Source: Betaproteobacteria bacterium SCN2
Lineage (GTDB): Bacteria; Pseudomonadota; Gammaproteobacteria; Burkholderiales; Thiobacillaceae
Direction: 5' to 3'
Assembly (NCBI GenBank): GCA_008923285.1
Contig: WBSG01000001.1
Span: 124,001-188,000, forward strand
Length of the DNA stretch: 64,000 nt
This document shows, one piece after another, positions 1 to 64,000 of this stretch. Each line of letters opens with the position of its first letter. Positions within the stretch are counted from its first letter, which is position 1. Below the pieces are notes generated by a model. It did no database searches. It was not told where the DNA came from and was given only the letters and a program-made list of their open reading frames with translations. The position numbers and the translations under genes were made by a program.

Positions 1-1
1 C

Positions 2-73
2 AGAGAACTCAAGACCGAGATCATGATTTTCCTGACGCCGCGCATCATCGACGAGCGCCTGTCGCTGCGCTGA
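2..73 (+). CDS. pilQ: Type IV pilus secretin PilQ, C-terminal end only (partial)
   Basis: Only the last 23 codons are inside the window, ending at TGA 71-73. They encode a short beta-strand-like tail with the motif EIMIFLTPRII, typical of the end of the secretin family, where an LxIFLTPxI strand closes the outer-membrane ring. PilQ forms the outer-membrane pore for type IV pili. In many proteobacteria pilMNOPQ is followed directly by aroK, as here, and this supports the call more than the short sequence does. Another secretin such as GspD is possible but less likely in this position. Confidence 0.6.
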   Translation, partial: RELKTEIMIFLTPRIIDERLSLR

Positions 74-90
74 ACTGGCGGCATGCCGGA

Positions 91-119
91 TAACGCCCCG
101 CCCGGGGCGTTATTTTTTT
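91..119 (+). terminator. Rho-independent terminator after pilQ
   Basis: A 9-bp perfect stem (TAACGCCCC at 91-99 with GGGGCGTTA at 104-112, loop GCCC) is followed by seven T. It sits 17 bp after the pilQ stop and before the aroK start, so it should separate the two transcripts. Confidence 0.85.
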
Positions 120-142
120 GTGCCGCGGCCGTCGGCTACAAT
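115..142 (+). promoter_or_regulatory. Candidate aroK promoter giving a leaderless transcript
   Basis: TACAAT at 137-142 is a good -10 box (5 of 6). It is 16 bp downstream of a T-rich hexamer (115-120) that is only a weak -35. A start site about 7 bp past the -10 would fall on the A of the aroK ATG at 149. No Shine-Dalgarno sequence is visible before that ATG, which fits a leaderless message. This is inference from spacing alone. Confidence 0.3.
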
Positions 143-148
143 GCCGCA

Positions 149-685
149 ATGAGCAAGAAGGACAACATATTCCTGGTGGGGCTGATGGGCGCCGGCAAGA
201 CCACGGTCGGCAAGCTGCTGGCGAAACAGCTCGACAAGACCTTCGTCGATGCCGACCACGAAATCGAGGCGCGCACCGGGGTGAAGATTCCCGTCATTTT
301 CGAGATCGAGGGCGAGGCCGGCTTTCGCAAGCGCGAGGAAGCCGTGATCGCGGAACTGGCCGGTCGCTCCGGCATCGTGCTCGGCACGGGCGGCGGCGCC
401 GTGCTGTCGCCGCGCAATCGCGAGTTGCTGCGCAGCCGGGGAATCGTCGTCTATCTGCGCGGCAGCCCGGAGCAACTGTACGAGCGCACGCGGCATGACC
501 GCAACCGCCCCCTGCTGCAGACCGCGGACCCGCTGGCCAGGCTGCGCGAACTGTATGCGCAGCGCGATCCCCTGTACCGGGAAATCGCCGACCTGGTGGT
601 GGATACCGGCCGCCAGAGCGTGGCGAATTTCACCCGGCAGCTGCGGGACAAGCTCGAACTGCTTATGCTGGCCGACAGCGCCTGA
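149..685 (+). CDS. aroK: Shikimate kinase AroK
   Basis: The 178-residue protein phosphorylates shikimate to shikimate 3-phosphate in chorismate synthesis, using ATP in the cytoplasm. The Walker A loop GLMGAGKTT is near residue 11, the shikimate-binding aspartate region DADHEIE follows near 34, and GTGGG lies near 80. The lid region HDRNRPLL and total length match AroK. An upstream in-frame ATG at 83 would add 22 residues encoded across the terminator, so the ATG at 149 is preferred. The usual downstream partner aroB is absent; a DHH phosphoesterase gene occupies its place. aroE is in this window at 47.8-48.6 kb. Confidence 0.95.
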
Positions 686-726
686 AGCGCGCTGCATTGC
701 CGGCCCGGACCCATTCCAATCCATCC

Positions 727-1701
727 ATGCATATGAACAGAATCATTGACGTATTCAACGGCGACGCAGACGGCCTTTGCGCGCTGCACCAGCTGCGCCT
801 GGCCGCGCCGGCGGACTCCATCCTGGTGACCGGCCCCAAGCGCGACATCAGCCTGCTCAAGCGCGTCGAGGCGCAGTCCGGCGACAGTATCACGGTGCTG
901 GACGTGGCCTTGTCCAAGAACCGCGCTGCGGTCGATGCCGCCTTGCAGGCGGGCGCCCGCATCCGCTACTTCGACCATCACCAGCCGGGCGAGATTCCTG
1001 TCCATCCCGGTTTCGAGGCGCACATCGACACCAGCCCCGAGACTTGCACCAGCCTGCTGGTGAACGATTATCTCGGCGGCGCCCATCTGGCCTGGGCGGT
1101 GACCGCGGCGTTCGGCGACAACCTCGCCGCTTCGGCGCACAAGGCTGCGGCGCCGCTGGGCCTGAATGAAGCCCAGCTCCTGCAGTTGCAGGAGCTGGGC
1201 GAATGCCTGAACTACAACGGCTACGGCGAAACCCTGGCGGATTTGCACTATGCGCCGGACGAGCTGTACCGCATCATGCATCCCTGCCGCGACCCGTTCG
1301 AGATGATCGCGCACGAGCCGGCGTTCAGGGTGCTGAAGGAAGGCTTCGCGGAGGACATGGCGCGGGCCGATGGCGCCCGGCCCGAGGTCGACCGTCCGTC
1401 CGGGCGGATTTACGTGCTGCCCGCGGAAAAATGGGCGCGGCGCATTTCCGGCGTGCTCGGCAACCGCCTGGCCGAGGCCTCGCATGGCCTGGCGCACGCC
1501 GTGCTGACGCGCAAGCCTGAAGGCGGGTTCGTGGTCAGCGTGCGTGCGCCGCTTGCCAACAAGGCCGGCGCGGATGAAATCTGCAGCCAGTTCGAAACCG
1601 GCGGCGGCCGCAAGGGCGCGGCGGGCATCAATCACTTGCCGGAAGCCGAGTTCGATCGCTTCGTCAGCCTGTTCTACACGGTCTACAAGGAACAGGCGTG
1701 A
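727..1701 (+). CDS. DHH/DHHA1 family phosphoesterase, possible pAp phosphatase or nanoRNase
   Basis: The protein of about 324 residues belongs to the DHH phosphoesterase superfamily. An N-terminal metal-binding motif FNGDADG lies near residue 9, the family signature FDHHQPG near 85, and a C-terminal DHHA1-like motif GGGRKGAAG near 300. In typical NrnA-like proteins the last motif has His after GGG; here it is Arg. ATG 727 and ATG 733 are equally plausible starts, since neither has a clear ribosome-binding site. The stop overlaps the GTG start of the next gene (GTGA), so the two are translationally coupled. As the partner makes PAPS, a role in removing 3'-phosphoadenosine 5'-phosphate is an attractive inference. 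The substrate cannot be read from the sequence. Confidence 0.8.
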   Translation: MHMNRIIDVFNGDADGLCALHQLRLAAPADSILVTGPKRDISLLKRVEAQSGDSITVLDVALSKNRAAVDAALQAGARIRYFDHHQPGEIPVHPGFEAHIDTSPETCTSLLVNDYLGGAHLAWAVTAAFGDNLAASAHKAAAPLGLNEAQLLQLQELGECLNYNGYGETLADLHYAPDELYRIMHPCRDPFEMIAHEPAFRVLKEGFAEDMARADGARPEVDRPSGRIYVLPAEKWARRISGVLGNRLAEASHGLAHAVLTRKPEGGFVVSVRAPLANKAGADEICSQFETGGGRKGAAGINHLPEAEFDRFVSLFYTVYKEQA

Positions 1702-3347
1702 GGCATCTCATCGAGCCCTGCGGCGGGCAGCCGGTCGATCTCCTGGTGCCGCAGGCGCGGGCCGAGGCATTGAAAAAGGAGGCATTCAATCTGCCCTCGG
1801 TCGATCTGGACTGGCGTCAGATCGGCGAACTGGAAATGCTGCTGAGCGGCGCCTACGCGCCGCTGCGCGGCTACATGGGGCGCGCCGATTACGAAAGCGT
1901 GCTGGAAAGACTGTCCCTGGCGGATGGCACGGCTTGGCCGCTGCCGCTTACCCTGAACTTGAACGACAGGCAGGCCGCCAGCCTGCAGCCGGGCGACCGC
2001 GTGGCCCTGCGCGACAGCGAAGGCTTCATGCTGGCCGTGTTGAACGTCGCCGAAACCTGGCCGGCCGCTGCCGCCGGCGACCGTCGATTGCTGGAGCGCG
2101 CCCCCGTGCCGGAGGGCGTCGAACTGGCGGAGTCTGGCTGGCATGTGGGCGGCAGCCTCGAAGGCGTGTCGCTGCCCATGCATCACGATTTTTCCGCGCT
2201 GCGCATGACGCCGGCCGAATTGCGCGCGCACGTCGGCCGGCGCGGCTGGCACAAGATCGTCGCCTACCCCACGGCCCGGCCCATGCATCGCGCGCAGTTC
2301 GAATTCTGCCTGCGCAGCGCCATCGAGCAGGAAGCCAACCTGCTGCTGCTGCCCTTCGGCGGCGGCGACCTGGTCTCGCACGCCGCTTATTTCACCCTGA
2401 TGCGCACCTTCCAGGCCATCATGCCGCGTTTTCCGGCCGCCACCACGCAACTGTCCATGCTGCCGGTGGCAGCCGCGCCCGCCAGCGCACGCGAGAAGCT
2501 GATGCGCGCCATCCTCGCCCGCAATTATGGCTGCAGCCACGTCATCATCGACGATGAGCATGTCGGCGACTTCGATGTCCTGGCAGCGGCTGCAGGCATC
2601 GGCGTGACGGTGATCCCCTTCCCGCGCATGCAGTATGTCGAGGACCGTGACGAATACGTGGCCGAATCCGAACTGACTGGAGACATGCGCGCCACCAGCC
2701 TGGGGGATGAGGAATTCCGGCGGCGCCTGCAGTCCGGGCTGAAAATACCCGAGTGGCATGCATTTCCGGAGGTCATCGCCGAATTGAACCGCAGCATGCC
2801 GCCGCGCGACCGCCAGGGCTTCACGGTATTCTTTACCGGCCTGTCCGGGGCGGGGAAATCAACGCTGGCGCGGGCCCTGGCCATCCGCCTGATGGAGTTG
2901 GGCGGGCGCCCGGTAAGCCTGCTGGATGGTGACATTGTGCGCCATCACTTGTCGTCCGAACTGGGTTTTTCGAGAGAACACCGCGACATCAACGTGAGGC
3001 GCATCGGCTTTGTCGCTTCCGAAATCACCAAGAACCGCGGCGTCGCCGTGTGTGCGCCGATCGCGCCCTACCGGCAGACGCGCCGCGACGTGCGCAGCAT
3101 GATCGAGGCGGTGGGCGGCTTCATCGAGGTGTACGTGTCGACGCCGATCGAGACCTGCGAGGCGCGCGACCGCAAGGGTCTGTACGCCAAGGCGCGCGCC
3201 GGCCTGATTCCGGAATTCACCGGCGTGTCCGATCCCTACGAGGCGCCGGAAACGCCCGAGGTCATGCTGGACACGACCGAACTGAGCGTCGACGAGGCGA
3301 TCCAGCGCATTTTGCTGAAGCTCGAGCACGAGGGCTACCTGCGCTAG
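1698..3347 (+). CDS. cysC: Degenerate ATP-sulfurylase domain fused to APS kinase
   Basis: The 549-residue protein has an N-terminal ATP-sulfurylase-like half (about 1-365) and a C-terminal APS kinase (about 372-549). The kinase keeps its Walker A loop GLSGAGKST (381-389), the LLDGD segment (408-412), and the conserved region around residues 450-460 (CAPIAPYR), so it should phosphorylate adenylylsulfate to PAPS. The sulfurylase half has lost catalytic signatures: the usual QxRNPxHxxH segment reads PTARPMHRAQ (191-200), so the second His is Gln and the Arg-Asn pair is gone, and the later GRDHAG is DDEHVG. I recall, unchecked, a Thiobacillus denitrificans protein of this layout that showed only APS kinase activity. 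The start is GTG, overlapping the upstream stop. Confidence 0.88.
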   Translation: MRHLIEPCGGQPVDLLVPQARAEALKKEAFNLPSVDLDWRQIGELEMLLSGAYAPLRGYMGRADYESVLERLSLADGTAWPLPLTLNLNDRQAASLQPGDRVALRDSEGFMLAVLNVAETWPAAAAGDRRLLERAPVPEGVELAESGWHVGGSLEGVSLPMHHDFSALRMTPAELRAHVGRRGWHKIVAYPTARPMHRAQFEFCLRSAIEQEANLLLLPFGGGDLVSHAAYFTLMRTFQAIMPRFPAATTQLSMLPVAAAPASAREKLMRAILARNYGCSHVIIDDEHVGDFDVLAAAAGIGVTVIPFPRMQYVEDRDEYVAESELTGDMRATSLGDEEFRRRLQSGLKIPEWHAFPEVIAELNRSMPPRDRQGFTVFFTGLSGAGKSTLARALAIRLMELGGRPVSLLDGDIVRHHLSSELGFSREHRDINVRRIGFVASEITKNRGVAVCAPIAPYRQTRRDVRSMIEAVGGFIEVYVSTPIETCEARDRKGLYAKARAGLIPEFTGVSDPYEAPETPEVMLDTTELSVDEAIQRILLKLEHEGYLR

Positions 3348-3361
3348 CCAGGGCGCGGCGC

Positions 3362-3387
3362 AAAAAAGCGGCCTTGGCCGCTTTTTT
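3362..3387. terminator. Bidirectional terminator between convergent genes
   Basis: GCGGCC/GGCCGC stem (3368-3373 with 3376-3381) is flanked by six A on the left and six T on the right. It can therefore end the plus-strand cysC transcript and the minus-strand symporter transcript. Confidence 0.85.
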
Positions 3388-3405
3388 GCGTGTGCTGCGA
3401 CGCGA

Positions 3406-4830
3406 TTATCGCTTCCACAGGCCGCCGACGGCCATGCCGATCGCACTGGCAATAAAGCCGGCGAACTGCGGCGGCAGGGCAGCCTCGGGGGCGATGAATT
3501 CCATGGCGATCCACACCGCCAGGCCCAGCACGATGGACAGTGCAGCGCCGGCATTGTTGGCCTTGCGCCAGTAGAGGCCGGCCACCAGCGGCACGAAGGC
3601 GCAGGCCAGCGTGACCTTGTAGGCGTTCTCCACCATCTGGTGGATGCTGGTGGACGACTGCAGCGCCCACAGCGAATAGGCTACCACCAGCAGCGAGAAC
3701 AGCACCACGACGGTGCGCGTCACCCACAGCAGTTTCTTCTGGCTCATGCGGTGCTGAGGCATGAACTCCTTGATGACGTTCTCCGACAGCGTGACCGACG
3801 GCGCCAGCAGCGTGCCGGAGGCGGTAGACATGATTACCGACAGCAGGGCGCCGTAGAAAATGATCTGCGCCATCAGCGGCAAGTGGGTCTTGACGAAGGT
3901 CGGCAGCACCAGCTGCGCATCCTCGGCCAGCAGTGCGCTGGTCATGGCGGGGTCGACCAGGGTGGCGGAATAGGTGAGGTAGATCGGCACCGCGGCGAAC
4001 AGGAAGTAGGCGGTGCCGCCGATTACCGTGCCCCATACCGCGACATTCTCGTTCCTTGACGAGTTGGCACGCTGGAACACGTCCTGCTGCGGCACCGAAC
4101 CGAAGCCCATGGTCAGCAGGCCGGCAATGAAGGTGATGATGGCGGCCCAGTTGGCTTCAGGCCAGAACTCGAACTTGCCGGCATTGTAGGCGTGCTCGAC
4201 CACGGGGGTGATGCCGTTGACCGCCGGCATGTCGCCCACCAGCTTGGAAATCCACAGCAGGCCGATGACGATGATGGTCATCTGCACGAAAGTGGTGAGC
4301 GCCACCGACCACATGCCGCCGTAGAGCGTGTACAGCAGGACCACGGCGGTGCCGATCATGATGCCTTCGGCCTGGCTGATGGCGCCGTCCGACAGCACGT
4401 TGAACACCAGGCCGAGCGCGGTGACCTGCGCCGAGACCCAGCCCAGGTAGGACAGCGCGATGGCGATGGAGATGACTACTTCCACCGGGCGGTTGTAGCG
4501 CTTGCGGAAGAAGTCGCCCAGCGTGAGCAGGTTCATGCGGTAGAGCTTGCGCGCGAAGAACAGGCCGAACAGGATCAGGGCGAGCGAGGCGCCGAAAGGA
4601 TCGGAAATGGTGCCGCCGAGGTTCTCGTCGAGGAAGGTGGCGGGAATGCCGAGCACGGTTTCCGCGCCGAACCAGGTGGCGAAGACCATGGCGACGACCA
4701 GGAACATCGGCAGCGAACGTCCGGCCGCGACGTAGTCCTCGGTATTCTTGACCTTGGTGGCGGCGTACATGCCGATGCCGATGGAGACGACCAGATACAG
4801 GATGACGAAACCCAGCAGGGTGTGGTTCAT
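3406..4830 (-). CDS. Sodium:solute symporter (SSS family)
   Basis: The 474-residue inner-membrane protein has about 13 hydrophobic segments. It begins with a long helix followed by the NTEDYVAAGRSLP segment typical of SSS transporters, and has further signature stretches ATWFGAE and the loop LTLGDFFRKRYNR. SSS members couple Na+ entry to uptake of proline, acetate, sugars or other solutes; the substrate is not evident here. A GAGGA ribosome-binding site precedes the ATG. The TauE/SafE gene ends 33 bp upstream on the same strand, so the two may be co-transcribed. Confidence 0.88.
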   Translation of the reverse strand: MNHTLLGFVILYLVVSIGIGMYAATKVKNTEDYVAAGRSLPMFLVVAMVFATWFGAETVLGIPATFLDENLGGTISDPFGASLALILFGLFFARKLYRMNLLTLGDFFRKRYNRPVEVVISIAIALSYLGWVSAQVTALGLVFNVLSDGAISQAEGIMIGTAVVLLYTLYGGMWSVALTTFVQMTIIVIGLLWISKLVGDMPAVNGITPVVEHAYNAGKFEFWPEANWAAIITFIAGLLTMGFGSVPQQDVFQRANSSRNENVAVWGTVIGGTAYFLFAAVPIYLTYSATLVDPAMTSALLAEDAQLVLPTFVKTHLPLMAQIIFYGALLSVIMSTASGTLLAPSVTLSENVIKEFMPQHRMSQKKLLWVTRTVVVLFSLLVVAYSLWALQSSTSIHQMVENAYKVTLACAFVPLVAGLYWRKANNAGAALSIVLGLAVWIAMEFIAPEAALPPQFAGFIASAIGMAVGGLWKR

Positions 4831-4863
4831 GTTGTGTCCTCGCGGCGAATTTGCCCGCGCATT

Positions 4864-5655
4864 CTAAAACAAGGACCAGGTCATGCGGATGGCCAGTGCG
4901 AACAAAAGCAGGGCGAAAATGCGCTTGAGCCTGCCGACCGGCAGGGCGTGCGCCGCCCGCGCCCCCAGCGGAGCGGTGCTGACGCTGCCGGCTGCGATGC
5001 ACGCCAGCGCGACCAGGTGGATGTAGCCGAGCGTGCCCGGGGCGGCGGCGCCGGCCGGCTGGTGCAGCGCATAGCCAGCCGCGCCAGCTGCGGCGATCGG
5101 CAGGCCGATTGCCGCGGAAGTGCCGATTGCACGGTGCAGCGGCACGTTGCACCAGAGCTGGAACGGCACCGACAGCGTGCCGCCGCCGATGCCGACCCAG
5201 GAGGACACGGCGCCGATAACGCCGCCCGCGCCGAACATGCCGGCGAAGCCGGGCAGTTGGCGATGCGAGCCCGGCTTGAAGTTCCACCACATCTGTGCCG
5301 CGGCGTAGAACAGGAAGGACACGAAGAAGATTTTCAGCGGAACCGGCGACAGCTGCGCCGCCAGCGCCGCGCCGACGAAGGTGCCGAACAGGATGCCGGG
5401 CGTGATGCGCCGCACGGTGGACCACTCCACGGCGCCGCGCGCATGGTGCGCGCGCAGGCTGGAGATCGAGGTGAACAGGATGCTGGCGAGCGAGGTGCCC
5501 AGCGCGTAGTGCATGGCGTCCTGCGTCAGCCCCTGCGCTTCCAGCAGCCATACCAGCACCGGCACGATGATGAGGCCGCCGCCGACGCCCAGCAGGCCGG
5601 CGACAAAGCCTGCGACGAGGCCCAGGAGCAGGTAGGCAATGACGAATTCGGTCAT
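4864..5655 (-). CDS. TauE/SafE family permease (sulfite exporter type)
   Basis: The 263-residue protein has about eight hydrophobic segments arranged as two related halves. The signature GLLGVGGGLIIVPVLV lies near the N-terminus and the equivalent SWVGIGGGTLSVP in the second half, both typical of the TauE/SafE family. Members export or import sulfite, sulfoacetate or other organic anions. The nearby PAPS-forming gene makes a sulfur compound a reasonable guess, but the family is broad. It lies between the EVE-domain gene and the symporter, all on the minus strand. Confidence 0.87.
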   Translation of the reverse strand: MTEFVIAYLLLGLVAGFVAGLLGVGGGLIIVPVLVWLLEAQGLTQDAMHYALGTSLASILFTSISSLRAHHARGAVEWSTVRRITPGILFGTFVGAALAAQLSPVPLKIFFVSFLFYAAAQMWWNFKPGSHRQLPGFAGMFGAGGVIGAVSSWVGIGGGTLSVPFQLWCNVPLHRAIGTSAAIGLPIAAAGAAGYALHQPAGAAAPGTLGYIHLVALACIAAGSVSTAPLGARAAHALPVGRLKRIFALLLFALAIRMTWSLF

Positions 5656-5696
5656 CGAGCGTAGGGATGCGGAAAGGCAGGGGAGCCCGAAAAGTC

Positions 5697-5779
5697 TTTA
5701 CAGGGAGGGATGGGAGGATAAGCGAGGAAACCAGGACCTGCGGCCCTGAGCTCCCTGCTGCCGATCTGTTCTCTCCGCC
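5697..5779. repeat. Purine-rich intergenic inverted repeat (copy 1)
   Basis: A purine-rich left arm beginning TTTACAGGGAGG faces a pyrimidine-rich right arm. CAGGGAG (5701-5707) pairs perfectly with CTCCCTG (5751-5757). The first 31 bases match the element at 41369 at about 27 positions. It fills the space between the EVE and TauE genes. Confidence 0.6.
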
Positions 5780-5802
5780 TACGCGCCTGCATGCTCATGC
5801 CT

Positions 5803-6258
5803 TCACAGCAGGCCGAGGATGAAGTTGTACTCCTTGGGGTCGACCGGCGTGATGGAAAGCCGGTTGCCTTTTTGCAGGATGCGCATGTTGGCCAGCTCGG
5901 CATGGCTGCGCAGTTCCTTGATCGATACCAGCCGGGTCTTCTTCACCAGCTTGACGTCGACGTTCATCCAGCGCGGGTTTTCGCGCGTGGCCTTGGGGTC
6001 GAAGTACTTGTTCTTCGGGTCGAACTGGGTTTCGTCGGGATAGGCCTTCCTGCCGACCACGGCGAGACCGGCCACGCCGGGTTCGGCGCACGAAGAGTGG
6101 TAAAACAGCACCTTGTCGCCGACCGCCATCTGGTCGCGCATGAAATTGCGCGCCTGGTAGTTGCGCACGCCATACCAGGCCACGGTCTGGTCCGGCATGG
6201 CGGCAAGGTCGTCGATGGAGACGTCGGAAGGTTCGGATTTCATCAGCCAGTAGCGCAT
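5803..6258 (-). CDS. EVE domain-containing protein
   Basis: The 151-residue protein is a single EVE (PUA-like) domain. It opens with RYWLMKSEP and has WYGVRNYQARNFMRD and VLFYHSS in the order expected of the family, which includes human thymocyte nuclear protein 1. EVE domains bind modified bases such as 5-methylcytosine derivatives in DNA, or modified RNA; the bacterial role is mostly unknown. Length matches a stand-alone EVE protein. It is read away from the large c-di-GMP gene behind it and is probably in a loose operon with tauE. Confidence 0.88.
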   Translation of the reverse strand: MRYWLMKSEPSDVSIDDLAAMPDQTVAWYGVRNYQARNFMRDQMAVGDKVLFYHSSCAEPGVAGLAVVGRKAYPDETQFDPKNKYFDPKATRENPRWMNVDVKLVKKTRLVSIKELRSHAELANMRILQKGNRLSITPVDPKEYNFILGLL

Positions 6259-6299
6259 GTCCGTCTTTCTTTGACCAAAGGTGGGCGTATTGTGAATGG

Positions 6300-9215
6300 C
6301 TATCGCTGCCCGATCAATTCCTCGAACTCGGCGGCGGGCACCGGCCGGCTGAACAGATAGCCCTGTGCGACATCACAGCCTGCCTGGCGTAGGAATTCAA
6401 GCTGGCGCTCGCTTTCGACGCCTTCGGCTGTCACTTCGAGCTGCAGGATGTGGCCGAGATGGATGATGGCCTTGACGATCGAGGCGCCGTCCCCGTCCGC
6501 CAGGACATCGCGCACGAACGACTGGTCGATCTTGAGCTTGTCGATGTCCAGTTGCTTGAGGTAGGACAGGCTCGAGTATCCGGTGCCGAAATCGTCGATG
6601 GAAAGCTTGACTCCCAAGGTCTTCAGGCCGCGCAGGGTTTTCATGGTCGCGGCCATGTCCTGCAGCAGAATCGATTCGGTCAGCTCCAGTTCCAGACAGC
6701 GCGCGGGCAGGTTCCATCTGGTCAGCGCATCGGATACGATTTTCAGCACGTCGCCGTGTCTGAACTGCAGGGCGGAAAGATTGACCGCGATCACCAGCGG
6801 TTCGGCGTCCGTCCTGAGCCAGGCGCGCGCCTGCTTGCACGCCTCGTTCAGCACCCATTCGCCGATTTCCACGATATGCCCGCTGTGCTCGGCAAGCGGG
6901 ATGAATTTGCCGGGCGGGATCAGGCCTTCGATAGGGTGCTGCCAGCGGACCAGGGCTTCGGCGCCGATAATCCGCCGGCTGCTGATGTCGACTTGCGGCT
7001 GATAGTGCAGCAGGAACTCGTGCTGCAGCAGCGCTCGATGCAGTTCGCCGGTCAGGCGCATCTGCTCCAGCAGGCTGGCGTTCATGTCCTGGGTGAAGAA
7101 ATGGTAGCTGCCGCGCCCCGAGTTCTTGGCGCTGTTGACTGCAGTGTCAGCGCATTTGAGCAGGCTGTCGAAATCCGCGGCGTCGGCGGGGAACAGACTG
7201 ATGCCGCCGGAGAATGAGATGTTCAGACTGTGTTCGTCGACGACGGCTGGCTCGGCGAACACGTCGCGCACTGCGTTGATGACGCCGGCGATTTCGCCCG
7301 GGTCGCGCACCTCGGTCAGCAGGATGGCGAACTCGTCGGCGCTGAGGCGGCTCAGGGTGTCGGCCGGGCCGATGCAGCGCTGCAGCCTTTCGACTGCCGT
7401 GACCAGCACCTTGTCGCCGATATCATGCCCCAGGGTGTCGTTGATCTGCCTGAAGTTGTCCATGTCCAGGTAGAGCATGGCCATGCCGGTGTTTTCGCTT
7501 TTCGCGAGCAGGGCCGCCTGTTCGAAGCGGTCGCGCAGCAGCAGGCGGTTGGGCAGATGGGTGAGCGGATCGAACTGGGCGAGGAAGGCCAGCTTTTCCT
7601 TGGCGGCGGCGTGCTCGGCGCGCGTGCGCAGCGTCACGATGCCGTAGGCGAGGTCGCCGGCGAGTTCTTCCAGCAATTGCACTTCCTCGGGGTCGAAGGC
7701 TTCCGCCTCGCGCGCGTACATGGTCAGCGCGCCTAGCACCTTCGCATTCGCGATCAGCGGCAGCGAAATGCTCGACTTGTAGCCGCGCTGGAGCGCGGCC
7801 TTGCGCCAGGGCGCCATCGCCGGGTTGGTGAGGACGTTGTGGTTGATGCTCGGCACGCCGGTGCGGATGGCGGTGCCGGTGGGGCCGCGCCCCAGTTCCG
7901 TGTCCGCCCAACTGATCTTGATGGATTCGAGATAGCCTTCCTCATAGCCGGATTGCGCGACCGGGCGCACCGAGCGCGCCGTGTTCTCTTCCGCATAGCC
8001 TACCCAGGCCATCATGTAGCCGCCGGTATCCACGCACAGGCGGCAGATGTCGGACAGCAGGCGGTGCTCGTCCTCGGCATGCACCAGCGTGGTATTGCAG
8101 TCGCTCAGCAGGCGCAGCGAGCGGTTGAGCTTGCTTTGCCGGGCTTCGCTCCGACGCAGGTCGGCTGTCATTTCCTGCGCCAGCGCCAGTGCCCGCGTGC
8201 GCGCGGTCACCAGCAGCCAGGCGACGAGTGCCAGCATGGCGCTGCCGAGCATGCCGGCAAGCGCGATCAGGTCGGCCTTGCCGTCATTGAGGCGCATGTC
8301 GAAAGCCGGCAGCGAGCGCACCGAAATCGTCCACTGGTGGCCGAAAAGGTCCAGCGTCCTGTCGCTCATGAACTGTGGTGCGGCTGGTTTCTTGCCCTTG
8401 TTGGAATCGAACATCAGCGTTTCCGCATGGGTGCCGTCGCTGTCGTAGATTTCGAGATCGAGGACGGCGCTGAGCTCGCCGAAATGCTGGCCCAGCACGC
8501 CCTGCATGAGGTCATTCATGCGGAAGGGGGCGTAGGACCAGCCGATCAGGTTGGCGCGGCGTCCTTCGAGCGTCTGGTGCTGGCCGGGGATCCCGTAGAT
8601 GGGCACGTACATCAGAAATCCCGCCTGCACCGCCTGGTCGATTTCCTGTTTCAGCCTGACCTTGCCGGACATGATGGCGCGGCCTTCGTCGCGCGCCTTT
8701 TCCATGGCTGCGCGCCGCACCGGTTCGGAGAACATGTCATAGCCGAAAGCCCGCTGGTTGCGCCAATTGAACGGTTCGAGAAAGACGATGGAAGTGTAGG
8801 TGTCGCGTATCCCGGGCGGGCTGATGTCGTACTGGGAAAAGCCCTGTGCGCGAATCTCGGCAACGTGGCGGGCCCGGTCTTCAGGCTTGATCAGCTTGGC
8901 AAAGCCCACGCCCTGGATGCCGGGGTACTTTTCGTCGATCCGCAGCGCGCGCACGTACTCGGCGAACTCGCTGCGCTCGACCGAGCTGGAAGCGGCGAAC
9001 AGCCCGCTGGCGCCTTCCAGGATTTGCTCGTACTTGTTCAGCCGCTCGTTGATGTTGGTGACGATTTCGCCGACGCGGAACTCGAACTCCTTTTGCAGTT
9101 CCTGGCGCACGGCCTTGCGTTCGGCATCCTGCAGCGCATAGGTGAGGGCAAGGCCGATCACCAGGAGGGCGAGAGGAACGAAATGCAGCCGCTGGATAGC
9201 CGGGCTGTTCAGCAT
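6300..9215 (-). CDS. Membrane CHASE-GAF-GGDEF-EAL c-di-GMP phosphodiesterase
   Basis: The 971-residue protein has an N-terminal membrane helix (about 10-28), a periplasmic CHASE sensor, a second helix near 325-345, a GAF domain, a GGDEF domain and a C-terminal EAL domain. The GGDEF signature is SADEF, so cyclase activity is probably lost and the domain may bind GTP or signal allosterically. The EAL domain keeps AEALVRW and DDFGTGYSS, with the metal-binding residues expected of an active phosphodiesterase. ATG 9215 is chosen because the longer start at 9281 would run into argB. It may lower the c-di-GMP pool read by the LapD protein at 13.7-15.6 kb; that link is inference. Confidence 0.9.
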   Translation of the reverse strand: MLNSPAIQRLHFVPLALLVIGLALTYALQDAERKAVRQELQKEFEFRVGEIVTNINERLNKYEQILEGASGLFAASSSVERSEFAEYVRALRIDEKYPGIQGVGFAKLIKPEDRARHVAEIRAQGFSQYDISPPGIRDTYTSIVFLEPFNWRNQRAFGYDMFSEPVRRAAMEKARDEGRAIMSGKVRLKQEIDQAVQAGFLMYVPIYGIPGQHQTLEGRRANLIGWSYAPFRMNDLMQGVLGQHFGELSAVLDLEIYDSDGTHAETLMFDSNKGKKPAAPQFMSDRTLDLFGHQWTISVRSLPAFDMRLNDGKADLIALAGMLGSAMLALVAWLLVTARTRALALAQEMTADLRRSEARQSKLNRSLRLLSDCNTTLVHAEDEHRLLSDICRLCVDTGGYMMAWVGYAEENTARSVRPVAQSGYEEGYLESIKISWADTELGRGPTGTAIRTGVPSINHNVLTNPAMAPWRKAALQRGYKSSISLPLIANAKVLGALTMYAREAEAFDPEEVQLLEELAGDLAYGIVTLRTRAEHAAAKEKLAFLAQFDPLTHLPNRLLLRDRFEQAALLAKSENTGMAMLYLDMDNFRQINDTLGHDIGDKVLVTAVERLQRCIGPADTLSRLSADEFAILLTEVRDPGEIAGVINAVRDVFAEPAVVDEHSLNISFSGGISLFPADAADFDSLLKCADTAVNSAKNSGRGSYHFFTQDMNASLLEQMRLTGELHRALLQHEFLLHYQPQVDISSRRIIGAEALVRWQHPIEGLIPPGKFIPLAEHSGHIVEIGEWVLNEACKQARAWLRTDAEPLVIAVNLSALQFRHGDVLKIVSDALTRWNLPARCLELELTESILLQDMAATMKTLRGLKTLGVKLSIDDFGTGYSSLSYLKQLDIDKLKIDQSFVRDVLADGDGASIVKAIIHLGHILQLEVTAEGVESERQLEFLRQAGCDVAQGYLFSRPVPAAEFEELIGQR

Positions 9216-9252
9216 GGCTGGCGTGCCGGCGGGCCGTGTGCGAGCCGCCGGC

Positions 9253-10134
9253 TCAGGCGCGCTTGACCAGCGTGCCCACACCTTCCGGCGTCAGCACTTC
9301 CAGCAATAGGGCATGCTCCACGCGGCCATCGATGATGTGCGCGGTCTTCACCCCGCTGTTCACCGCGTCGACGGCGTAGCCGACCTTGGGAATCATGCCG
9401 CCGGAGATGGTGCCGTCGGCCGTCAGTTCCTCCACCTCGCGCGGGGTAAGCCCGGTCAGGAGCTGGCCCTGCTTGTCGAGCACGCCCGGCGTGTTGGTCA
9501 TGAAAATGACCTTTTCCGCCTGCAGCACGCCGGCGATCTTGCCGGCGGCGACGTCGGCGTTGATGTTGTAGGCGTTGCCCGCGGCATCGGCGCCGAGCGG
9601 CGCGACCACCGGGATGAAATCGCGCGCGTCCAGGTGCTGGATAATTTCCGGGTCGATGCTGGTGATCTCGCCGACCTGGCCGATGTCGAGCATCTCCTCG
9701 GCCTTTTCCTTGCTCTTCACCAGCATTTTCTTGGCGTGGATGAAATTGCCGTCCTTGCCGGTCAGGCCCACCGCCTTGCCGCCGTGCTTGTTGATGAGGG
9801 TGACGATGTCCTGGTTGACCAGGCCGCCCAGCACCATTTCCACCACGTCGAGGGTTTCCTCGTCGGTCACGCGCATGCCCTGGATGAACTCGCTCTGCTT
9901 GCCGATGCGCTGCAGCAGGCCGGCGATCTGCGGGCCGCCGCCATGGATGATGACGGGGTTCATGCCGACCAGCTTCAGCAGCACCACGTCCTTGGCGAAG
10001 GCTTCCATCAGGTGGCGCTCGGTCATGGCGTTGCCGCCGTACTTGATGACGATGGTCTTGTCATAAAAGCGCTGGATGTAGGGCAGGGCTTCGGAAAGGA
10101 TATGAGCCTTGTCGGCGGGGGAGTATGTGGTCAT
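9253..10134 (-). CDS. argB: Acetylglutamate kinase ArgB
   Basis: The 293-residue cytoplasmic enzyme phosphorylates N-acetyl-L-glutamate, the second step of arginine synthesis. The amino-acid-kinase features are clear: KYGGNAM near residue 34, the glycine-rich HGGGPQI near 69, and a C-terminal SGGMIPKV and [11 protein letters not shown]. An extended N-terminal helix ([15 protein letters not shown]) is typical of arginine-sensitive hexameric forms, suggesting feedback inhibition by arginine. It appears to be a single-gene unit; the c-di-GMP gene starts 38 bp downstream. Confidence 0.97.
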
Positions 10135-10184
10135 GGGGGCCTCATCAGTGACATTAACGTGATTCTAGTGCCCGGCCGTGCAAT

Positions 10185-10208
10185 AAAAAAGGCGGCCTGG
10201 CGGCCGCC
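10185..10208 (-). terminator. Terminator of the small heat-shock gene
   Basis: On the minus strand GGCGGCC and GGCCGCC (10202-10208 and 10191-10197, loop GCCA) form a 7-bp stem followed by six T. It lies just after the hsp20 stop. Confidence 0.85.
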
Positions 10209-10230
10209 CCGGTTTTTTTCTTGCGCGCGC

Positions 10231-10656
10231 TCACTCCACGGCAAGGCGCTTGCTGGCCACCGCCATCTTTTTCGGCAGCACCAGCTCGAGTACGCCGTCA
10301 TTGTACCTGGCGGTTGCCGACGCCTCGTCGATGTCAGCGCCGAGCGAGAAGCTGCGATACACCTTGCCGTAGCTGCGCTCGCGCTTGAGCACCTTTTCGC
10401 TCTCTTTCTGTTCCGACTCGGAGCGGGTTTCCGCCGAGATCGCCACGGTGTTGCCTTCGATGGAAACGTGGATGTCTTCCTTCTTCATGCCCGGCAGGTC
10501 GGCATGGACGGTATAGGCCTTTTCGTTTTCCTTCACGTCCATCTTGAACTGGGGTAGCTCCCGGTCCATCCGCACCGGGCGGAAAAAACCGCGGAACAGG
10601 TCGTCGAAGGGCTCGATGCCGGTTTCGAACGGATCATAACGGGTCAGGTTTGCCAT
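10231..10656 (-). CDS. Hsp20/alpha-crystallin small heat-shock protein
   Basis: The 141-residue ATP-independent chaperone holds unfolding proteins. An N-terminal arm contains DPFETGIEPFDDLFRGFFRP, the alpha-crystallin domain runs from about residue 40 to 130 (DLPGMKKEDIHVSIEGN, then YGKVYRSFSLG), and the C-terminal GVLELVLPKK is the usual end of the fold. The IxI tail found in many family members is reduced. A strong GAGGAGG ribosome-binding site precedes the ATG, and a sigma-32-type promoter lies about 50 bp upstream, so heat induction is likely. Confidence 0.95.
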   Translation of the reverse strand: MANLTRYDPFETGIEPFDDLFRGFFRPVRMDRELPQFKMDVKENEKAYTVHADLPGMKKEDIHVSIEGNTVAISAETRSESEQKESEKVLKRERSYGKVYRSFSLGADIDEASATARYNDGVLELVLPKKMAVASKRLAVE

Positions 10657-10705
10657 GATGATTCCTCCTCGTTTGCGACAGGCGGCATAGCCGCATTCAC
10701 TACCA

Positions 10706-10733
10706 ATCTAGGGCGGTCTGGCAGGATTTCAAG
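10706..10733 (-). promoter_or_regulatory. Sigma-32 heat-shock promoter of hsp20
   Basis: On the minus strand CTTGAAA (10733-10727) is a perfect -35 for RpoH. Thirteen bases later CCCTAGAT (10713-10706) closely matches the CCCCATnT -10. It lies about 50 bp before the hsp20 ATG. Confidence 0.75.
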
Positions 10734-10772
10734 AGCGCGGTACTCGCCCGTGGCACCTGCCCGCGGCAGGCG

Positions 10773-10799
10773 AAAAAAAGCCCCGTACAGGACGGGGCT
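10773..10799 (-). terminator. Terminator of the TolC-OmpA fusion gene
   Basis: On the minus strand an 8-bp stem (AGCCCCGT with ACGGGGCT, loop CCTGT) is followed by seven T. It lies 24 bp after the fusion gene. Confidence 0.85.
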
Positions 10800-10822
10800 T
10801 GATCGGAGTTGGCGCTTTTTGC

Positions 10823-12706
10823 TTACTTGATGACGCGCATTTCCACGCGGCGGTTCTGCGCCCGGCCGCTGGCGCTTTCGTTGCCGGTGACGGGGGCGGC
10901 TTCGCCGTAGCCCTTGGAGCTGAGGCGGCCGGCATCGACACCCTTGGAGATGAAGTAGTCCATCACCGTCCTGGCGCGGCGGTCGGAAAGGTCGCGGTTG
11001 TATTCGTCGGAACCGACGCTGTCGGTATGGCCGCCGATCTCGACCTTGATTTCCGGATAGCGCTGCATGACCGCCGCTGCCTCGTCGAGGATCGGCTTGG
11101 CATCGGGCCGCAGGGTGTCCTTGTCGAAATCGAAGTTCACGCCCTTGAGAATGGTCACGTCCTGCAGCGGGCAGCCGGTATGGTCAACCCGGGTGCCCTT
11201 CGGCGTGTCGGGGCACTTGTCCTTGTCGTCGGTCACGCCGTCGCCGTCGGCATCGCCGACTGGGGCGGTTTCAGGCGGCAGCAGGCCGGGGTTGGCGGCC
11301 ATGGCGTCGGCGAAAACCTTGTCCTTGTCCACCGACAGCTGGCCTACGCCGGAAGGCGGGCAGATGGTGTCGGGATCGAATTCGGCCTTTTCCTTGCCGT
11401 CGAACAGGTTGGGCGTATCCAGGCGCTGCAGGCCGATGCTGGCGAGCAGGGTGCCGGTGGCGCCGTGGGTGCGGCCATAGGCCTGGACGTAGTCGTGGCT
11501 GGCGTTGAGGTAGGCACGGCGGGCTTCAAACAGCTCGTTTTCCGTATCCAGCAGGTCGAGCAGGGTGCGCTGGCCGATGTCGAACTGCTTGCGGTAGGCG
11601 TCGCGCGCCTTTTCGGTCGCGGTCAGGTGCTGCTCCAGATATTGCAGCTGCTCGCCGAGGCGGCCGATGTCGTTGTGCGCGATGGTCAGGGTCTGGCGCA
11701 CGTCGCGGCAGACCTTGTCGCGCAGGTCCTTGGCAATGCTCACGCGCTCGACTGCGGCGCGCTCGCCGGCCGCGTCGGAGCCGCCGCGGAACAGATTGTA
11801 GTTGAGGGCGAGGCCGATCTTGCGGTTGTCATAGGTGCCGTCGATGCCGTCGGTGTCCCAACCCCAGCTTTGCGCGGCCTGCAGATCCAGGCGCGGATAG
11901 TAGGGGGCGCGCTTGACGTCGACGTCGGCCATGGAGGAAACGATGTTCTCGTTGGCGGCGGCCAGTTGCGGGTTGAGTTCGTAGGCTTTGCGCAGCGCAT
12001 CGGCCGTCTTCGGCGGCACGTCCTGGGTCAGCTTGGGCAGCGCGGCCATTTCTTCGGCAGGCAGCGAGCCGACGATGCGCTGGTAGCGGGCGCTGACGTC
12101 ATGCAGGTTGCTGGCTTCGGTCAGCAGGTTGGATTCGGCCAGCGCCAGGCGGCCGCTGGCCTGTTCGAGGTCGACGCCGCGGCCGACGCCGAGCTTGACC
12201 TTGCGCTGGATCTGTTCGTAGACGGCGCGGTGCTGGACATAGTTCTGCTCGGCCAGCTTGTGCAGCGCGCGATAGCGCAGCACGTCGTTGTAGGCGCGCA
12301 TGGCTTCGAGGGCGGCGGTTTCGGAGGCATCCAGCAACTCGTAGTAGCGCACGCGCTGGGCGTAGTTCAGGCGCTTGACGTCGCTGCGGGTGGCAAAGCC
12401 GTCAAACAGGATCTGGTTCAGGCGCAGTTCGACGCCCCTGGAGGTGAAGTCGCGGTCGCCGCCGGCAGCGGCCGGCTCATCCATCCATTCGCGGAAGATG
12501 CCGGCGTTGAGGTCCAGCGAGGGATAGTAGCGCCCCTTGGCGATGCCGACGTTTTCCGTCGCTTCCTTGTAGGCGTGCCATTTGGCCTGCACTTCTGGGT
12601 TGCGCAGCACCGCCTCCTGGGCTGCATCCTTGATCGAGATCGGCTGCGCGTACGCGGTGGACACCATCGCGGCCAGTACCGAAACCTTGAACCATTTCGA
12701 AATCAT
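10823..12706 (-). CDS. TolC-family outer-membrane channel fused to an OmpA peptidoglycan-binding domain (LapE-like)
   Basis: The 627-residue protein starts with a signal peptide (cleavage near VSTAYA-QP). Two TolC-type outer-membrane-efflux repeats follow (about 25-440), with NPEVQAKW, a tract of long amphipathic helices, and the second-repeat NPQLAAANENI. A linker near 490-520 holds a calcium-type acidic repeat (DADGDGVTDDKDKCPD, thrombospondin type 3-like). The last 110 residues are an OmpA-like domain (VNFDFDKDTLRPDA, GGHTDSVGSDEYN, RAQNRRVEMRV) that should bind peptidoglycan. It sits beside lapG and lapD and is the likely outer-membrane pore for the LapBC exporter. Ordinary TolC or LapE is about 450 residues and lacks the OmpA part. 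Confidence 0.92.
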   Translation of the reverse strand: MISKWFKVSVLAAMVSTAYAQPISIKDAAQEAVLRNPEVQAKWHAYKEATENVGIAKGRYYPSLDLNAGIFREWMDEPAAAGGDRDFTSRGVELRLNQILFDGFATRSDVKRLNYAQRVRYYELLDASETAALEAMRAYNDVLRYRALHKLAEQNYVQHRAVYEQIQRKVKLGVGRGVDLEQASGRLALAESNLLTEASNLHDVSARYQRIVGSLPAEEMAALPKLTQDVPPKTADALRKAYELNPQLAAANENIVSSMADVDVKRAPYYPRLDLQAAQSWGWDTDGIDGTYDNRKIGLALNYNLFRGGSDAAGERAAVERVSIAKDLRDKVCRDVRQTLTIAHNDIGRLGEQLQYLEQHLTATEKARDAYRKQFDIGQRTLLDLLDTENELFEARRAYLNASHDYVQAYGRTHGATGTLLASIGLQRLDTPNLFDGKEKAEFDPDTICPPSGVGQLSVDKDKVFADAMAANPGLLPPETAPVGDADGDGVTDDKDKCPDTPKGTRVDHTGCPLQDVTILKGVNFDFDKDTLRPDAKPILDEAAAVMQRYPEIKVEIGGHTDSVGSDEYNRDLSDRRARTVMDYFISKGVDAGRLSSKGYGEAAPVTGNESASGRAQNRRVEMRVIK

Positions 12707-12907
12707 GTTGAAACTCCCGTTCTTCTAACACCATTCAAGAATTGCGAATGCGCCTGAGCTTTTATGCGGAGTTTGGCTTTCTTATTGTCGAACATTCAGC
12801 GCTAAACTTGCCTGCTGCTGCAGTTTTTGGCAGTTACGCCGATATCTGTAGGCATAGCTGACGCATCTTAAGCGCAAACCGAAAAAGCCCGCAATTACCC
12901 AAGGTGC
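12707..12907. other. Divergent intergenic region between the TolC-OmpA gene and lapG
   Basis: This 201-bp spacer is visibly richer in A/T than its surroundings and must hold the promoters for both directions. TTGGCA near 12832 resembles a -35, but no convincing -10 follows at the right distance. I see no gene in it. Confidence 0.4.
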
Positions 12908-13612
12908 ATGGCCGTATGCCGATTGCCACGAATGTTGTATTCAAACCATAGCGCAAAACTCAGGAAATGCCTGGCCCTGGGCCTGCTTTTCCTGTTTTTG
13001 CCGGCCCCGCAGGCAGCGCCGCCCGACATGGAGAAAATGCTCCGCCTGGCGGAGGCGCGCTATGGCGCGCCGGCCGTGGTCGCGGTAACCCAGTGGCGGG
13101 ATGCCATGGCCACGGCCCGCGGTCTGACGGAAACCGAAAAAATCAACAGAATCAACGAGTTTTTCAATCGCAGGGTCGTCTTTGTCGACGATGTCGAGGC
13201 CTGGGGCAAAACCGATTACTGGGCCACGCCGCTGGAAAGCCTGGGGCGGGGGCGGGGCGACTGCGAGGATTTTGCGATTGCCAAGTACGTGTCCCTGCGC
13301 AGCCTGGGAGTGCCGCTCGACAGGCTGCGCCTGACCTATGTCCGAGCCCAGATCGGCGGCGGCTCGCAGGCGCACATGGTGCTGGCCTATTACCCTTCGC
13401 CCAGGGCGGAACCGCTGATTCTCGACAACCTGGTCGGCGACATCCTGCCGGCTTCGCGCCGGGGTGATCTGTTTCCGGTCTTCAGTTTCAACAGCGAAGG
13501 CCTGTGGGTCGGCAGCGGGGCGTCGGAAAAGGCCTCCGGCAGCGCCACGGCCAGGCTGTCGCGCTGGCGTGATCTGATCGCGCGGATGCGAGCGGAAGGA
13601 ATCGAATTATGA
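12908..13612 (+). CDS. lapG: LapG-type periplasmic cysteine protease
   Basis: The 234-residue protein is a bacterial transglutaminase-like cysteine protease. The expected triad is visible: Cys119 in GDCEDFA, His156 in QAHMVLA and Asp173 in LILDNL. The acidic residues next to the Cys (DCED) match the calcium-binding pair of LapG. A signal sequence ends near residue 37 (PAPQAAPP). LapG cuts a LapA-type adhesin after its N-terminal retention module and so releases cells from surfaces. ATG 12908 has an AAGG close upstream; ATG 12932 would give a more compact signal peptide and is also possible. The neighbouring lapD encodes its expected inhibitor-receptor. Confidence 0.92.
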   Translation: MAVCRLPRMLYSNHSAKLRKCLALGLLFLFLPAPQAAPPDMEKMLRLAEARYGAPAVVAVTQWRDAMATARGLTETEKINRINEFFNRRVVFVDDVEAWGKTDYWATPLESLGRGRGDCEDFAIAKYVSLRSLGVPLDRLRLTYVRAQIGGGSQAHMVLAYYPSPRAEPLILDNLVGDILPASRRGDLFPVFSFNSEGLWVGSGASEKASGSATARLSRWRDLIARMRAEGIEL

Positions 13613-13686
13613 GCTTCGCCAAGTCACCCGGCGGCCGGGGTTTGCCTGGCCGGATTGGCTGTATAGTTAACGCTGGAGGATAGTCC

Positions 13687-15600
13687 ATGTCCCTGTTCAG
13701 ACGCATCTGGCTTGCCGTGATCGGGCTGACCGTCGCTGCCTTTGCCGCCAGCCTGCTGGTCAACACGTTCACCGCGCGCAGTTATCTCGAAAAGCAGCTC
13801 TATCTCAAGAACGCGGACAATGCCACGGCGCTGGCCCTGTCCATGTCGCAGATCCGCGAGAAGGATCCCGTCACCATAGAACTGTTGCTGTCCGCCCAGT
13901 TCGATACCGGCCACTACCAGGAAATCCGGCTGACCGACCCGGCCGGCAGGGTGATGGTCGAGCGCAGGCAGGAGGCCGCTGCCGCTGCCGGTGCGCCAGA
14001 CTGGTTCGTCAGGCTTTTCCCCATCAAGGCCCAGCCCGGCATTGCCCATGTGCAGGACGGCTGGAAACAGTTCGGCACCATCAGTCTCGCCAGCCAGAGC
14101 CGCTTCGCCTACCAGGACCTGTGGAAGGGCACGCTGGAGCTGTCGCTCTGGTTCGTGGTCGGCGGCCTGATCGCGGGCTTGATCGGCACCTTCATGCTGC
14201 GCCTTATCACCCGTCCACTGGATAATGTCGTCGAACAGGCCAATGCCATTACCCGGCGCCAGTTCATCACCGTGGACCTGCCCAGGGTGCCGGAACTGAA
14301 GAGCGTGGTGCGCGCGATGAACGACATGGTCATGCGCGTCAAGCAGATGTTTGCCGACGAGGCGGCGCGCCTCGAGTCGCTGCGCCGGCAGGTCAACCAT
14401 GACAGCGTGACCGGCCTGCCCAACCGGGAATTTTTCATCGGTTCGCTGCGCGAGGCGCTGAACGGCGAGGAAGGCTCGGCGGTCGGCCTGCTCGCCCTCA
14501 TTCGCCTGGCCGACCTCAACAACATCAATGCGCGGCTTGGTCATGCCAAGACCGATGCCCTGCTGCAACTGGTGGCCAGGCAGTTGAATGAGGCCAGCGC
14601 GGCGCACAACAATTGGCTGGTCGCCCGCATCCGGGGCGCCGATTTTGCCCTGCTGGCGCCCGGCGCGGATGACGCGCCCGCCCTTGCCAACAAGCTCGCC
14701 CAGGACATGCGCGAACTGGCGACCTCCTGGCCCGAACTGGAAGGCCTGTTCCACCTTGCCGTGGTGGGCTACCAGCGCGGCGAGCCGATGGAAACCCTGC
14801 TGGCCAACGCCGACAGTGCCCTGGCGATCGCCGAAGGCAAGGGGCCGAACGAATCCTTTTCCAGCATGCATGCCGCCGCCGCGCCCTTGGCGACCAGCGG
14901 CGAAGGCTGGCGCAGCATGCTGTCCAATGCCCTGTCCGAGCAGCGCCTCAAGCTGGCCGGCTTTCCCGTGATGTCCGCCAGCGGCGTCGCCATTCACCAG
15001 GAGAGCGTCATCCGCCTGCAGGCGAGGGCGGACGGCCCCTGGCTGCCGGCCGGCGATTTCATGCCCATGGCCGAGCGCCTCAAGCTGACTGCCGATCTCG
15101 ACCTGCAGGTCGTGCGCTTGGCGCTGAACGGCCTGCGCACCGGACATGGCGACATCGCGGTCAACCTGTCGGCCGATACCATCGCCGACTGGGGGTTCCA
15201 CAACAAGCTGGTGGCACTGCTGGAAGACCAGCCGGCCTTGTGCAGACGGCTGTGGATCGAGGTTGCCGAGCAGGGCGTGTTCAGGCAGCTGGAGGCTTTC
15301 CGCGATCTTTGCCGCACGCTCAAGAAACTGGGCTGCCAGGTGGGCATCGAGCATTTCGGCCATCGCTTCGGCGAAATTGCCAAACTGTCCGACCTCGGCC
15401 TCGATTACCTGAAAGTCGACGGCAGCTTCATCCACGACATCCATCTCAATGCCGGCAACCGCGAGTTCCTGGCCGGGCTGTGCAAGATGGCGCATTCCAT
15501 CGGCGTTTCGGTCATCGCCGAGGGCGTGCGCAGTGCGGAGGAACTGGCCGCGCTGCCCGGGCTGGGCTTCGACGGCGTGACGGGCCCGGCGGTGTCCTAG
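13687..15600 (+). CDS. lapD: LapD-type c-di-GMP receptor with degenerate GGDEF and EAL domains
   Basis: The 637-residue inner-membrane protein has one helix at about 8-28, a periplasmic output domain (LapD/MoxY N-terminal type) to about 150, a second helix (about 155-178) and a HAMP segment (RLITRPLDNVVEQ). A GGDEF domain with signature RGADF and an EAL domain with QAR in place of EAL follow. Loss of both catalytic signatures is the rule in LapD, which binds c-di-GMP through the EAL fold and then captures LapG in the periplasm. A GGAGG ribosome-binding site is 7 bp before ATG 13687. It follows lapG on the same strand. Confidence 0.93.
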   Translation: MSLFRRIWLAVIGLTVAAFAASLLVNTFTARSYLEKQLYLKNADNATALALSMSQIREKDPVTIELLLSAQFDTGHYQEIRLTDPAGRVMVERRQEAAAAAGAPDWFVRLFPIKAQPGIAHVQDGWKQFGTISLASQSRFAYQDLWKGTLELSLWFVVGGLIAGLIGTFMLRLITRPLDNVVEQANAITRRQFITVDLPRVPELKSVVRAMNDMVMRVKQMFADEAARLESLRRQVNHDSVTGLPNREFFIGSLREALNGEEGSAVGLLALIRLADLNNINARLGHAKTDALLQLVARQLNEASAAHNNWLVARIRGADFALLAPGADDAPALANKLAQDMRELATSWPELEGLFHLAVVGYQRGEPMETLLANADSALAIAEGKGPNESFSSMHAAAAPLATSGEGWRSMLSNALSEQRLKLAGFPVMSASGVAIHQESVIRLQARADGPWLPAGDFMPMAERLKLTADLDLQVVRLALNGLRTGHGDIAVNLSADTIADWGFHNKLVALLEDQPALCRRLWIEVAEQGVFRQLEAFRDLCRTLKKLGCQVGIEHFGHRFGEIAKLSDLGLDYLKVDGSFIHDIHLNAGNREFLAGLCKMAHSIGVSVIAEGVRSAEELAALPGLGFDGVTGPAVS

Positions 15601-15624
15601 CGACCGGGGGGATGGCGAGAGACG

Positions 15625-15972
15625 TCAGATCAGGCCCTGATCGTCGTCGCCCAGCAGCTTCAGGGCGGTCAGCGACTGGCGCAGGGACTGGCGTTCCAGG
15701 AGTTTTTTCTGTGCGGCGTCGGGCAGATCGGTAAAGCGCATCAGATTCTTTTCGATCAGCACATTGACCAGGTCGTCGACCACGCGGATCAGCGCGTGGT
15801 CGGAGGCCTCGAGCGCGTTGGCAAGCTCGGGCCGATGCCCTCCGCCGGCAAGTCTGAGCAGGTATTGCTTCAGTTCGGGGGCATCCAGTTCAATCCACTC
15901 GGCGATCGTCGGGGTCTTTTCCGTCGAGATTGCGGTGATGCTGCCGGTGCTGTCGCGCTTAACGTATGGCAT
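15625..15972 (-). CDS. Small conserved protein of unknown function, starting MPYVKRD
   Basis: The protein is about 115 residues if ATG 15972 is used; an upstream in-frame start would add 16 residues across the lapA terminator. It begins MPYVKRDSTGSI, has an acidic tract IAEWIELDAPELKQYLL and an amphipathic C-terminal helix region (LIRVVDDLVNVLIEK). I recognise it as a small protein that is widespread in beta- and gammaproteobacteria and is sometimes mislabelled as tryptophan synthase beta-like. No catalytic motif is visible. It lies downstream of the adhesin gene, beyond a strong terminator. Confidence 0.7.
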   Translation of the reverse strand: MPYVKRDSTGSITAISTEKTPTIAEWIELDAPELKQYLLRLAGGGHRPELANALEASDHALIRVVDDLVNVLIEKNLMRFTDLPDAAQKKLLERQSLRQSLTALKLLGDDDQGLI

Positions 15973-15984
15973 TGCGTCCCCCTC

Positions 15985-16017
15985 AAAAAAAACGCCTGAC
16001 GGAAAGCCGTCAGGCGT
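15985..16017 (-). terminator. Terminator of the lapA-like adhesin gene
   Basis: An 11-bp perfect stem (ACGCCTGACGG with CCGTCAGGCGT, 4-base loop) is followed on the minus strand by eight T, 22 bp after the adhesin stop. Confidence 0.92.
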
Positions 16018-16038
16018 CATTCTAACCAGTTTCCCCGA

Positions 16039-19000
16039 TCAGGAAGCCGTATGTTGCTGGTTGTTGACGAGGTCGTTCAGGATGGCGGCAGCATCTCCCG
16101 TATAGCCCGCCAGGAAGATGGTCTGCACGTCGGCCGTCCCGTCCGTGGCGCCCGACCCATCGGTGACATGGATCGTCGTGCCGGCAGCGGTCTGAGTGAC
16201 GTACAGGTAGCTGGCGGTGTTGACGTCCGGCAGGAGGTCGTTCAGGTTCAGCGTGTCGCCGGCTTCGAAGTCGGTCACCGTATCCAGGGCGGGTGAACCT
16301 ACGCTGCCCTTGTCGGCGAGGTTCCAGACGAAGGTGTCCGCGCCCAGGCCGCCGGTCAGGGTGTCGTTGCCGCCGCCGCCGACCAGAATTTCATTGCCTT
16401 CGCCACCGATCAGTGCGTCGTCGAGGCTGCCGCCAACAAGCCCGTCCTGGCCGTCGAGGGTGACGGTAAAGGTGTCGGTGGCGACATCGCCGTCGGCATC
16501 GGTGATGGTGGCGGTGACGTCGAAGCTCTGGTCGCTGCCTTCGGCAATCTGCACGATCGCGATTTCGCCGACCTTGAAGTCGCCGCTGCCGGCGGAGAAC
16601 TGGATCGTGTCGTACTGGCCGCTCAGCGAACCGCCGTCGAAGTCGAATTGCAGGAAGTTGATGACGGTGCCGCTGGTCATGCCCTGCAGCAGCTCAACGC
16701 TCATGCCGTTGCTGCCGGACAGGTCGACGAAGCCGGGCAGTGCCGTAATGGTGCCGGAGTCGACAACGACGGGGTTGCCCATGGCGTTGTGCTTGATCAG
16801 GGTGAATTCGATCACTTCCCCCGCGGAAAAATCGAAGAGGTTGAAGCGAAGGTTGTCCACCAGTTCCCACGATTTGTCGGTATCGGGGTCGTCATAAAGG
16901 CCCTTGTTCCCGCCGCTCTTGTCATATTGCCAGGACGATGCCTGGGTGAATTCGAGCACCAGCGTATCGTCGACGCCGACGGACTGCCCGGCGCCCACCG
17001 CCAGCGAGAACGCGGAACTGTTGACGGTGAGGCTGCCATTGTTGTTGAAGGCGTAGGCATGAATGACCAGGCCGCCCGGATTCGCCAGGCCGGTTTCGGG
17101 ATCGACGCCTGCATACAGATCATCGTTATTGCCCGGGTTGTCCTCGGAAATGATCGTGGAGCTCTCGAAGTCGACGTCCGGGGCAAGCAGGAAGAAGTCG
17201 TCGCTGTTGCCGCCGGTAATGCCGTCGGACAGGTCGAAAATGATCTCGCCGCCGGCGCCGTCGAGGGAGCCGGCGATGTTGACCGTATAGGTGCCGTCGA
17301 CCAGGTTGGGCGTCACCGTGAAGATCACGGTCTGCACGCCCTCGACATCGGTGTAGCCTTCGAAGCCGGTCGCGGTCGCGCGATACAGGATGGGCTCGCC
17401 GCCCGAGGTCAGGGCGTCGATCTGGTCGCCGTCCTCCAGTCCGTCAATCGACAGGACGATGCTGGCCGGCTCGTCGGCGCCTGCCAGCGCACCCAGAGTG
17501 GCGGTGCCGCTAAGGCCGTCTTCCTTGCGAATGACCATGTTGTCGGCATCGAGCATCGGCACATCGTTCTGCACGGCGATGGAGAAGGCGCCTGCGGCGA
17601 GGCCGTCGAGGGTTGCCGAGTCGCCGTCGGCATCGGTCACGGTTGCGGTGACGATGGACGAGAAGTCGATGGCGTTGACCGGATCGCCGTCGGTGACGAG
17701 GGCGGTGGTGGTATCGCTGTCGGTGTCGACATGATCGAGCTGGTCTTCGAGGTCGAAGGCCCAGGAGCCGTCGGGGTTGACCGTGAGGACGAAGACCACG
17801 GTGCTGCCGGCGCTGGCGGTGAGGGTGTCGTTGACGCCGTCGCTGTCCTCGTCGGTCACCGCGTAGGAGAGTTCCACGCCGTTGGAGTACAGGGTGGGCA
17901 GGCTGCTGGTGTCGGTCAGCAGGCCGAAGGTGAGGGAACTGGGTTCGTCGGCGCCGGCGGCGGTGGTGACGAGCGCGGCAAGCGAGCCGGCGAGGCCGGA
18001 AGCCTCGTCATAGGTGTTGTCCTGGCCGGCGTCGAGGTTGCCCTCGGAGCTGTCGGACGGTTCGGCGGTGGTCGACAGCGCGTCTTCGTAGACGGTGGCG
18101 GAAACCGGGGTGGCCTGTTCGTTGGCGACGATGGTCGGCACATCGTTCTGCACGGCGATGGAGAAGGCGCCTGCGGCGAGGCCGTCGAGGGTTGCCGAGT
18201 CGCCGTCGGCATCGGTCACGGTTGCGGTGACGATGGACGAGAAGTCGATGGCGTTGACCGGATCGCCGTCGGTGACGAGGGCGGTGGTGGTATCGCTGTC
18301 GGTGTCGACATGATCGAGCTGGTCTTCGAGGTCGAAGGCCCAGGAGCCGTCGGGGTTGACCGTGAGGACGAAGACCACGGTGCTGCCGGCGCTGGCGGTG
18401 AGGGTGTCGTTGACGCCGTCGCTGTCCTCGTCGGTCACCGCGTAGGAGAGTTCCACGCCGTTGGAGTACAGGGTGGGCAGGCTGCTGGTGTCGGTCAGCA
18501 GGCCGAAGGTGAGGGAACTGGGTTCGTCGGCGCCGGCGGCGGTGGTGACGAGCGCGGCAAGCGAGCCGGCGAGGCCGGAAGCCTCGTCATAGGTGTTGTC
18601 CTGGCCGGCGTCGAGGTTGCCCTCGGAGCTGTCGGACGGTTCGGCGGTGGTCGACAGCGCGTCTTCGTAGACGGTGGCGGAAACCGGGCGGTACTGTTCT
18701 GCCATTTCGACGACAGGCACGTCATCATCGAAATTCACGGTCAGGCTGCCGGTCGCCACATCGCCGTTGCCGTCGACGACGTTGTAGGTCAGCACGACGG
18801 AGGTGTCGTTCTCGGTGTCATCGCCTTCCAGGCCATCGAGGCTTTCATGCAGGACATTGTCGAGCAGGGTGACGGTGTACTCGCCGGTGGCGGGATTGAC
18901 TTGCACCGAGAACAAGGGATTGCCGTCGCGATCGCCGCCGGTGATGGTGGCGGTGAGGGTGTTGCTGACGTCATTCCAGGCAAAGGTCACGGTTTCGGTG

Positions 19001-19713
19001 CCGACTGCGGCGCTCAGGCCATCCATGGCGGCCAGATTGACTTCGCCGGGGCCGTCCGAACCGAAGCTGTGCGGCAGCACGCCGCTGTAGGTGGTTTCGT
19101 CGTTGTCGCCGTCGAGGTTGGTATCGATCCAGTCGCCCGTTCCGCCTGCATTTCCGCCCACGCCGTCATCATCCACGGTAGCGCTGGCTTCGCCTGCGCT
19201 GGGCAGGTCGTTTTCTCCGCCTTCCTCGGGAATCGCATCGCCTTCCGGCGCGCGGATTTCCTCGAGGGTGTTGAGAGGGTATTCATAACCGACTGGGGTC
19301 ACGGGCTCGACGATGCGCAACAGGCGCACGAAGTCGTTGCCGGCGTTCTCGCCCCCAGGGCCGCCGGCAGCAGGCGCTTCGAGGCCTTCAAGGATGTCGC
19401 CGCCCTGTTCCAGCGCCGCCACGACCTTGCCGACTTCGCCGGCGGCCGCAATGGCGGCTTCGCCCGCGCCGGGGCTGGTGGCGACCATGGCTTCCGGCCC
19501 CATCATGTAGGATTCGGAAGCGAGGATGGTGGCGTGATGGCCGTCGGCGAAGGCCAGTTCGACTTCGCCGCCGGCCAGGGTGAAGACGGTTTCGCCTTCC
19601 AGGACGGTGTCACCGGCAGCCAGGCGGCGCACGGCGCCGTCGGCATTGCGGGCGAAGGCCACGCCGGTTACGGAAATGACGGTTGCAACGACTTGGGGGG
19701 TTGCTGTGCTCAT
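16039..19713 (-). CDS. LapA-like surface adhesin: retention module, tandem repeats, RTX C-terminus
   Basis: The 1224-residue exported protein starts with a retention module (about 1-110) containing [12 protein letters not shown] and [12 protein letters not shown] LapG cleavage motif PAAG follows at 114-117. The middle has VCBS/cadherin-like repeats rich in Asp, Gly and Thr, with two 193-residue units nearly identical to each other. The C-terminus has RTX nonapeptides ([21 protein letters not shown]), which bind calcium, and a type I secretion signal. The ATG at 19713 is chosen because AGGAGGT lies 7 bp upstream; an in-frame GTG 9 bp earlier overlaps that site. LapA of Pseudomonas is several times longer, so this is a compact version. 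Its exporter is encoded by lapB and lapC nearby. Confidence 0.92.
17556..18688. repeat. Perfect 554-bp direct duplication inside the adhesin gene
   Basis: Bases 17556-18109 and 18135-18688 are identical by eye. The period is 579 bp, or 193 codons, and only about 25 bases between them differ. They encode two repeat units running from [12 protein letters not shown] to [10 protein letters not shown]. Such identity implies recent duplication or gene conversion, and the true copy number could be higher if an assembly collapsed it. Confidence 0.92.
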
Positions 19714-19779
19714 GGTTTCCACCTCCTGGTCAAAAGTTAAGGCCCGATTGAGGGCGAAGGGAATTGTCTGAACCTAGAT

Positions 19780-19803
19780 TAGTGGTTTGGCGGAAAACCA
19801 CTA
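19780..19803. promoter_or_regulatory. Perfect 9-bp inverted repeat upstream of the adhesin gene, candidate operator
   Basis: TAGTGGTTT (19780-19788) and AAACCACTA (19795-19803) are exact inverted repeats with a 6-bp spacer, centred 78 bp before the adhesin ATG. The size and symmetry suit a dimeric regulator; the LuxR-type protein encoded at 20.8-21.5 kb is a candidate. There is no T-run after it on either strand, so it is not a terminator. Confidence 0.5.
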
Positions 19804-19890
19804 TTGAACCAAAGGGCATATGGGGCGATCCTTTGATCGGGATACGGCCGCGGCGAGGGCAAGGCCATCGTCAACACATTGATATTAAAT

Positions 19891-19914
19891 AAAAAAACGC
19901 CCGGCGGTTTGGCG
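19891..19914 (-). terminator. Weak terminator after the adhesin remnant
   Basis: On the minus strand a short stem (CGCC with GGCG, large loop) is followed by seven T and more A/T. It lies 20 bp after the stop of the remnant. The stem is short, so confidence is modest. Confidence 0.4.
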
Positions 19915-19934
19915 AGTGTTGTAGACCACCACGC

Positions 19935-20646
19935 TTAGTCGGCAACCAGCTTGCCGTTGTCGAGCAGGTGCTGGATGATAGCCTGATCGTCGGCAAAGCC
20001 GGTGACCAGGTCGACTCCTTCGAGCGCGATGGTCTGCGCCACCGGGCCGCCGTAGTCACTGCTGATGGCGATTTCGGTGTGGCCGTCGCCGTTCAGGCTG
20101 AAGCTGAAGTGGCCGTCGAGAATGGAGGCAGTGCTCGACTCGGCCTGCAGCATGTCGCTGAGGTCCCGCACGTCGGTGCCATTGTCCCAGTCGGTGATGA
20201 CGTTCACGGCCGGCTCGGCTTCGCTGCCCTCGTCGCAGGACAGCCAGGCGAAGCTGTCGCCGACCAGTATGTCGCTGCCGTCAGAGCCGTAGAGCGAGCC
20301 GCTGCCGCTTCCGGTTTTTCCAGGATGTCAGCGCCTTCTGCCAGGGCCTGCACCACCTTGCCGACTTCGGTTGCAGCGGCGATGGCGGCCTCGTAGACGT
20401 CAGGCTGGTGGCCACCATGGTCTCGGGTCCGATCAGACAGGATTCCGATGCCTGGATGGCGGCGATGTGGCCGTCGGCGAGAGCGAGTTCGACGCGGCCG
20501 TCGGCCAGGGTGAAGATGATCTCGTTTTCCAGGATGACGTCGCCCGCCGCCAGCCGGCGCACGGCCCCGTCCGTGCCGCGGGCGAAGGCCTCGCCCGTCA
20601 GCGAAACGAGGGTTGCCGCTTTTTGCAGATTGGTCGTTGTGCCCAT
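19935..20646 (-). pseudogene. Remnant of a second LapA-like adhesin
   Basis: The reading starts at ATG 20646, after an AAGGTGG ribosome-binding site, with a retention module closely matching the intact adhesin ([26 protein letters not shown]). After MVATS the frame slips: one missing base near 20402 would restore the expected SPDVYEAAIAAATEVGKVV. That second frame ends near LEKPEA, where a third frame takes over with an RTX motif GSDGSDILVGD and a type I secretion tail ending LLDNGKLVAD at 19935. All adhesive repeats and the PAAG site are missing. The picture is an intact-to-wreck decay: one single-base deletion plus a large out-of-frame deletion. Sequencing error could explain the first change but not the second. 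Confidence 0.85.
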
Positions 20647-20813
20647 GATGCCCACCTTCTTTCGGGATGAATGTGTCGAGTCTCGAAAGGCGACTTTCCT
20701 GGTGTCAAAGATAGGTCTCCAAGAGCAAGTCGCCATTGGAAAAAAAGTTGGACGGCGGGCGGGCACGGCTGTCCGGCCCGATGTGGCGGGGCAAGCCCGT
20801 GCCGGGCGACGAT

Positions 20814-21458
20814 TCAGTGGACGGTTTTGGGCGGGATCTGGCTGGATTGCGGCGTGCCGTTGATCAGCAGGGAGAGCTGCAGGCGGTCGCGTACGCCCAG
20901 GCGCTCGAAGGCCGCGGTGAGATGCGCCTTGACGGTGCGCTCGCTGATTTCCAGGCGGCGGGCGACTTCCTTGTTGGATGCGCCGCCGGCCACGGCCAGG
21001 GCGACTTCCCGCTCGCGCGCGCTGAGCTTGTCCAGATGGCTGTTGTTGATCTGTGCGGAGCGCGTTGCCATGCCGGCGATCAGCCTTTGCAGGAGCGCCG
21101 GCCCGACCCAGAGGCCGCCATGCTCGACGACGGCAGCGACCTGATGCAGCACTTCCGGCACGGCGAGCGCATTGGTGTAGCCGACGGCGCCTGCTTCGAG
21201 CACGGCGAGGCCTTCTTCGTCGCTGGGTACGTTGGAAAGCACGATGATGGGACATCCCGGCGCGGCCAGCGCGACTTCCTGTACCAGCAGGCCGGGGTCG
21301 GGCTTGTCGCCGGCCACATGCAGCCAGACGAGGGCCTCGCCGGCGCTGGCAAGGTGAGTGCCGGCGGCCGGGTAAGTGTGCAGGCTTGCGCCGGGGAAGG
21401 CCGTGTTCCAGGTGGGCAGGATCTCGGGGCGACGGGTCAGAAAAATGTGCTGCTTCAT
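20814..21458 (-). CDS. LuxR/NarL-type transcriptional regulator with a degenerate receiver domain
   Basis: The 214-residue protein has a receiver-like N-terminal half (about 1-125) and a C-terminal LuxR helix-turn-helix (LSAREREVALAVAGGASNK, then ISERTVKAHLTAAFERLGV). The receiver lacks the phospho-accepting aspartate: the strand that should end in Asp reads ALVWLHV. Later receiver features (PIIVLSN, AVGYTN) remain. It may act without phosphorylation or respond to another signal. It sits between the adhesin genes and lapC with a 30-bp gap to lapC, which suggests a dedicated regulator of adhesin expression. No histidine kinase gene is adjacent. Confidence 0.88.
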   Translation of the reverse strand: MKQHIFLTRRPEILPTWNTAFPGASLHTYPAAGTHLASAGEALVWLHVAGDKPDPGLLVQEVALAAPGCPIIVLSNVPSDEEGLAVLEAGAVGYTNALAVPEVLHQVAAVVEHGGLWVGPALLQRLIAGMATRSAQINNSHLDKLSAREREVALAVAGGASNKEVARRLEISERTVKAHLTAAFERLGVRDRLQLSLLINGTPQSSQIPPKTVH

Positions 21459-21488
21459 CTGTTCCTTAAATTCCTGTTGGGGCGAGCG

Positions 21489-22898
21489 CTAGCGTTCCGT
21501 CAAGGCGTGGGCGTGCGCTCTCAGTATAGGTTTCAGCAGATAGGAGAGCACGGTTTTCTTGCCGGTCATGATGTCCACTTCCGCCACCATGCCGGGAATG
21601 ATCGGCAGATTCTTGCCCAAACTTGATTTGAGGGTGCGCACGCGCACGAGATAGAAGGAATTGCCATCCTCGTCGGTGACCGTGTCGGCGCCGATGTGGT
21701 CGAGCACGGCATCCATGCTGCCGTAGACCGCGAAATCGTAGGCGGTAAATCGCACCACGGCCTTCTGGCCGGGATGCAGGAAGGCGATGTCGCGCGGCGA
21801 GATGCGCACTTCCAGCAGCAGCACGTCCTCCAGCGGAACGATTTCGGCGATTTCGGTGGCGGGCTGCACCACGCCGCCGACGGTGGTGATCAGCAGGCGC
21901 TTGACGATGCCCTTCACCGGCGATTTGACGTTGGAGTGCTTGACCCGGTCGGATAGCGCGGAACTGCCGGCCGACAGACTGTTCAGCTTGGCCATGACGT
22001 CAGCCAGTTCCATCCTCGCCTCGTTGCGGAAGCTCAGCTCCACTTCCTGTATCTTGCGCGAGGCTTCGGCGATTGCCGCCTGCACGCGGATCATCTGCGC
22101 AGCGGCCTGGTCGCGTTCGCCGCGGTAGCGCGAGACGTCGCGCTCCAGGCGCAGCATCTCGACTTCGGACACGGCGCCTGCGCCTACCAGCGGCTTGGTG
22201 ACGGCGAGTTCCCGGGCGGTGAGGTCGTAGCCCTGGGCGGCCTGGTCGCGGCGCACGCGGATCTCGTTGAGCTCCTGGCTGCGCTGCGCGTACTGCTGGC
22301 GGGCGATGCTCATCTGGGTGTCGAGCTCGATGCGCCGCGAACTGTAGAGGTTGAGTTCCTGCGAGGCCAGCGCGGGGGCCTCCTTCTCGACTTCCGGCGG
22401 CACCACGAAGTCGCGGCCCTCGGCCAGCGCGCGCAGGCGCTCGGCCTTGGCCAGCAGGGCGAGATACTGGGCGCGGTTTTCCGCCAGCGACGAGACGAAG
22501 CGGGTTTCGTCGATCTTGAACAGCAACTGGCCCGGCTCCACCACCTGGCCTTCGTGCACCAGGATTTCGGATACCACGCCGCCATCGACCGACTGGATCA
22601 CCTGCACCTGCTTGGAGGGCGTGACCTTGGCGGCGCCGCGCGTGACTTCGTCGATCTCGGCAAAAGTGGCCCACAGCAGGAGGATGAGCAGGGTGAAACC
22701 GATCCAGCGCAGCACCGCGCGGGCACGCAGCGGCTCCTGGCGGACCTGCGCCCATTCGGCATCGGCGGCCCAGTCCAGGTCCTCGTCGGTCTTTTCCGGA
22801 ATCCAGCGCGCGAACAGGCGATCGATGAAATTTCGGCCGATGCGCTTGTCGGCCGCGGCGCTGAGGCCATCCATGATTTTTTCCGCGCGCGTCTTCAT
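21489..22898 (-). CDS. lapC: LapC-type membrane-fusion protein of the type I secretion system (HlyD family)
   Basis: The 469-residue protein has a cytoplasmic N-terminus, one membrane helix (about 66-85, WIGFTLLILLLWATFAEI) and a long periplasmic part. A biotinyl-lipoyl-like half is at VDGGVVSEILVHEGQVVEPGQ, an extended coiled coil spans about 150-300, and the second half-motif and C-terminal beta domain end near VAEVDIMTGKKTVLSYLLKP. This is the HlyD/LapC layout; it should bridge LapB in the inner membrane to the TolC-OmpA pore. Its ATG overlaps the lapB stop by 4 bp. Confidence 0.94.
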   Translation of the reverse strand: MKTRAEKIMDGLSAAADKRIGRNFIDRLFARWIPEKTDEDLDWAADAEWAQVRQEPLRARAVLRWIGFTLLILLLWATFAEIDEVTRGAAKVTPSKQVQVIQSVDGGVVSEILVHEGQVVEPGQLLFKIDETRFVSSLAENRAQYLALLAKAERLRALAEGRDFVVPPEVEKEAPALASQELNLYSSRRIELDTQMSIARQQYAQRSQELNEIRVRRDQAAQGYDLTARELAVTKPLVGAGAVSEVEMLRLERDVSRYRGERDQAAAQMIRVQAAIAEASRKIQEVELSFRNEARMELADVMAKLNSLSAGSSALSDRVKHSNVKSPVKGIVKRLLITTVGGVVQPATEIAEIVPLEDVLLLEVRISPRDIAFLHPGQKAVVRFTAYDFAVYGSMDAVLDHIGADTVTDEDGNSFYLVRVRTLKSSLGKNLPIIPGMVAEVDIMTGKKTVLSYLLKPILRAHAHALTER

Positions 22899-25096
22899 GA
22901 TGCCTTCTCGATGCGGCCCTGCTTGAGCGCCTCGACCACGCGCTCTTTCGGGCCATCGGCAACGATCTTGCCGTTGTCCATCACGATCAGGCGGTCGACG
23001 AGTTCGAGCAGGCTGGTGCGGTGGGTGACCACGAGCAGGGTGCGGTGGGCGCAGAACTGGCGCAGCTTGGTTTTCACCAGTTCTTCGCTGCTGTGGTCCA
23101 TGGAGCTGGTCGGTTCGTCCAGCAGCACGATGGGCGGCTCGTTGATGACGCCGCGCGCGATCGCCACGCCCTGGCGCTGACCGCCGGACAGCGATTCGCC
23201 GCGCTCGCCGATCAGCATGTCGAAGCCGCGCGGGTGCGAGTTGATCATGTCCGACAGACCGGCGATGTCGGCGGCGGCGAGGAGCTGGGCGTCCGATACC
23301 GCCGGCGTGGCCAGCGCGATGTTCTCGCGCAGGCTGCCGTAGAACAGCACGCCGTCCTGCGGGATGTAGCCGATGTTGCGGCGCAGTTCCGCCGGGTCAA
23401 GCTGGCGGATGTCGACGCCGTCCACGCGCACCGCGCCGGAACTCGGCTGGTACAGGCCGAGGATGAGCTTGAGCAGGGTCGACTTGCCGGAGCCGACGCG
23501 GCCGATGATGCCGACCCGCTCGCCGGCTTTGATGCGCAGGCTGATGTTGCGCAGCGATTCGAGTTCGCTGCCCGGGTAGGTGAAGGCGACTTCCTTGAAT
23601 TCGATTTCGCCCTTGAAATGCGGACGGCTGACGAAATTGGCGTCGACCGGGCGCTCCACGTCCTTGCCCATGACGCCGTTCAGCGAATCCAGCGCCGTGG
23701 TGGCGTTGTGGTAGTTGGTGAGCAGGCCGGCGACCTGGCCGAACGGCGCCATGGCGCGCGACGCCAGCATGGTGCAGGCGATCAGGCCGCCCATGGACAG
23801 TTCGGCATTGCCGATGCGGTAGACGCCGATGACGATGACCGTCAGCGTCACCAGCTGCTGCACCCACATCGCGCTGTTGATGCTGGTGGCGGCGAGCAGA
23901 CGCAGTTGCGCCGATACTTTGGCGAGATAGATGGCGCTGCGTTCCCACTTGCGCTGCATCGGGCCTTCGGCGCCGATGGCCTTGACGGTTTCCAGGCCGA
24001 CCAGGCTTTCCACCAGCCCGGCGTTGCGCATGGCGCCGGCGCGGTAGGTGCTTTCCGCCAGTTCGTGCATCTTGCCCTGGATGAGGAAGCCGTAGCCGCC
24101 GACAATGAGCATGCCGATCAGCGGCGGGATGAGCATGGGCCAGTCGATCCAGGCCATGACCAGGATGAACAGGAAGGCGAACGGCAGATCGATGAGCGCG
24201 GTGACCGTGGCCGAGGTGATGAAGTCGCGCACCATCTCGAAGGAGCGCAGGTTGGCGGCGAAGGAGCCCACCGAGACCGGACGGTTTTCCATGCGGATGC
24301 CGAGCACGTGCTCCATGATGCGGGTGGACAGGTCCACGTCCACGCGCTTGCCGGCGAGGTCGATGAAGTAGCCGCGCATTACGCGCAGGCCGAAATCGGC
24401 GGCGAGGATGATGGCCAGTCCGATGGCCAGCATCCACAGGGTTTCCACTGCCTGATTGGGCACCACGCGGTCGTACACGTTCATGGTGAACAGCGGCAGC
24501 GCCAGCGCGAACACGTTGATCAGCGCAGCCGCCATCAGCACGTCCCGATAGACCGGCAGGTTTTCCAGCATGGCGCCCCAGAACCAGTGGCGGCTGCGTA
24601 CCTTGCCGACTTCGGGCGCGCGTGAGTCGAAGTGGTACTGGGGGTGGGCCAGGATCGCCAGGCCGTCGTAGCCGGCTTCCAGTTCGGCAAGCGGCATGCT
24701 GACGGCCGCCTCGCTCAATTCCGGCAGGATGACCCGCGCGGTCTTGCCATCGTTTTCCAGCCCCACCAGCAGGCAGGCATTGTGGTCCTTCATCAGCAGC
24801 ACGGCCGGCAGCAGTGCCGGGTTGATCCTGACGATGGGGCGGCGGCTCATCTTGGTGGCGAGACCGGCGCGGCGTGCGGCGCGCGCGAACAGCGAGGGAG
24901 TAAGGCGATTTTCGACCAGCGGCAGCCCGGCGGTGAGCGCATCGTGCGAGCGCGGCTGACCGTGCAGTCGGGTCAGGGCAACCAGGCATTCCAGCAAGGG
25001 GTCGTGTGGCCGATGGCTGTCGGCCGGTTTGCTCCAGCCGGCCTGCTTGGCTGCGGCCGGTGTCGTGTCTCCGCCAGGCGATTGTTTTTCTGCCAT
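22895..25096 (-). CDS. lapB: LapB-type ABC exporter of the type I secretion system
   Basis: The 733-residue protein has an N-terminal C39-like domain (about 30-155). The catalytic Cys region reads LLECLVALTRLHG without the QxxxxDCG-type motif, so it is probably a non-cleaving substrate-docking domain. A six-helix permease follows (about 170-450), then an ATPase with Walker A GRVGSGKST, signature LSGGQRQ and Walker B IVLLDEPT. This is the layout of LapB/HlyB exporters of RTX adhesins. The reading overlaps lapC (ATGA), so the two are co-translated. The start ATG 25096 lacks a strong ribosome-binding site but fits the length of homologues. Confidence 0.95.
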   Translation of the reverse strand: MAEKQSPGGDTTPAAAKQAGWSKPADSHRPHDPLLECLVALTRLHGQPRSHDALTAGLPLVENRLTPSLFARAARRAGLATKMSRRPIVRINPALLPAVLLMKDHNACLLVGLENDGKTARVILPELSEAAVSMPLAELEAGYDGLAILAHPQYHFDSRAPEVGKVRSRHWFWGAMLENLPVYRDVLMAAALINVFALALPLFTMNVYDRVVPNQAVETLWMLAIGLAIILAADFGLRVMRGYFIDLAGKRVDVDLSTRIMEHVLGIRMENRPVSVGSFAANLRSFEMVRDFITSATVTALIDLPFAFLFILVMAWIDWPMLIPPLIGMLIVGGYGFLIQGKMHELAESTYRAGAMRNAGLVESLVGLETVKAIGAEGPMQRKWERSAIYLAKVSAQLRLLAATSINSAMWVQQLVTLTVIVIGVYRIGNAELSMGGLIACTMLASRAMAPFGQVAGLLTNYHNATTALDSLNGVMGKDVERPVDANFVSRPHFKGEIEFKEVAFTYPGSELESLRNISLRIKAGERVGIIGRVGSGKSTLLKLILGLYQPSSGAVRVDGVDIRQLDPAELRRNIGYIPQDGVLFYGSLRENIALATPAVSDAQLLAAADIAGLSDMINSHPRGFDMLIGERGESLSGGQRQGVAIARGVINEPPIVLLDEPTSSMDHSSEELVKTKLRQFCAHRTLLVVTHRTSLLELVDRLIVMDNGKIVADGPKERVVEALKQGRIEKAS

Positions 25097-25236
25097 GATT
25101 CTTGTCGAGTGTTTACTGCCGATTAACCGGTCATGGTCGAGGTGGGCAATACCGCCAGGCCGCCGGCAAGCAATACAACTGGCGCCAATCTTATCTCAAT
25201 TATCTCGCGGCCCATGCAAACGAATGCCTGACGCAC

Positions 25237-25269
25237 AAAAAAAGCAGCGCACCGGACGGGTGCGCTGCT
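25237..25269 (-). terminator. Terminator of the copper-chaperone gene
   Basis: On the minus strand an 11-bp stem (AGCAGCGCACC with GGTGCGCTGCT) is followed by seven T, 26 bp past the PCu(A)C stop. The 140 bp between here and lapB hold no gene and should contain the lapB promoter. Confidence 0.9.
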
Positions 25270-25294
25270 GTGTACGTCTGGCTCGCGAACCGGA

Positions 25295-25759
25295 CTAGTG
25301 GGCGTGGGCGCGGCTGTGTGCCGGCGGAGGCATGGACGGGGTCATGGAACGGACTTCCGCCGTGGCATCCAGCCTTTCGGTCTTGCCGCCGCTTTTGATC
25401 GTGAGCGCGAGCGGAACCTTGTCGCCGGCCTTGAGCGGTCGCTTCGACTGGAACAGCATGAGATGCAGGCCGCCCGGCCCGAGCTTCACGGTCTTGCCGC
25501 TGGGCAGGTCGATGGCCTTGACCTCGCGCATCTGCATGACGTCGCCCTGCATCTTCATTTCATGCAGTTCGACCTTGCCGAAAGCCGGGCTGGCGGCTTG
25601 GATCAGGCTGGCGTCCCGAGCGCTGGTGAGGTCCAGATAGCCGCCGACCACGGCCTGGCCCGGCGCGGGTTCGCGGATCCAGGCGTTCTCGACTTTGACA
25701 TCGGCGGCCAGCACGGGACTGGCGAGCAGCGCGGCAACAAGCAGGGCGGACATTCTCAT
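25295..25759 (-). CDS. PCu(A)C-type periplasmic copper chaperone with a His-rich tail
   Basis: The 154-residue protein starts with a signal peptide (MRMSALLVAALLASPVLA-AD). The Cu(I)-binding motif of the family is complete: HEMKMQGDVMQM with His and Met ligands, then LHLM about 25 residues later. These proteins carry copper to the CuA/CuB centres of cytochrome oxidase. The last residues (PPPAHSRAHAH) form a His-rich extension that could bind Cu(II). ATG 25759 is chosen because it begins the signal peptide; a longer in-frame reading would start upstream of the preceding terminator. Confidence 0.92.
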   Translation of the reverse strand: MRMSALLVAALLASPVLAADVKVENAWIREPAPGQAVVGGYLDLTSARDASLIQAASPAFGKVELHEMKMQGDVMQMREVKAIDLPSGKTVKLGPGGLHLMLFQSKRPLKAGDKVPLALTIKSGGKTERLDATAEVRSMTPSMPPPAHSRAHAH

Positions 25760-25771
25760 CAGGCGTCTCCG

Positions 25772-25799
25772 AAAAAATGTCCGCCTTGCGGGCGGACAT
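25772..25799 (-). terminator. Terminator of the helical-repeat gene
   Basis: On the minus strand a 9-bp stem (ATGTCCGCC with GGCGGACAT, 5-base loop) is followed by six T. It separates the large repeat protein from the copper chaperone. Confidence 0.85.
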
Positions 25800-25899
25800 G
25801 TAAGGAAGGGGTGCATGCAAGCAGCCCATGCACGAATCCGATAATGGACATGTGCGCCGCTCATGGCAATGCGACATGTTGTCGCATCGCCAGCCTCGA

Positions 25900-27738
25900 T
25901 CAGGCAGCGTGCTTGCGATACGGATAGAACTCGTCGCCCACGCGGTTCATGCGCGAGACATCGAAGCGGGTTTTTGCCTCGCCGCTGAACTGGCCCTCGA
26001 TCGCGGCATAGGCTTCGCTTGCCCAGGCTTTGTCCTTGAGCTCGTCGACGATGCCTTCGACCCAGCGCAGCTTGTCTGCAGGGTTGGACAGCATGCTGCC
26101 GCAGGCCTCGTAAACCTTGCGCGCGGTGGCGGCGTCGAAGCCGGCATTGCGCACGCGGGCGACCAGCTGGATGCAGCCGTCGGCCGAGCCGCAGGACTGT
26201 GCGGCCTGCATCAGCGTGGCCTCGGCGCCGGCGGCATCGCCGCCCTTGGCCATGAGCGAGGCAACGTGGGCGAGCGCGTAATGATCGCTGGCCCGGGACT
26301 TGGCTTCGCCGAGCAGTTGCGCGCCCCAGGCGGCGTCGCCGATGTCGGCGATGACCAGTTCCGCGAGCTTGGTGTAGTCGTACACGCTGGCATCGGGATT
26401 GGACTTGATGGAAGCCTCGCGCTGCTGCACGTAGGCACGCGCCTTCTCACGGCCGAGTTCCTTGTTCTTCAGGGCGGTGGCGGCGGTTTTCACCACTTCC
26501 TTGAACCACACGAAATCGCCGGACTTGGCGGCGGCGCCGTCGAGCAGGCGCGCCACCCAGGCGGCGTCGTTGACATGCTTGTCCACCGCCAGGATGAGCG
26601 GGCGGTAGCGCAGGAACTGGTAGTCGCCCTGGTCCAGCATGGATTCCACCTTGGCCAGCAGCTTGGCGGCGTAGAACGGGTCTTCCAGTTCGGCCATGAC
26701 CTGGTCGGCCAGGGTGAACAGCTTCTTGGGCGTGTCGGCGAGATCTTCCTGCTTGCCGAATTCCACGTACTTGGCCTGGTTGGCGGCGCGCTTGTCGTAC
26801 TTGGTCTGCACCCGGGCGACGCGTTCGGCGTCGTCGGCGAAGTCGGTCTTGGCGGCTTCCACCACCTTGCTCATCTCGTCCAGCGAGGCTACGGCGTTCT
26901 CGGCCTGGTCCATCAGGCGGGCAGCACCCGCCGCGTCGCCGGTGGACTTGAGACCGCGCGCGAGGTCGATGAACTGCTCGGTGGCGGTGGCGATTTCGCC
27001 GCCCTTCTTCAGCACCGCCTGCATGAAGTCGGTTTCGCCGATGGCGTGAGCGGCGTCGAGCAAGCTCTTCACCGCGTTGAAGTCGGCGGCGCCGTCGAGC
27101 GCGCGCTGGTACAGGGCCTTGGCCTTGGCCGGATCGCCGAGGGTCTTGGCGGTCTCACCGGCGAGCGACAGCAGGTCGCCGACGTTGGTGAGTTTGCCGG
27201 CGGCCTTTTCCAGGATCGCGCCGGCGTAGTCCTTGTCCTTCAGGTGTTCGACCGCGGCGGCGGCGAGCTTGGTGTATTCCACGGCGCGCGCGATCTTGCC
27301 TTCGGCCTTTTCGTAGACCTTCTTGGCGAAGCCGCTGTCGCCCAGCATGGCCATGGCCTGGCGGCCGAGTTCGATCAGCGGGTCGAGGTTGTTGGTTTCC
27401 TTGAGCGCCTGGTCCAGTGAGGCTTCGGCGCCGGCCTTGTCGCCCAGCACCTTCATCTTGCCTTCGGCGAGGTAGAGCTGTTCCTCGCCGGACATGCAGT
27501 AGTCCTCGGCCGTCTGCAGCAGCTCTTCGGCACGGGCCTGATCGCCGAGCGCCTTGTAGACGATGGCGACGGCGGCGAGGTCCTTGGTGAACTGGCAGTC
27601 GTCGGCGACGCGGTCGACCAGTTCCCTGGCGTAGTCGGCGTCGGCAGGTTCCTGCAGGGCTTCCAGCGCCAGCGCAGCGTAGTCGGCGCCGCTGCTGCAT
27701 TCGGCTTCTTTGGGGCTTAAGGTATCTCGGGTGGCCAT
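25900..27738 (-). CDS. Large cytoplasmic helical-repeat protein of unknown function
   Basis: I do not recognise this 612-residue protein beyond its fold class. It is almost wholly alpha-helical, with about 15 degenerate units of 33-36 residues of the form helix, LGD-x-A-x-A, helix, as in VYKALGDQARAEELLQTAE, ETAKTLGDPAKAKALYQRA and GLKSTGDAAGAARLMDQAE, which resemble TPR/Sel1-type solenoids. There is no signal peptide or membrane segment. Six to eight Cys are scattered, some in pairs (CGSADGC). ATG 27738 has GGAG 9 bp upstream; an earlier in-frame GTG start is less likely. It forms a single-gene unit with its own terminator. A protein-binding scaffold is the safest guess. Confidence 0.8.
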   Translation of the reverse strand: MATRDTLSPKEAECSSGADYAALALEALQEPADADYARELVDRVADDCQFTKDLAAVAIVYKALGDQARAEELLQTAEDYCMSGEEQLYLAEGKMKVLGDKAGAEASLDQALKETNNLDPLIELGRQAMAMLGDSGFAKKVYEKAEGKIARAVEYTKLAAAAVEHLKDKDYAGAILEKAAGKLTNVGDLLSLAGETAKTLGDPAKAKALYQRALDGAADFNAVKSLLDAAHAIGETDFMQAVLKKGGEIATATEQFIDLARGLKSTGDAAGAARLMDQAENAVASLDEMSKVVEAAKTDFADDAERVARVQTKYDKRAANQAKYVEFGKQEDLADTPKKLFTLADQVMAELEDPFYAAKLLAKVESMLDQGDYQFLRYRPLILAVDKHVNDAAWVARLLDGAAAKSGDFVWFKEVVKTAATALKNKELGREKARAYVQQREASIKSNPDASVYDYTKLAELVIADIGDAAWGAQLLGEAKSRASDHYALAHVASLMAKGGDAAGAEATLMQAAQSCGSADGCIQLVARVRNAGFDAATARKVYEACGSMLSNPADKLRWVEGIVDELKDKAWASEAYAAIEGQFSGEAKTRFDVSRMNRVGDEFYPYRKHAA

Positions 27739-27848
27739 GATCGTAATCTCCGGGCTGAATTTCCTATGAACCCGCAAGTTTACCGCGCCTGCAAGGGCGC
27801 AAGCCTAGAGAGGTTTTATGAGCTTATAGCGGGATTTTATCTGCAGGT

Positions 27849-27953
27849 GAAGGGGGAAGGGACCGCGCCTGCGGCGCTCAAGGGGAAAGGGTAAAACCCT
27901 CCCGGCAGGGAGGGTGGCGCGCAGCGCCGGGTGGGCATCCCCCTTCCCCCTTC
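27849..27953. repeat. Intergenic cloverleaf-like repeat downstream of hslU (copy A)
   Basis: An outer 13-bp perfect stem (GAAGGGGGAAGGG at 27849-27861 with its complement at 27941-27953) encloses two hairpins: ACCCTCCC/GGGAGGGT (27896-27915) and GGCGC/GCGCC (27916-27928). Bases 27904-27938 are identical to 29367-29401 on the other side of hslU. Confidence 0.85.
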
Positions 27954-27965
27954 GCTGCTGTTCTG

Positions 27966-29321
27966 TCACAGCACGTAGCGGCTAAGATCCTCGTCCGCTG
28001 CCAGCGTGTTGAGGCGCGCGTTGACGTAATCGGCATCGATCTTCACGGTCTGGCCTTCGCGCCTGGCGGCCTCGAAGGAAACCTCTTCGAGCAGGCGCTC
28101 CATGATGGTATGCAGGCGGCGCGCGCCGATGTTCTCGGTCTTCTCGTTGACCTGGTGGGCGATCTCGGCGATGCGGCGGATGCCGTCCGCGGTGAAGTCG
28201 AGCGCAACCCCCTCGGTTGCGAGCAGGGCCTGGTACTGGTGGGTGAGGCAGGCGTCGGTGCTGGTGAGGATGCGTTCGAAGTCCTCCACCGACAGCGGGC
28301 CCAGTTCCACACGAATGGGCAGCCGTCCCTGCAGTTCCGGGATCAGGTCGGAGGGGCGCGAAAGGTGGAAGGCGCCGCTGGCGATGAACAGGATGTGGTC
28401 GCTCCGCACCATGCCGTACTTGGTCGACACCGTGGTGCCTTCGACCAGCGGCAGCAGATCGCGCTGCACGCCCTGGCGCGACACATCGGCGCCGCTGGTG
28501 CCTTCGCGCGCGGCGATCTTGTCGACCTCGTCGAGGAACACGATCCCGTTTTGCTCCACCGCCTCGATGGCGGCGAGCTTGATCTCTTCCTCGTTCACCA
28601 GTGCCGCCGCCTCTTCTTCGGTGGCGAGCTTGAGCGCTTCCTTCACTTTCAGTTTCCGGGAGCGGGTGCGCCCGCCCGCGAGGCCCTGGAACATGCCCTG
28701 CAATTGCTGGGAAAGATCCTCCATGCCGGGCGGGGTGAAGAACTGCATCGAGGCGGCCGGCTGGGCGAGTTCGATCTCGATTTCCTTCTCGTCCAGCTGG
28801 CCCTCGCGCAGCATCTTGCGGAATTTCTGCCGGGTGCCGGAATCCTCCGGCTTCGGTGCCGGGGCTTCGAAGCCGAAGCCGCCCTGCCCCAATCCGGACG
28901 GGCGCGGCGGCGGCAGCAGGGCGTCGAGGATGCGTTCCTCGGCGGCCTCCTCGGCGCGCATCTGCATTTTCTGCATTTCGCGCTCGCGGACCTGCTTGAC
29001 GGCGATTTCCATGAGGTCGCGGATGATGGAGTCGACATCCTTGCCGACATAGCCGACCTCGGTGAACTTGGTGGCCTCGACCTTGATGAAGGGGGCGTTG
29101 GCGAGCCGCGCCAGGCGGCGTGCGATCTCGGTCTTGCCCACGCCGGTGGGGCCGATCATGAGGATGTTCTTGGGCGTGATCTCGTGCCTGAGCGGCTCTG
29201 CCACCTGCGCACGGCGCCAGCGGTTCCGCAGCGCGATGGCAACGGCCTTCTTGGCTTCCTGCTGGCCGACGATATGTTTGTCGAGCTCGTGGACGATTTC
29301 CTGGGGGGTGAATTGGGTCAT
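27966..29321 (-). CDS. hslU: HslU, ATPase subunit of the HslVU protease
   Basis: The 451-residue AAA+ unfoldase feeds substrates into the HslV peptidase. Walker A is GPTGVGKTE near residue 57, the pore-loop GYVG lies near 90, Walker B is [11 protein letters not shown] near 255, and the C-terminal end [20 protein letters not shown], then ...LSRYVL, is typical; the last residues insert into HslV to activate it. The intermediate domain (about 110-240) is present. It follows hslV on the same strand with a 100-bp gap occupied by a structured repeat. Confidence 0.98.
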
Positions 29322-29344
29322 GGCAGCGAAGGGTGAAGGGTGAA

Positions 29345-29420
29345 GGGGGAAGGGTTAAACCCTCTCGGCAGGGAGGGTGGCGCGCAGCGCCGGGTGGGCA
29401 TTACCCCTCTCCCTTCCCCC
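29345..29420. repeat. Intergenic cloverleaf-like repeat between hslV and hslU (copy B)
   Basis: An outer 10-bp stem (GGGGGAAGGG at 29345-29354 with CCCTTCCCCC at 29411-29420) encloses an ACCCTCTC/GGGAGGGT hairpin, with one G-T pair, and the GGCGC/GCGCC hairpin. The core 29367-29401 is identical to copy A and in the same orientation. Confidence 0.85.
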
Positions 29421-29421
29421 C

Positions 29422-29955
29422 TCACAAGGTTTCAATCACGTGGTTCTGGTTGGTGTAGATGCAGATGCTCCCGGCGATCTTCAGGCTTTCCGCCACGATA
29501 TCGCGCGCGGAAAGCTCGCTGTGGTTCAGCAGCGCCGAGGCTGCGGCCTGGGCATAGGCGCCGCCTGAGCCGATGGCGGCGATGCCCTGTTCCGGTTCCA
29601 GCACGTCGCCGTTGCCGGTGAGGATCAGGGTGCTGGTGCTGTCGGCCACGGCAAGCATGGCTTCCAGGCGCCTGAGCACGCGGTCGGTGCGCCAGTCCTT
29701 GGTGAGGTCGACGGCGGCGCGCACCAGGTGGCCCTGGTGCTTTTCCAGCTTGGCCTCGAAGCGCTCGAACAGGGTGAAGGCGTCGGCGGTGGCGCCGGCG
29801 AATCCCGCCAGCACGCGATCCTGGTACAGCCGGCGAATCTTGCGCGCGGTCGACTTGATGACGATGCTGCCCAGGGTGACCTGGCCGTCGCCGCCCAGCG
29901 CGACCTGGTCGCCGCGGCGGACGGAGAGAATGGTGGTGCCGTGATATTGATCCAT
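29422..29955 (-). CDS. hslV: HslV, peptidase subunit of the HslVU protease
   Basis: The 177-residue proteasome-like threonine peptidase begins [15 protein letters not shown]; processing exposes the catalytic Thr within [13 protein letters not shown] and [15 protein letters not shown] are conserved HslV stretches. It forms a double hexamer capped by HslU and degrades misfolded and regulatory proteins. ATG 29955 is the homologue-consistent start; an upstream in-frame start would add 12 unrelated residues. No Shine-Dalgarno sequence is evident, and a sigma-32-like promoter lies so close that the leader would be only a few bases. Confidence 0.97.
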
Positions 29956-29964
29956 GTCGTGAAG

Positions 29965-29992
29965 AGATGGTGGCAGGCTCGAAACGTTCAAG
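29965..29992 (-). promoter_or_regulatory. Candidate sigma-32 promoter of hslVU
   Basis: On the minus strand CTTGAAC (29992-29986) is followed 13 bases later by CACCATCT (29972-29965), close to CTTGAAA and CCCCATnT. HslVU is a classic heat-shock operon. The start site would fall about 3-6 bp before the ATG. Confidence 0.5.
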
Positions 29993-30006
29993 CCCTGTCT
30001 GAAAAT

Positions 30007-31113
30007 TTACACCAGCCTTGCCGGAGTCATCCTCGCCAGCTGGTCGATGCCCATGACGCGGAACAATTCGTGGACCAGCGCATTCTGCCCCTGCAGGGTG
30101 ATGGCCTTGCCGCTGCCGAGCAGCTGCATCAACTGGCCGATGAGGGTGCCGACATAGGCGTAGTCGACACGAGTGACGGCCGAGCAGTCCACGACCACAT
30201 CGGTGCGGCTCTCGGCATATTGCATCAGCCGGGCGATCTGCTCCTGGCTGGCCTCGGAGAGCACGCCGCTGAGCACGAAGGCGTCGGTGGGGATTGTGTG
30301 CGCGGGGGCGGCGACTTCCTGCGCCGCCTGCACGTTTTCCCACGATGGCGGGGAAAGCTCGAAAGCCACGGCGAAATCGATGGCCAGGTTTTCGAATTCG
30401 TCCTGCTTGCCGAGCAATTGATAGACTGCCAGCAGCATTTGCCAGTAGCCCTGGGCGTTGGGGTCCGGCTGGGTGCGGGATTTCAGCAGGCCGATGATGG
30501 AACTCGCCCCACTGACCTGGAATTTGAGCCGGGTCTTGCGGGTTCTGCCGAGCATGTCGGACATGGCCTGAGCGCCGGCCAGGTCCACGTCCGCGACCTG
30601 GGAAAAGTCCAGCTGCAGGGTGGCGTCCTTTTCCAGGCTGGCGAGGATGTGGGCGAGCTTTTCCCCAATGCTGGCGTCCAGCCTGGCCGGAAGCACCAGC
30701 GGGCGGGACACGCCCCTGGCCTTGCCGGATTTGTCCTCGCGCGCATTCACGTTCCATACCGGCGGGGAGCACTCGAAGCGCATGGCGTACTCGAGCGCCA
30801 GCTTTTCGAAATCGGCTTCGCGCCGGGCCAGCCGGTAAAGGTCGAACAGCATGTGCCAGGCGCGCGGGTCGCCGCCGGCGAGCAGGCTTTTCAGCAGCGC
30901 TTCGGCATTGTCCGTCTGGTTGCTGGCGTAGAGCATCGCCGCCTCGTCTATGGCCGATTCGCCGGAGCCGCCGACTTCCTCGACAACGATTCCCAACCCA
31001 TCGGGTGCTCCGGAGCCGGTGCTGCCGAAGTCGGTGTAGGCCTCGTCGGCCTTCTGGGGCTGGGCCGGCTCGTCCGGCTTGTTCCTGTCTTTGCGGAAAA
31101 ATGGGATAGCCAT
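30007..31113 (-). CDS. Protein with two STAS-like domains and a helical N-terminal part
   Basis: The 368-residue cytoplasmic protein has a charged, low-complexity N-terminus (about 1-60) and a helical segment resembling TPR or FimV-type folds (ALLKSLLAGGDPRAWHML). Two STAS-like domains follow: about 150-230 (LQLDFSQVADVDLAGAQAM) and 285-365 (VVVDCSAVTRVDYAYVGTL). Between them is a second helical unit resembling the first, with FELSPPSWENV echoing FECSPPVWNVN, so the protein looks like a duplicated helical-plus-STAS module. STAS domains usually serve in anti-anti-sigma or transporter regulation. The conserved phospho-Ser position is not obvious (VDLAG, VDYAY). ATG 31113 is chosen; it is followed by hslV 51 bp downstream. 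Confidence 0.75.
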   Translation of the reverse strand: MAIPFFRKDRNKPDEPAQPQKADEAYTDFGSTGSGAPDGLGIVVEEVGGSGESAIDEAAMLYASNQTDNAEALLKSLLAGGDPRAWHMLFDLYRLARREADFEKLALEYAMRFECSPPVWNVNAREDKSGKARGVSRPLVLPARLDASIGEKLAHILASLEKDATLQLDFSQVADVDLAGAQAMSDMLGRTRKTRLKFQVSGASSIIGLLKSRTQPDPNAQGYWQMLLAVYQLLGKQDEFENLAIDFAVAFELSPPSWENVQAAQEVAAPAHTIPTDAFVLSGVLSEASQEQIARLMQYAESRTDVVVDCSAVTRVDYAYVGTLIGQLMQLLGSGKAITLQGQNALVHELFRVMGIDQLARMTPARLV

Positions 31114-31198
31114 GGTGTTGCGGCTGTGCGTCCCCGGGTTCTGGTCTCGAATCAATATGATACTGTGCTTTTACCGACCAGTGGCCGGTATTTGCGGT

Positions 31199-32272
31199 TT
31201 AACGGCGCTGTTCGGGGGTGCGCGCAGGGGCGGGCAGGCTGGCCGCCCGGGAAAAATCCGCCAGCACCCGGGCGACGAATTCCGGCTCCAGGTCGCGCAC
31301 GATGAACACGAAGCGGCTGCGGCGGTCTTCGCCTGGCCAGACATCGAGTTCGGCTTCCGGATACAGCACGTGCTGCACGCCATGCAGGATGGTGGGCCTG
31401 TCGCGTCCAACGAGGTTGACGATGGCCTTGAAGCGCAGCAGGTATTCGGAGCGAAAACCGACGAGCATTTCCAGCGCCGCCTGCAGTCCGGCCGGTGCGA
31501 TGGGCTCGTCGATGACGACGGAAAAGGAGCGGATGCGGTTGTGGTGGCTGTCATCGGCGGGCTTGTTGCCCACCATCCCGCCGGCCGTGACTGGCTTGTA
31601 GCGCTGCTCGTTCAGCCATTTCTGCACGTCGGGCACCTTGTCGCGCGCATTGAACAGGCCCAGATTGAGGATGCGCTCGAAGTCCATTTCGCCCTTGACG
31701 GCGACAATCTGTTCCGCCGCCGGGTTGAGTTCGGAGAGGCTTTCCTTCAGGGCATCCAGATCGGCGGCCGCGGCCAGGTCGGTCTTGGTGAGGATAAGCT
31801 TGTCTGCCACCGCCACCTGTCGCTGTGCTTCGAAATAGCTGTCCAGCTGGGCTTCGCCCAGCACCGCATCGACCGTGGTCACCACGCCGTCCATGCGGAA
31901 GCGCGCGCGCACCCAGGGGTCGTTCAGCAGGGTGTCGAGGATGGGGGCGGGATCGGCAATGCCGGTGGTTTCGATCAGCACGCGCTCGAAGCGCGGAATG
32001 TCGCCGCGCTCGCGCGCCATGTAGAGGTTTTTCAGCGTCGGCGACAGCGAGCCGACCACGGTGCAGCACACGCAGCCGCCCGACAGCACGGCCATCGGCC
32101 CTTCCATTTTTTCCAGCAGGTCGTGGTCGAGGCTGATTTCGCCGAACTCGTTCATGACCACGGCGGTGCGCGGCAGGTGGCGGATCAGCTGGTTGAGCAG
32201 CGTGGTCTTGCCGCTGCCCAGGAAGCCGGTGAGCAGGGTGACAGGGAGCAATTCGGGAATGGGGGCAGACAT
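31199..32272 (-). CDS. CobW/COG0523 family GTPase, probable metal chaperone
   Basis: The 357-residue G3E GTPase has Walker A GFLGSGKTT near residue 16, switch region NEFGEIS, the family metal site GGCVCCTV near 65 (CxCC), and the base-specificity motif TKTD near 160. The C-terminal CobW domain is present (about 255-345, SFSVVIDEPI). Such proteins deliver zinc, cobalt or iron to target enzymes under limitation. No Zur box was found upstream by eye. An inverted repeat separates it from xerC. Confidence 0.92.
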   Translation of the reverse strand: MSAPIPELLPVTLLTGFLGSGKTTLLNQLIRHLPRTAVVMNEFGEISLDHDLLEKMEGPMAVLSGGCVCCTVVGSLSPTLKNLYMARERGDIPRFERVLIETTGIADPAPILDTLLNDPWVRARFRMDGVVTTVDAVLGEAQLDSYFEAQRQVAVADKLILTKTDLAAAADLDALKESLSELNPAAEQIVAVKGEMDFERILNLGLFNARDKVPDVQKWLNEQRYKPVTAGGMVGNKPADDSHHNRIRSFSVVIDEPIAPAGLQAALEMLVGFRSEYLLRFKAIVNLVGRDRPTILHGVQHVLYPEAELDVWPGEDRRSRFVFIVRDLEPEFVARVLADFSRAASLPAPARTPEQRR

Positions 32273-32288
32273 GATTCAAAACCTTATG

Positions 32289-32370
32289 ACAGGGAGGCAA
32301 GAGAGGTAAGGGAGTAAAGCAAAAAAATACTGCTTTGGGTTTTCCTCCCCTTCCTCCCTTACCTCCCTGT
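32289..32370. repeat. Purine-rich intergenic inverted repeat between xerC and the CobW gene
   Basis: ACAGGGAGG (32289-32297) pairs with CCTCCCTGT (32362-32370). GGTAAGGGA (32305-32313) pairs with TCCCTTACC (32355-32363) in a shifted register, and an inner stem AAAGC/GCTTT surrounds an A-rich loop. It belongs to the AGGGAGG family. Confidence 0.75.
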
Positions 32371-32386
32371 TCAATTTTCCTTGCTT

Positions 32387-33265
32387 TTACTTGCGCTTGG
32401 CACGCGGATGCGCGGTGTCGTAGACCTTGGCCAGATGCTGGAAATCCAGGTGCGTATACACCTGGGTGGTGCTGATGTTGGCGTGGCCGAGCAGCTCCTG
32501 CACCGCCCTGAGGTCGCCGGAGGATTGCAGCACATGGGTGGCGAAGGAGTGGCGCAGCATGTGCGGGTGCACGTGCACCGGAAGTCCTGCCTTTTTCGCC
32601 CAGCGGCCCAGGCGCAAGGCGATCTGGCGATTGGTCAGGCGTCCGCCGTTGCGGCTGACGAATACGGCCATTTCTTCCGCTTTCGCCATTTCGCGGCGCA
32701 CGCCCAGCCAGGTGCCCAGCGCTTCCTGCGCCTTCGAGCCCACCGGCACGATGCGGGTCTTGCTGCCCTTGCCGGTGACGCTGGCTTCGCCGGCGGACAA
32801 GTCCAGCGCGGCGAGATCCAGGCCGGCGAGTTCGGCCAGGCGCAGGCCGGAGGAATAAAACAGCTCGAACATGGCCTTGTCGCGAATTTCCAGCGAGTCC
32901 TCGGGGATGCGGTCCAGAAGCTGGGCGCAGGCGTCGGGCGACAGCACCGCGGGCAGCGCACGCCGCACCTTGGGCGCGCGCAGGTCGGTGCAGGGGTTGG
33001 CGGCAAAGCCCAGGCGCTTGCAGGCGAAGCGGTAAAAGCCGCGCCAGGCGGAGAGCCGGCGCGCCAGGCTCTTGGCAGACAGGCCCTGACCGTGCAGGCG
33101 GGCGATGAAATGACGGATCCGCTGGCTGTCAAGTGACTGCAGGTCTTCCCCCTTGGCCAGTTCTTGCAGGCTGGCCAGGTCGCGCCGGTAGTTTTCCACC
33201 GTATGCGCCGACAGCCTGCGCTCGGCGGCGAGATGGGTCAGATAGCGCTCGACGGACTCTGTCAT
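32387..33265 (-). CDS. xerC: Tyrosine recombinase XerC
   Basis: The protein of about 292 residues acts with XerD at dif to resolve chromosome dimers. An N-terminal SAM-like DNA-binding domain (YLTHLAAERRLSAHTVENYRRDL) precedes the catalytic domain with Arg in SSGLRLAELAGLDL, Lys in GKGSKTR, the HxxR box HMLRHSFATH, the second His in LGHANISTTQVYTH, and the Tyr nucleophile within that last motif. ATG 33265 or 33274 are both plausible. The order xerC, DUF484, dapF on one strand is conserved in proteobacteria. Confidence 0.96.
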   Translation of the reverse strand: MTESVERYLTHLAAERRLSAHTVENYRRDLASLQELAKGEDLQSLDSQRIRHFIARLHGQGLSAKSLARRLSAWRGFYRFACKRLGFAANPCTDLRAPKVRRALPAVLSPDACAQLLDRIPEDSLEIRDKAMFELFYSSGLRLAELAGLDLAALDLSAGEASVTGKGSKTRIVPVGSKAQEALGTWLGVRREMAKAEEMAVFVSRNGGRLTNRQIALRLGRWAKKAGLPVHVHPHMLRHSFATHVLQSSGDLRAVQELLGHANISTTQVYTHLDFQHLAKVYDTAHPRAKRK

Positions 33266-33280
33266 TGAAAACATTAACAA

Positions 33281-33337
33281 AGAGGACAGGAGGACAAGAG
33301 GAATAACAGGTTGGTTTTACTCCTGTCCTCTTGTCCT
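33281..33337. repeat. Purine-rich intergenic inverted repeat upstream of xerC
   Basis: AGAGGACAGGAG (33281-33292) is perfectly complementary to 33320-33331. AGGACAAGAGGA (33291-33302) is perfectly complementary to 33326-33337. The units occur in swapped order in the two arms, so the hairpin can form in two registers. Confidence 0.8.
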
Positions 33338-33368
33338 CCTTGTCCGCTGTTGCCTTTGGGGTTCATTT

Positions 33369-34004
33369 CTAGCCCAGTCTTGTTAACGCCGCGCCGACGA
33401 GCTGCCCCAGGCGGGTGAGGTAGAGCGTGCCCATGTCCGGGTAGAAGCGTTTCGGGTCTTCCGAGGCCAGCACCAGCAGGCCCACGGTGTGCTCGCCGCG
33501 CAGGGGTATGGCGGCGAAGGATTTGAGGTGGGCGGCGGCTTCACCGAACCATTCGCTGGCTTCCTCATGGCGCAGCGCGCCGCAGGAGGGATGCATCTGC
33601 GCGTCGACCTCGCTCCTGAGCTTGTCGCTCACCGTCTGCTCGGGCGTATTCCAGATGCGGATGGCGTGGTGCGGGACCGCAAAGCCTTCCCTGAGGTGGC
33701 GGTCGAGCGCGGCGAAGAGGGCGGCCAGGTCGCGCGCGGCGACGATGTCCAGGGTCAGGCGGTGCATCTTGTCGGAAATGCTGTCGTTTTCCTCGCCGAA
33801 GCGAATCAGTTCGGCCAGCTTGCCTTCGAGCAGCTGCACCTTGTCGCGCATGGACAGCACCTGGCGCTCGGTGATGGAAATCGCGTGCGTGCCGTGCGGG
33901 TGGGTGATGCTGAGCGTGGTGAGCAGGTCCGGGTACTGGTTGAAGAAGTCCGGGTGCTTGCCGAGAAAATCCGCCACCTGGGCTGCGTCCATTGTCGTCT
34001 CCAT
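33369..34004 (-). CDS. DUF484 family protein
   Basis: The 211-residue cytoplasmic protein lies between dapF and xerC, as in many proteobacteria. The N-terminus AAQVADFLGKHPDFFNQYPDLL is the DUF484 signature, followed by a helical coiled region and a GAF-like domain (IPLRGEHTVGLLVLASEDPKRFYPDMGTL). Its biochemical role is unknown; position suggests a link to cell-wall or chromosome-dimer functions but nothing in the sequence proves it. ATG 34004 is 9 bp after the dapF stop; ATG 33992 would remove four residues. Confidence 0.93.
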   Translation of the reverse strand: METTMDAAQVADFLGKHPDFFNQYPDLLTTLSITHPHGTHAISITERQVLSMRDKVQLLEGKLAELIRFGEENDSISDKMHRLTLDIVAARDLAALFAALDRHLREGFAVPHHAIRIWNTPEQTVSDKLRSEVDAQMHPSCGALRHEEASEWFGEAAAHLKSFAAIPLRGEHTVGLLVLASEDPKRFYPDMGTLYLTRLGQLVGAALTRLG

Positions 34005-34012
34005 GTTTGCCT

Positions 34013-34846
34013 TTATTTGAGTGTCAGGGTGCCATCGAATACGGTTTCCGCCGGTCCGGTCATCATCACCGGCCTGCCTTCTCCCTGCCATTCTATGGTC
34101 AGGGTGCCGCCGCGGGTTTCCACGTCGACGCAATTGTCCAGCAGGCCGCGGGTGATGCCGGCAACCGCGGCGGCGCAGGCGCCGGTGCCGCAGGACAGCG
34201 TCTCGCCGGCGCCGCGCTCGAACACGCGCAGGCGGATGCGGCCGCGGTCGATGACCTGCATGAAGCCGGCGTTGACGCGCTGCGGGAAACGCGGGTGGTG
34301 TTCGATCAGCGGCCCTTGTTGCAGCACCGGGGCGGTGTAAACGTCGTCCACGATCTGCACGGCGTGCGGATTGCCCATGGACAGCGCGCTAACGATCACC
34401 TTGCTGTCGCCGACCGCCAGTTCGTAAGTCGGCTGGCGCGCGGTTGCCTCGAAGGGAATCTCGGCCGGTTCGAAGCGCGGCGCACCCATGTTCACGGTGA
34501 CGCGGCCATCGGCCGCCAGGTGCGGCTCGATCAGGCCGCTTTTGGTCTCCACCGTGATCGCGGTTTTGGCGGTGAGGCCCTGGTCGACCACGAAGCGCAC
34601 GAAACAGCGCGCGCCGTTGCCGCACTGTTCCACCTCGCCGCCGTCGGCGTTGAAGATGCGGTAGCGGAAATCGGCCGCGGGATTCTGCGCCTTTTCGACC
34701 AGCAGCAATTGGTCGCAGCCCACGCCGAAATGACGATCGGCGATGGCGCGAATCTGCGCCGGGCTCAGATCGACGGACTGATTGACGCCGTCGATGACGA
34801 CGAAATCGTTGCCGGCGCCGTGCATTTTGGTGAAATTCAGTTTCAT
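34013..34846 (-). CDS. dapF: Diaminopimelate epimerase DapF
   Basis: The 277-residue enzyme converts LL- to meso-diaminopimelate for lysine and peptidoglycan synthesis. It is a two-Cys racemase: the first catalytic Cys is in EQCGNGARC near residue 75 and the second in [11 protein letters not shown] near 220. The N-terminal [13 protein letters not shown] is diagnostic. The start codon overlaps the end of the CoA-binding protein gene by 4 bp, and the DUF484 gene follows after 8 bp, so all are in one transcript. Confidence 0.97.
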
Positions 34847-35259
34847 GTCGTCATGAGGTCAACATAGTCTTTGTAGATGCAGCGGTCCATGACCACCGCC
34901 AGTCCGGCGGCACGGGCGTTCTCCGCGGCCGTTTCGTTGACCACGCCTTCCTGCAGCCAGATCGCCGGGCACTTGATACGCTGGCAGGACTCGACGATCT
35001 CGGGCACGTGCTCGGGCGCGCGGAACACGTCCACCAGATCGACGGCGAACGGAATGTCTTCCAGTTTTGCATAGGCCTTCTCGCCGAGGATTTCATCGAC
35101 CGCCGGGCGCACCGGCACGATGCGGAAGCCGAAGCGCTGCAGGTTGCGCGCGACGAAATAGCTGGGACGATCGGCCTTGGGCGACAGCCCGACGACGGCG
35201 ATGGTGCGGGTCTTTTGCAGCAGCTCGCGAATTTCGGAAGGTTTCGGATTCAGGAACAT
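34843..35259 (-). CDS. CoA-binding (YccU-type) Rossmann protein
   Basis: The 138-residue protein is a single CoA-binding domain with [19 protein letters not shown] and later [13 protein letters not shown] and VMDRC. This is the fold of the CoA-binding subdomain of succinyl-CoA synthetase, found alone in YccU-type proteins of unknown function. ATG 35259 is chosen over a longer reading that lacks homology-like features. The stop overlaps dapF by 4 bp. Confidence 0.9.
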
Positions 35260-35297
35260 GATTTCAAATCCTGTCGCGCGCGGCGTTCGCGCATGCG

Positions 35298-36179
35298 TCA
35301 ATCATACAGCCCGGCTTCGCCTTGCGGGCGGGTCTTGAAGCGGCGGTGCGTCCATAAATATTGTTCCGGCATTTCGCGCACGCGTTCCTCGATGAAGGCG
35401 TTCATGCGCCGGGTGTCGGCTGCGACGTCGCCGGACGGGAAGTTTTCCCAGGCGGGATAGAAGCGCATGGCATAGCCCTGGCCGTCCGGCAGCTGGCGGG
35501 TGACGGCGGGCACCACCCTGGCGCCGGCGACCTTGGCAAGCCGCGCAAGCGCGGGGATGGTGGCGGCGGGGATGCCGAAGAAGGGCACGAAAATGGATTC
35601 GCGCCGGCCGTAGTCCTGGTCGGGCAGGTAATAGAACGGCAGCCCGGACTGGATGATCTTGATCAGCGGGCGGATGCCGTCGTGGCGCGAGGCCAGCACC
35701 GCCTCGGTGAAGCGGCTGCGTGACTTCAGCAGGTAATGATCGACCACCGGGTTGCGCGCACGGCTGTACATGGAGGCGACTTTTTGTTCGGTGGAGAGGC
35801 GGATGCCGCCCATGTCGAGGCCGACGAAATGCGGCGCCAGTAGGATCACCGGCTGACCCTCGCAGGCTTGCAGGTGCTCGCGGCCTTCGAGGCGGATGAG
35901 CTTTTCCAGGCGCGCGGCCGGCGCCCAGATCAACAGGCCGTGCTCGAGGGCGGCGCGGATCGAGGCCTGCAGGTTGCGGCGCAGCAGGCGGCGGCGTTCG
36001 GCTGCGGTTTTTTCGGGAAAGCACAGTTCCAGGTTGCGACGCGCGATGCGCTTGCGGCGCCTGGTGAGGAAGCAGGCCAGCCAGCCGAGGCCGTTGCCGA
36101 CGGCGGCCTGCAGGCCGAGCGGCAGCCAGTGGAACAGCCACAGCAGGAAAAATCCCAGGCGTGCGAGCGCAACATTCAT
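35298..36179 (-). CDS. LpxL/HtrB-type lysophospholipid acyltransferase (second of a tandem pair)
   Basis: The 293-residue inner-membrane protein has an N-terminal hydrophobic segment (LGFFLLWLFHWLPLGL). Family motifs are present: the catalytic HFVGLD (HxxxxD/E type) near residue 117, the region SRARNPVVDHYL, and YYLPDQDYG near 190, typical of lipid A acyltransferases. It probably adds a secondary acyl chain to lipid A. ATG 36179 overlaps the stop of the upstream homologue by 4 bp. Which of LpxL or LpxM it corresponds to cannot be told from sequence alone. Confidence 0.92.
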   Translation of the reverse strand: MNVALARLGFFLLWLFHWLPLGLQAAVGNGLGWLACFLTRRRKRIARRNLELCFPEKTAAERRRLLRRNLQASIRAALEHGLLIWAPAARLEKLIRLEGREHLQACEGQPVILLAPHFVGLDMGGIRLSTEQKVASMYSRARNPVVDHYLLKSRSRFTEAVLASRHDGIRPLIKIIQSGLPFYYLPDQDYGRRESIFVPFFGIPAATIPALARLAKVAGARVVPAVTRQLPDGQGYAMRFYPAWENFPSGDVAADTRRMNAFIEERVREMPEQYLWTHRRFKTRPQGEAGLYD

Positions 36180-37042
36180 TGCGGCGCAGTTTCCGGCGGC
36201 GGCTCCACGCCGCCCGGCTTCTTGTAGCGGTTGTAGCTCCACATGTACTGCGCCGGCAACTTGCGCGCCACGCGCTCAACCTCGCGGTTGAGCGCGGCCG
36301 CGGCCTCGGCGCGGTCCTTCGGCAGCGGCGCCGAGAGCGGATCGAAGTGGATGCGGTAGCCGCGGCCCCAGGACAGGCGCTCGGCGTAGACCATGAAAGG
36401 AATCGCGCCGGTGGACTGGATGAGGCGCACGGTCATGGTCGGGGTGTAGGCCCAGCGGCCGAAGAACGGCGCCCACACGCCGTCGCCCAGGGTGGCGACC
36501 TGGTCCGGCAGCACGCCGATGGCCTCGCCGCGCTTCAGTGCGCCGAGCAGGGCCTTTACGCCGGAGAGGTCGGTCGGCACCAGTTTTGCCTGGCCGCGCT
36601 CGCGGCCCTGGCGCATCAGGCGGTCCACGGTTTGCTGGCGCGCGGGCTTGTACATGGCGGTGAAGGGCTGGCGCGCGGCGATGTACTGGTTGATGATTTC
36701 CCAGCAGCCGATGTGCGGCGCCACCACCACCGCGCCCTTGCCGTCTTTCCGGGCGGCTTCGAACGCTTCCCAGCCCGGGGTTTCCCTGACCAGCCGCACG
36801 ACTTTTTCCTGCGGGCGCAGCCATACCGCGGCGAGTTCCAGCAGCCCCTTGCCGGTTTCGCCGACGACCTGGCCGAGCAGGCGCGGGTGCGCCGCGAGCA
36901 GGCCGCTATGACGGAGGTTGTTTTGCAGGCGGGCGCGGTGGCGGCCGGGGGTGTGGTAGATCGCCCAGCCCAGCAGCAAGCCCAGCCCGTGCAGCACGGG
37001 CAGCGGCAGCCAGGACAGGAGGCGGAAAAGACCTACCATCAT
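36176..37042 (-). CDS. LpxL/HtrB-type lysophospholipid acyltransferase (first of a tandem pair)
   Basis: The 288-residue protein is a paralogue of the next gene. It has an N-terminal hydrophobic helix (LFRLLSWLPLPVLHGLGLLLGW), the motif VVAPHIGCWEI near 105 (HxxxxE), MYKPARQQ, and VLPDQVATLGDG near 188. Divergence from its neighbour suggests different acyl-chain or acceptor specificity rather than recent duplication. The two genes are translationally coupled, and transcription diverges from metK. Confidence 0.92.
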   Translation of the reverse strand: MMVGLFRLLSWLPLPVLHGLGLLLGWAIYHTPGRHRARLQNNLRHSGLLAAHPRLLGQVVGETGKGLLELAAVWLRPQEKVVRLVRETPGWEAFEAARKDGKGAVVVAPHIGCWEIINQYIAARQPFTAMYKPARQQTVDRLMRQGRERGQAKLVPTDLSGVKALLGALKRGEAIGVLPDQVATLGDGVWAPFFGRWAYTPTMTVRLIQSTGAIPFMVYAERLSWGRGYRIHFDPLSAPLPKDRAEAAAALNREVERVARKLPAQYMWSYNRYKKPGGVEPPPETAPQ

Positions 37043-37099
37043 GCGGGTTGACGCGCTCGGCCGGGCAGCGGCAAAATGATCTCAGCCGCCGAGTTAAAG

Positions 37100-37189
37100 C
37101 TGACAACTTGCGGGCGGGGTAAAAATACTGCTAAAGCGTCGACGCTCCGAGTTTCCCCAGGGCCGATCGCGCTGTTCAAGACGGGGAAA
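37100..37189 (+). promoter_or_regulatory. metK promoter candidate and leader hairpin
   Basis: CTGACA at 37100 (5 of 6 to the -35) is 18 bp before AATACT, a weak -10. A 7-bp stem TTTCCCC/GGGGAAA (37152-37158 with 37183-37189) lies just before the GGAG ribosome-binding site at 37193. It does not match a SAM riboswitch class I know. Confidence 0.35.
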
Positions 37190-37201
37190 TATGGAGTCAT
37201 C

Positions 37202-38365
<1,164 letters not shown>

Positions 38366-38404
38366 TAGAATTCAGCCACTTAAACATTCAACCGAGGAAA
38401 CATC

Positions 38405-38551
38405 ATGGCCGAACGCAAACGCACCCGCCGCAACACCCTGGAACGCCGTTGTCTGTCCAAGTCCTTCAAGCGCCTGTTCATGGGCTCTTCCAAGACCGTG
38501 TTCAAGATGCTGGAAGGCGTGAAACCCGTCAAAGGCAGGGTCGCGAACTAA
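38405..38551 (+). CDS. 48-residue very basic small protein between metK and ahcY
   Basis: The reading frame ATG 38405 to TAA 38549-38551 encodes 48 residues beginning MAERKRTRRNTLERR and ending KPVKGRVAN. About 15 residues are Arg or Lys and three are Glu, so the net charge is near +12. A GAGGA ribosome-binding site lies 6 bp before the ATG and codon use (GCC, CGC, CTG, AAG) matches the neighbours. There is no membrane segment. It is likely to bind nucleic acid or the ribosome, but I do not recognise the family. It lies between metK and the SAH riboswitch and is too short for many gene finders. Confidence 0.65.
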   Translation: MAERKRTRRNTLERRCLSKSFKRLFMGSSKTVFKMLEGVKPVKGRVAN

Positions 38552-38564
38552 GTTCTCAAGCTTT

Positions 38565-38650
38565 TTCCGAGGAGCGTTGCAGCCTGCCGAATCCGGCAGG
38601 CCAGGCTCGGAAGGATGGCGGCACCGCCATCCGGTCACAACGGCGCTCAC
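38565..38650 (+). ncRNA. SAH riboswitch
   Basis: The element matches the S-adenosylhomocysteine riboswitch: P1 TCCGAG/CTCGGA (38566-38571 with 38606-38611), P2 GCCTGCC/GGCAGGC (38582-38601), P4 GGATGGCGG/CCGCCATCC (38613-38632), and the conserved GAGCG (38572-38576) able to pair with CGCTC (38644-38648) in the pseudoknot. It lies 40 bp before ahcY. SAH binding should raise ahcY expression so that toxic SAH is cleared. Known examples sit in the same place in betaproteobacteria. Confidence 0.93.
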
Positions 38651-38690
38651 GTCACTTCTTTTTTAGTTTGATCAAGGAAAGGAGGGCGTG

Positions 38691-40124
<1,434 letters not shown>

Positions 40125-40139
40125 CCGAAGGAGCGCGCC

Positions 40140-40493
40140 ATGCGTTTGCTGCTGCTGTGGATACTGAATGCCCTCGCCCTGCTGCTGGTGACCTGGCTGC
40201 TGCCGACCATCCAGGTGGCGGGCTTCGGCTCGGCGCTCGCCGCCGCGCTGGTGCTGGGCCTCATCAACACCCTGCTGCGGCCCGTGCTGGCTCTGCTGAC
40301 CTTGCCGATCACGCTGCTGACGCTGGGCATTTTCTACCTGGTGTTGAATGGCCTGCTGTTCTGGCTGGCCAGCGCCTTGCTGCCGGGATTCCATATCGAG
40401 GGCTTCGTTTCGGCCATGGTCGGCGCGATCCTCTACGGCGTGATCGCCTGGGCGCTGTCCGCGCTCATCCCCGACAAAGACTCTAAAGCATGA
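40140..40493 (+). CDS. Four-helix membrane protein of the phage-holin 4 family
   Basis: The 117-residue protein has four hydrophobic segments, with GLINTLLRPVLALLTLPITLLTLGIF as the family signature. The family is named for phage holins but is a common housekeeping inner-membrane protein; no lytic function should be assumed. It lies 15 bp after ahcY, and its stop overlaps the metF start (ATGA), as seen in many betaproteobacterial methyl-cycle operons. Confidence 0.9.
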   Translation: MRLLLLWILNALALLLVTWLLPTIQVAGFGSALAAALVLGLINTLLRPVLALLTLPITLLTLGIFYLVLNGLLFWLASALLPGFHIEGFVSAMVGAILYGVIAWALSALIPDKDSKA

Positions 40494-41323
40494 CCACACC
40501 TGATTTCAGCATCGAATTCTTTCCGCCCAAGACGCCGGAAGGCATGGACAAGCTGCGCGCGGCGCGCGCGCAACTGGCGCAGACCATCAAGCCGGAATTC
40601 TTTTCCGTGACTTTCGGTGCCGGCGGCTCCACTCGCGACCGCACGCTCGAGACCGTGCTGGAGATCCAGCACGAAGGGCATGAGGCCGCGCCGCACCTGT
40701 CCTGTGTCGGCTCCACGCGTGCGGAAATCAGCGCCATCCTCGACACCTACAGGCAGCGCGGCATCCGCCGCATCGTCGCGCTCAGGGGCGACTTGCCCTC
40801 GGGCATGGCCGAACCGGGCGAGTTGCGCTATGCCAGCGAACTGGTGGCATTCATCCGCCAGGAAACCGGCGACGCCTTCCATCTCGAAGTCGCGGCCTAT
40901 CCCGAGATCCACCCGCAGGCGAGAAGCGCGCAGGACGACCTGCAGCATTTCGCGCACAAGGTGAAGGCGGGCGCCAATTCCGCGATCACCCAGTACTTCT
41001 TCAATGCCGACGCCTACTTCCGCTTCGTCGACGAGGCGCGCGCGCTGGGTGTGGACGTGCCTATCGTCCCCGGCATCATGCCGATCGGCAACTTCTCGCA
41101 ACTGGCGCGCTTCTCGGACGCCTGCGGCGCCGACATTCCGCGCTGGATCAGGAAGCGCATGGAGGGGTATGGCGATGATGCCGCGTCCATCCGCGCCTTC
41201 GGCCTCGATGTGGTGACGGCGATGTGCGAGCGCCTGCTCGCCGGTGGCGCGCCGGGCCTGCATTTCTACACACTCAACCAGGCGGGGCTTACACTGGAAA
41301 TCTGGAAGCGGCTGAAGGCCTAA
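40490..41323 (+). CDS. metF: 5,10-Methylenetetrahydrofolate reductase MetF
   Basis: The 277-residue flavoenzyme reduces methylene-THF to methyl-THF for methionine synthesis. FSIEFFPPKTPEG at the N-terminus, FSVTFGAGGSTRDRT near 37, and RGDLPSG near 95 are diagnostic of the TIM-barrel reductase. GANSAITQYFFN binds substrate. It closes the metK, ahcY, metF run and is translationally coupled to the holin-family gene. Confidence 0.97.
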   Translation: MTTPDFSIEFFPPKTPEGMDKLRAARAQLAQTIKPEFFSVTFGAGGSTRDRTLETVLEIQHEGHEAAPHLSCVGSTRAEISAILDTYRQRGIRRIVALRGDLPSGMAEPGELRYASELVAFIRQETGDAFHLEVAAYPEIHPQARSAQDDLQHFAHKVKAGANSAITQYFFNADAYFRFVDEARALGVDVPIVPGIMPIGNFSQLARFSDACGADIPRWIRKRMEGYGDDAASIRAFGLDVVTAMCERLLAGGAPGLHFYTLNQAGLTLEIWKRLKA

Positions 41324-41368
41324 AACCCGCGACGCGGAAGCACGAAGACGGAGAAACCCTAAAGGCGT

Positions 41369-41414
41369 TTACAGGGAGGCAGGGGAGGATGAGAGAGGCA
41401 TTACTCCCTTGCGC
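41369..41414. repeat. Purine-rich intergenic repeat between metF and the aminotransferase gene
   Basis: TTTACAGGGAGGCAGGGGAG and what follows match the 5697 element at about 27 of 31 positions. The outer flanks (about 41328-41350 and 41430-41460) are also roughly complementary (GCGGAAGCACGAAG against its degraded complement), so the whole gap is a decayed palindrome between convergent genes. Confidence 0.55.
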
Positions 41415-41475
41415 TACCTGTGGGTGAGTTTTCCTCTGTGCCTTTGCGCCGCAGTGCCAAAGATTTTTCTGCTGC

Positions 41476-42612
41476 TTATTTGTGCAGCACGCTGCGCACG
41501 GCCTTCAGGCAGAAGTCGACGTTTTCCTGTTTTGCGGAATGGCCCATGAGGCCGATGCGCCAGACCTTGCCTGCCAGCGCGCCGAGGCCGGCGCCGATTT
41601 CCAGGTCGAATTCGCCGAGCAGCTTGGCGCGGCCGGCGGCGTCGTCCACGCCTTCCGGCACGCGGACCGAATTGAGCTGCGGCAGACGCGCGCTTTCTTC
41701 CACCAGGAACTGCATGCCCAGGTCCTCAAGCCCGTCGCGCAGTTTTTCGTGCATGGCGCGGTGCCGCGCCCAGGCGTTTTCGATACCCTCTTCGGCCAGG
41801 ATCACCAGTGCCTCGTGCAGGCCATACAGGGGGTTGATGGGGGCGGTGTGATGGTAGGTGCGCTTGCCTTCGGCCTGCCAGTAGCCCAGCACCAGATTCA
41901 GATCCAGGAACCAGCTCTGCACCGGGGCCTTGCGCGCCTTGACCTTGGCGATGGCGCGTTCGGAGAAGGTGACCGGCGACAGTCCGGGCGTGCAGGACAG
42001 GCATTTCTGGCTGCCGGAATAGGCGGCGTCGATGCCCCATTCGTCGATCAGCACCGGCGTGCCGGCGAGCGAAGTCACGCAGTCCATGATGGTGACCGCG
42101 CCGCGGCGGTGCGCGAGCGCGGCCAGCGCGGCGGCATCACTTTGCGCGCCGGTCGAGGTCTCGGCATGCACGAAGGCCAGCACTTTCGCGTCGGGGTGGT
42201 CGGCAAAGGCCTGCTCGGCCTTGGCCACGGTGACCGGTTTGCCCCAGTCGTCCTCGATCACCACCGGCACGCCGCCGCAGCGCCTGACGTTTTCCAGCAT
42301 GCGGCCGCCGAACACGCCATTGACGCAGACGATGACCTTGTCGCCCGGTTCCACCAGGTTGACGAAGCACATCTCCATGCCGGCCGAGCCGGGCGCGGAA
42401 ACAGGGAAGGTCAGCGGATTCTCGGTCTGGTACGCGTACCTCAGGAGCACCTTGATCTCTTCCATCATTTCCTGGAAGGCGGGGTCGAGGTGGCCGATGG
42501 TGGGGCGCTGCATGGCGTCGAGGATGCGCTGCGGCACGTCGGAAGGGCCCGGGCCCATGAGCGTGCGCAGGGGCGGGACGAAAGACTGGATGCCGGGGTT
42601 GGAAACGAGCAT
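41476..42612 (-). CDS. Class V aminotransferase, alanine/serine-glyoxylate type
   Basis: The 378-residue PLP enzyme resembles alanine-glyoxylate and serine-glyoxylate aminotransferases. LMGPGPSDVPQRILDAM at the N-terminus, SAPGSAGMEM near 75, the VTIMDCVTSLAG aspartate near 175, and the PLP-lysine region YSGSQKCLSCTPGLSP near 196 are present. ATG 42612 is chosen; a longer reading extends into a hairpin. It may serve photorespiration-like glyoxylate removal or serine/glycine metabolism. Confidence 0.92.
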   Translation of the reverse strand: MLVSNPGIQSFVPPLRTLMGPGPSDVPQRILDAMQRPTIGHLDPAFQEMMEEIKVLLRYAYQTENPLTFPVSAPGSAGMEMCFVNLVEPGDKVIVCVNGVFGGRMLENVRRCGGVPVVIEDDWGKPVTVAKAEQAFADHPDAKVLAFVHAETSTGAQSDAAALAALAHRRGAVTIMDCVTSLAGTPVLIDEWGIDAAYSGSQKCLSCTPGLSPVTFSERAIAKVKARKAPVQSWFLDLNLVLGYWQAEGKRTYHHTAPINPLYGLHEALVILAEEGIENAWARHRAMHEKLRDGLEDLGMQFLVEESARLPQLNSVRVPEGVDDAAGRAKLLGEFDLEIGAGLGALAGKVWRIGLMGHSAKQENVDFCLKAVRSVLHK

Positions 42613-42632
42613 GGTGTCCTGAGGATGAGAAA

Positions 42633-42659
42633 ATAACCCGAGCATTTTACTCGGGCTAT
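42633..42659 (-). terminator. Probable terminator of the DUF805 gene
   Basis: On the minus strand CCCGAG/CTCGGG with flanking A/T pairs forms a hairpin (loop TAAAATG) followed by TTATTTT. It lies 25 bp after the DUF805 stop and just before the aminotransferase start. Confidence 0.6.
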
Positions 42660-42684
42660 TTGTGCCAGTCGATTGGCCGTGAGG

Positions 42685-43047
42685 TCAGGCCGCCTTGGGG
42701 TCGGCGCCGTAGGGGTTGTCGCCGCGTTTGCCTTCCATCGCCATCAGCGCCAGCACGATGACCCAGCCGACGAAGGGAACCAGGTTGATCAGCAGCCACC
42801 AGCCGCTGCGGCCGGTATCGTGCAACCTGCGCACGCCCACCGCGATGCTCTGGATCAGGATGGAAATGGCGAAAATGCCGCCCAGCAGGCCGATGCCGGC
42901 GCCTTCGGAATAGATGCCGAGCAGGCCGTCGATGAAACCCAGCACCAGCGAAATGATCACGGCGATCAGGACGAACATCCAGTATTCCTTGCGGCGCGCG
43001 CGGCCCTCGAAGGAAAAGCTCTTCACGGCTTTCAGGAACCACTCCAT
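42685..43047 (-). CDS. DUF805 family membrane protein
   Basis: The 120-residue protein starts with a short amphipathic region and FEGRARRKEYWMF, the DUF805 signature, and has three or four hydrophobic helices. VRRLHDTGRSGWW is the conserved loop. The end NPYGADPKA is also typical. Function is unknown. A GGGGAG ribosome-binding site precedes the ATG. Confidence 0.9.
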   Translation of the reverse strand: MEWFLKAVKSFSFEGRARRKEYWMFVLIAVIISLVLGFIDGLLGIYSEGAGIGLLGGIFAISILIQSIAVGVRRLHDTGRSGWWLLINLVPFVGWVIVLALMAMEGKRGDNPYGADPKAA

Positions 43048-43074
43048 CTGTTACTCCCCTGGTTGAAAAAATTC

Positions 43075-43822
43075 TTATGTTGTTGGCGCTTTCGCCGGCG
43101 GCGTGCCCATCAGCGGCTTCATCGCCGTCATCAGGCTGGCGAACAATCTCGGATGCAGCTTTTCCTGTTCCGCCAGCATCTGTTTCATGGCGAAGCGCTG
43201 GGTCGGCACGGCGAAGCAGGCCGGGCAGTTCTCGCTGATGACCGGCAGTCCGGCCTTGTGCGCGAAGTCGCGGGTCTGGCGCTCGCGCGCATAGACGAAG
43301 GGGCGGATCACGCGCAGATCGCCGGCGTCGATCAGGTAGTGCGCCTGCATGGTGCGCACCTTGCCGCCGAAGAACATCGACATCATCAGGGTTTCGGCGA
43401 GGTCATCCAGGTGCTGCGCCAGCACCAGCACGTTGTACTGCTGTTCGCGCGCCACGCGGTAGAGGATGCCGCGGCGCATTCTCGAACAATAGGCGCAGAA
43501 GGAGTCGCTGTCCCTGGTGAGGGTCTTCTGCGCTTCGCCGACGATGTCCTGGCGGTCGTAGAAATACGGCACGCCGAGTTCGGCCATGTAGCCCTTGAGC
43601 GGGCTGGGGTCGAACTCCGGCGAGCAGGGGTCGACGGTGGCGGCGGCCAGTTCGAACCTGATCGGCGCGCGCTTCTGGAAATAAAGCAGCACATGCAGCA
43701 GCGAAAGCGAATCCTTGCCGCCGGAAAGTCCCAGCAGCACGCGGTCGCCGTCGCGGATCATGTCGAAGTCGCCGATGGCGCGCCCGGCGGCGGAAATCAA
43801 CGTACGTGAGGGTTGTGTGGGC

Positions 43823-43830
<8 letters not shown>
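43075..43830 (-). CDS. ttcA: TtcA-family tRNA 2-thiolation enzyme
   Basis: The 251-residue PP-loop ATPase has SGGKDSLSLL near residue 35 and two Cys pairs (CAYCSRMRRG near 113 and CPAC near 200) that can hold an iron-sulfur cluster. TtcA makes 2-thiocytidine at tRNA position 32. The usual second motif in E. coli TtcA is CxxCGSQ, here CPACFAVPTQR, and the protein is shorter than E. coli TtcA, so it is safer to say TtcA family. Its start region overlaps the msbA end by 8 bp. Confidence 0.85.
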
Positions 43831-45615
<1,785 letters not shown>

Positions 45616-45616
<1 letters not shown>

Positions 45617-47058
45617 CAGAGCAGGATCAGCGTGGCAAGGCCGAGGAATATGAAGAAGCCCATGCTGTCGGTGGTGGCGGTCAGCAGCACGGATGAGCCC
45701 AGCGCTGGGTCGCGGTTCATGCGTTCCATGAGCATGGGGATGAATATGCCGGCGAGGGCGGCGAGCAGCAGGTTGAGCAGCATGGCCAGCGCCATTACTC
45801 CGCCCAGCGCCACGTTGTCGTACAGCAGCCAGGCGAATACGCCTACCGCCGCGCCCCAGACCACGCCGTTGAGCAGCGCGACGCCGAGTTCCTTGAGCAG
45901 CAGCCTGCGGGAGTTCGCCGGGTTGATCTGGCCGAGGGCGAGGCCGCGGATGATCAGCGCTACAGTCTGGTTGCCGGAGTTGCCGCCGATGCCGGCGATG
46001 ATCGGCATCAGGGCGGCGAGCGCGGCGAGCTTCTCGATGCTGCCTTCGAACACGCCGATCACGCGCGAGGCGATGAAGGCGGTGACCAGGTTGATGGCGA
46101 GCCAGGGCCAGCGGTTGCGCGCGGCGCGCCACACCGTGGAGAACAGGTCTTCTTCCTCCTTCAGGCCGGCCATCGACAGCATGTCGGCGTCGGCCGATTC
46201 GCGGATGTAGTCGACCACGGCATCCACGGTCAGACGGCCGATGAGGCGCTTCTGCGCATCCACCACCGGCGCCATCACCAGGTCGTAGCGCTCGAATGCC
46301 TGCGCCGCCTCGTGCGCGTCGTCGTCCGGCTGGAAGCTGACGAAGTCCTCGACCATCACCGCCGCGACCGTGGCTTCGGGGTCGGTGGTGAGCAGTCTTT
46401 TCAGCGGCAGCACGCCGATGAGGTGCTCGTCGCGCTCGACCACGAACAGCTTGTCGAGCTGGTCGGGCAGTTCGCCCAGCCGGCGCAGGTAGCGCAGCGC
46501 CACTTCCAGCGTGACGTCGGCGCGGATGGTGACCATGTCGAAGTCCATCAGCGCGCCGACCGTGTCTTCGGGGAAGGACAGCGCCGACTGCAGGCGCGTG
46601 CGCTTTTGCGCATCCAGCGTGGTCAGCAGTTCCTGGATGACGTCCTGCGGCAGGTCTGACGCGATGTCGGCGAGTTCGTCGGTATCGAGTGTTTCCGCAG
46701 CGGCCAGCAGTTCGGCGTTGTCCATGCTGGCGATGAGCGATTCGCGCACCGAGTCGGAGACTTCGACGAGAATCTCGCCGTCGCGCTCGGCCTTGACCAT
46801 GTCCCAGACCGCTAGGCGCTCGTCCAGCGGCAGCGCTTCGAGGATGTGGGCGACGTCGGCGGGATGCAGCTGGTCGAGCTTCTTCTGCAGTTCGACCAGG
46901 TTCTGCTTGTGCACCAGGGATTCGACCAGGTCCTGGCGCGGCCCTTCCTGGCGGTGCACCAGTTCCTCCACCAGCTTCTGCCGGGCGAGCAGCGCCTGCA
47001 CCTGCTGCAGGTGCTCTTCCAGACTTTCGTGTTGGAGGGTGTCGTATTCTTCGGTCAT
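45616..47058 (-). CDS. mgtE: Magnesium transporter MgtE
   Basis: The 480-residue protein has the MgtE layout: an acidic helical N domain (about 30-140, with LHPADVAHILEALPLDERLAV), two CBS domains (about 145-270), and a five-helix membrane domain ending IFLGLATLILL. The CBS and N domains form the Mg2+-sensing gate. GIGGNSGNQT, the conserved pore signature, is near 365. The frame ends exactly at the msbA start. Confidence 0.96.
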
Positions 47059-47110
47059 GGCGCGCGGCGGATTCCCGCGATTTTACCGCGCCGAACCGGC
47101 CTATCGAGGA

Positions 47111-47809
47111 TTATTTCGGCACCTGAACCTGGTACATGCGCTTGGAAATCGTGGCTACGCGCCGCGCGAATTTTGCCGAGGAACGGTTGTTTTCATACCA
47201 GCGCGGATTGGGCACCATGGCGGCCAGCGCGGCCGCCTGTCCGCGCGTGAGGCTGGCGGCGGATTTCTTGTAATAGCGGCGCGAGGCGGCCTCGGCGCCG
47301 TAGACGCCGTTGCCCCATTCGATGATGTTCAGATACACCTCGAGGATGCGGCGCTTGCTCCAGGTGGTTTCGATCATCAGGGTGATGATCGCCTCCTGGC
47401 CCTTGCGCACGAAGCTGCGGTCGGAAGAGAGAAACAGGTTCTTCGCCAGCTGCTGGCTGATGGTGGAGCCGCCGGCGACCAGGCGGCCTTTTTTCAGGTT
47501 CTTTTCCATCGCCTTCTGGATGCCCTCGATGTCGAAGCCCTCGTGGTCGAGGAACTTCGAATCCTCGGCGGCGATGATGGCGCGCTTGAGGTGGATGGAA
47601 ATGTTGTCGTAGGGCACCCATTTGTGGCGCAGCTCGGCATCCGGCCGCTTTTCCTGCAAGCGCGAAAGCCCGGCTTGCATGAAGGCGCTCGACGTCGGGT
47701 TGTGGTCGATCCACCAGAGGATGTGGGCGAAGACCCAGACCTGCCAGGCCAGGAACAGGCCCAGCAGGATCAGCGCGGCGCGCCAGATTCCGCCCCAGAT
47801 GGCTTTCAT
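47111..47809 (-). CDS. mtgA: Monofunctional biosynthetic peptidoglycan transglycosylase MtgA
   Basis: The 232-residue GT51 enzyme has an N-terminal membrane anchor ([23 protein letters not shown]) and the catalytic motifs [14 protein letters not shown] (with the catalytic Glu), [13 protein letters not shown] and [15 protein letters not shown]. It polymerises lipid II into glycan strands without a transpeptidase domain. It overlaps aroE by 4 bp. Confidence 0.97.
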
Positions 47810-48615
47810 TCGGCGCTTTTCAGGCTGGCGATGACGGGCGCGGTGTCGGGACGGATGCCGCGCCAGAGAAAAAAGCTTTCCGCCGCCTGCTCCACCAGCA
47901 TGCCGAGGCCGTCTTCAACCCGTTCCGCACCGTGCTGCCGGGCCCAGGCCATGAACGGGGTTTCGCTGCCGTACATCATGTCGTAGGCCAGCGCGCCGGG
48001 GTGCAGCAGGTCTTCCGGCAGCGGCGGCAGTTCGCCTTTCAGGCTGGCGGCGGTGGCGTTGATGACGATATCGAAGCGCTGGCCGGCAAGCGCGGCGTAG
48101 GGCGCGCCGCTGATTCTGCCGCCGAACAGCTCGGCCAGTTGCAGCGCCTTTTCCACCGTGCGGTTGGCCAGGACCAGGCGGCCAGGCTGCTCGGCCAGCA
48201 GCGGGCCGATGACGCCGCGCGCCGCGCCGCCGGCCCCCATCAGCAGCAGGCTTTTTCCTGCAAGAGGCTGTTTGAGGTTGAGGGTCAGGTCGCGCACCAG
48301 GCCGGCGCCATCGGTGTTGTCGCCCAGTACGCCATCGTTGTCGAATTTCAGGGTGTTGACGGCACCCGCCTGCTCCGCACGCGGGGTGAGGCGAGTGGCC
48401 AGCCGGAACGCCTCTTCCTTGAACGGAACCGTCACGTTGGCGCCGGCGCCGCCGGCCTCGCGAAAGCGGGCTATCGCCGCGGCAAAGCCATCCAGCGGGG
48501 CGAGGATGGCGCGGTAGTCCAGATCCTGCCCGGTTTGCCTGGCAAATTCGGCGTGGATGAGCGGAGACCTGGAGTGGGCGACGGGGTTGCCGAACACGGC
48601 GTAATGGCTTGTCAT
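47806..48615 (-). CDS. aroE: Shikimate dehydrogenase AroE
   Basis: The 269-residue NADPH enzyme reduces 3-dehydroshikimate. The substrate site [14 protein letters not shown] is at the N-terminus, [11 protein letters not shown] holds the catalytic Lys, GAGGAARGV is the nucleotide loop and the NRT segment selects NADPH. ATG 48615 is the homologue-consistent start; an earlier one adds seven residues. The mtgA-aroE pairing is conserved in betaproteobacteria. Confidence 0.96.
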
Positions 48616-48674
48616 GGGCCGGATTTTATCAGGCACATGACAGGCTCATGCCGGGAATTTCTGCCCCGGCGGCG

Positions 48675-49850
48675 CTACAGGATCGGCGCTGCTGCGTTGT
48701 GTTCGCCGCGCTCGTAGACGACGTGGGCGCGGCCGACCAGCAGCGGGTCCAGCGGGCCGATCAGATCGATACTCTTGTTTGTGTAGGGCAGCTTGTGCAG
48801 CACGTAACGCATGGCGTTGAGTCGCGCACGCTTCTTGTCGTCCGACTTGATCACGGTCCAGGGCGCATCGGCCGTGTCGGTGTAGAAGAACATCGCTTCC
48901 TTCGCCTTGGTGTACTCGTCCCACTTGTCGAGCGAGGCCAGGTCGATCGGCGAAAGCTTCCACTGCTTCAGCGGATGCACCTCGCGCTCCTTGAAGCGCC
49001 GGCGCTGCTCCTCCCGGCTGACCGAGAACCAGAACTTGATCAGATGAATGCCGCTGCGGACCAGATTGCGCTCGAATTCGGGCGCCTGGCGAATGAACTC
49101 GAGGTAATCCTCGTCGCCGCAGAACCCCATCACCCGCTCCACGCCGGCCCGGTTGTACCAGGAGCGGTCGAACAGGGCGATTTCGCCCGCTGTCGGCAGG
49201 TGCTGCACATAACGCTGGAAATACCATTGCCCGCGCTCGGTTTCGGTCGGCTTTTCCAGCGCCACCACGCGGGCGCCGCGCGGGTTCAGATGTTCCATGA
49301 AGCGCTTGATCGTGCCGCCCTTGCCGGCTGCGTCCCGTCCCTCGAACAGGATCACGACACGCTGGCCGGTTTCCTTGACCCAGGCCTGCAGCTTGAGCAA
49401 TTCCACCTGCAGCCGGTATTTCTGCGCCTCGTAGTTTTTGCGCGACATCAGGTTCTTGTACGGATAGCCGCCTTCGCGCCAGTCACCGGCAAGCTCTTCG
49501 TCCGGGTTGCGGTTGCCCTTGCCGGGCATGATGTGGTGCCGGAAAAGGGCCTTGCGCAGTTCCTCGGCATCCTCGGGCGATGCGCCGGCGAAGATCGCTT
49601 CCAGCGACTGGATCAGTTCGGGGCCCCCGCCTGCCCTGGCGCCGCGTTCGAGGATGTCCGCGAGGGCCGAGGTCTTGGCGGCCTGGGCGCCGCCGACCGC
49701 TTCGCTGACGGCGAACGCTTCGACCCCGCTGCTGCTCAGGACGGGAGAGATGTCGCCCTCGCTGACGCTGCGGCCGGCGTTGCGCGGCTGCTTGCGCCGG
49801 GCGCCGTTCTTCTTGCCGGTGGGGGCTGCGGTGCTGGATTTTTCGGTCAT
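48675..49850 (-). CDS. ppk2: Polyphosphate kinase 2 (PPK2) with an extended N-terminus
   Basis: The 391-residue protein has an N-terminal low-complexity and helical extension (about 1-120) and a PPK2 core. Walker A GRDAAGKGG is near 168, Walker B FDRSWYNRAGVERVMG near 220, and the lid region HPLKQWKLSPIDL near 300. PPK2 uses polyphosphate to phosphorylate nucleotides, or the reverse. One-domain members of about 230-300 residues are usual, and the extra N-terminus (KKNGARRKQPRNAGRSV, basic) may localise or oligomerise it. Confidence 0.93.
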   Translation of the reverse strand: MTEKSSTAAPTGKKNGARRKQPRNAGRSVSEGDISPVLSSSGVEAFAVSEAVGGAQAAKTSALADILERGARAGGGPELIQSLEAIFAGASPEDAEELRKALFRHHIMPGKGNRNPDEELAGDWREGGYPYKNLMSRKNYEAQKYRLQVELLKLQAWVKETGQRVVILFEGRDAAGKGGTIKRFMEHLNPRGARVVALEKPTETERGQWYFQRYVQHLPTAGEIALFDRSWYNRAGVERVMGFCGDEDYLEFIRQAPEFERNLVRSGIHLIKFWFSVSREEQRRRFKEREVHPLKQWKLSPIDLASLDKWDEYTKAKEAMFFYTDTADAPWTVIKSDDKKRARLNAMRYVLHKLPYTNKSIDLIGPLDPLLVGRAHVVYERGEHNAAAPIL

Positions 49851-49931
49851 GGAAACTACGTGCCTTTCAAAAAATGATCTGTCTTGTTGGCAGCGCTGGC
49901 GCGGACGTTCAATCCTGCCGCGGTGTGCGCT

Positions 49932-50387
49932 TCAGCTTTGCTGCCAGGGCAAGCCCCGTGCCTTCCAGCCGTCGAGTTCGCCGCGATGTCCGGTTGCGGG
50001 GTTGATCGCGCCCTCGAAGCCTTCCAGTACGTGGTAGCTGTCGCGGTAGCCGGCCAGCGTGGCGGCTTCGGCGGCGCGCTGCGAGCGCTGGCTGTTGCGG
50101 CTGATGAACAGGGTCAGCGATTCCATGTCCACGGATTGCTTCAACTGGTTGAGGAAATGGACGTTGGCGCGCCAGCCTGGATAGCTCATCCATTCCACAT
50201 GCACGGTCCCCGGAATGCGGCCGACCAGGTCGAGTTCTGCGTGCGAACGCACGTCGACGAGCCGCGAGCCGGGCGCCAGCTTCAGCAACTCCGCAGCTTC
50301 ACCCGGCGTCAGCGCTCCTTCATAGGGCAGGCCAGCTGCCTGCGCGCGCGCCTGGGCGGTGGTGAGAATTTCGGTCAGACGTCCCAT
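49932..50387 (-). CDS. Rhodanese-like protein lacking the catalytic cysteine
   Basis: The 151-residue protein has one rhodanese domain: SRLVDVRSHAELDLVGRIPGT is the CH2A-like motif and EGFEGAINPATG the C-terminal part. The active-site loop normally begins with Cys but reads SRNSQRSQRAA, so persulfide formation at that site is impossible. It may be a non-catalytic binding protein. ATG 50387 is used as it begins GRLTEIL. The gene reads away from glnA, with the shared 240-bp intergenic region between them. Confidence 0.85.
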   Translation of the reverse strand: MGRLTEILTTAQARAQAAGLPYEGALTPGEAAELLKLAPGSRLVDVRSHAELDLVGRIPGTVHVEWMSYPGWRANVHFLNQLKQSVDMESLTLFISRNSQRSQRAAEAATLAGYRDSYHVLEGFEGAINPATGHRGELDGWKARGLPWQQS

Positions 50388-50443
50388 GTTCGAGTATTGA
50401 TCCACTAGAGTAGTGAGTATATGCCCGTCTGCCGACAGGGCAA

Positions 50444-50458
50444 GCACCATAATGGTGC
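50444..50458. promoter_or_regulatory. NtrC binding site 1 upstream of glnA
   Basis: GCACCATAATGGTGC is a perfect palindrome that matches the NtrC enhancer core (GCACCA-N3-TGGTGC). It is centred about 129 bp before the likely start site. Confidence 0.85.
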
Positions 50459-50474
50459 GCTACATGATTTTCGT

Positions 50475-50489
50475 GCACCATTATGGTGC
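50475..50489. promoter_or_regulatory. NtrC binding site 2 upstream of glnA
   Basis: GCACCATTATGGTGC, a second perfect palindrome, is 31 bp centre to centre from site 1. That is about three helical turns, so both dimers face the same side for NtrC oligomer assembly. Confidence 0.85.
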
Positions 50490-50553
50490 TATTGGCGGTC
50501 TGGCCCAGGCGTCTGTGCCTTGTGGCACAATGCACTTCAATGATTTTTGAGGG

Positions 50554-50569
50554 TGGCACGGTTTCTGCA
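50554..50569 (+). promoter_or_regulatory. Sigma-54 promoter of glnA
   Basis: TGGCACGGTTTCTGCA has the -24 GG (50555-50556) and -12 GC (50567-50568) at the required spacing. With the two NtrC enhancers upstream this is the classical nitrogen-regulated glnA arrangement. Confidence 0.85.
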
Positions 50570-50627
50570 AGGGAGACTGCCGTCGTTATTTGTTTTCGAA
50601 ACCTGATTCTTCTAGGAGAGCACTACC

Positions 50628-52037
50628 ATGGCGGTCGCCGACGTTATGAAAATGATTGCGGACAACGAAACCAAGTTCGTTGATCTGCGCTTCACCGATA
50701 CCAAGGGCAAGGAACAGCACGTCACCATCCCTGCGCGCATCGTGACCGAAGACTGGTTCGAGGATGGCCACCCCTTCGACGGCTCCTCCATCGCCGGCTG
50801 GAAAGGCATCCAGGCCTCCGACATGCTGCTCAAGGCCGACCCGGAAACCGCCTACATGGACCCCTTCTTCGACGAGTCCACCCTGGTGCTGACCTGCGAC
50901 GTGATCGAACCATCCGACGGCAAGGGCTATGACCGCGATCCGCGCTCGGTGGCGCGCCGCGCCGAGGCCTACCTCAAGTCCACCGGCATCGGCGACACCG
51001 CCTACTTCGGTCCCGAGCCCGAGTTCTTCATTTTCGATTCCGTGACCTGGCATGTCGACATGTCCGGCTGCCACGTGACCATGCGCTCCGAGGAAGCCGC
51101 CTGGTCGTCCAAGGAACAGACCGAGGCCGGCAACACCGGTCACCGCCCCGGCGTCAAGGGTGGCTACTTCCCGGTGCCGCCGGTCGACTCGCTGCAGGAC
51201 ATCCGCGCCGCCATGGTGCTGGCCCTGGAAGAAATCGGCATCCCGGTCGAAGTGTTCCACCACGAAGTGGCGACCGCCGGCCAGTGCGAGATCGGCACCC
51301 AGTTCAACACCCTGGTGCGCCGCGCCGACTGGACCCAGGTGCTGAAGTACATCGTGCACAACGTGGCCCATGCCTACGGCAAGACCGCGACCTTCATGCC
51401 CAAGCCCATCGTCGGCGACAACGGTTCCGGCATGCACGTGCACATGTCGATCTGGAAGGACGGCAAGAACCTGTTCGCCGGCAACGGCTACGCCGGCCTG
51501 TCCGAGACCGCGCTGTACTACATCGGCGGCGTCATCAAGCATGCCAAGGCGCTCAATGCCATCACCAACCCGTCGACCAACTCCTACAAGCGCCTGGTGC
51601 CCGGCTTCGAAGCCCCGGTGATGCTGGCCTATTCCGCGCGCAACCGTTCCGCCTCGATCCGCATCCCGATCGCTGCCAGCGAAAAGGCGCGCCGCATCGA
51701 AGTGCGTTTCCCGGACCCCACCGCCAACCCCTACCTGGCGTTCGCCGCGCTGATGATGGCCGGCCTCGACGGCATCCAGAACAAGATCCACCCCGGCGAC
51801 GCCGCCGACAAGGACCTGTACGACCTGCCGCCGGAAGAAGACGCCAAGATCCCCAAGGTCTGCCACAGCCTGGAAATGGCGCTGGAAGAGCTCAAGAAGG
51901 ATCACGAGTTCCTGACCCGCGGCGGCGTGTTCAGCAAAGACATGATCGACGCCTACATCGATCTCAAGATGCAGGAAGTCACCCGCTATCGCATGACCAC
52001 GCATCCGGTCGAGTTCGAGATGTACTACTCGCTGTAA
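50628..52037 (+). CDS. glnA: Glutamine synthetase type I GlnA
   Basis: The 469-residue enzyme of the GS-I dodecamer condenses glutamate and ammonia with [12 protein letters not shown] near residue 50, the ATP and metal region EPEFFIFD near 129, [10 protein letters not shown] near 265 and the adenylylation loop with Tyr in [10 protein letters not shown] near 398 are present, so control by GlnE adenylylation is likely. The GGAG ribosome-binding site precedes ATG 50628. Transcription is NtrC-dependent as inferred from the promoter. Confidence 0.98.
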
Positions 52038-52056
52038 GCGCATCTCCGCAGTGGCG

Positions 52057-52085
52057 AAAAAAGCGGCCTCCCGGGCCGCTTTTTT
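52057..52085 (+). terminator. Terminator after glnA
   Basis: A GCGGCC/GGCCGC stem (52063-52068 with 52074-52079) is followed by six T and preceded by six A. It separates glnA from the DUF4124-ntrBC genes. Confidence 0.88.
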
Positions 52086-52200
52086 CATGCGGTGCCGGCA
52101 TGCGCCTCGCGCGGCCTGTGGCAGCCTGCGGCAAGATTCAAGACCTGAACCCGGCTTGCCGTAAACTGTCAGAATTGGGCACAGTGTCCGGTTGTCACCG

Positions 52201-52689
52201 ATGAAGCGAATCCTTCCCCTTTTCCCCTTGCTGCTGGTTCTGGCCTGCCCTGCGCAGGCCAGAATCTACATGTACGTCGATGCCGACGGGCGCAAGGGCG
52301 CCACCGACCGGCGCGCCGAAGTGCCGGCGGGGGCGCGGATCACCGGCGTGATCGAAGGCGGCGGCAGCGATGCGCCGAGTGCGCCGAAGAAGCCTGCCGC
52401 CTCGGCCGGCACGCGGTCGCCCAGCCCGGCCAGTTTCCCGCGCATCGACAGCGATACCCAGAAAAAACGCGACGACGTGCGCCGCACGGTGCTGGAGGAA
52501 GAGCTGGCGAGTGAACAGAAGAACCTCGAGGAGGCAAAGCGCCAGCTTGCCCTGGGCGAGAGGCCGCTGGCGGGCGAGAAGGCCGATGCGCCGGCCTATC
52601 AGGCGCGAGTCAGGCAATTGCGCAGCACCGTCGAACGCCACGAGCGCAATATTTCCGCCATCCGCAAGGAAATCGGCACCGTTCGTTGA
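52201..52689 (+). CDS. Secreted DUF4124-type protein with a charged coiled-coil tail
   Basis: The 162-residue protein starts with a signal peptide (MKRILPLFPLLLVLACPAQA). A DUF4124-like segment follows (RIYMYVDADGRKGATDRRAE), then a Pro/Ser-rich linker and a helical region (about 85-160, DDVRRTVLEEELASEQKNLEEAKRQL) likely to be a coiled coil. The same gene is found between glnA and ntrB in many betaproteobacteria. Function is unknown; a periplasmic or envelope role follows from the signal peptide. Confidence 0.8.
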   Translation: MKRILPLFPLLLVLACPAQARIYMYVDADGRKGATDRRAEVPAGARITGVIEGGGSDAPSAPKKPAASAGTRSPSPASFPRIDSDTQKKRDDVRRTVLEEELASEQKNLEEAKRQLALGERPLAGEKADAPAYQARVRQLRSTVERHERNISAIRKEIGTVR

Positions 52690-52751
52690 GCGGTGCTGCC
52701 TGGGGTCGGGCCGGTTTTTGCCTGCTGGCACAATCAGTGCTAGGTTAGTGC

Positions 52752-53809
52752 ATGGCTTCTTCCTCCCCCTTTGCCGCCTATGATTTCCTTGCCACTGGCG
52801 TGGTCCTGATCGGCGCCGACAGCCGCATCCTTTACGTGAATTCCGCAGCCGAAACCTTGATCGGCATGTCCGGGACGCTGCTGACGGGACACGCCTTCGA
52901 CAACCTGTTCGGCCACAATACCGAACTCGTGGCGGCGCTCAACGCCGCACGCGAAACGCGCGAAACCGTGACCGAGCACGACCTGCCGGTACAGGCCAAC
53001 CATCACGCGGCGGTGCCGATGTCCTGCACGATTTCGGTGCACGAAGGCCACGAGTGGGCGCTGGTGCTGGAGCTTCGCCCGGCCGACCAGCGCCTGCGCA
53101 TCGCCCGTCAGGAAAACATCCGCGCCCAGCAGGAAGCCAGCCGCGAACTGCTGCGCAATCTGGCGCACGAGATCAAGAATCCGCTCGGCGGCATCCGTGG
53201 CGCCGCGCAACTGCTCGAGCACGAGCTGTCGCGCGAAAGCCTGCGCGAATACACCCAGGTCATCATCAAGGAAGCCGATCGCCTGCAGTCGTTGATGGAG
53301 CGGTTGCTGACTCCGCATCGCCTGCCCAGGCTGTCGCCGGTCAACATCCACGAAGTGCTGGAGCGGGTGAGGAGCCTCCTGCTCGCGGAAACGCCGCACG
53401 GCATCCGCATTCGTCGCGATTACGACGTCAGCCTGCCCGAGATCCGGGCCGATTCGGAACAGCTGATCCAGGCGGTGCTCAACATCGCGCGCAATGCGGT
53501 GCAGGCCATGAACGGCAAGGGCGAGCTCGCGTTCCGCACGCGCGCGGCGCGCCAGGTCACGCTCAACAACAGGCGCCATCGCCTGGCGCTCAGGCTCGAC
53601 ATCATCGACGACGGCCCCGGCATCCCCGAAGCCCTGCGCGAGCAGGTGTTCTTTCCGCTGGTCAGCGGCCGCGAGGGCGGCAGCGGCCTCGGCCTGCCGC
53701 TGGCGCAGACCCTGGTGGCGCAGAACAAGGGCGTGATCGAGTTCGAGTCGCGCCCCGGCCACACGGTGTTTTCCATCTATTTCCCGATCGAGACTGCGAG
53801 CAACAAATC

Positions 53810-53813
<4 letters not shown>
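52752..53813 (+). CDS. glnL: Nitrogen regulatory histidine kinase NtrB (GlnL)
   Basis: The 353-residue cytoplasmic kinase has an N-terminal PAS domain (LATGVVLIGADSRILYVNSAAE), a phospho-His box LAHEIKNPLGGIRGAA near residue 138, and an ATPase domain with N box (QAVLNIARNAVQAM), G1 DDGPGIP and G2 GGSGLGLPLAQTL. With PII protein it controls phosphorylation of NtrC in response to glutamine. It lies 62 bp after the DUF4124 gene and overlaps ntrC by 4 bp. Confidence 0.96.
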
Positions 53814-55213
<1,400 letters not shown>

Positions 55214-55285
55214 TCTGCCTGGTCTATTGACGCGCGCGCGCGCCCTCCATAACCTGCCGGGACGGATTATCGAATGGAGCCCGAC

Positions 55286-56212
55286 ATGAAGAAGATTCTG
55301 CTATTGCTGGCCGGTGCCGCTTTGCTGGCCGGCGCTGCCCTGGTGAAGCCCCTGCCCGAGGTGAAGACCGTCAAGGTCAACGAGCGCGTTTATGCGCTGC
55401 TTGGCCCGACCGAGCTGCCCAATGCCCACAACGGCGGCTATATGGTCAACAGCACGCTGATCATCGGCGACAAGGGCGCGATCCTGGTCGACACCGGTTT
55501 TTCCGACGAGGTCGGCGCACATATCCGCAAGGCCGCGGAAAAACTCACCAGACTGCCGATCACCCACGTCGTCAACACGCACCACCACGGCGACCACAGC
55601 CTCGGCAACGTGGTGTTCCCGGGCGCTGAAATCATCAGCTCGGAAAACTGCAAGAAGCTGATGATCGATACCGGCGCCGAATGGATCGCCATAGGCGAGA
55701 GCATGACCGGCCGCAAGCTGCCCAACACCAAGGTCGTCACCGCCAGCCGCACCTATGCTTCGCAGACCCGCACTCCTGCCGAGATCAACGGCGTGAAAAT
55801 TGAATTCTGGGTGCCCGAGGGCGCGCATACCAAGGGCGACATGCTGATGTGGCTGCCCGACGACAAGGTGCTGATCGGCGGCGACGTGCTGGTCAACACC
55901 GTGACGCCGGGCTTCCGCGATGCCGAGGTCAAACAGTGGGTGCAGACCCTGGCCGAAGTCCAGCAGTATCCGGCCAGGACCATCATTCCCGGCCACGGCC
56001 CGCTGATGACCCTGCAGCAGGCGAAGCAGCTGCACCAGCAGATGGCGGCGTTCTATGCCGGCGTGGAAAAGGTCTACAAGTCGGGCGGTTCGGAAGAGGA
56101 CGTGCGCAAGCAGGTGAGCCTGAAGGAATGGCAGAAGCTCAAGCACTTCGACGAGCAGATGGGCGGCAACATCAACCGCACCTGGCTGCAGGTTGAGGCC
56201 GAGAATTTCTGA
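55286..56212 (+). CDS. Periplasmic metallo-beta-lactamase-fold hydrolase
   Basis: The 308-residue protein starts with a signal peptide (MKKILLLLAGAALLAGAAL). The MBL signature HHHGDH is at 99-104, with GAILVDTG before it and later ligands in VPEGAHTKGD, IGGDV and IPGHGP. The best match I can suggest is the SoxH-like or quinoprotein-relay-associated MBL group, whose substrates are uncertain. The start ATG 55286 gives the cleanest signal peptide; an upstream ATG adds four residues. It stands alone after ntrC. Confidence 0.85.
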   Translation: MKKILLLLAGAALLAGAALVKPLPEVKTVKVNERVYALLGPTELPNAHNGGYMVNSTLIIGDKGAILVDTGFSDEVGAHIRKAAEKLTRLPITHVVNTHHHGDHSLGNVVFPGAEIISSENCKKLMIDTGAEWIAIGESMTGRKLPNTKVVTASRTYASQTRTPAEINGVKIEFWVPEGAHTKGDMLMWLPDDKVLIGGDVLVNTVTPGFRDAEVKQWVQTLAEVQQYPARTIIPGHGPLMTLQQAKQLHQQMAAFYAGVEKVYKSGGSEEDVRKQVSLKEWQKLKHFDEQMGGNINRTWLQVEAENF

Positions 56213-56225
56213 TTGGCTGATTGAA

Positions 56226-56295
56226 CAGGGAGGTCAAGGGAGGAGAAGGCGGGTAATGTTTTTCACTTCACTCCATGAACGCCCCCGCCTCCCTG
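56226..56295. repeat. Purine-rich intergenic inverted repeat between the MBL gene and xth
   Basis: CAGGGAGG (56226-56233) pairs with CCTCCCTG (56288-56295). AGGCGGG (56247-56253) pairs with CCCGCCT (56284-56290) in a shifted register. Like the 33281 element, the units are permuted between arms. It lies between convergent genes. Confidence 0.75.
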
Positions 56296-56317
56296 CGAAA
56301 AGCTTGCTCGGTTCTGG

Positions 56318-57082
56318 TTATTCAATCGTTGCGATCACCGGCGCGTGGTCCGACGGACGTTCCAGCTTGCGCATGTCGCGGTCGATGCGGCTTTCGCTGC
56401 ACGAGGCCGCGAGCGCCTCGGACAGCAGGATGTGGTCGATGCGCAAGCCATGGTTGCGGCGGAAGCCGAGCATGCGGTAGTCCCACCAGGAAAAGCTTTT
56501 CTCCGGCTGCTCGAACAGGCGGAAGCTGTCCTTCAACCCCAGTTCCAGCAGCTTCCTGAATGCCTCGCGCTCGGGTGCCGAACAGAGCACCTGGTCCTTC
56601 CACAATGCGGGGTCGTGCACGTCGCGGTCATCCGGGGCGATGTTGTAATCGCCCAGCAGCGCGAGCCTGGGGTGCTGCTTCAATTCTCCGTCCAGCCACG
56701 CCGCCAGCGCAGCCAGCCATTGCAGCTTGTACTGGTACTTGTCCGAGTCGGTGCTCTGGCCGTTTGGTACGTACACGCACACTACGCGCACGCCGCCGAT
56801 GGTGGCGGCGAGCACGCGCTTTTGTTCGTCGTCGAAGCCGGGGATGCCTGCCTGCACATCGGTCAGTGGCGCCTTCGACAGGATGGCCACGCCGTTGTAG
56901 GTCTTCTGCCCGGCAAAGGCAGCCTGGTAGCCGGCGGCCTCGATTTCGGCACGAGGGAAATTCGCGTCCTCCAGCTTGGTCTCCTGCAGGCAGACCACGT
57001 CCGGTTCGCGCGTGGCGAGGAAGTCGAGAAGCTGCGGCAGGCGGACCTTGAGGGAGTTGACGTTCCAGGCGGCGAGTTTCAT
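56318..57082 (-). CDS. xth: Exodeoxyribonuclease III
   Basis: The 254-residue Mg2+-dependent enzyme of the ExoIII/APE1 family removes 3' blocks and cuts at abasic sites. [30 protein letters not shown] (catalytic Glu), [14 protein letters not shown] (with DxN), and the C-terminal SDHAPV are all in order. ATG 57082 is inferred from the family start [10 protein letters not shown]; longer frames upstream are read-through into the MscS gene. It overlaps mscS by 4 bp. Confidence 0.96.
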
Positions 57083-58179
57083 GGCGTGTTTTCCGTCGTT
57101 GCAGCTTCGGCAGGTTCGATGTGCAGGGTGCGAGTGGGCAGGGCGAGTTCGGCGCCGTGCGATCGGATGATGGCGGCGATCTTCAGCAGCACGTCCTGCT
57201 TGATTTCGTGGAAGCGCACCCACTGCGTGGTCTTGGTGAAGGTGTAGATGAAAAAGTCCAGTGACGAGTCGCCGAACTGGTTGAAGTTCACAATCAGCGT
57301 GGCGTTGTTGTCGATCTCGGGATGCGCCAGCAGCATGGCTTTCACGTCGGCAACGATGCCGGCCATCTTGTCGACGTCCTGATAGCGGATGCCGATGGTT
57401 TCCTTGATGCGGCGGTTGGTCATGCGCGTCGGGTTTTCGACCACGATGGTGGTGAACAGCGCGTTCGGCACGTAGATCGGGTTCTTGTTGAAGGCGCGCA
57501 CGCGGGTGTGGCGCCAGCCGATGTATTCCACCGTGCCCTCGATGTCCTTGTCCGGCGAGCGGATCCATTCGCCCACCACGAAGGGGCGGTCGAGATAGAT
57601 GGTCAGCCCGCCGAAGAAGTTGGCCAGCATGTCCTTGGCGGCAAAGCCGACGGCAATGCCGCCGATGCCGCCGAAGGTCAGCACGCCGGCGATGCTGAAG
57701 CCCAGGGTTTGCAGGATCGCCAGGCCGGCGAGGATGACGACGATGACGCGACCCAGTTTGGACAATGCGTCGATGGTGGTGCGGTCGACGGCCGTTTCCG
57801 TCACGGTATTCTTTGCCAGCGCGTTCTTCGAGGCATTGTGGATCAGCCGCAGCAGGAACCAGGCGAACGACAGAATGAACAGGGTGTCGCGCGTGGGGAC
57901 CAGGAAGTCCGGCGCCGTCGCGCCGCTTTGCTGGTATGCGATGCGCCCGGCATAAGCCAGGCCGGCTATCCACAGGATCAGCGCGGCCGGCCTGCGCGCA
58001 GCCTTGATCAGGGCGTCATCCCAGACAGCCGTGGTATGCGCGGCCAGCTTTTCGATACGGCGCAGCAGGTAATGGGCGCCGACATGGAGCGCGAGCACGC
58101 CGAGTAATACCGCCAACACCTGGGGCAGCCAGGGGTGGGCGAAAGAGGGAAGGCCTAGTTGTTGTGCAAGTTCATTCAT
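57079..58179 (-). CDS. MscS-family mechanosensitive channel
   Basis: The 366-residue inner-membrane protein has about four N-terminal hydrophobic segments, then the pore-lining TM3 region ([23 protein letters not shown]) and the MscS beta domain ([26 protein letters not shown]). The C-terminal alpha/beta domain ends with an acidic tail. Longer than the E. coli MscS (286), with an extra N-terminal membrane part. It should open on turgor rise. It overlaps xth (ATGA), an unusual pairing with a DNA repair gene. Confidence 0.92.
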
Positions 58180-58396
58180 AAACGGATTCGCCGGGCCCGT
58201 TCCTGGCGTGACGGCTGGATCCTGCTTTTTGTGATGGGTATGCCGGGCTGGCTAGCGTTTCGGCTCAATTGACAGAAACGCCCGGCGCTACAAAGTTCCC
58301 CGCCCCAATTGGGGGCGAATGGGTTCCATGATAACGCCTATGGACGATCGGGGCGTGCCGATGCCGGCAGCGGCCTGCCTCCGGAAGCGTCCGGCC
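58180..58396. other. Intergenic region between mscS and the glutaredoxin gene
   Basis: This 217-bp gap holds a CGCCCCAATTGGGG palindrome near 58308-58320 but no T-run after it. I see no open frame with a ribosome-binding site. It probably contains the mscS promoter. Confidence 0.35.
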
Positions 58397-58861
58397 TCAA
58401 GGGGTGTCGGCAGGCGGGTAGCCGGCCTTGTCGAGCGCCGCATCCCATGCGGCTTCGGCATAGCCTTCGAGTTTTTCGCTGCCGACCATCAGCGTCGGCA
58501 CGCGCGCCTGGCCGCCGCCCTTGCGCAGTTCTTCGTTGGCATCCACGCTTGTCGAGGGATCCTTGCTGGCATGAGGGATGCCGCGCCGGGCAAGATGCGC
58601 CTTGGCGCGTTCGCAATGCACGCCGCAGGTTGCGGTGGCATAGAGCGTGACGGGATTGCTGGCCCGGGCCTGTTGCGTTGCCTGTGATTCTGCGGCATTC
58701 GTGCCGCCGCCCTTGTAGGTTTTCTGGGTGGCGCTCTTGGCGCCCGCAGGCGGCGGATGGTCGGTGTAGTGAACCTTGCCCTGGGCGTCGGTCCAGCGGT
58801 ACAGCGTGCCAGCCATGACGGGCAGGGAGAGCAGGAGCAGAACGAACGGAGCAAGTTTCAT
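58397..58861 (-). CDS. DUF4124 domain fused to a glutaredoxin-like domain, secreted
   Basis: The 154-residue protein starts with a signal peptide (MKLAPFVLLLLSLPVMA). A DUF4124 segment follows (TLYRWTDAQGKVHYTDHPPP), a Gln/Ala-rich linker, and a glutaredoxin-like domain from about 70 (PVTLYATATCGVHCERAKAHL, then RVPTLMVGSEKLEGY). The redox centre is CGVHC, three residues between the cysteines rather than two, so it may bind metal or have altered chemistry. The cis-proline (RVPT) is present. It is presumably periplasmic. Confidence 0.88.
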   Translation of the reverse strand: MKLAPFVLLLLSLPVMAGTLYRWTDAQGKVHYTDHPPPAGAKSATQKTYKGGGTNAAESQATQQARASNPVTLYATATCGVHCERAKAHLARRGIPHASKDPSTSVDANEELRKGGGQARVPTLMVGSEKLEGYAEAAWDAALDKAGYPPADTP

Positions 58862-58932
58862 GTTCGGCAGGCCATCAGTCGCAACAAGTCATTAACGGCA
58901 GGGCGTGAAAAAAATTCAGCCCATGCCAGGGC

Positions 58933-60957
58933 TCAATTCATGCCGTTGTGGCGCAGCAGCGCATCGATGGTCGGCTCGCGCCCGCGGAAGGCCTTGAACG
59001 ATTCGATGGCCGGGCGGGCGCCGCCCTGGGCGAGGATTTCGCTCCAGAAGCGGTGGCCGACTTCGGGGTTCAAGACGCCATTCTCCTCGAACAGGGCATA
59101 GGCGTCGGCCGACAGCACTTCCGCCCACTTGTAGCTGTAATAGCCTGCCGCGTAACCGCCAGCGAAGATATGCGAGAAGTTGTTGGGGAAGCGGTTGTAG
59201 TCCGGCGGCACGATCACGGCGACCTGGGCGCGGATGCGGTTCAGGAGGTCGAGCGCGGACTCCTTGCCGTCGGGGTCGAAATCGTAGTGCAGGTGCATGT
59301 CGAACAGGGAAAACTCCAGCTGGCGCATGGTCTGCATGCCGGCCTGGAAGTTCTTCGCCGCCAGCATCTTGTCGAACAGCTCGCGCGGCAGGCTCGCGCC
59401 GGTGTCGACGTGCCGGGTCATGTGGCGCAGCACGTCCCATTCCCAGCAGAAGTTTTCCATGAACTGCGAGGGCAGTTCGACCGCATCCCATTCCACGCCG
59501 TTGATGCCGGACACGCCGAGGTCCTCGATTTTCGTCAGCAGGTGGTGCAGGCCGTGGCCGAACTCGTGGAACAGAGTGATGACCTCGTCGTGGGTGAACA
59601 GCGCAGGCTTGCCGGGCAGCGGCGCGGTGTAGTTGCAGTTGAGGTAGGCCACCGGGGTCTGGATGCCCTCGCCCTTCTTGCGGCGGGTGATGGCGTCGTC
59701 CATCCAGGCGCCGCCGCGCTTGCTGGCGCGGGCGTAGAGGTCGAGGTAGAACTCGCCGATCTTCTGGCCGGAATGGTCGTTGATCTCGAAGAATTTGACG
59801 TCCTCATGCCACACCGGCGCCTTGGAGGGGCGGATGTGCAGGCCGTAGAGGGTTTCCACCACCTTGAACATGCCGGCGAGCACTTCGGATTCAGGGAAAT
59901 ACTGCTTCACTTCGTGGTCGGAAAAGCTGTAGCGCGCCACGCGCAGCTTTTCGCTGGCATAGGCGATGTCCCAGGCCTGCAGGTCGGCAAGGCCCAGTTC
60001 CCTGGCGGCGAACTCGCGCAACTCCTGCATGTCGCGCTCGGCGTAGGGCTTGGCGCGGTAGCCGAGTTCGTTGAGGAAATCCAGCACCTGGGCGGGGGTT
60101 TCCGCCATCTTGGGTTCGAGCGACACCTCGGCGTAGTTGCTGAAGCCCAGCAGGCTGGCGGCTTCACGGCGCCGGCGCACGATGTCGCGGATGAGTGAAG
60201 TGTTGTCGAGCTTTTCCGGGCCGTGCTCGGAAGCGCGGGTGACATAGGCGCGGTACAGGGTTTCGCGCAGGTGCCGGTTGTCGGCGTACTGCATCACCGG
60301 CAGGTAGGACGGCATGTGCAGGCTGAATTTCCAGCCGGTCTTGCCGTCCTGCTCGGCCATGGCCTGTGCCATTTCCAGCACATCGTCGGGGATGCCGGCC
60401 AGTTCGTCGCGGTTTTCCACGATGTGGGCGAAGGCATTGGTGGCGTCGAGCAGGTTCTCTTCGAACTTGGCCGAGCGCGCGGCCAGTTCCTGCTGGATTT
60501 CCATGAAGCGCTGCTTGCTGGCCGCGGGCAGCTCGGCGCCGCCCAGCTTGAAGTCGCGCAGCTCGTTCTCGACGATGGTCTGCTGCGCCGCGGTCAGCAT
60601 GGCGTAACCGACGGAACGCTTCAGCGCCTTGAATTTCTTGAACAGGCCCTCGTGCTGGCCCAGTTCGGCGTAGTACTGGGTGATCTTGGGCAGGTTCTCG
60701 TTATAGGCCTCGCGCAGTTCGGGCGAGTCCATCACGCTGTGCAGGTGCGAGACCTGGCCCCAGGCGCGCGACAGGCGCTCGTTGGCGTCTTCCATGGGCG
60801 CCACGAAGCGCTGCCAGCTGGGCTCGTCCTTGTCGGTGACGCAGGCTTCGACCGTCTTGCGGGCGGCGGCGAGCAACTCGTCGGCGGCGGGGGTGACATG
60901 TTCGGGGCGGATATCGGCAAAACGCGGCAAACCGGAAAAGTCGAGCAGGGGATTCAT
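58933..60957 (-). CDS. prlC: Oligopeptidase A (M3 metallopeptidase)
   Basis: The 674-residue cytoplasmic enzyme degrades short peptides, including signal-peptide fragments. The zinc site HEFGH is at 464-468, with the third ligand Glu in the ensuing INGVEWDAVELPSQ segment. N-terminal LLDFSGLPRFADIRPEHV is typical of the PrlC branch. Length matches (E. coli 680). It is a single-gene unit; a purine-rich inverted repeat lies in its 5' side. Confidence 0.96.
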   Translation of the reverse strand: MNPLLDFSGLPRFADIRPEHVTPAADELLAAARKTVEACVTDKDEPSWQRFVAPMEDANERLSRAWGQVSHLHSVMDSPELREAYNENLPKITQYYAELGQHEGLFKKFKALKRSVGYAMLTAAQQTIVENELRDFKLGGAELPAASKQRFMEIQQELAARSAKFEENLLDATNAFAHIVENRDELAGIPDDVLEMAQAMAEQDGKTGWKFSLHMPSYLPVMQYADNRHLRETLYRAYVTRASEHGPEKLDNTSLIRDIVRRRREAASLLGFSNYAEVSLEPKMAETPAQVLDFLNELGYRAKPYAERDMQELREFAARELGLADLQAWDIAYASEKLRVARYSFSDHEVKQYFPESEVLAGMFKVVETLYGLHIRPSKAPVWHEDVKFFEINDHSGQKIGEFYLDLYARASKRGGAWMDDAITRRKKGEGIQTPVAYLNCNYTAPLPGKPALFTHDEVITLFHEFGHGLHHLLTKIEDLGVSGINGVEWDAVELPSQFMENFCWEWDVLRHMTRHVDTGASLPRELFDKMLAAKNFQAGMQTMRQLEFSLFDMHLHYDFDPDGKESALDLLNRIRAQVAVIVPPDYNRFPNNFSHIFAGGYAAGYYSYKWAEVLSADAYALFEENGVLNPEVGHRFWSEILAQGGARPAIESFKAFRGREPTIDALLRHNGMN

Positions 60958-60982
60958 AAAATACCTGAAGGCATGATTAACA

Positions 60983-61033
60983 ATGAGGACAGGAGGGCAG
61001 GAGGAAACCGGGTAGAAAGCCTCTTGTCCTCAT
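60983..61033. repeat. Purine-rich intergenic inverted repeat between prlC and the carbonic-anhydrase gene
   Basis: ATGAGGACAGGAGG (60983-60996) pairs with CCTCTTGTCCTCAT (61020-61033) at 13 of 14 positions. The sequence is the same AGGACAGGAGG type as at 33281. It lies between divergent genes, so it is not a terminator. Confidence 0.8.
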
Positions 61034-61111
61034 ATTCTTTGTGCAAAAAGGGTTTTGTTCACAACGATTATAATTTACGCCGGAATCGCCACTTTCAACC
61101 CTTTGTCCGAC

Positions 61112-61645
61112 ATGGATTCAGCCATCAGCCCTTTCAACGGCATTTACCCCGAGCTCGCCGCCGGCGCCTGGGTGCACCCGCGCGCCACGGTGGTCGGCGA
61201 GGTTGCTCTCGGCGAGAACGCCTCAGTGTGGCCGGGGGCGGTGGTGCGCGGCGACGTCAATTCCATCCGAATCGGCGCGGGCACCAACATCCAGGACAAT
61301 TCCGTGCTGCATGTATCGCACAAGACCGCAGCCGATCCCGCGGGCGGGCCGCTCGTCATCGGTGCGCGCGTGACCGTGGGCCATGGCGTGATCCTGCATG
61401 CCTGCACCATCGAAGACGAATGCCTGATCGGCATGGGCTCCATCATCCTCGACCGCGCGATGGTGAGGCGGCACGTGCTGCTGGGCGCGGGCTCGCTGGT
61501 GCCGGAAGGCAAGGTGCTGGAATCGGGCTACCTCTACCTCGGCCGGCCTGCGAAAATGGTGCGGGAACTGACGCCGGAAGAAATTGCCTATTTCAACTAC
61601 TCGGCTGAACACTACGTGAAACTGATGCGAGCCTACCACCCATGA
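61112..61645 (+). CDS. Gamma-type carbonic anhydrase family protein
   Basis: The 177-residue left-handed beta-helix protein has hexapeptide repeats (VVGEVALGENASVWPGAVV, GDVNSIRIGAGTNIQDNSVLH) and the three zinc ligands as His in LHVSHK and VGHGVILHAC. This is the Cam/YrdA group; activity of many members is unproven. ATG 61112 is used; an earlier ATG adds 19 residues. TATAAT at 61069 is a good -10 with no clear -35. Overlaps the next gene by 4 bp. Confidence 0.93.
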   Translation: MDSAISPFNGIYPELAAGAWVHPRATVVGEVALGENASVWPGAVVRGDVNSIRIGAGTNIQDNSVLHVSHKTAADPAGGPLVIGARVTVGHGVILHACTIEDECLIGMGSIILDRAMVRRHVLLGAGSLVPEGKVLESGYLYLGRPAKMVRELTPEEIAYFNYSAEHYVKLMRAYHP

Positions 61646-62139
61646 CCAAGACCAAATTCATCGTCGGTATCCTGCTTGCCTTCTTCATCGGCGGCGCACT
61701 GATTTACACGCTCATCTCGAAGCCGCAGGCGCCGGCGTCCAGCTTCACCACGCTCGAGGGCGAGAAGATCGCGCTCAATGACTTGCGCGGCAAGGTGGTG
61801 CTGGTCAACTTCTGGGCCACCTCCTGTCCCGGCTGCATCAAGGAGATGCCGGGCATGGTCGAGACCTACAAGCAGTACAAGGACAAGGGCTTCGAGATCA
61901 TCGCCGTGACCATGCCCTACGACCCGCCCAATTTCGTGCTGAAGTTCGTCGAGGACTGGCAGTTACCCTTCCCGGTGGCGATGGACCTCAAGGGCGAGGC
62001 GGTGGCGGCCTTTGGCAACGTGAGCCTCACGCCGACCAGCTTCATCATCGGCAAGGACGGCGAGCTCCTGGAAAAGAAAATCGGCGAACTCGATTTCGTC
62101 AGGCTCAAGGCGCTGCTCGACAGGGAACTCAAGGCGTGA
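61642..62139 (+). CDS. TlpA/ResA-type membrane-anchored thioredoxin
   Basis: The 165-residue protein has an N-terminal anchor (FIVGILLAFFIGGALIYTLI) and a thioredoxin fold with CPGC in FWATSCPGCIKEMP near residue 56, and the cis-Pro in SLTPTSF. These proteins reduce periplasmic disulfides, often in cytochrome c maturation; the electron donor is unknown. It overlaps its neighbours on both sides, forming a three-gene unit. Confidence 0.93.
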   Translation: MTKTKFIVGILLAFFIGGALIYTLISKPQAPASSFTTLEGEKIALNDLRGKVVLVNFWATSCPGCIKEMPGMVETYKQYKDKGFEIIAVTMPYDPPNFVLKFVEDWQLPFPVAMDLKGEAVAAFGNVSLTPTSFIIGKDGELLEKKIGELDFVRLKALLDRELKA

Positions 62140-62651
62140 GCGCCTGGCGCGATCATTTCGTCGACCTCGCGCGTTACCACGCCTGGGCCAACGAGGTGCT
62201 GTTCACCGAATTGGACAAGTTTTCCGACGCGCAGCGCAGGCAGGATCACGGACTGTTCTTTCGCAGCATCCATCACACCGTCGACCACCTGCTGCTGGTC
62301 AACCGCGTGTGGATGGGGCGCCTGACCGGCCAGCCCGTCGTCCCCGATTTCAGGACCATCCAGATCGAAGAGTGGGAAGCCCTGAAACAGGGCCTGCGCG
62401 AGAGCCTCGCCGCCATGGCCGGCTGGCTTGCCGGGCGGGATGAAGTCTGGTTCCTGCAGGACGTGACGTTCACCGCCAGCAACGGCAGGCCGAATACCCT
62501 GCCTGCCGCGGCGGTGCTGACCCACATGCTGACCCATTTCAACCACCATCGCGGCCAGGTCTCCACGGCGATCACGCAGCTGGATGGCATCGCGCCGGAG
62601 ATGGACTATCTGTATTACCTGCGTTCCAAAACCGCGCAAACGCCGATATAA
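62136..62651 (+). CDS. DinB family protein
   Basis: The 171-residue four-helix protein has the three-His metal site of the DinB/YfiT fold: HHTVDHLL near residue 46, and HMLTHFNHHRGQ near 130-141. DinB-like proteins act as metal-dependent thiol transferases or have unknown roles. The start is GTG 62136, overlapping the previous stop (GTGA). The promoter of chrA overlaps the end of this gene. Confidence 0.9.
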   Translation: MSAWRDHFVDLARYHAWANEVLFTELDKFSDAQRRQDHGLFFRSIHHTVDHLLLVNRVWMGRLTGQPVVPDFRTIQIEEWEALKQGLRESLAAMAGWLAGRDEVWFLQDVTFTASNGRPNTLPAAAVLTHMLTHFNHHRGQVSTAITQLDGIAPEMDYLYYLRSKTAQTPI

Positions 62652-62652
62652 T
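62624..62652 (+). promoter_or_regulatory. Sigma-70 promoter of chrA
   Basis: A perfect TATAAT (62647-62652) lies 17 bp after TTCCAA (62624-62629, 3 of 6). The start site should be near 62659, giving a leader of about 100 nt before the chrA start codon. The -10 overlaps the dinB stop. Confidence 0.55.
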
Positions 62653-62661
62653 TTTGCCGTC

Positions 62662-62714
62662 GGGGCGCCAAGCCCCCGGCATCCTGAAGCTCTTCAGCAA
62701 GACGGTGTCCCGTC
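62662..62714 (+). ncRNA. Structured leader of chrA with three consecutive hairpins
   Basis: Three stems follow one another: GGGGC/GCCCC (62662-62676), CTGAAG/CTTCAG (62684-62697) and GACGG/CCGTC (62701-62714). Then comes a single-stranded stretch to the GGAGG ribosome-binding site (62750-62754). No T-run follows, so it is not a terminator. I cannot match it to a riboswitch class I know. Confidence 0.45.
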
Positions 62715-62761
62715 CAAGCCTGGCAATCTGAAAACATATCCGATCGCTTGGAGGATTACCC

Positions 62762-64000
62762 TTGGACACCGCACCGCAAACGCCGCCTGCGCCCGTAACG
62801 CTGGGCGAGGCTTTCAAATTCTGGGTGAAGCTCGGCTTCATCAGCTTCGGCGGCCCGGCCGGACAGATTTCCATCATGCACCAGGAACTGGTGGAGAAGC
62901 GCCGCTGGATTTCCGAGCATCGCTTCCTGCATGCGCTCAATTACTGCATGCTGCTGCCCGGGCCCGAAGCGACCCAGCTCGCCATCTATATCGCCTGGCT
63001 GATGCACGGCATCAAAGGCGCGGCGGTCGCCGGCGTGCTGTTCTTCCTGCCGGCCTTCTTCCTGCTGTCGCTGCTCGCCGGCATCTACCTCGCCTGGGGC
63101 GACGTGCCGCTGGTGCAGGGCATTTTCTACGGCATCAAGCCGGCGGTGGTGGCGATCGTGCTGTTCGCGGCCTGGCGCATCGGTTCGCGCGCCTTGAACA
63201 ACGAAGTGTTGTGGGCCATGGCGGCGCTCGCCTTCATCGGCATCTTCGTGTTCGACATCGGCTTTCCCTGGATCGTACTGGCAGCCGGCGTGCTGGGCGC
63301 GCTCGGCGGCAAGTTCCTGCCGGCCAAGTTCAAGGGCGGGGGCGGCGGCCACGGCGCAAGCCACAAATCCTTTGGTGCGGCGATCATCGACGACGATACG
63401 CCGACGCCGGCGCATGCGAAATTTTCCTGGACGCGGCTCGTGCTGAAGCTGCTGGCCTTCCTGTTGATCTGGCTGGCAGCGCTGTTTGCGGTCAGCGGCG
63501 AGCAGACCCTGTTCGACATGGGCGGGTTCTTCACCAAGGCCGCCTTCCTCACCATCGGCGGGGCCTATGCGGTGCTGCCCTATGTCTACCAGTACGGCGT
63601 CGAGCATTTCGCCTGGCTCACCGGCCCGCAGATGATGGACGGCCTCGCGCTGGGCGAGGCCACGCCGGGGCCGCTGATCATGATCGTTACCTGGGTCGGC
63701 TACCTCGGCGGCGTGGCCAAGGGCGTGTTCGACAATCCGGTTGCCGCCGGCCTTGCCGGGGCGGCGGTGGCGACTTTCTTCACCTTTCTGCCGTCCTTCC
63801 TCTTCATCCTCACCGGCGGACCGCTGGTCGAGGCCACGCGTGGCGAGATACGCTTCACCGCGCCGCTCCTGGGCATCACTGCCGCCGTGGTGGGCGTGAT
63901 CCTCAACCTCGCGGTGTTCTTCGCGTGGCATACTTTCTGGCCGCAGGGCACGGCTGCCGAACCCTTCGCCGGCAGTTTCGAGTGGTTCCCGGTCATTGTC
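62762..64000 (+). CDS. chrA: Chromate transporter ChrA (partial, runs off the window)
   Basis: The frame is open from TTG 62762 (GGAGG 7 bp upstream) to the window end, 413 codons, and holds both CHR halves. The first half has FWVKLGFISFGGPAGQI and LPGPEATQLAIY; the second has FFTKAAFLTIGGAYAVLP and LGEATPGPLIM. Between them is a Gly/His-rich linker (KGGGGGHGASHK). ChrA expels chromate from the cytoplasm, driven by the membrane potential. Full ChrA proteins are about 400-450 residues, so little is missing. The start lies behind a structured leader. Confidence 0.93.
   Translation, partial: MDTAPQTPPAPVTLGEAFKFWVKLGFISFGGPAGQISIMHQELVEKRRWISEHRFLHALNYCMLLPGPEATQLAIYIAWLMHGIKGAAVAGVLFFLPAFFLLSLLAGIYLAWGDVPLVQGIFYGIKPAVVAIVLFAAWRIGSRALNNEVLWAMAALAFIGIFVFDIGFPWIVLAAGVLGALGGKFLPAKFKGGGGGHGASHKSFGAAIIDDDTPTPAHAKFSWTRLVLKLLAFLLIWLAALFAVSGEQTLFDMGGFFTKAAFLTIGGAYAVLPYVYQYGVEHFAWLTGPQMMDGLALGEATPGPLIMIVTWVGYLGGVAKGVFDNPVAAGLAGAAVATFFTFLPSFLFILTGGPLVEATRGEIRFTAPLLGITAAVVGVILNLAVFFAWHTFWPQGTAAEPFAGSFEWFPVIV

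Follow-up and report, generated by a model that had tools for sequence, protein, structure and literature searches.

A LapE-type adhesin pore with a probable built-in cell-wall anchor in a Thiobacillus-like genome

TolC proteins assemble from three copies into a trimeric export channel, and both ends of the TolC chain are periplasmic. In the type I systems for LapA-type adhesins, the retention module of the adhesin stays in the pore until it is cut by LapG (PMC6890996). The closest described relatives of the protein analysed here are the LapE/AggA pores, which share with it the TolC part and the same set of partners, namely LapG, LapD, an adhesin with a retention module, an LssB-type ABC transporter and an HlyD protein. 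In Shewanella oneidensis the genes aggABC and bpfG have an OmpA-like gene, SO4321, between them; in-frame deletion of SO4321 affects biofilm formation, and the authors of that study proposed that its product helps in the translocation of BpfD/BpfG or in the localisation of BpfA (PMC4523816). SO4321 thus resembles the tail of our protein in being OmpA-like, in belonging to the same kind of cluster and in the biofilm role of its deletion mutant, but AggA and SO4321 are separate proteins (PMC4523816), whereas in the pore described here the domain is built in. Two further systems are comparable in part. Salmonella SiiA (SPI-4) also brings a peptidoglycan-binding domain into the type I secretion of a giant adhesin, but as an inner-membrane proton-channel subunit of the Mot/Exb/Tol family and not as an outer-membrane pore (PMC12607715). 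The non-lipidated TolC of E. coli likewise receives extra anchoring on its periplasmic side from YbjP, which, unlike our tail, is a separate lipoprotein of family DUF3828; its authors did not find support for avid binding to the wall (PMC13082787).

The gene studied here was found on the reverse strand of the window (the whole stretch of 64,000 nucleotides that was analysed), as a single open frame of 627 amino acids, from 12706 to 10823, with no internal stop. The encoded protein starts with a signal peptide and lacks a lipobox cysteine. Its TolC (outer membrane factor) part, residues 24–422 (11441..12637, minus strand), was recognised by the NCBIfam model for type I secretion TolC proteins (TIGR01844, 295.7 bits against a cut-off of 225), and Pfam OEP matched the protein twice (E=9e-54). 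A conserved stretch ending in VDKDKVFADAMAAN separates this part from an acidic, thrombospondin-type-3-like linker, DADGDGVTDDKDKCPDTPKG, at about residues 485–512 (11171..11254, minus), to which TSP_3 (PF02412) matched weakly (E=0.0009, 19.3 bits, under the curated cut-off of 25). The tail, residues 525–619 (10850..11134, minus), is a complete OmpA-like peptidoglycan-binding domain (PF00691, E=1e-22, 80.6 bits against 27.2, profile positions 2–98 of 98). It keeps the Asp (in HTD) and the Arg (in LSxxR) that correspond to D271 and R286 of A. baumannii, residues that bind diaminopimelate in the Acinetobacter OmpA (PMC6572160). The tail is likely to bind the sacculus.

An AlphaFold2 model built from 31 sequences (mean pLDDT 84) showed a TolC fold and an OmpA fold joined by a linker of low confidence, and Foldseek matched it to TolC (1ek9, TM 0.78 by target) and to the peptidoglycan-binding C-domain of OprF (5u1h, TM 0.82 by target, rmsd 1.4). 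These folds and the profile matches bear out what an earlier note had read from this DNA, a TolC part followed by an acidic linker and a full OmpA domain with an NxxLSxxRA-like motif, which reads NRDLSDRRA in this protein. No Pfam match to DUF3828, the family of YbjP, was present in the fusion protein. Among the 12 OEP-family genes of the genome, only this one carries a tail and exceeds 500 amino acids, the other 11 encoding proteins of 430–496.

The genome is Thiobacillus-like, and the Lap-type locus around the fusion gene is complete. It lies head to head with a gene for a LapG-type periplasmic cysteine protease (12908..13612, plus; Peptidase_C93, PF06035, E=1.3e-15), beside which a LapD-type c-di-GMP receptor with LapD_MoxY_N, HAMP, GGDEF and EAL domains is encoded at 13687..15600 (plus; PF16448, E=9.5e-42). 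Both gave clear family and domain matches and missed the NCBIfam equivalog cut-offs: the best NCBIfam match of the protease was the LapG model NF045674, at 241 bits with a cut-off of 320, and the receptor scored 517 bits against the LapD model NF045673, with a cut-off of 1020. The adhesin, of 1227 amino acids (16039..19722, minus), combines a LapA retention module (NF033682, 90 bits against a cut-off of 50), T1SS-143 repeats (TIGR03660), RTX repeats and a type I secretion target domain (TIGR03661). A dedicated LapB/LapC-type transporter and adaptor are encoded with the pore, as an HlyD-type periplasmic adaptor (21489..22898, minus; TIGR01843, 382 bits) and an LssB-type ABC transporter (22895..25096, minus; TIGR03375, 986 bits).

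Other features of this neighbourhood deserve mention. Positions 20318–20660 (minus), between the intact adhesin gene and an open frame for a LuxR-family regulator (20817..21488, minus; PF00196, E=1.2e-16), hold a frame-broken second copy of the start of the retention module, 74% identical to the intact gene over 344 bases and scoring 43.9 bits with NF033682, under the cut-off of 50; this copy is the remnant of a second adhesin gene. Near the locus, a protein with CHASE, GAF, GGDEF and EAL domains (6300–9281, minus) is a candidate source of c-di-GMP input for LapD.

The frame is conserved over its full length in three other genomes of the genus (89–94% identity) and in other genera of the family (55–61%), its closest named relative being that of a Thiobacillus MAG (94%). 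Such conservation, in many genomes, rules out a chance frame or an assembly join. Within the family the fusion recurs in several genera, and most of the loci have LapG, and usually LapD, adjoining; for the three loci without LapG in the short stretch retrieved, LapG was found elsewhere in all three genomes. One genome of the family carries two fusion genes in tandem (locus L015, G029:C20:22781-26831). Among named genomes, fused pores were found in Thiobacillus and relatives, Desulfuromonadales, Methylotenera, Halomonas, Marinobacterium, Pontibacterium, Aliamphritea, Teredinibacter, Alteromonas, Chitinimonas, Vogesella, Niveibacterium and others. LapG lay within the locus in 17 of 26 such cases and elsewhere in the genome in eight of the remaining nine; one OmpA-tailed genome had no detected LapG. 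On a plasmid of Arcobacter cloacae the fusion adjoins type I secretion genes and a giant adhesin, and the same plasmid carries a LapG-family gene. Five loci (L161, L172, L179, L185 and L201) encode longer fused pores, of about 720–880 amino acids, with an extra segment between TolC and OmpA, which in L172 matches bacterial Ig/cadherin-like domains and is followed by two OmpA domains. A viral origin was also considered and set aside: no relative turned up in the viral contigs scanned, and the PHROGs matches were to families of unknown function.

In a less biased sample, of the class, LapG-family matches were present in 70 of 369 genomes. Eighty of the LapG-family places were retrieved; in 20 of these the LapG score exceeded 150 and the stretch also contained a TolC. 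Ten of these 20 loci carried a TolC-OmpA fusion, one had a separate OmpA gene and nine had neither, including one whose TolC frame is broken in two. The fusion is therefore no rare oddity, and the view in the earlier note that ordinary TolC/LapE proteins lack such a tail was too strong, as the fusion is present in about half of those sampled LapG loci that contain a TolC nearby. A profile search with the fused protein, which scored three candidates per genome, listed the best rows and may miss distant fusions, detected TolC-OmpA fusions in at least 13 of the 369 genomes. All 13 were LapG-positive, against 70 of 369 overall (Fisher p about 1.6e-10, with related genomes not being independent). 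The co-occurrence with Lap genes that the earlier note had proposed to check is seen for LapG in these genomes and, with LapG, LapD and a retention-module adhesin, at the locus itself.

The converse was addressed with a TolC-centred sample (TIGR01844, 124 genomes), in which the listed frames of at least 560 amino acids were inspected. An OmpA domain was present in only three, all from LapG genomes, and SPOR in three others; the remaining long TolC frames had an upstream run-on or low-complexity or other tails. Widespread occurrence of the fusion on unrelated TolC proteins that lack Lap genes, named beforehand as the result that would count against the idea, was not seen in these samples, OmpA being absent from the other long TolC proteins inspected. 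In many Lap loci, among them those of Aromatoleum, Thauera and Azoarcus, the tail of the pore is short and contains no wall domain, which indicates that an anchor is helpful but not essential. A different kind of extension was noticed in locus L243 (6576-9188, genome G313), where a TolC frame of 871 amino acids lies beside a retention-module adhesin locus and has a long C-terminal segment resembling an outer-membrane beta-barrel.

Unfused versions of the same pair also exist. In Marinomonas algicola the genes run in the order TolC, lipoprotein, OmpA, LapG, LapD, ABC and HlyD, and in both Photobacterium sp. GJ3 and one of the sampled genomes a free-standing OmpA gene lies next to lapG. In all three the separate protein has TSP3-like acidic repeats before its OmpA domain. 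Fusion of two genes that are otherwise neighbours suggests that their products work together.

A wider comparison showed that the end of the pore is occupied by more than one kind of domain. Among 77 tails scanned, 32 had OmpA, 34 the NTF2-like Pfam domain Cds6_C and two SPOR, one of the latter being OmpA and SPOR together in Halomonas fontilapidosi. Two unrelated folds, OmpA and a Csd6/Pgp2-type NTF2, are therefore found at the same tail position in Lap loci. By both sequence and fold the NTF2 tail groups with Bdellovibrio Bd1075, Helicobacter Csd6 and Campylobacter Pgp2; homology to YbjP was not supported for it, as the tail is Csd6/Pgp2-like and YbjP was absent among the matches listed, although the two may be distantly related. 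In Csd6 and Pgp2 the homologous NTF2 domain is joined to an LD-carboxypeptidase, whereas in related Lap pores it forms the tail, and the window protein has OmpA in its stead. The NTF2 pocket of Pgp2 binds peptidoglycan, with Lys307 needed for the sacculus pull-down; changes of Tyr233, Lys257 and Lys307 affect cell shape in Campylobacter, and Tyr233Phe alone does not abolish the pull-down (PMC8038945). On the assumption that the crystallised chain represents residues 43–325 after a four-residue tag, the Tyr233 and Lys307 columns are invariant in 33 of 33 NTF2 tails, and Lys257 maps to a profile column with Arg. The fused OmpA domains are similarly constrained: all 50 examined have the diaminopimelate-binding Arg, and 45 of them the Asp. 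Of 32 named NTF2-tailed cases, 28 have LapG, whether inside the locus or at another place in the genome, and in the other four none was detected; this association of OmpA and NTF2 tails with LapG fits the view that they moor an adhesin.

When the tails were mapped onto a tree built from 141 TolC parts, OmpA required a minimum of 11 changes of label, of which well-supported branches enforce nine, and 22 changes were needed for the tail labels of every kind; the tree was a quick one with some long branches and does not distinguish gain from loss. One genome has the reverse order of the window protein, with OmpA N-terminal to a Lap-like TolC (locus L248, 8627-10462). That wall-binding domains of unrelated families were recruited more than once to this end of the pore suggests that wall attachment is the selected property. 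Tails with SPOR alone were found on TolC in five genomes, in none of which LapG was detected (loci L027, with the tail at 2737-3258, L239, L244, L261 and L263). Wall anchoring of TolC is consequently not exclusive to Lap systems. The earlier interpretation is partly supported, holding for the architecture, the Lap setting and the idea of a wall anchor.

We consider it probable that the window protein serves a Lap-type adhesin system as its outer-membrane pore and carries a cell-wall anchor of its own. What is seen directly is the architecture, the Lap setting, the conserved binding residues, the swapping of tails among wall-binding families and the association with LapG. In the mechanism that we propose, three TolC parts would form the trimeric channel, the adhesin would be exported through it and, by analogy with LapA-type adhesins, its N-terminal retention module would be caught there until LapG cleavage. 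The C-terminal tail of each protomer would leave the TolC part on the periplasmic side and span to the peptidoglycan through the flexible acidic linker, where the OmpA domain is predicted to grip diaminopimelate through the Asp and Arg that it conserves. With as many as three such grips on each pore, pore and adhesin could be tethered to the sacculus, and a pull on the adhesin would be carried by the wall and not by a beta-barrel in the bilayer alone; carrying this pull would be the benefit of the tail. Other Lap pores would apparently achieve the same mooring with a Csd6/Pgp2-type NTF2 tail or with a separate OmpA-like neighbour. The broader proposal, that mooring to the sacculus is a general trait of Lap-type adhesin pores, provided by exchangeable wall-binding modules (OmpA or a Csd6/Pgp2-type NTF2 as a fused tail, or a separate OmpA-like protein such as SO4321), with a load path from adhesin to pore to cell wall, is one that we would as readily accept as doubt.

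The main rival to a load-bearing anchor is that the tail serves as a positioning device, wall binding keeping a non-lipidated TolC upright and in place for docking of the adaptor, a task for which other TolC proteins are thought to rely on lipid anchors or on YbjP (PMC13082787, PMC13095208). The lack of a lipobox in the fusion protein agrees with this, and the SPOR-tailed TolC proteins of LapG-negative genomes, as wall-domain TolC without Lap, point to a more general role of that sort. Nevertheless, OmpA tails track LapG genomes and none was found on other TolC of the same sample, and the genome's 11 other OEP proteins do without a tail, which leaves positioning as a serious but unlikely explanation. 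A still less probable one is that the tail is a regulatory or docking module, in which OmpA and the acidic linker would control cleavage or release of the adhesin, either by binding to LapG, to LapD or to the retention module or as a calcium sensor. The adjoining lapG and lapD genes, the TSP3-like linker and the role proposed for SO4321 in BpfD/BpfG translocation or BpfA localisation (PMC4523816) would suit it, but the diaminopimelate ligand residues are conserved, and the swap of OmpA for an NTF2 that keeps its peptidoglycan-pocket residues is easier to reconcile with a common ligand in the wall than with a common protein partner. That the fusion is a neutral accident, a lost stop having joined the pore gene to a following ompA-like gene without selection, would accord with the unfused neighbours of the same kind of cluster, but is very improbable given that OmpA occurs at either end, that NTF2 can take its place, that the tail label changed repeatedly on the tree and that the binding residues of the tails are conserved.

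The fusion is a common and widespread form of the known LapE-type pore that has apparently gone undescribed: in the open-access literature searched, we found no description of a TolC-OmpA fusion and no paper that treats LapE, LapG and OmpA together. A wall-binding domain in the pore would offer a direct physical answer to how a type I adhesin that plugs its own pore can hold the cell under shear, and it predicts a role for the unexplained Shewanella biofilm gene SO4321. The variety of wall-binding tails at the same end of the pore amounts to a natural experiment, and it suggests that a sticky adhesin of this kind is moored to the wall and not to the membrane alone.
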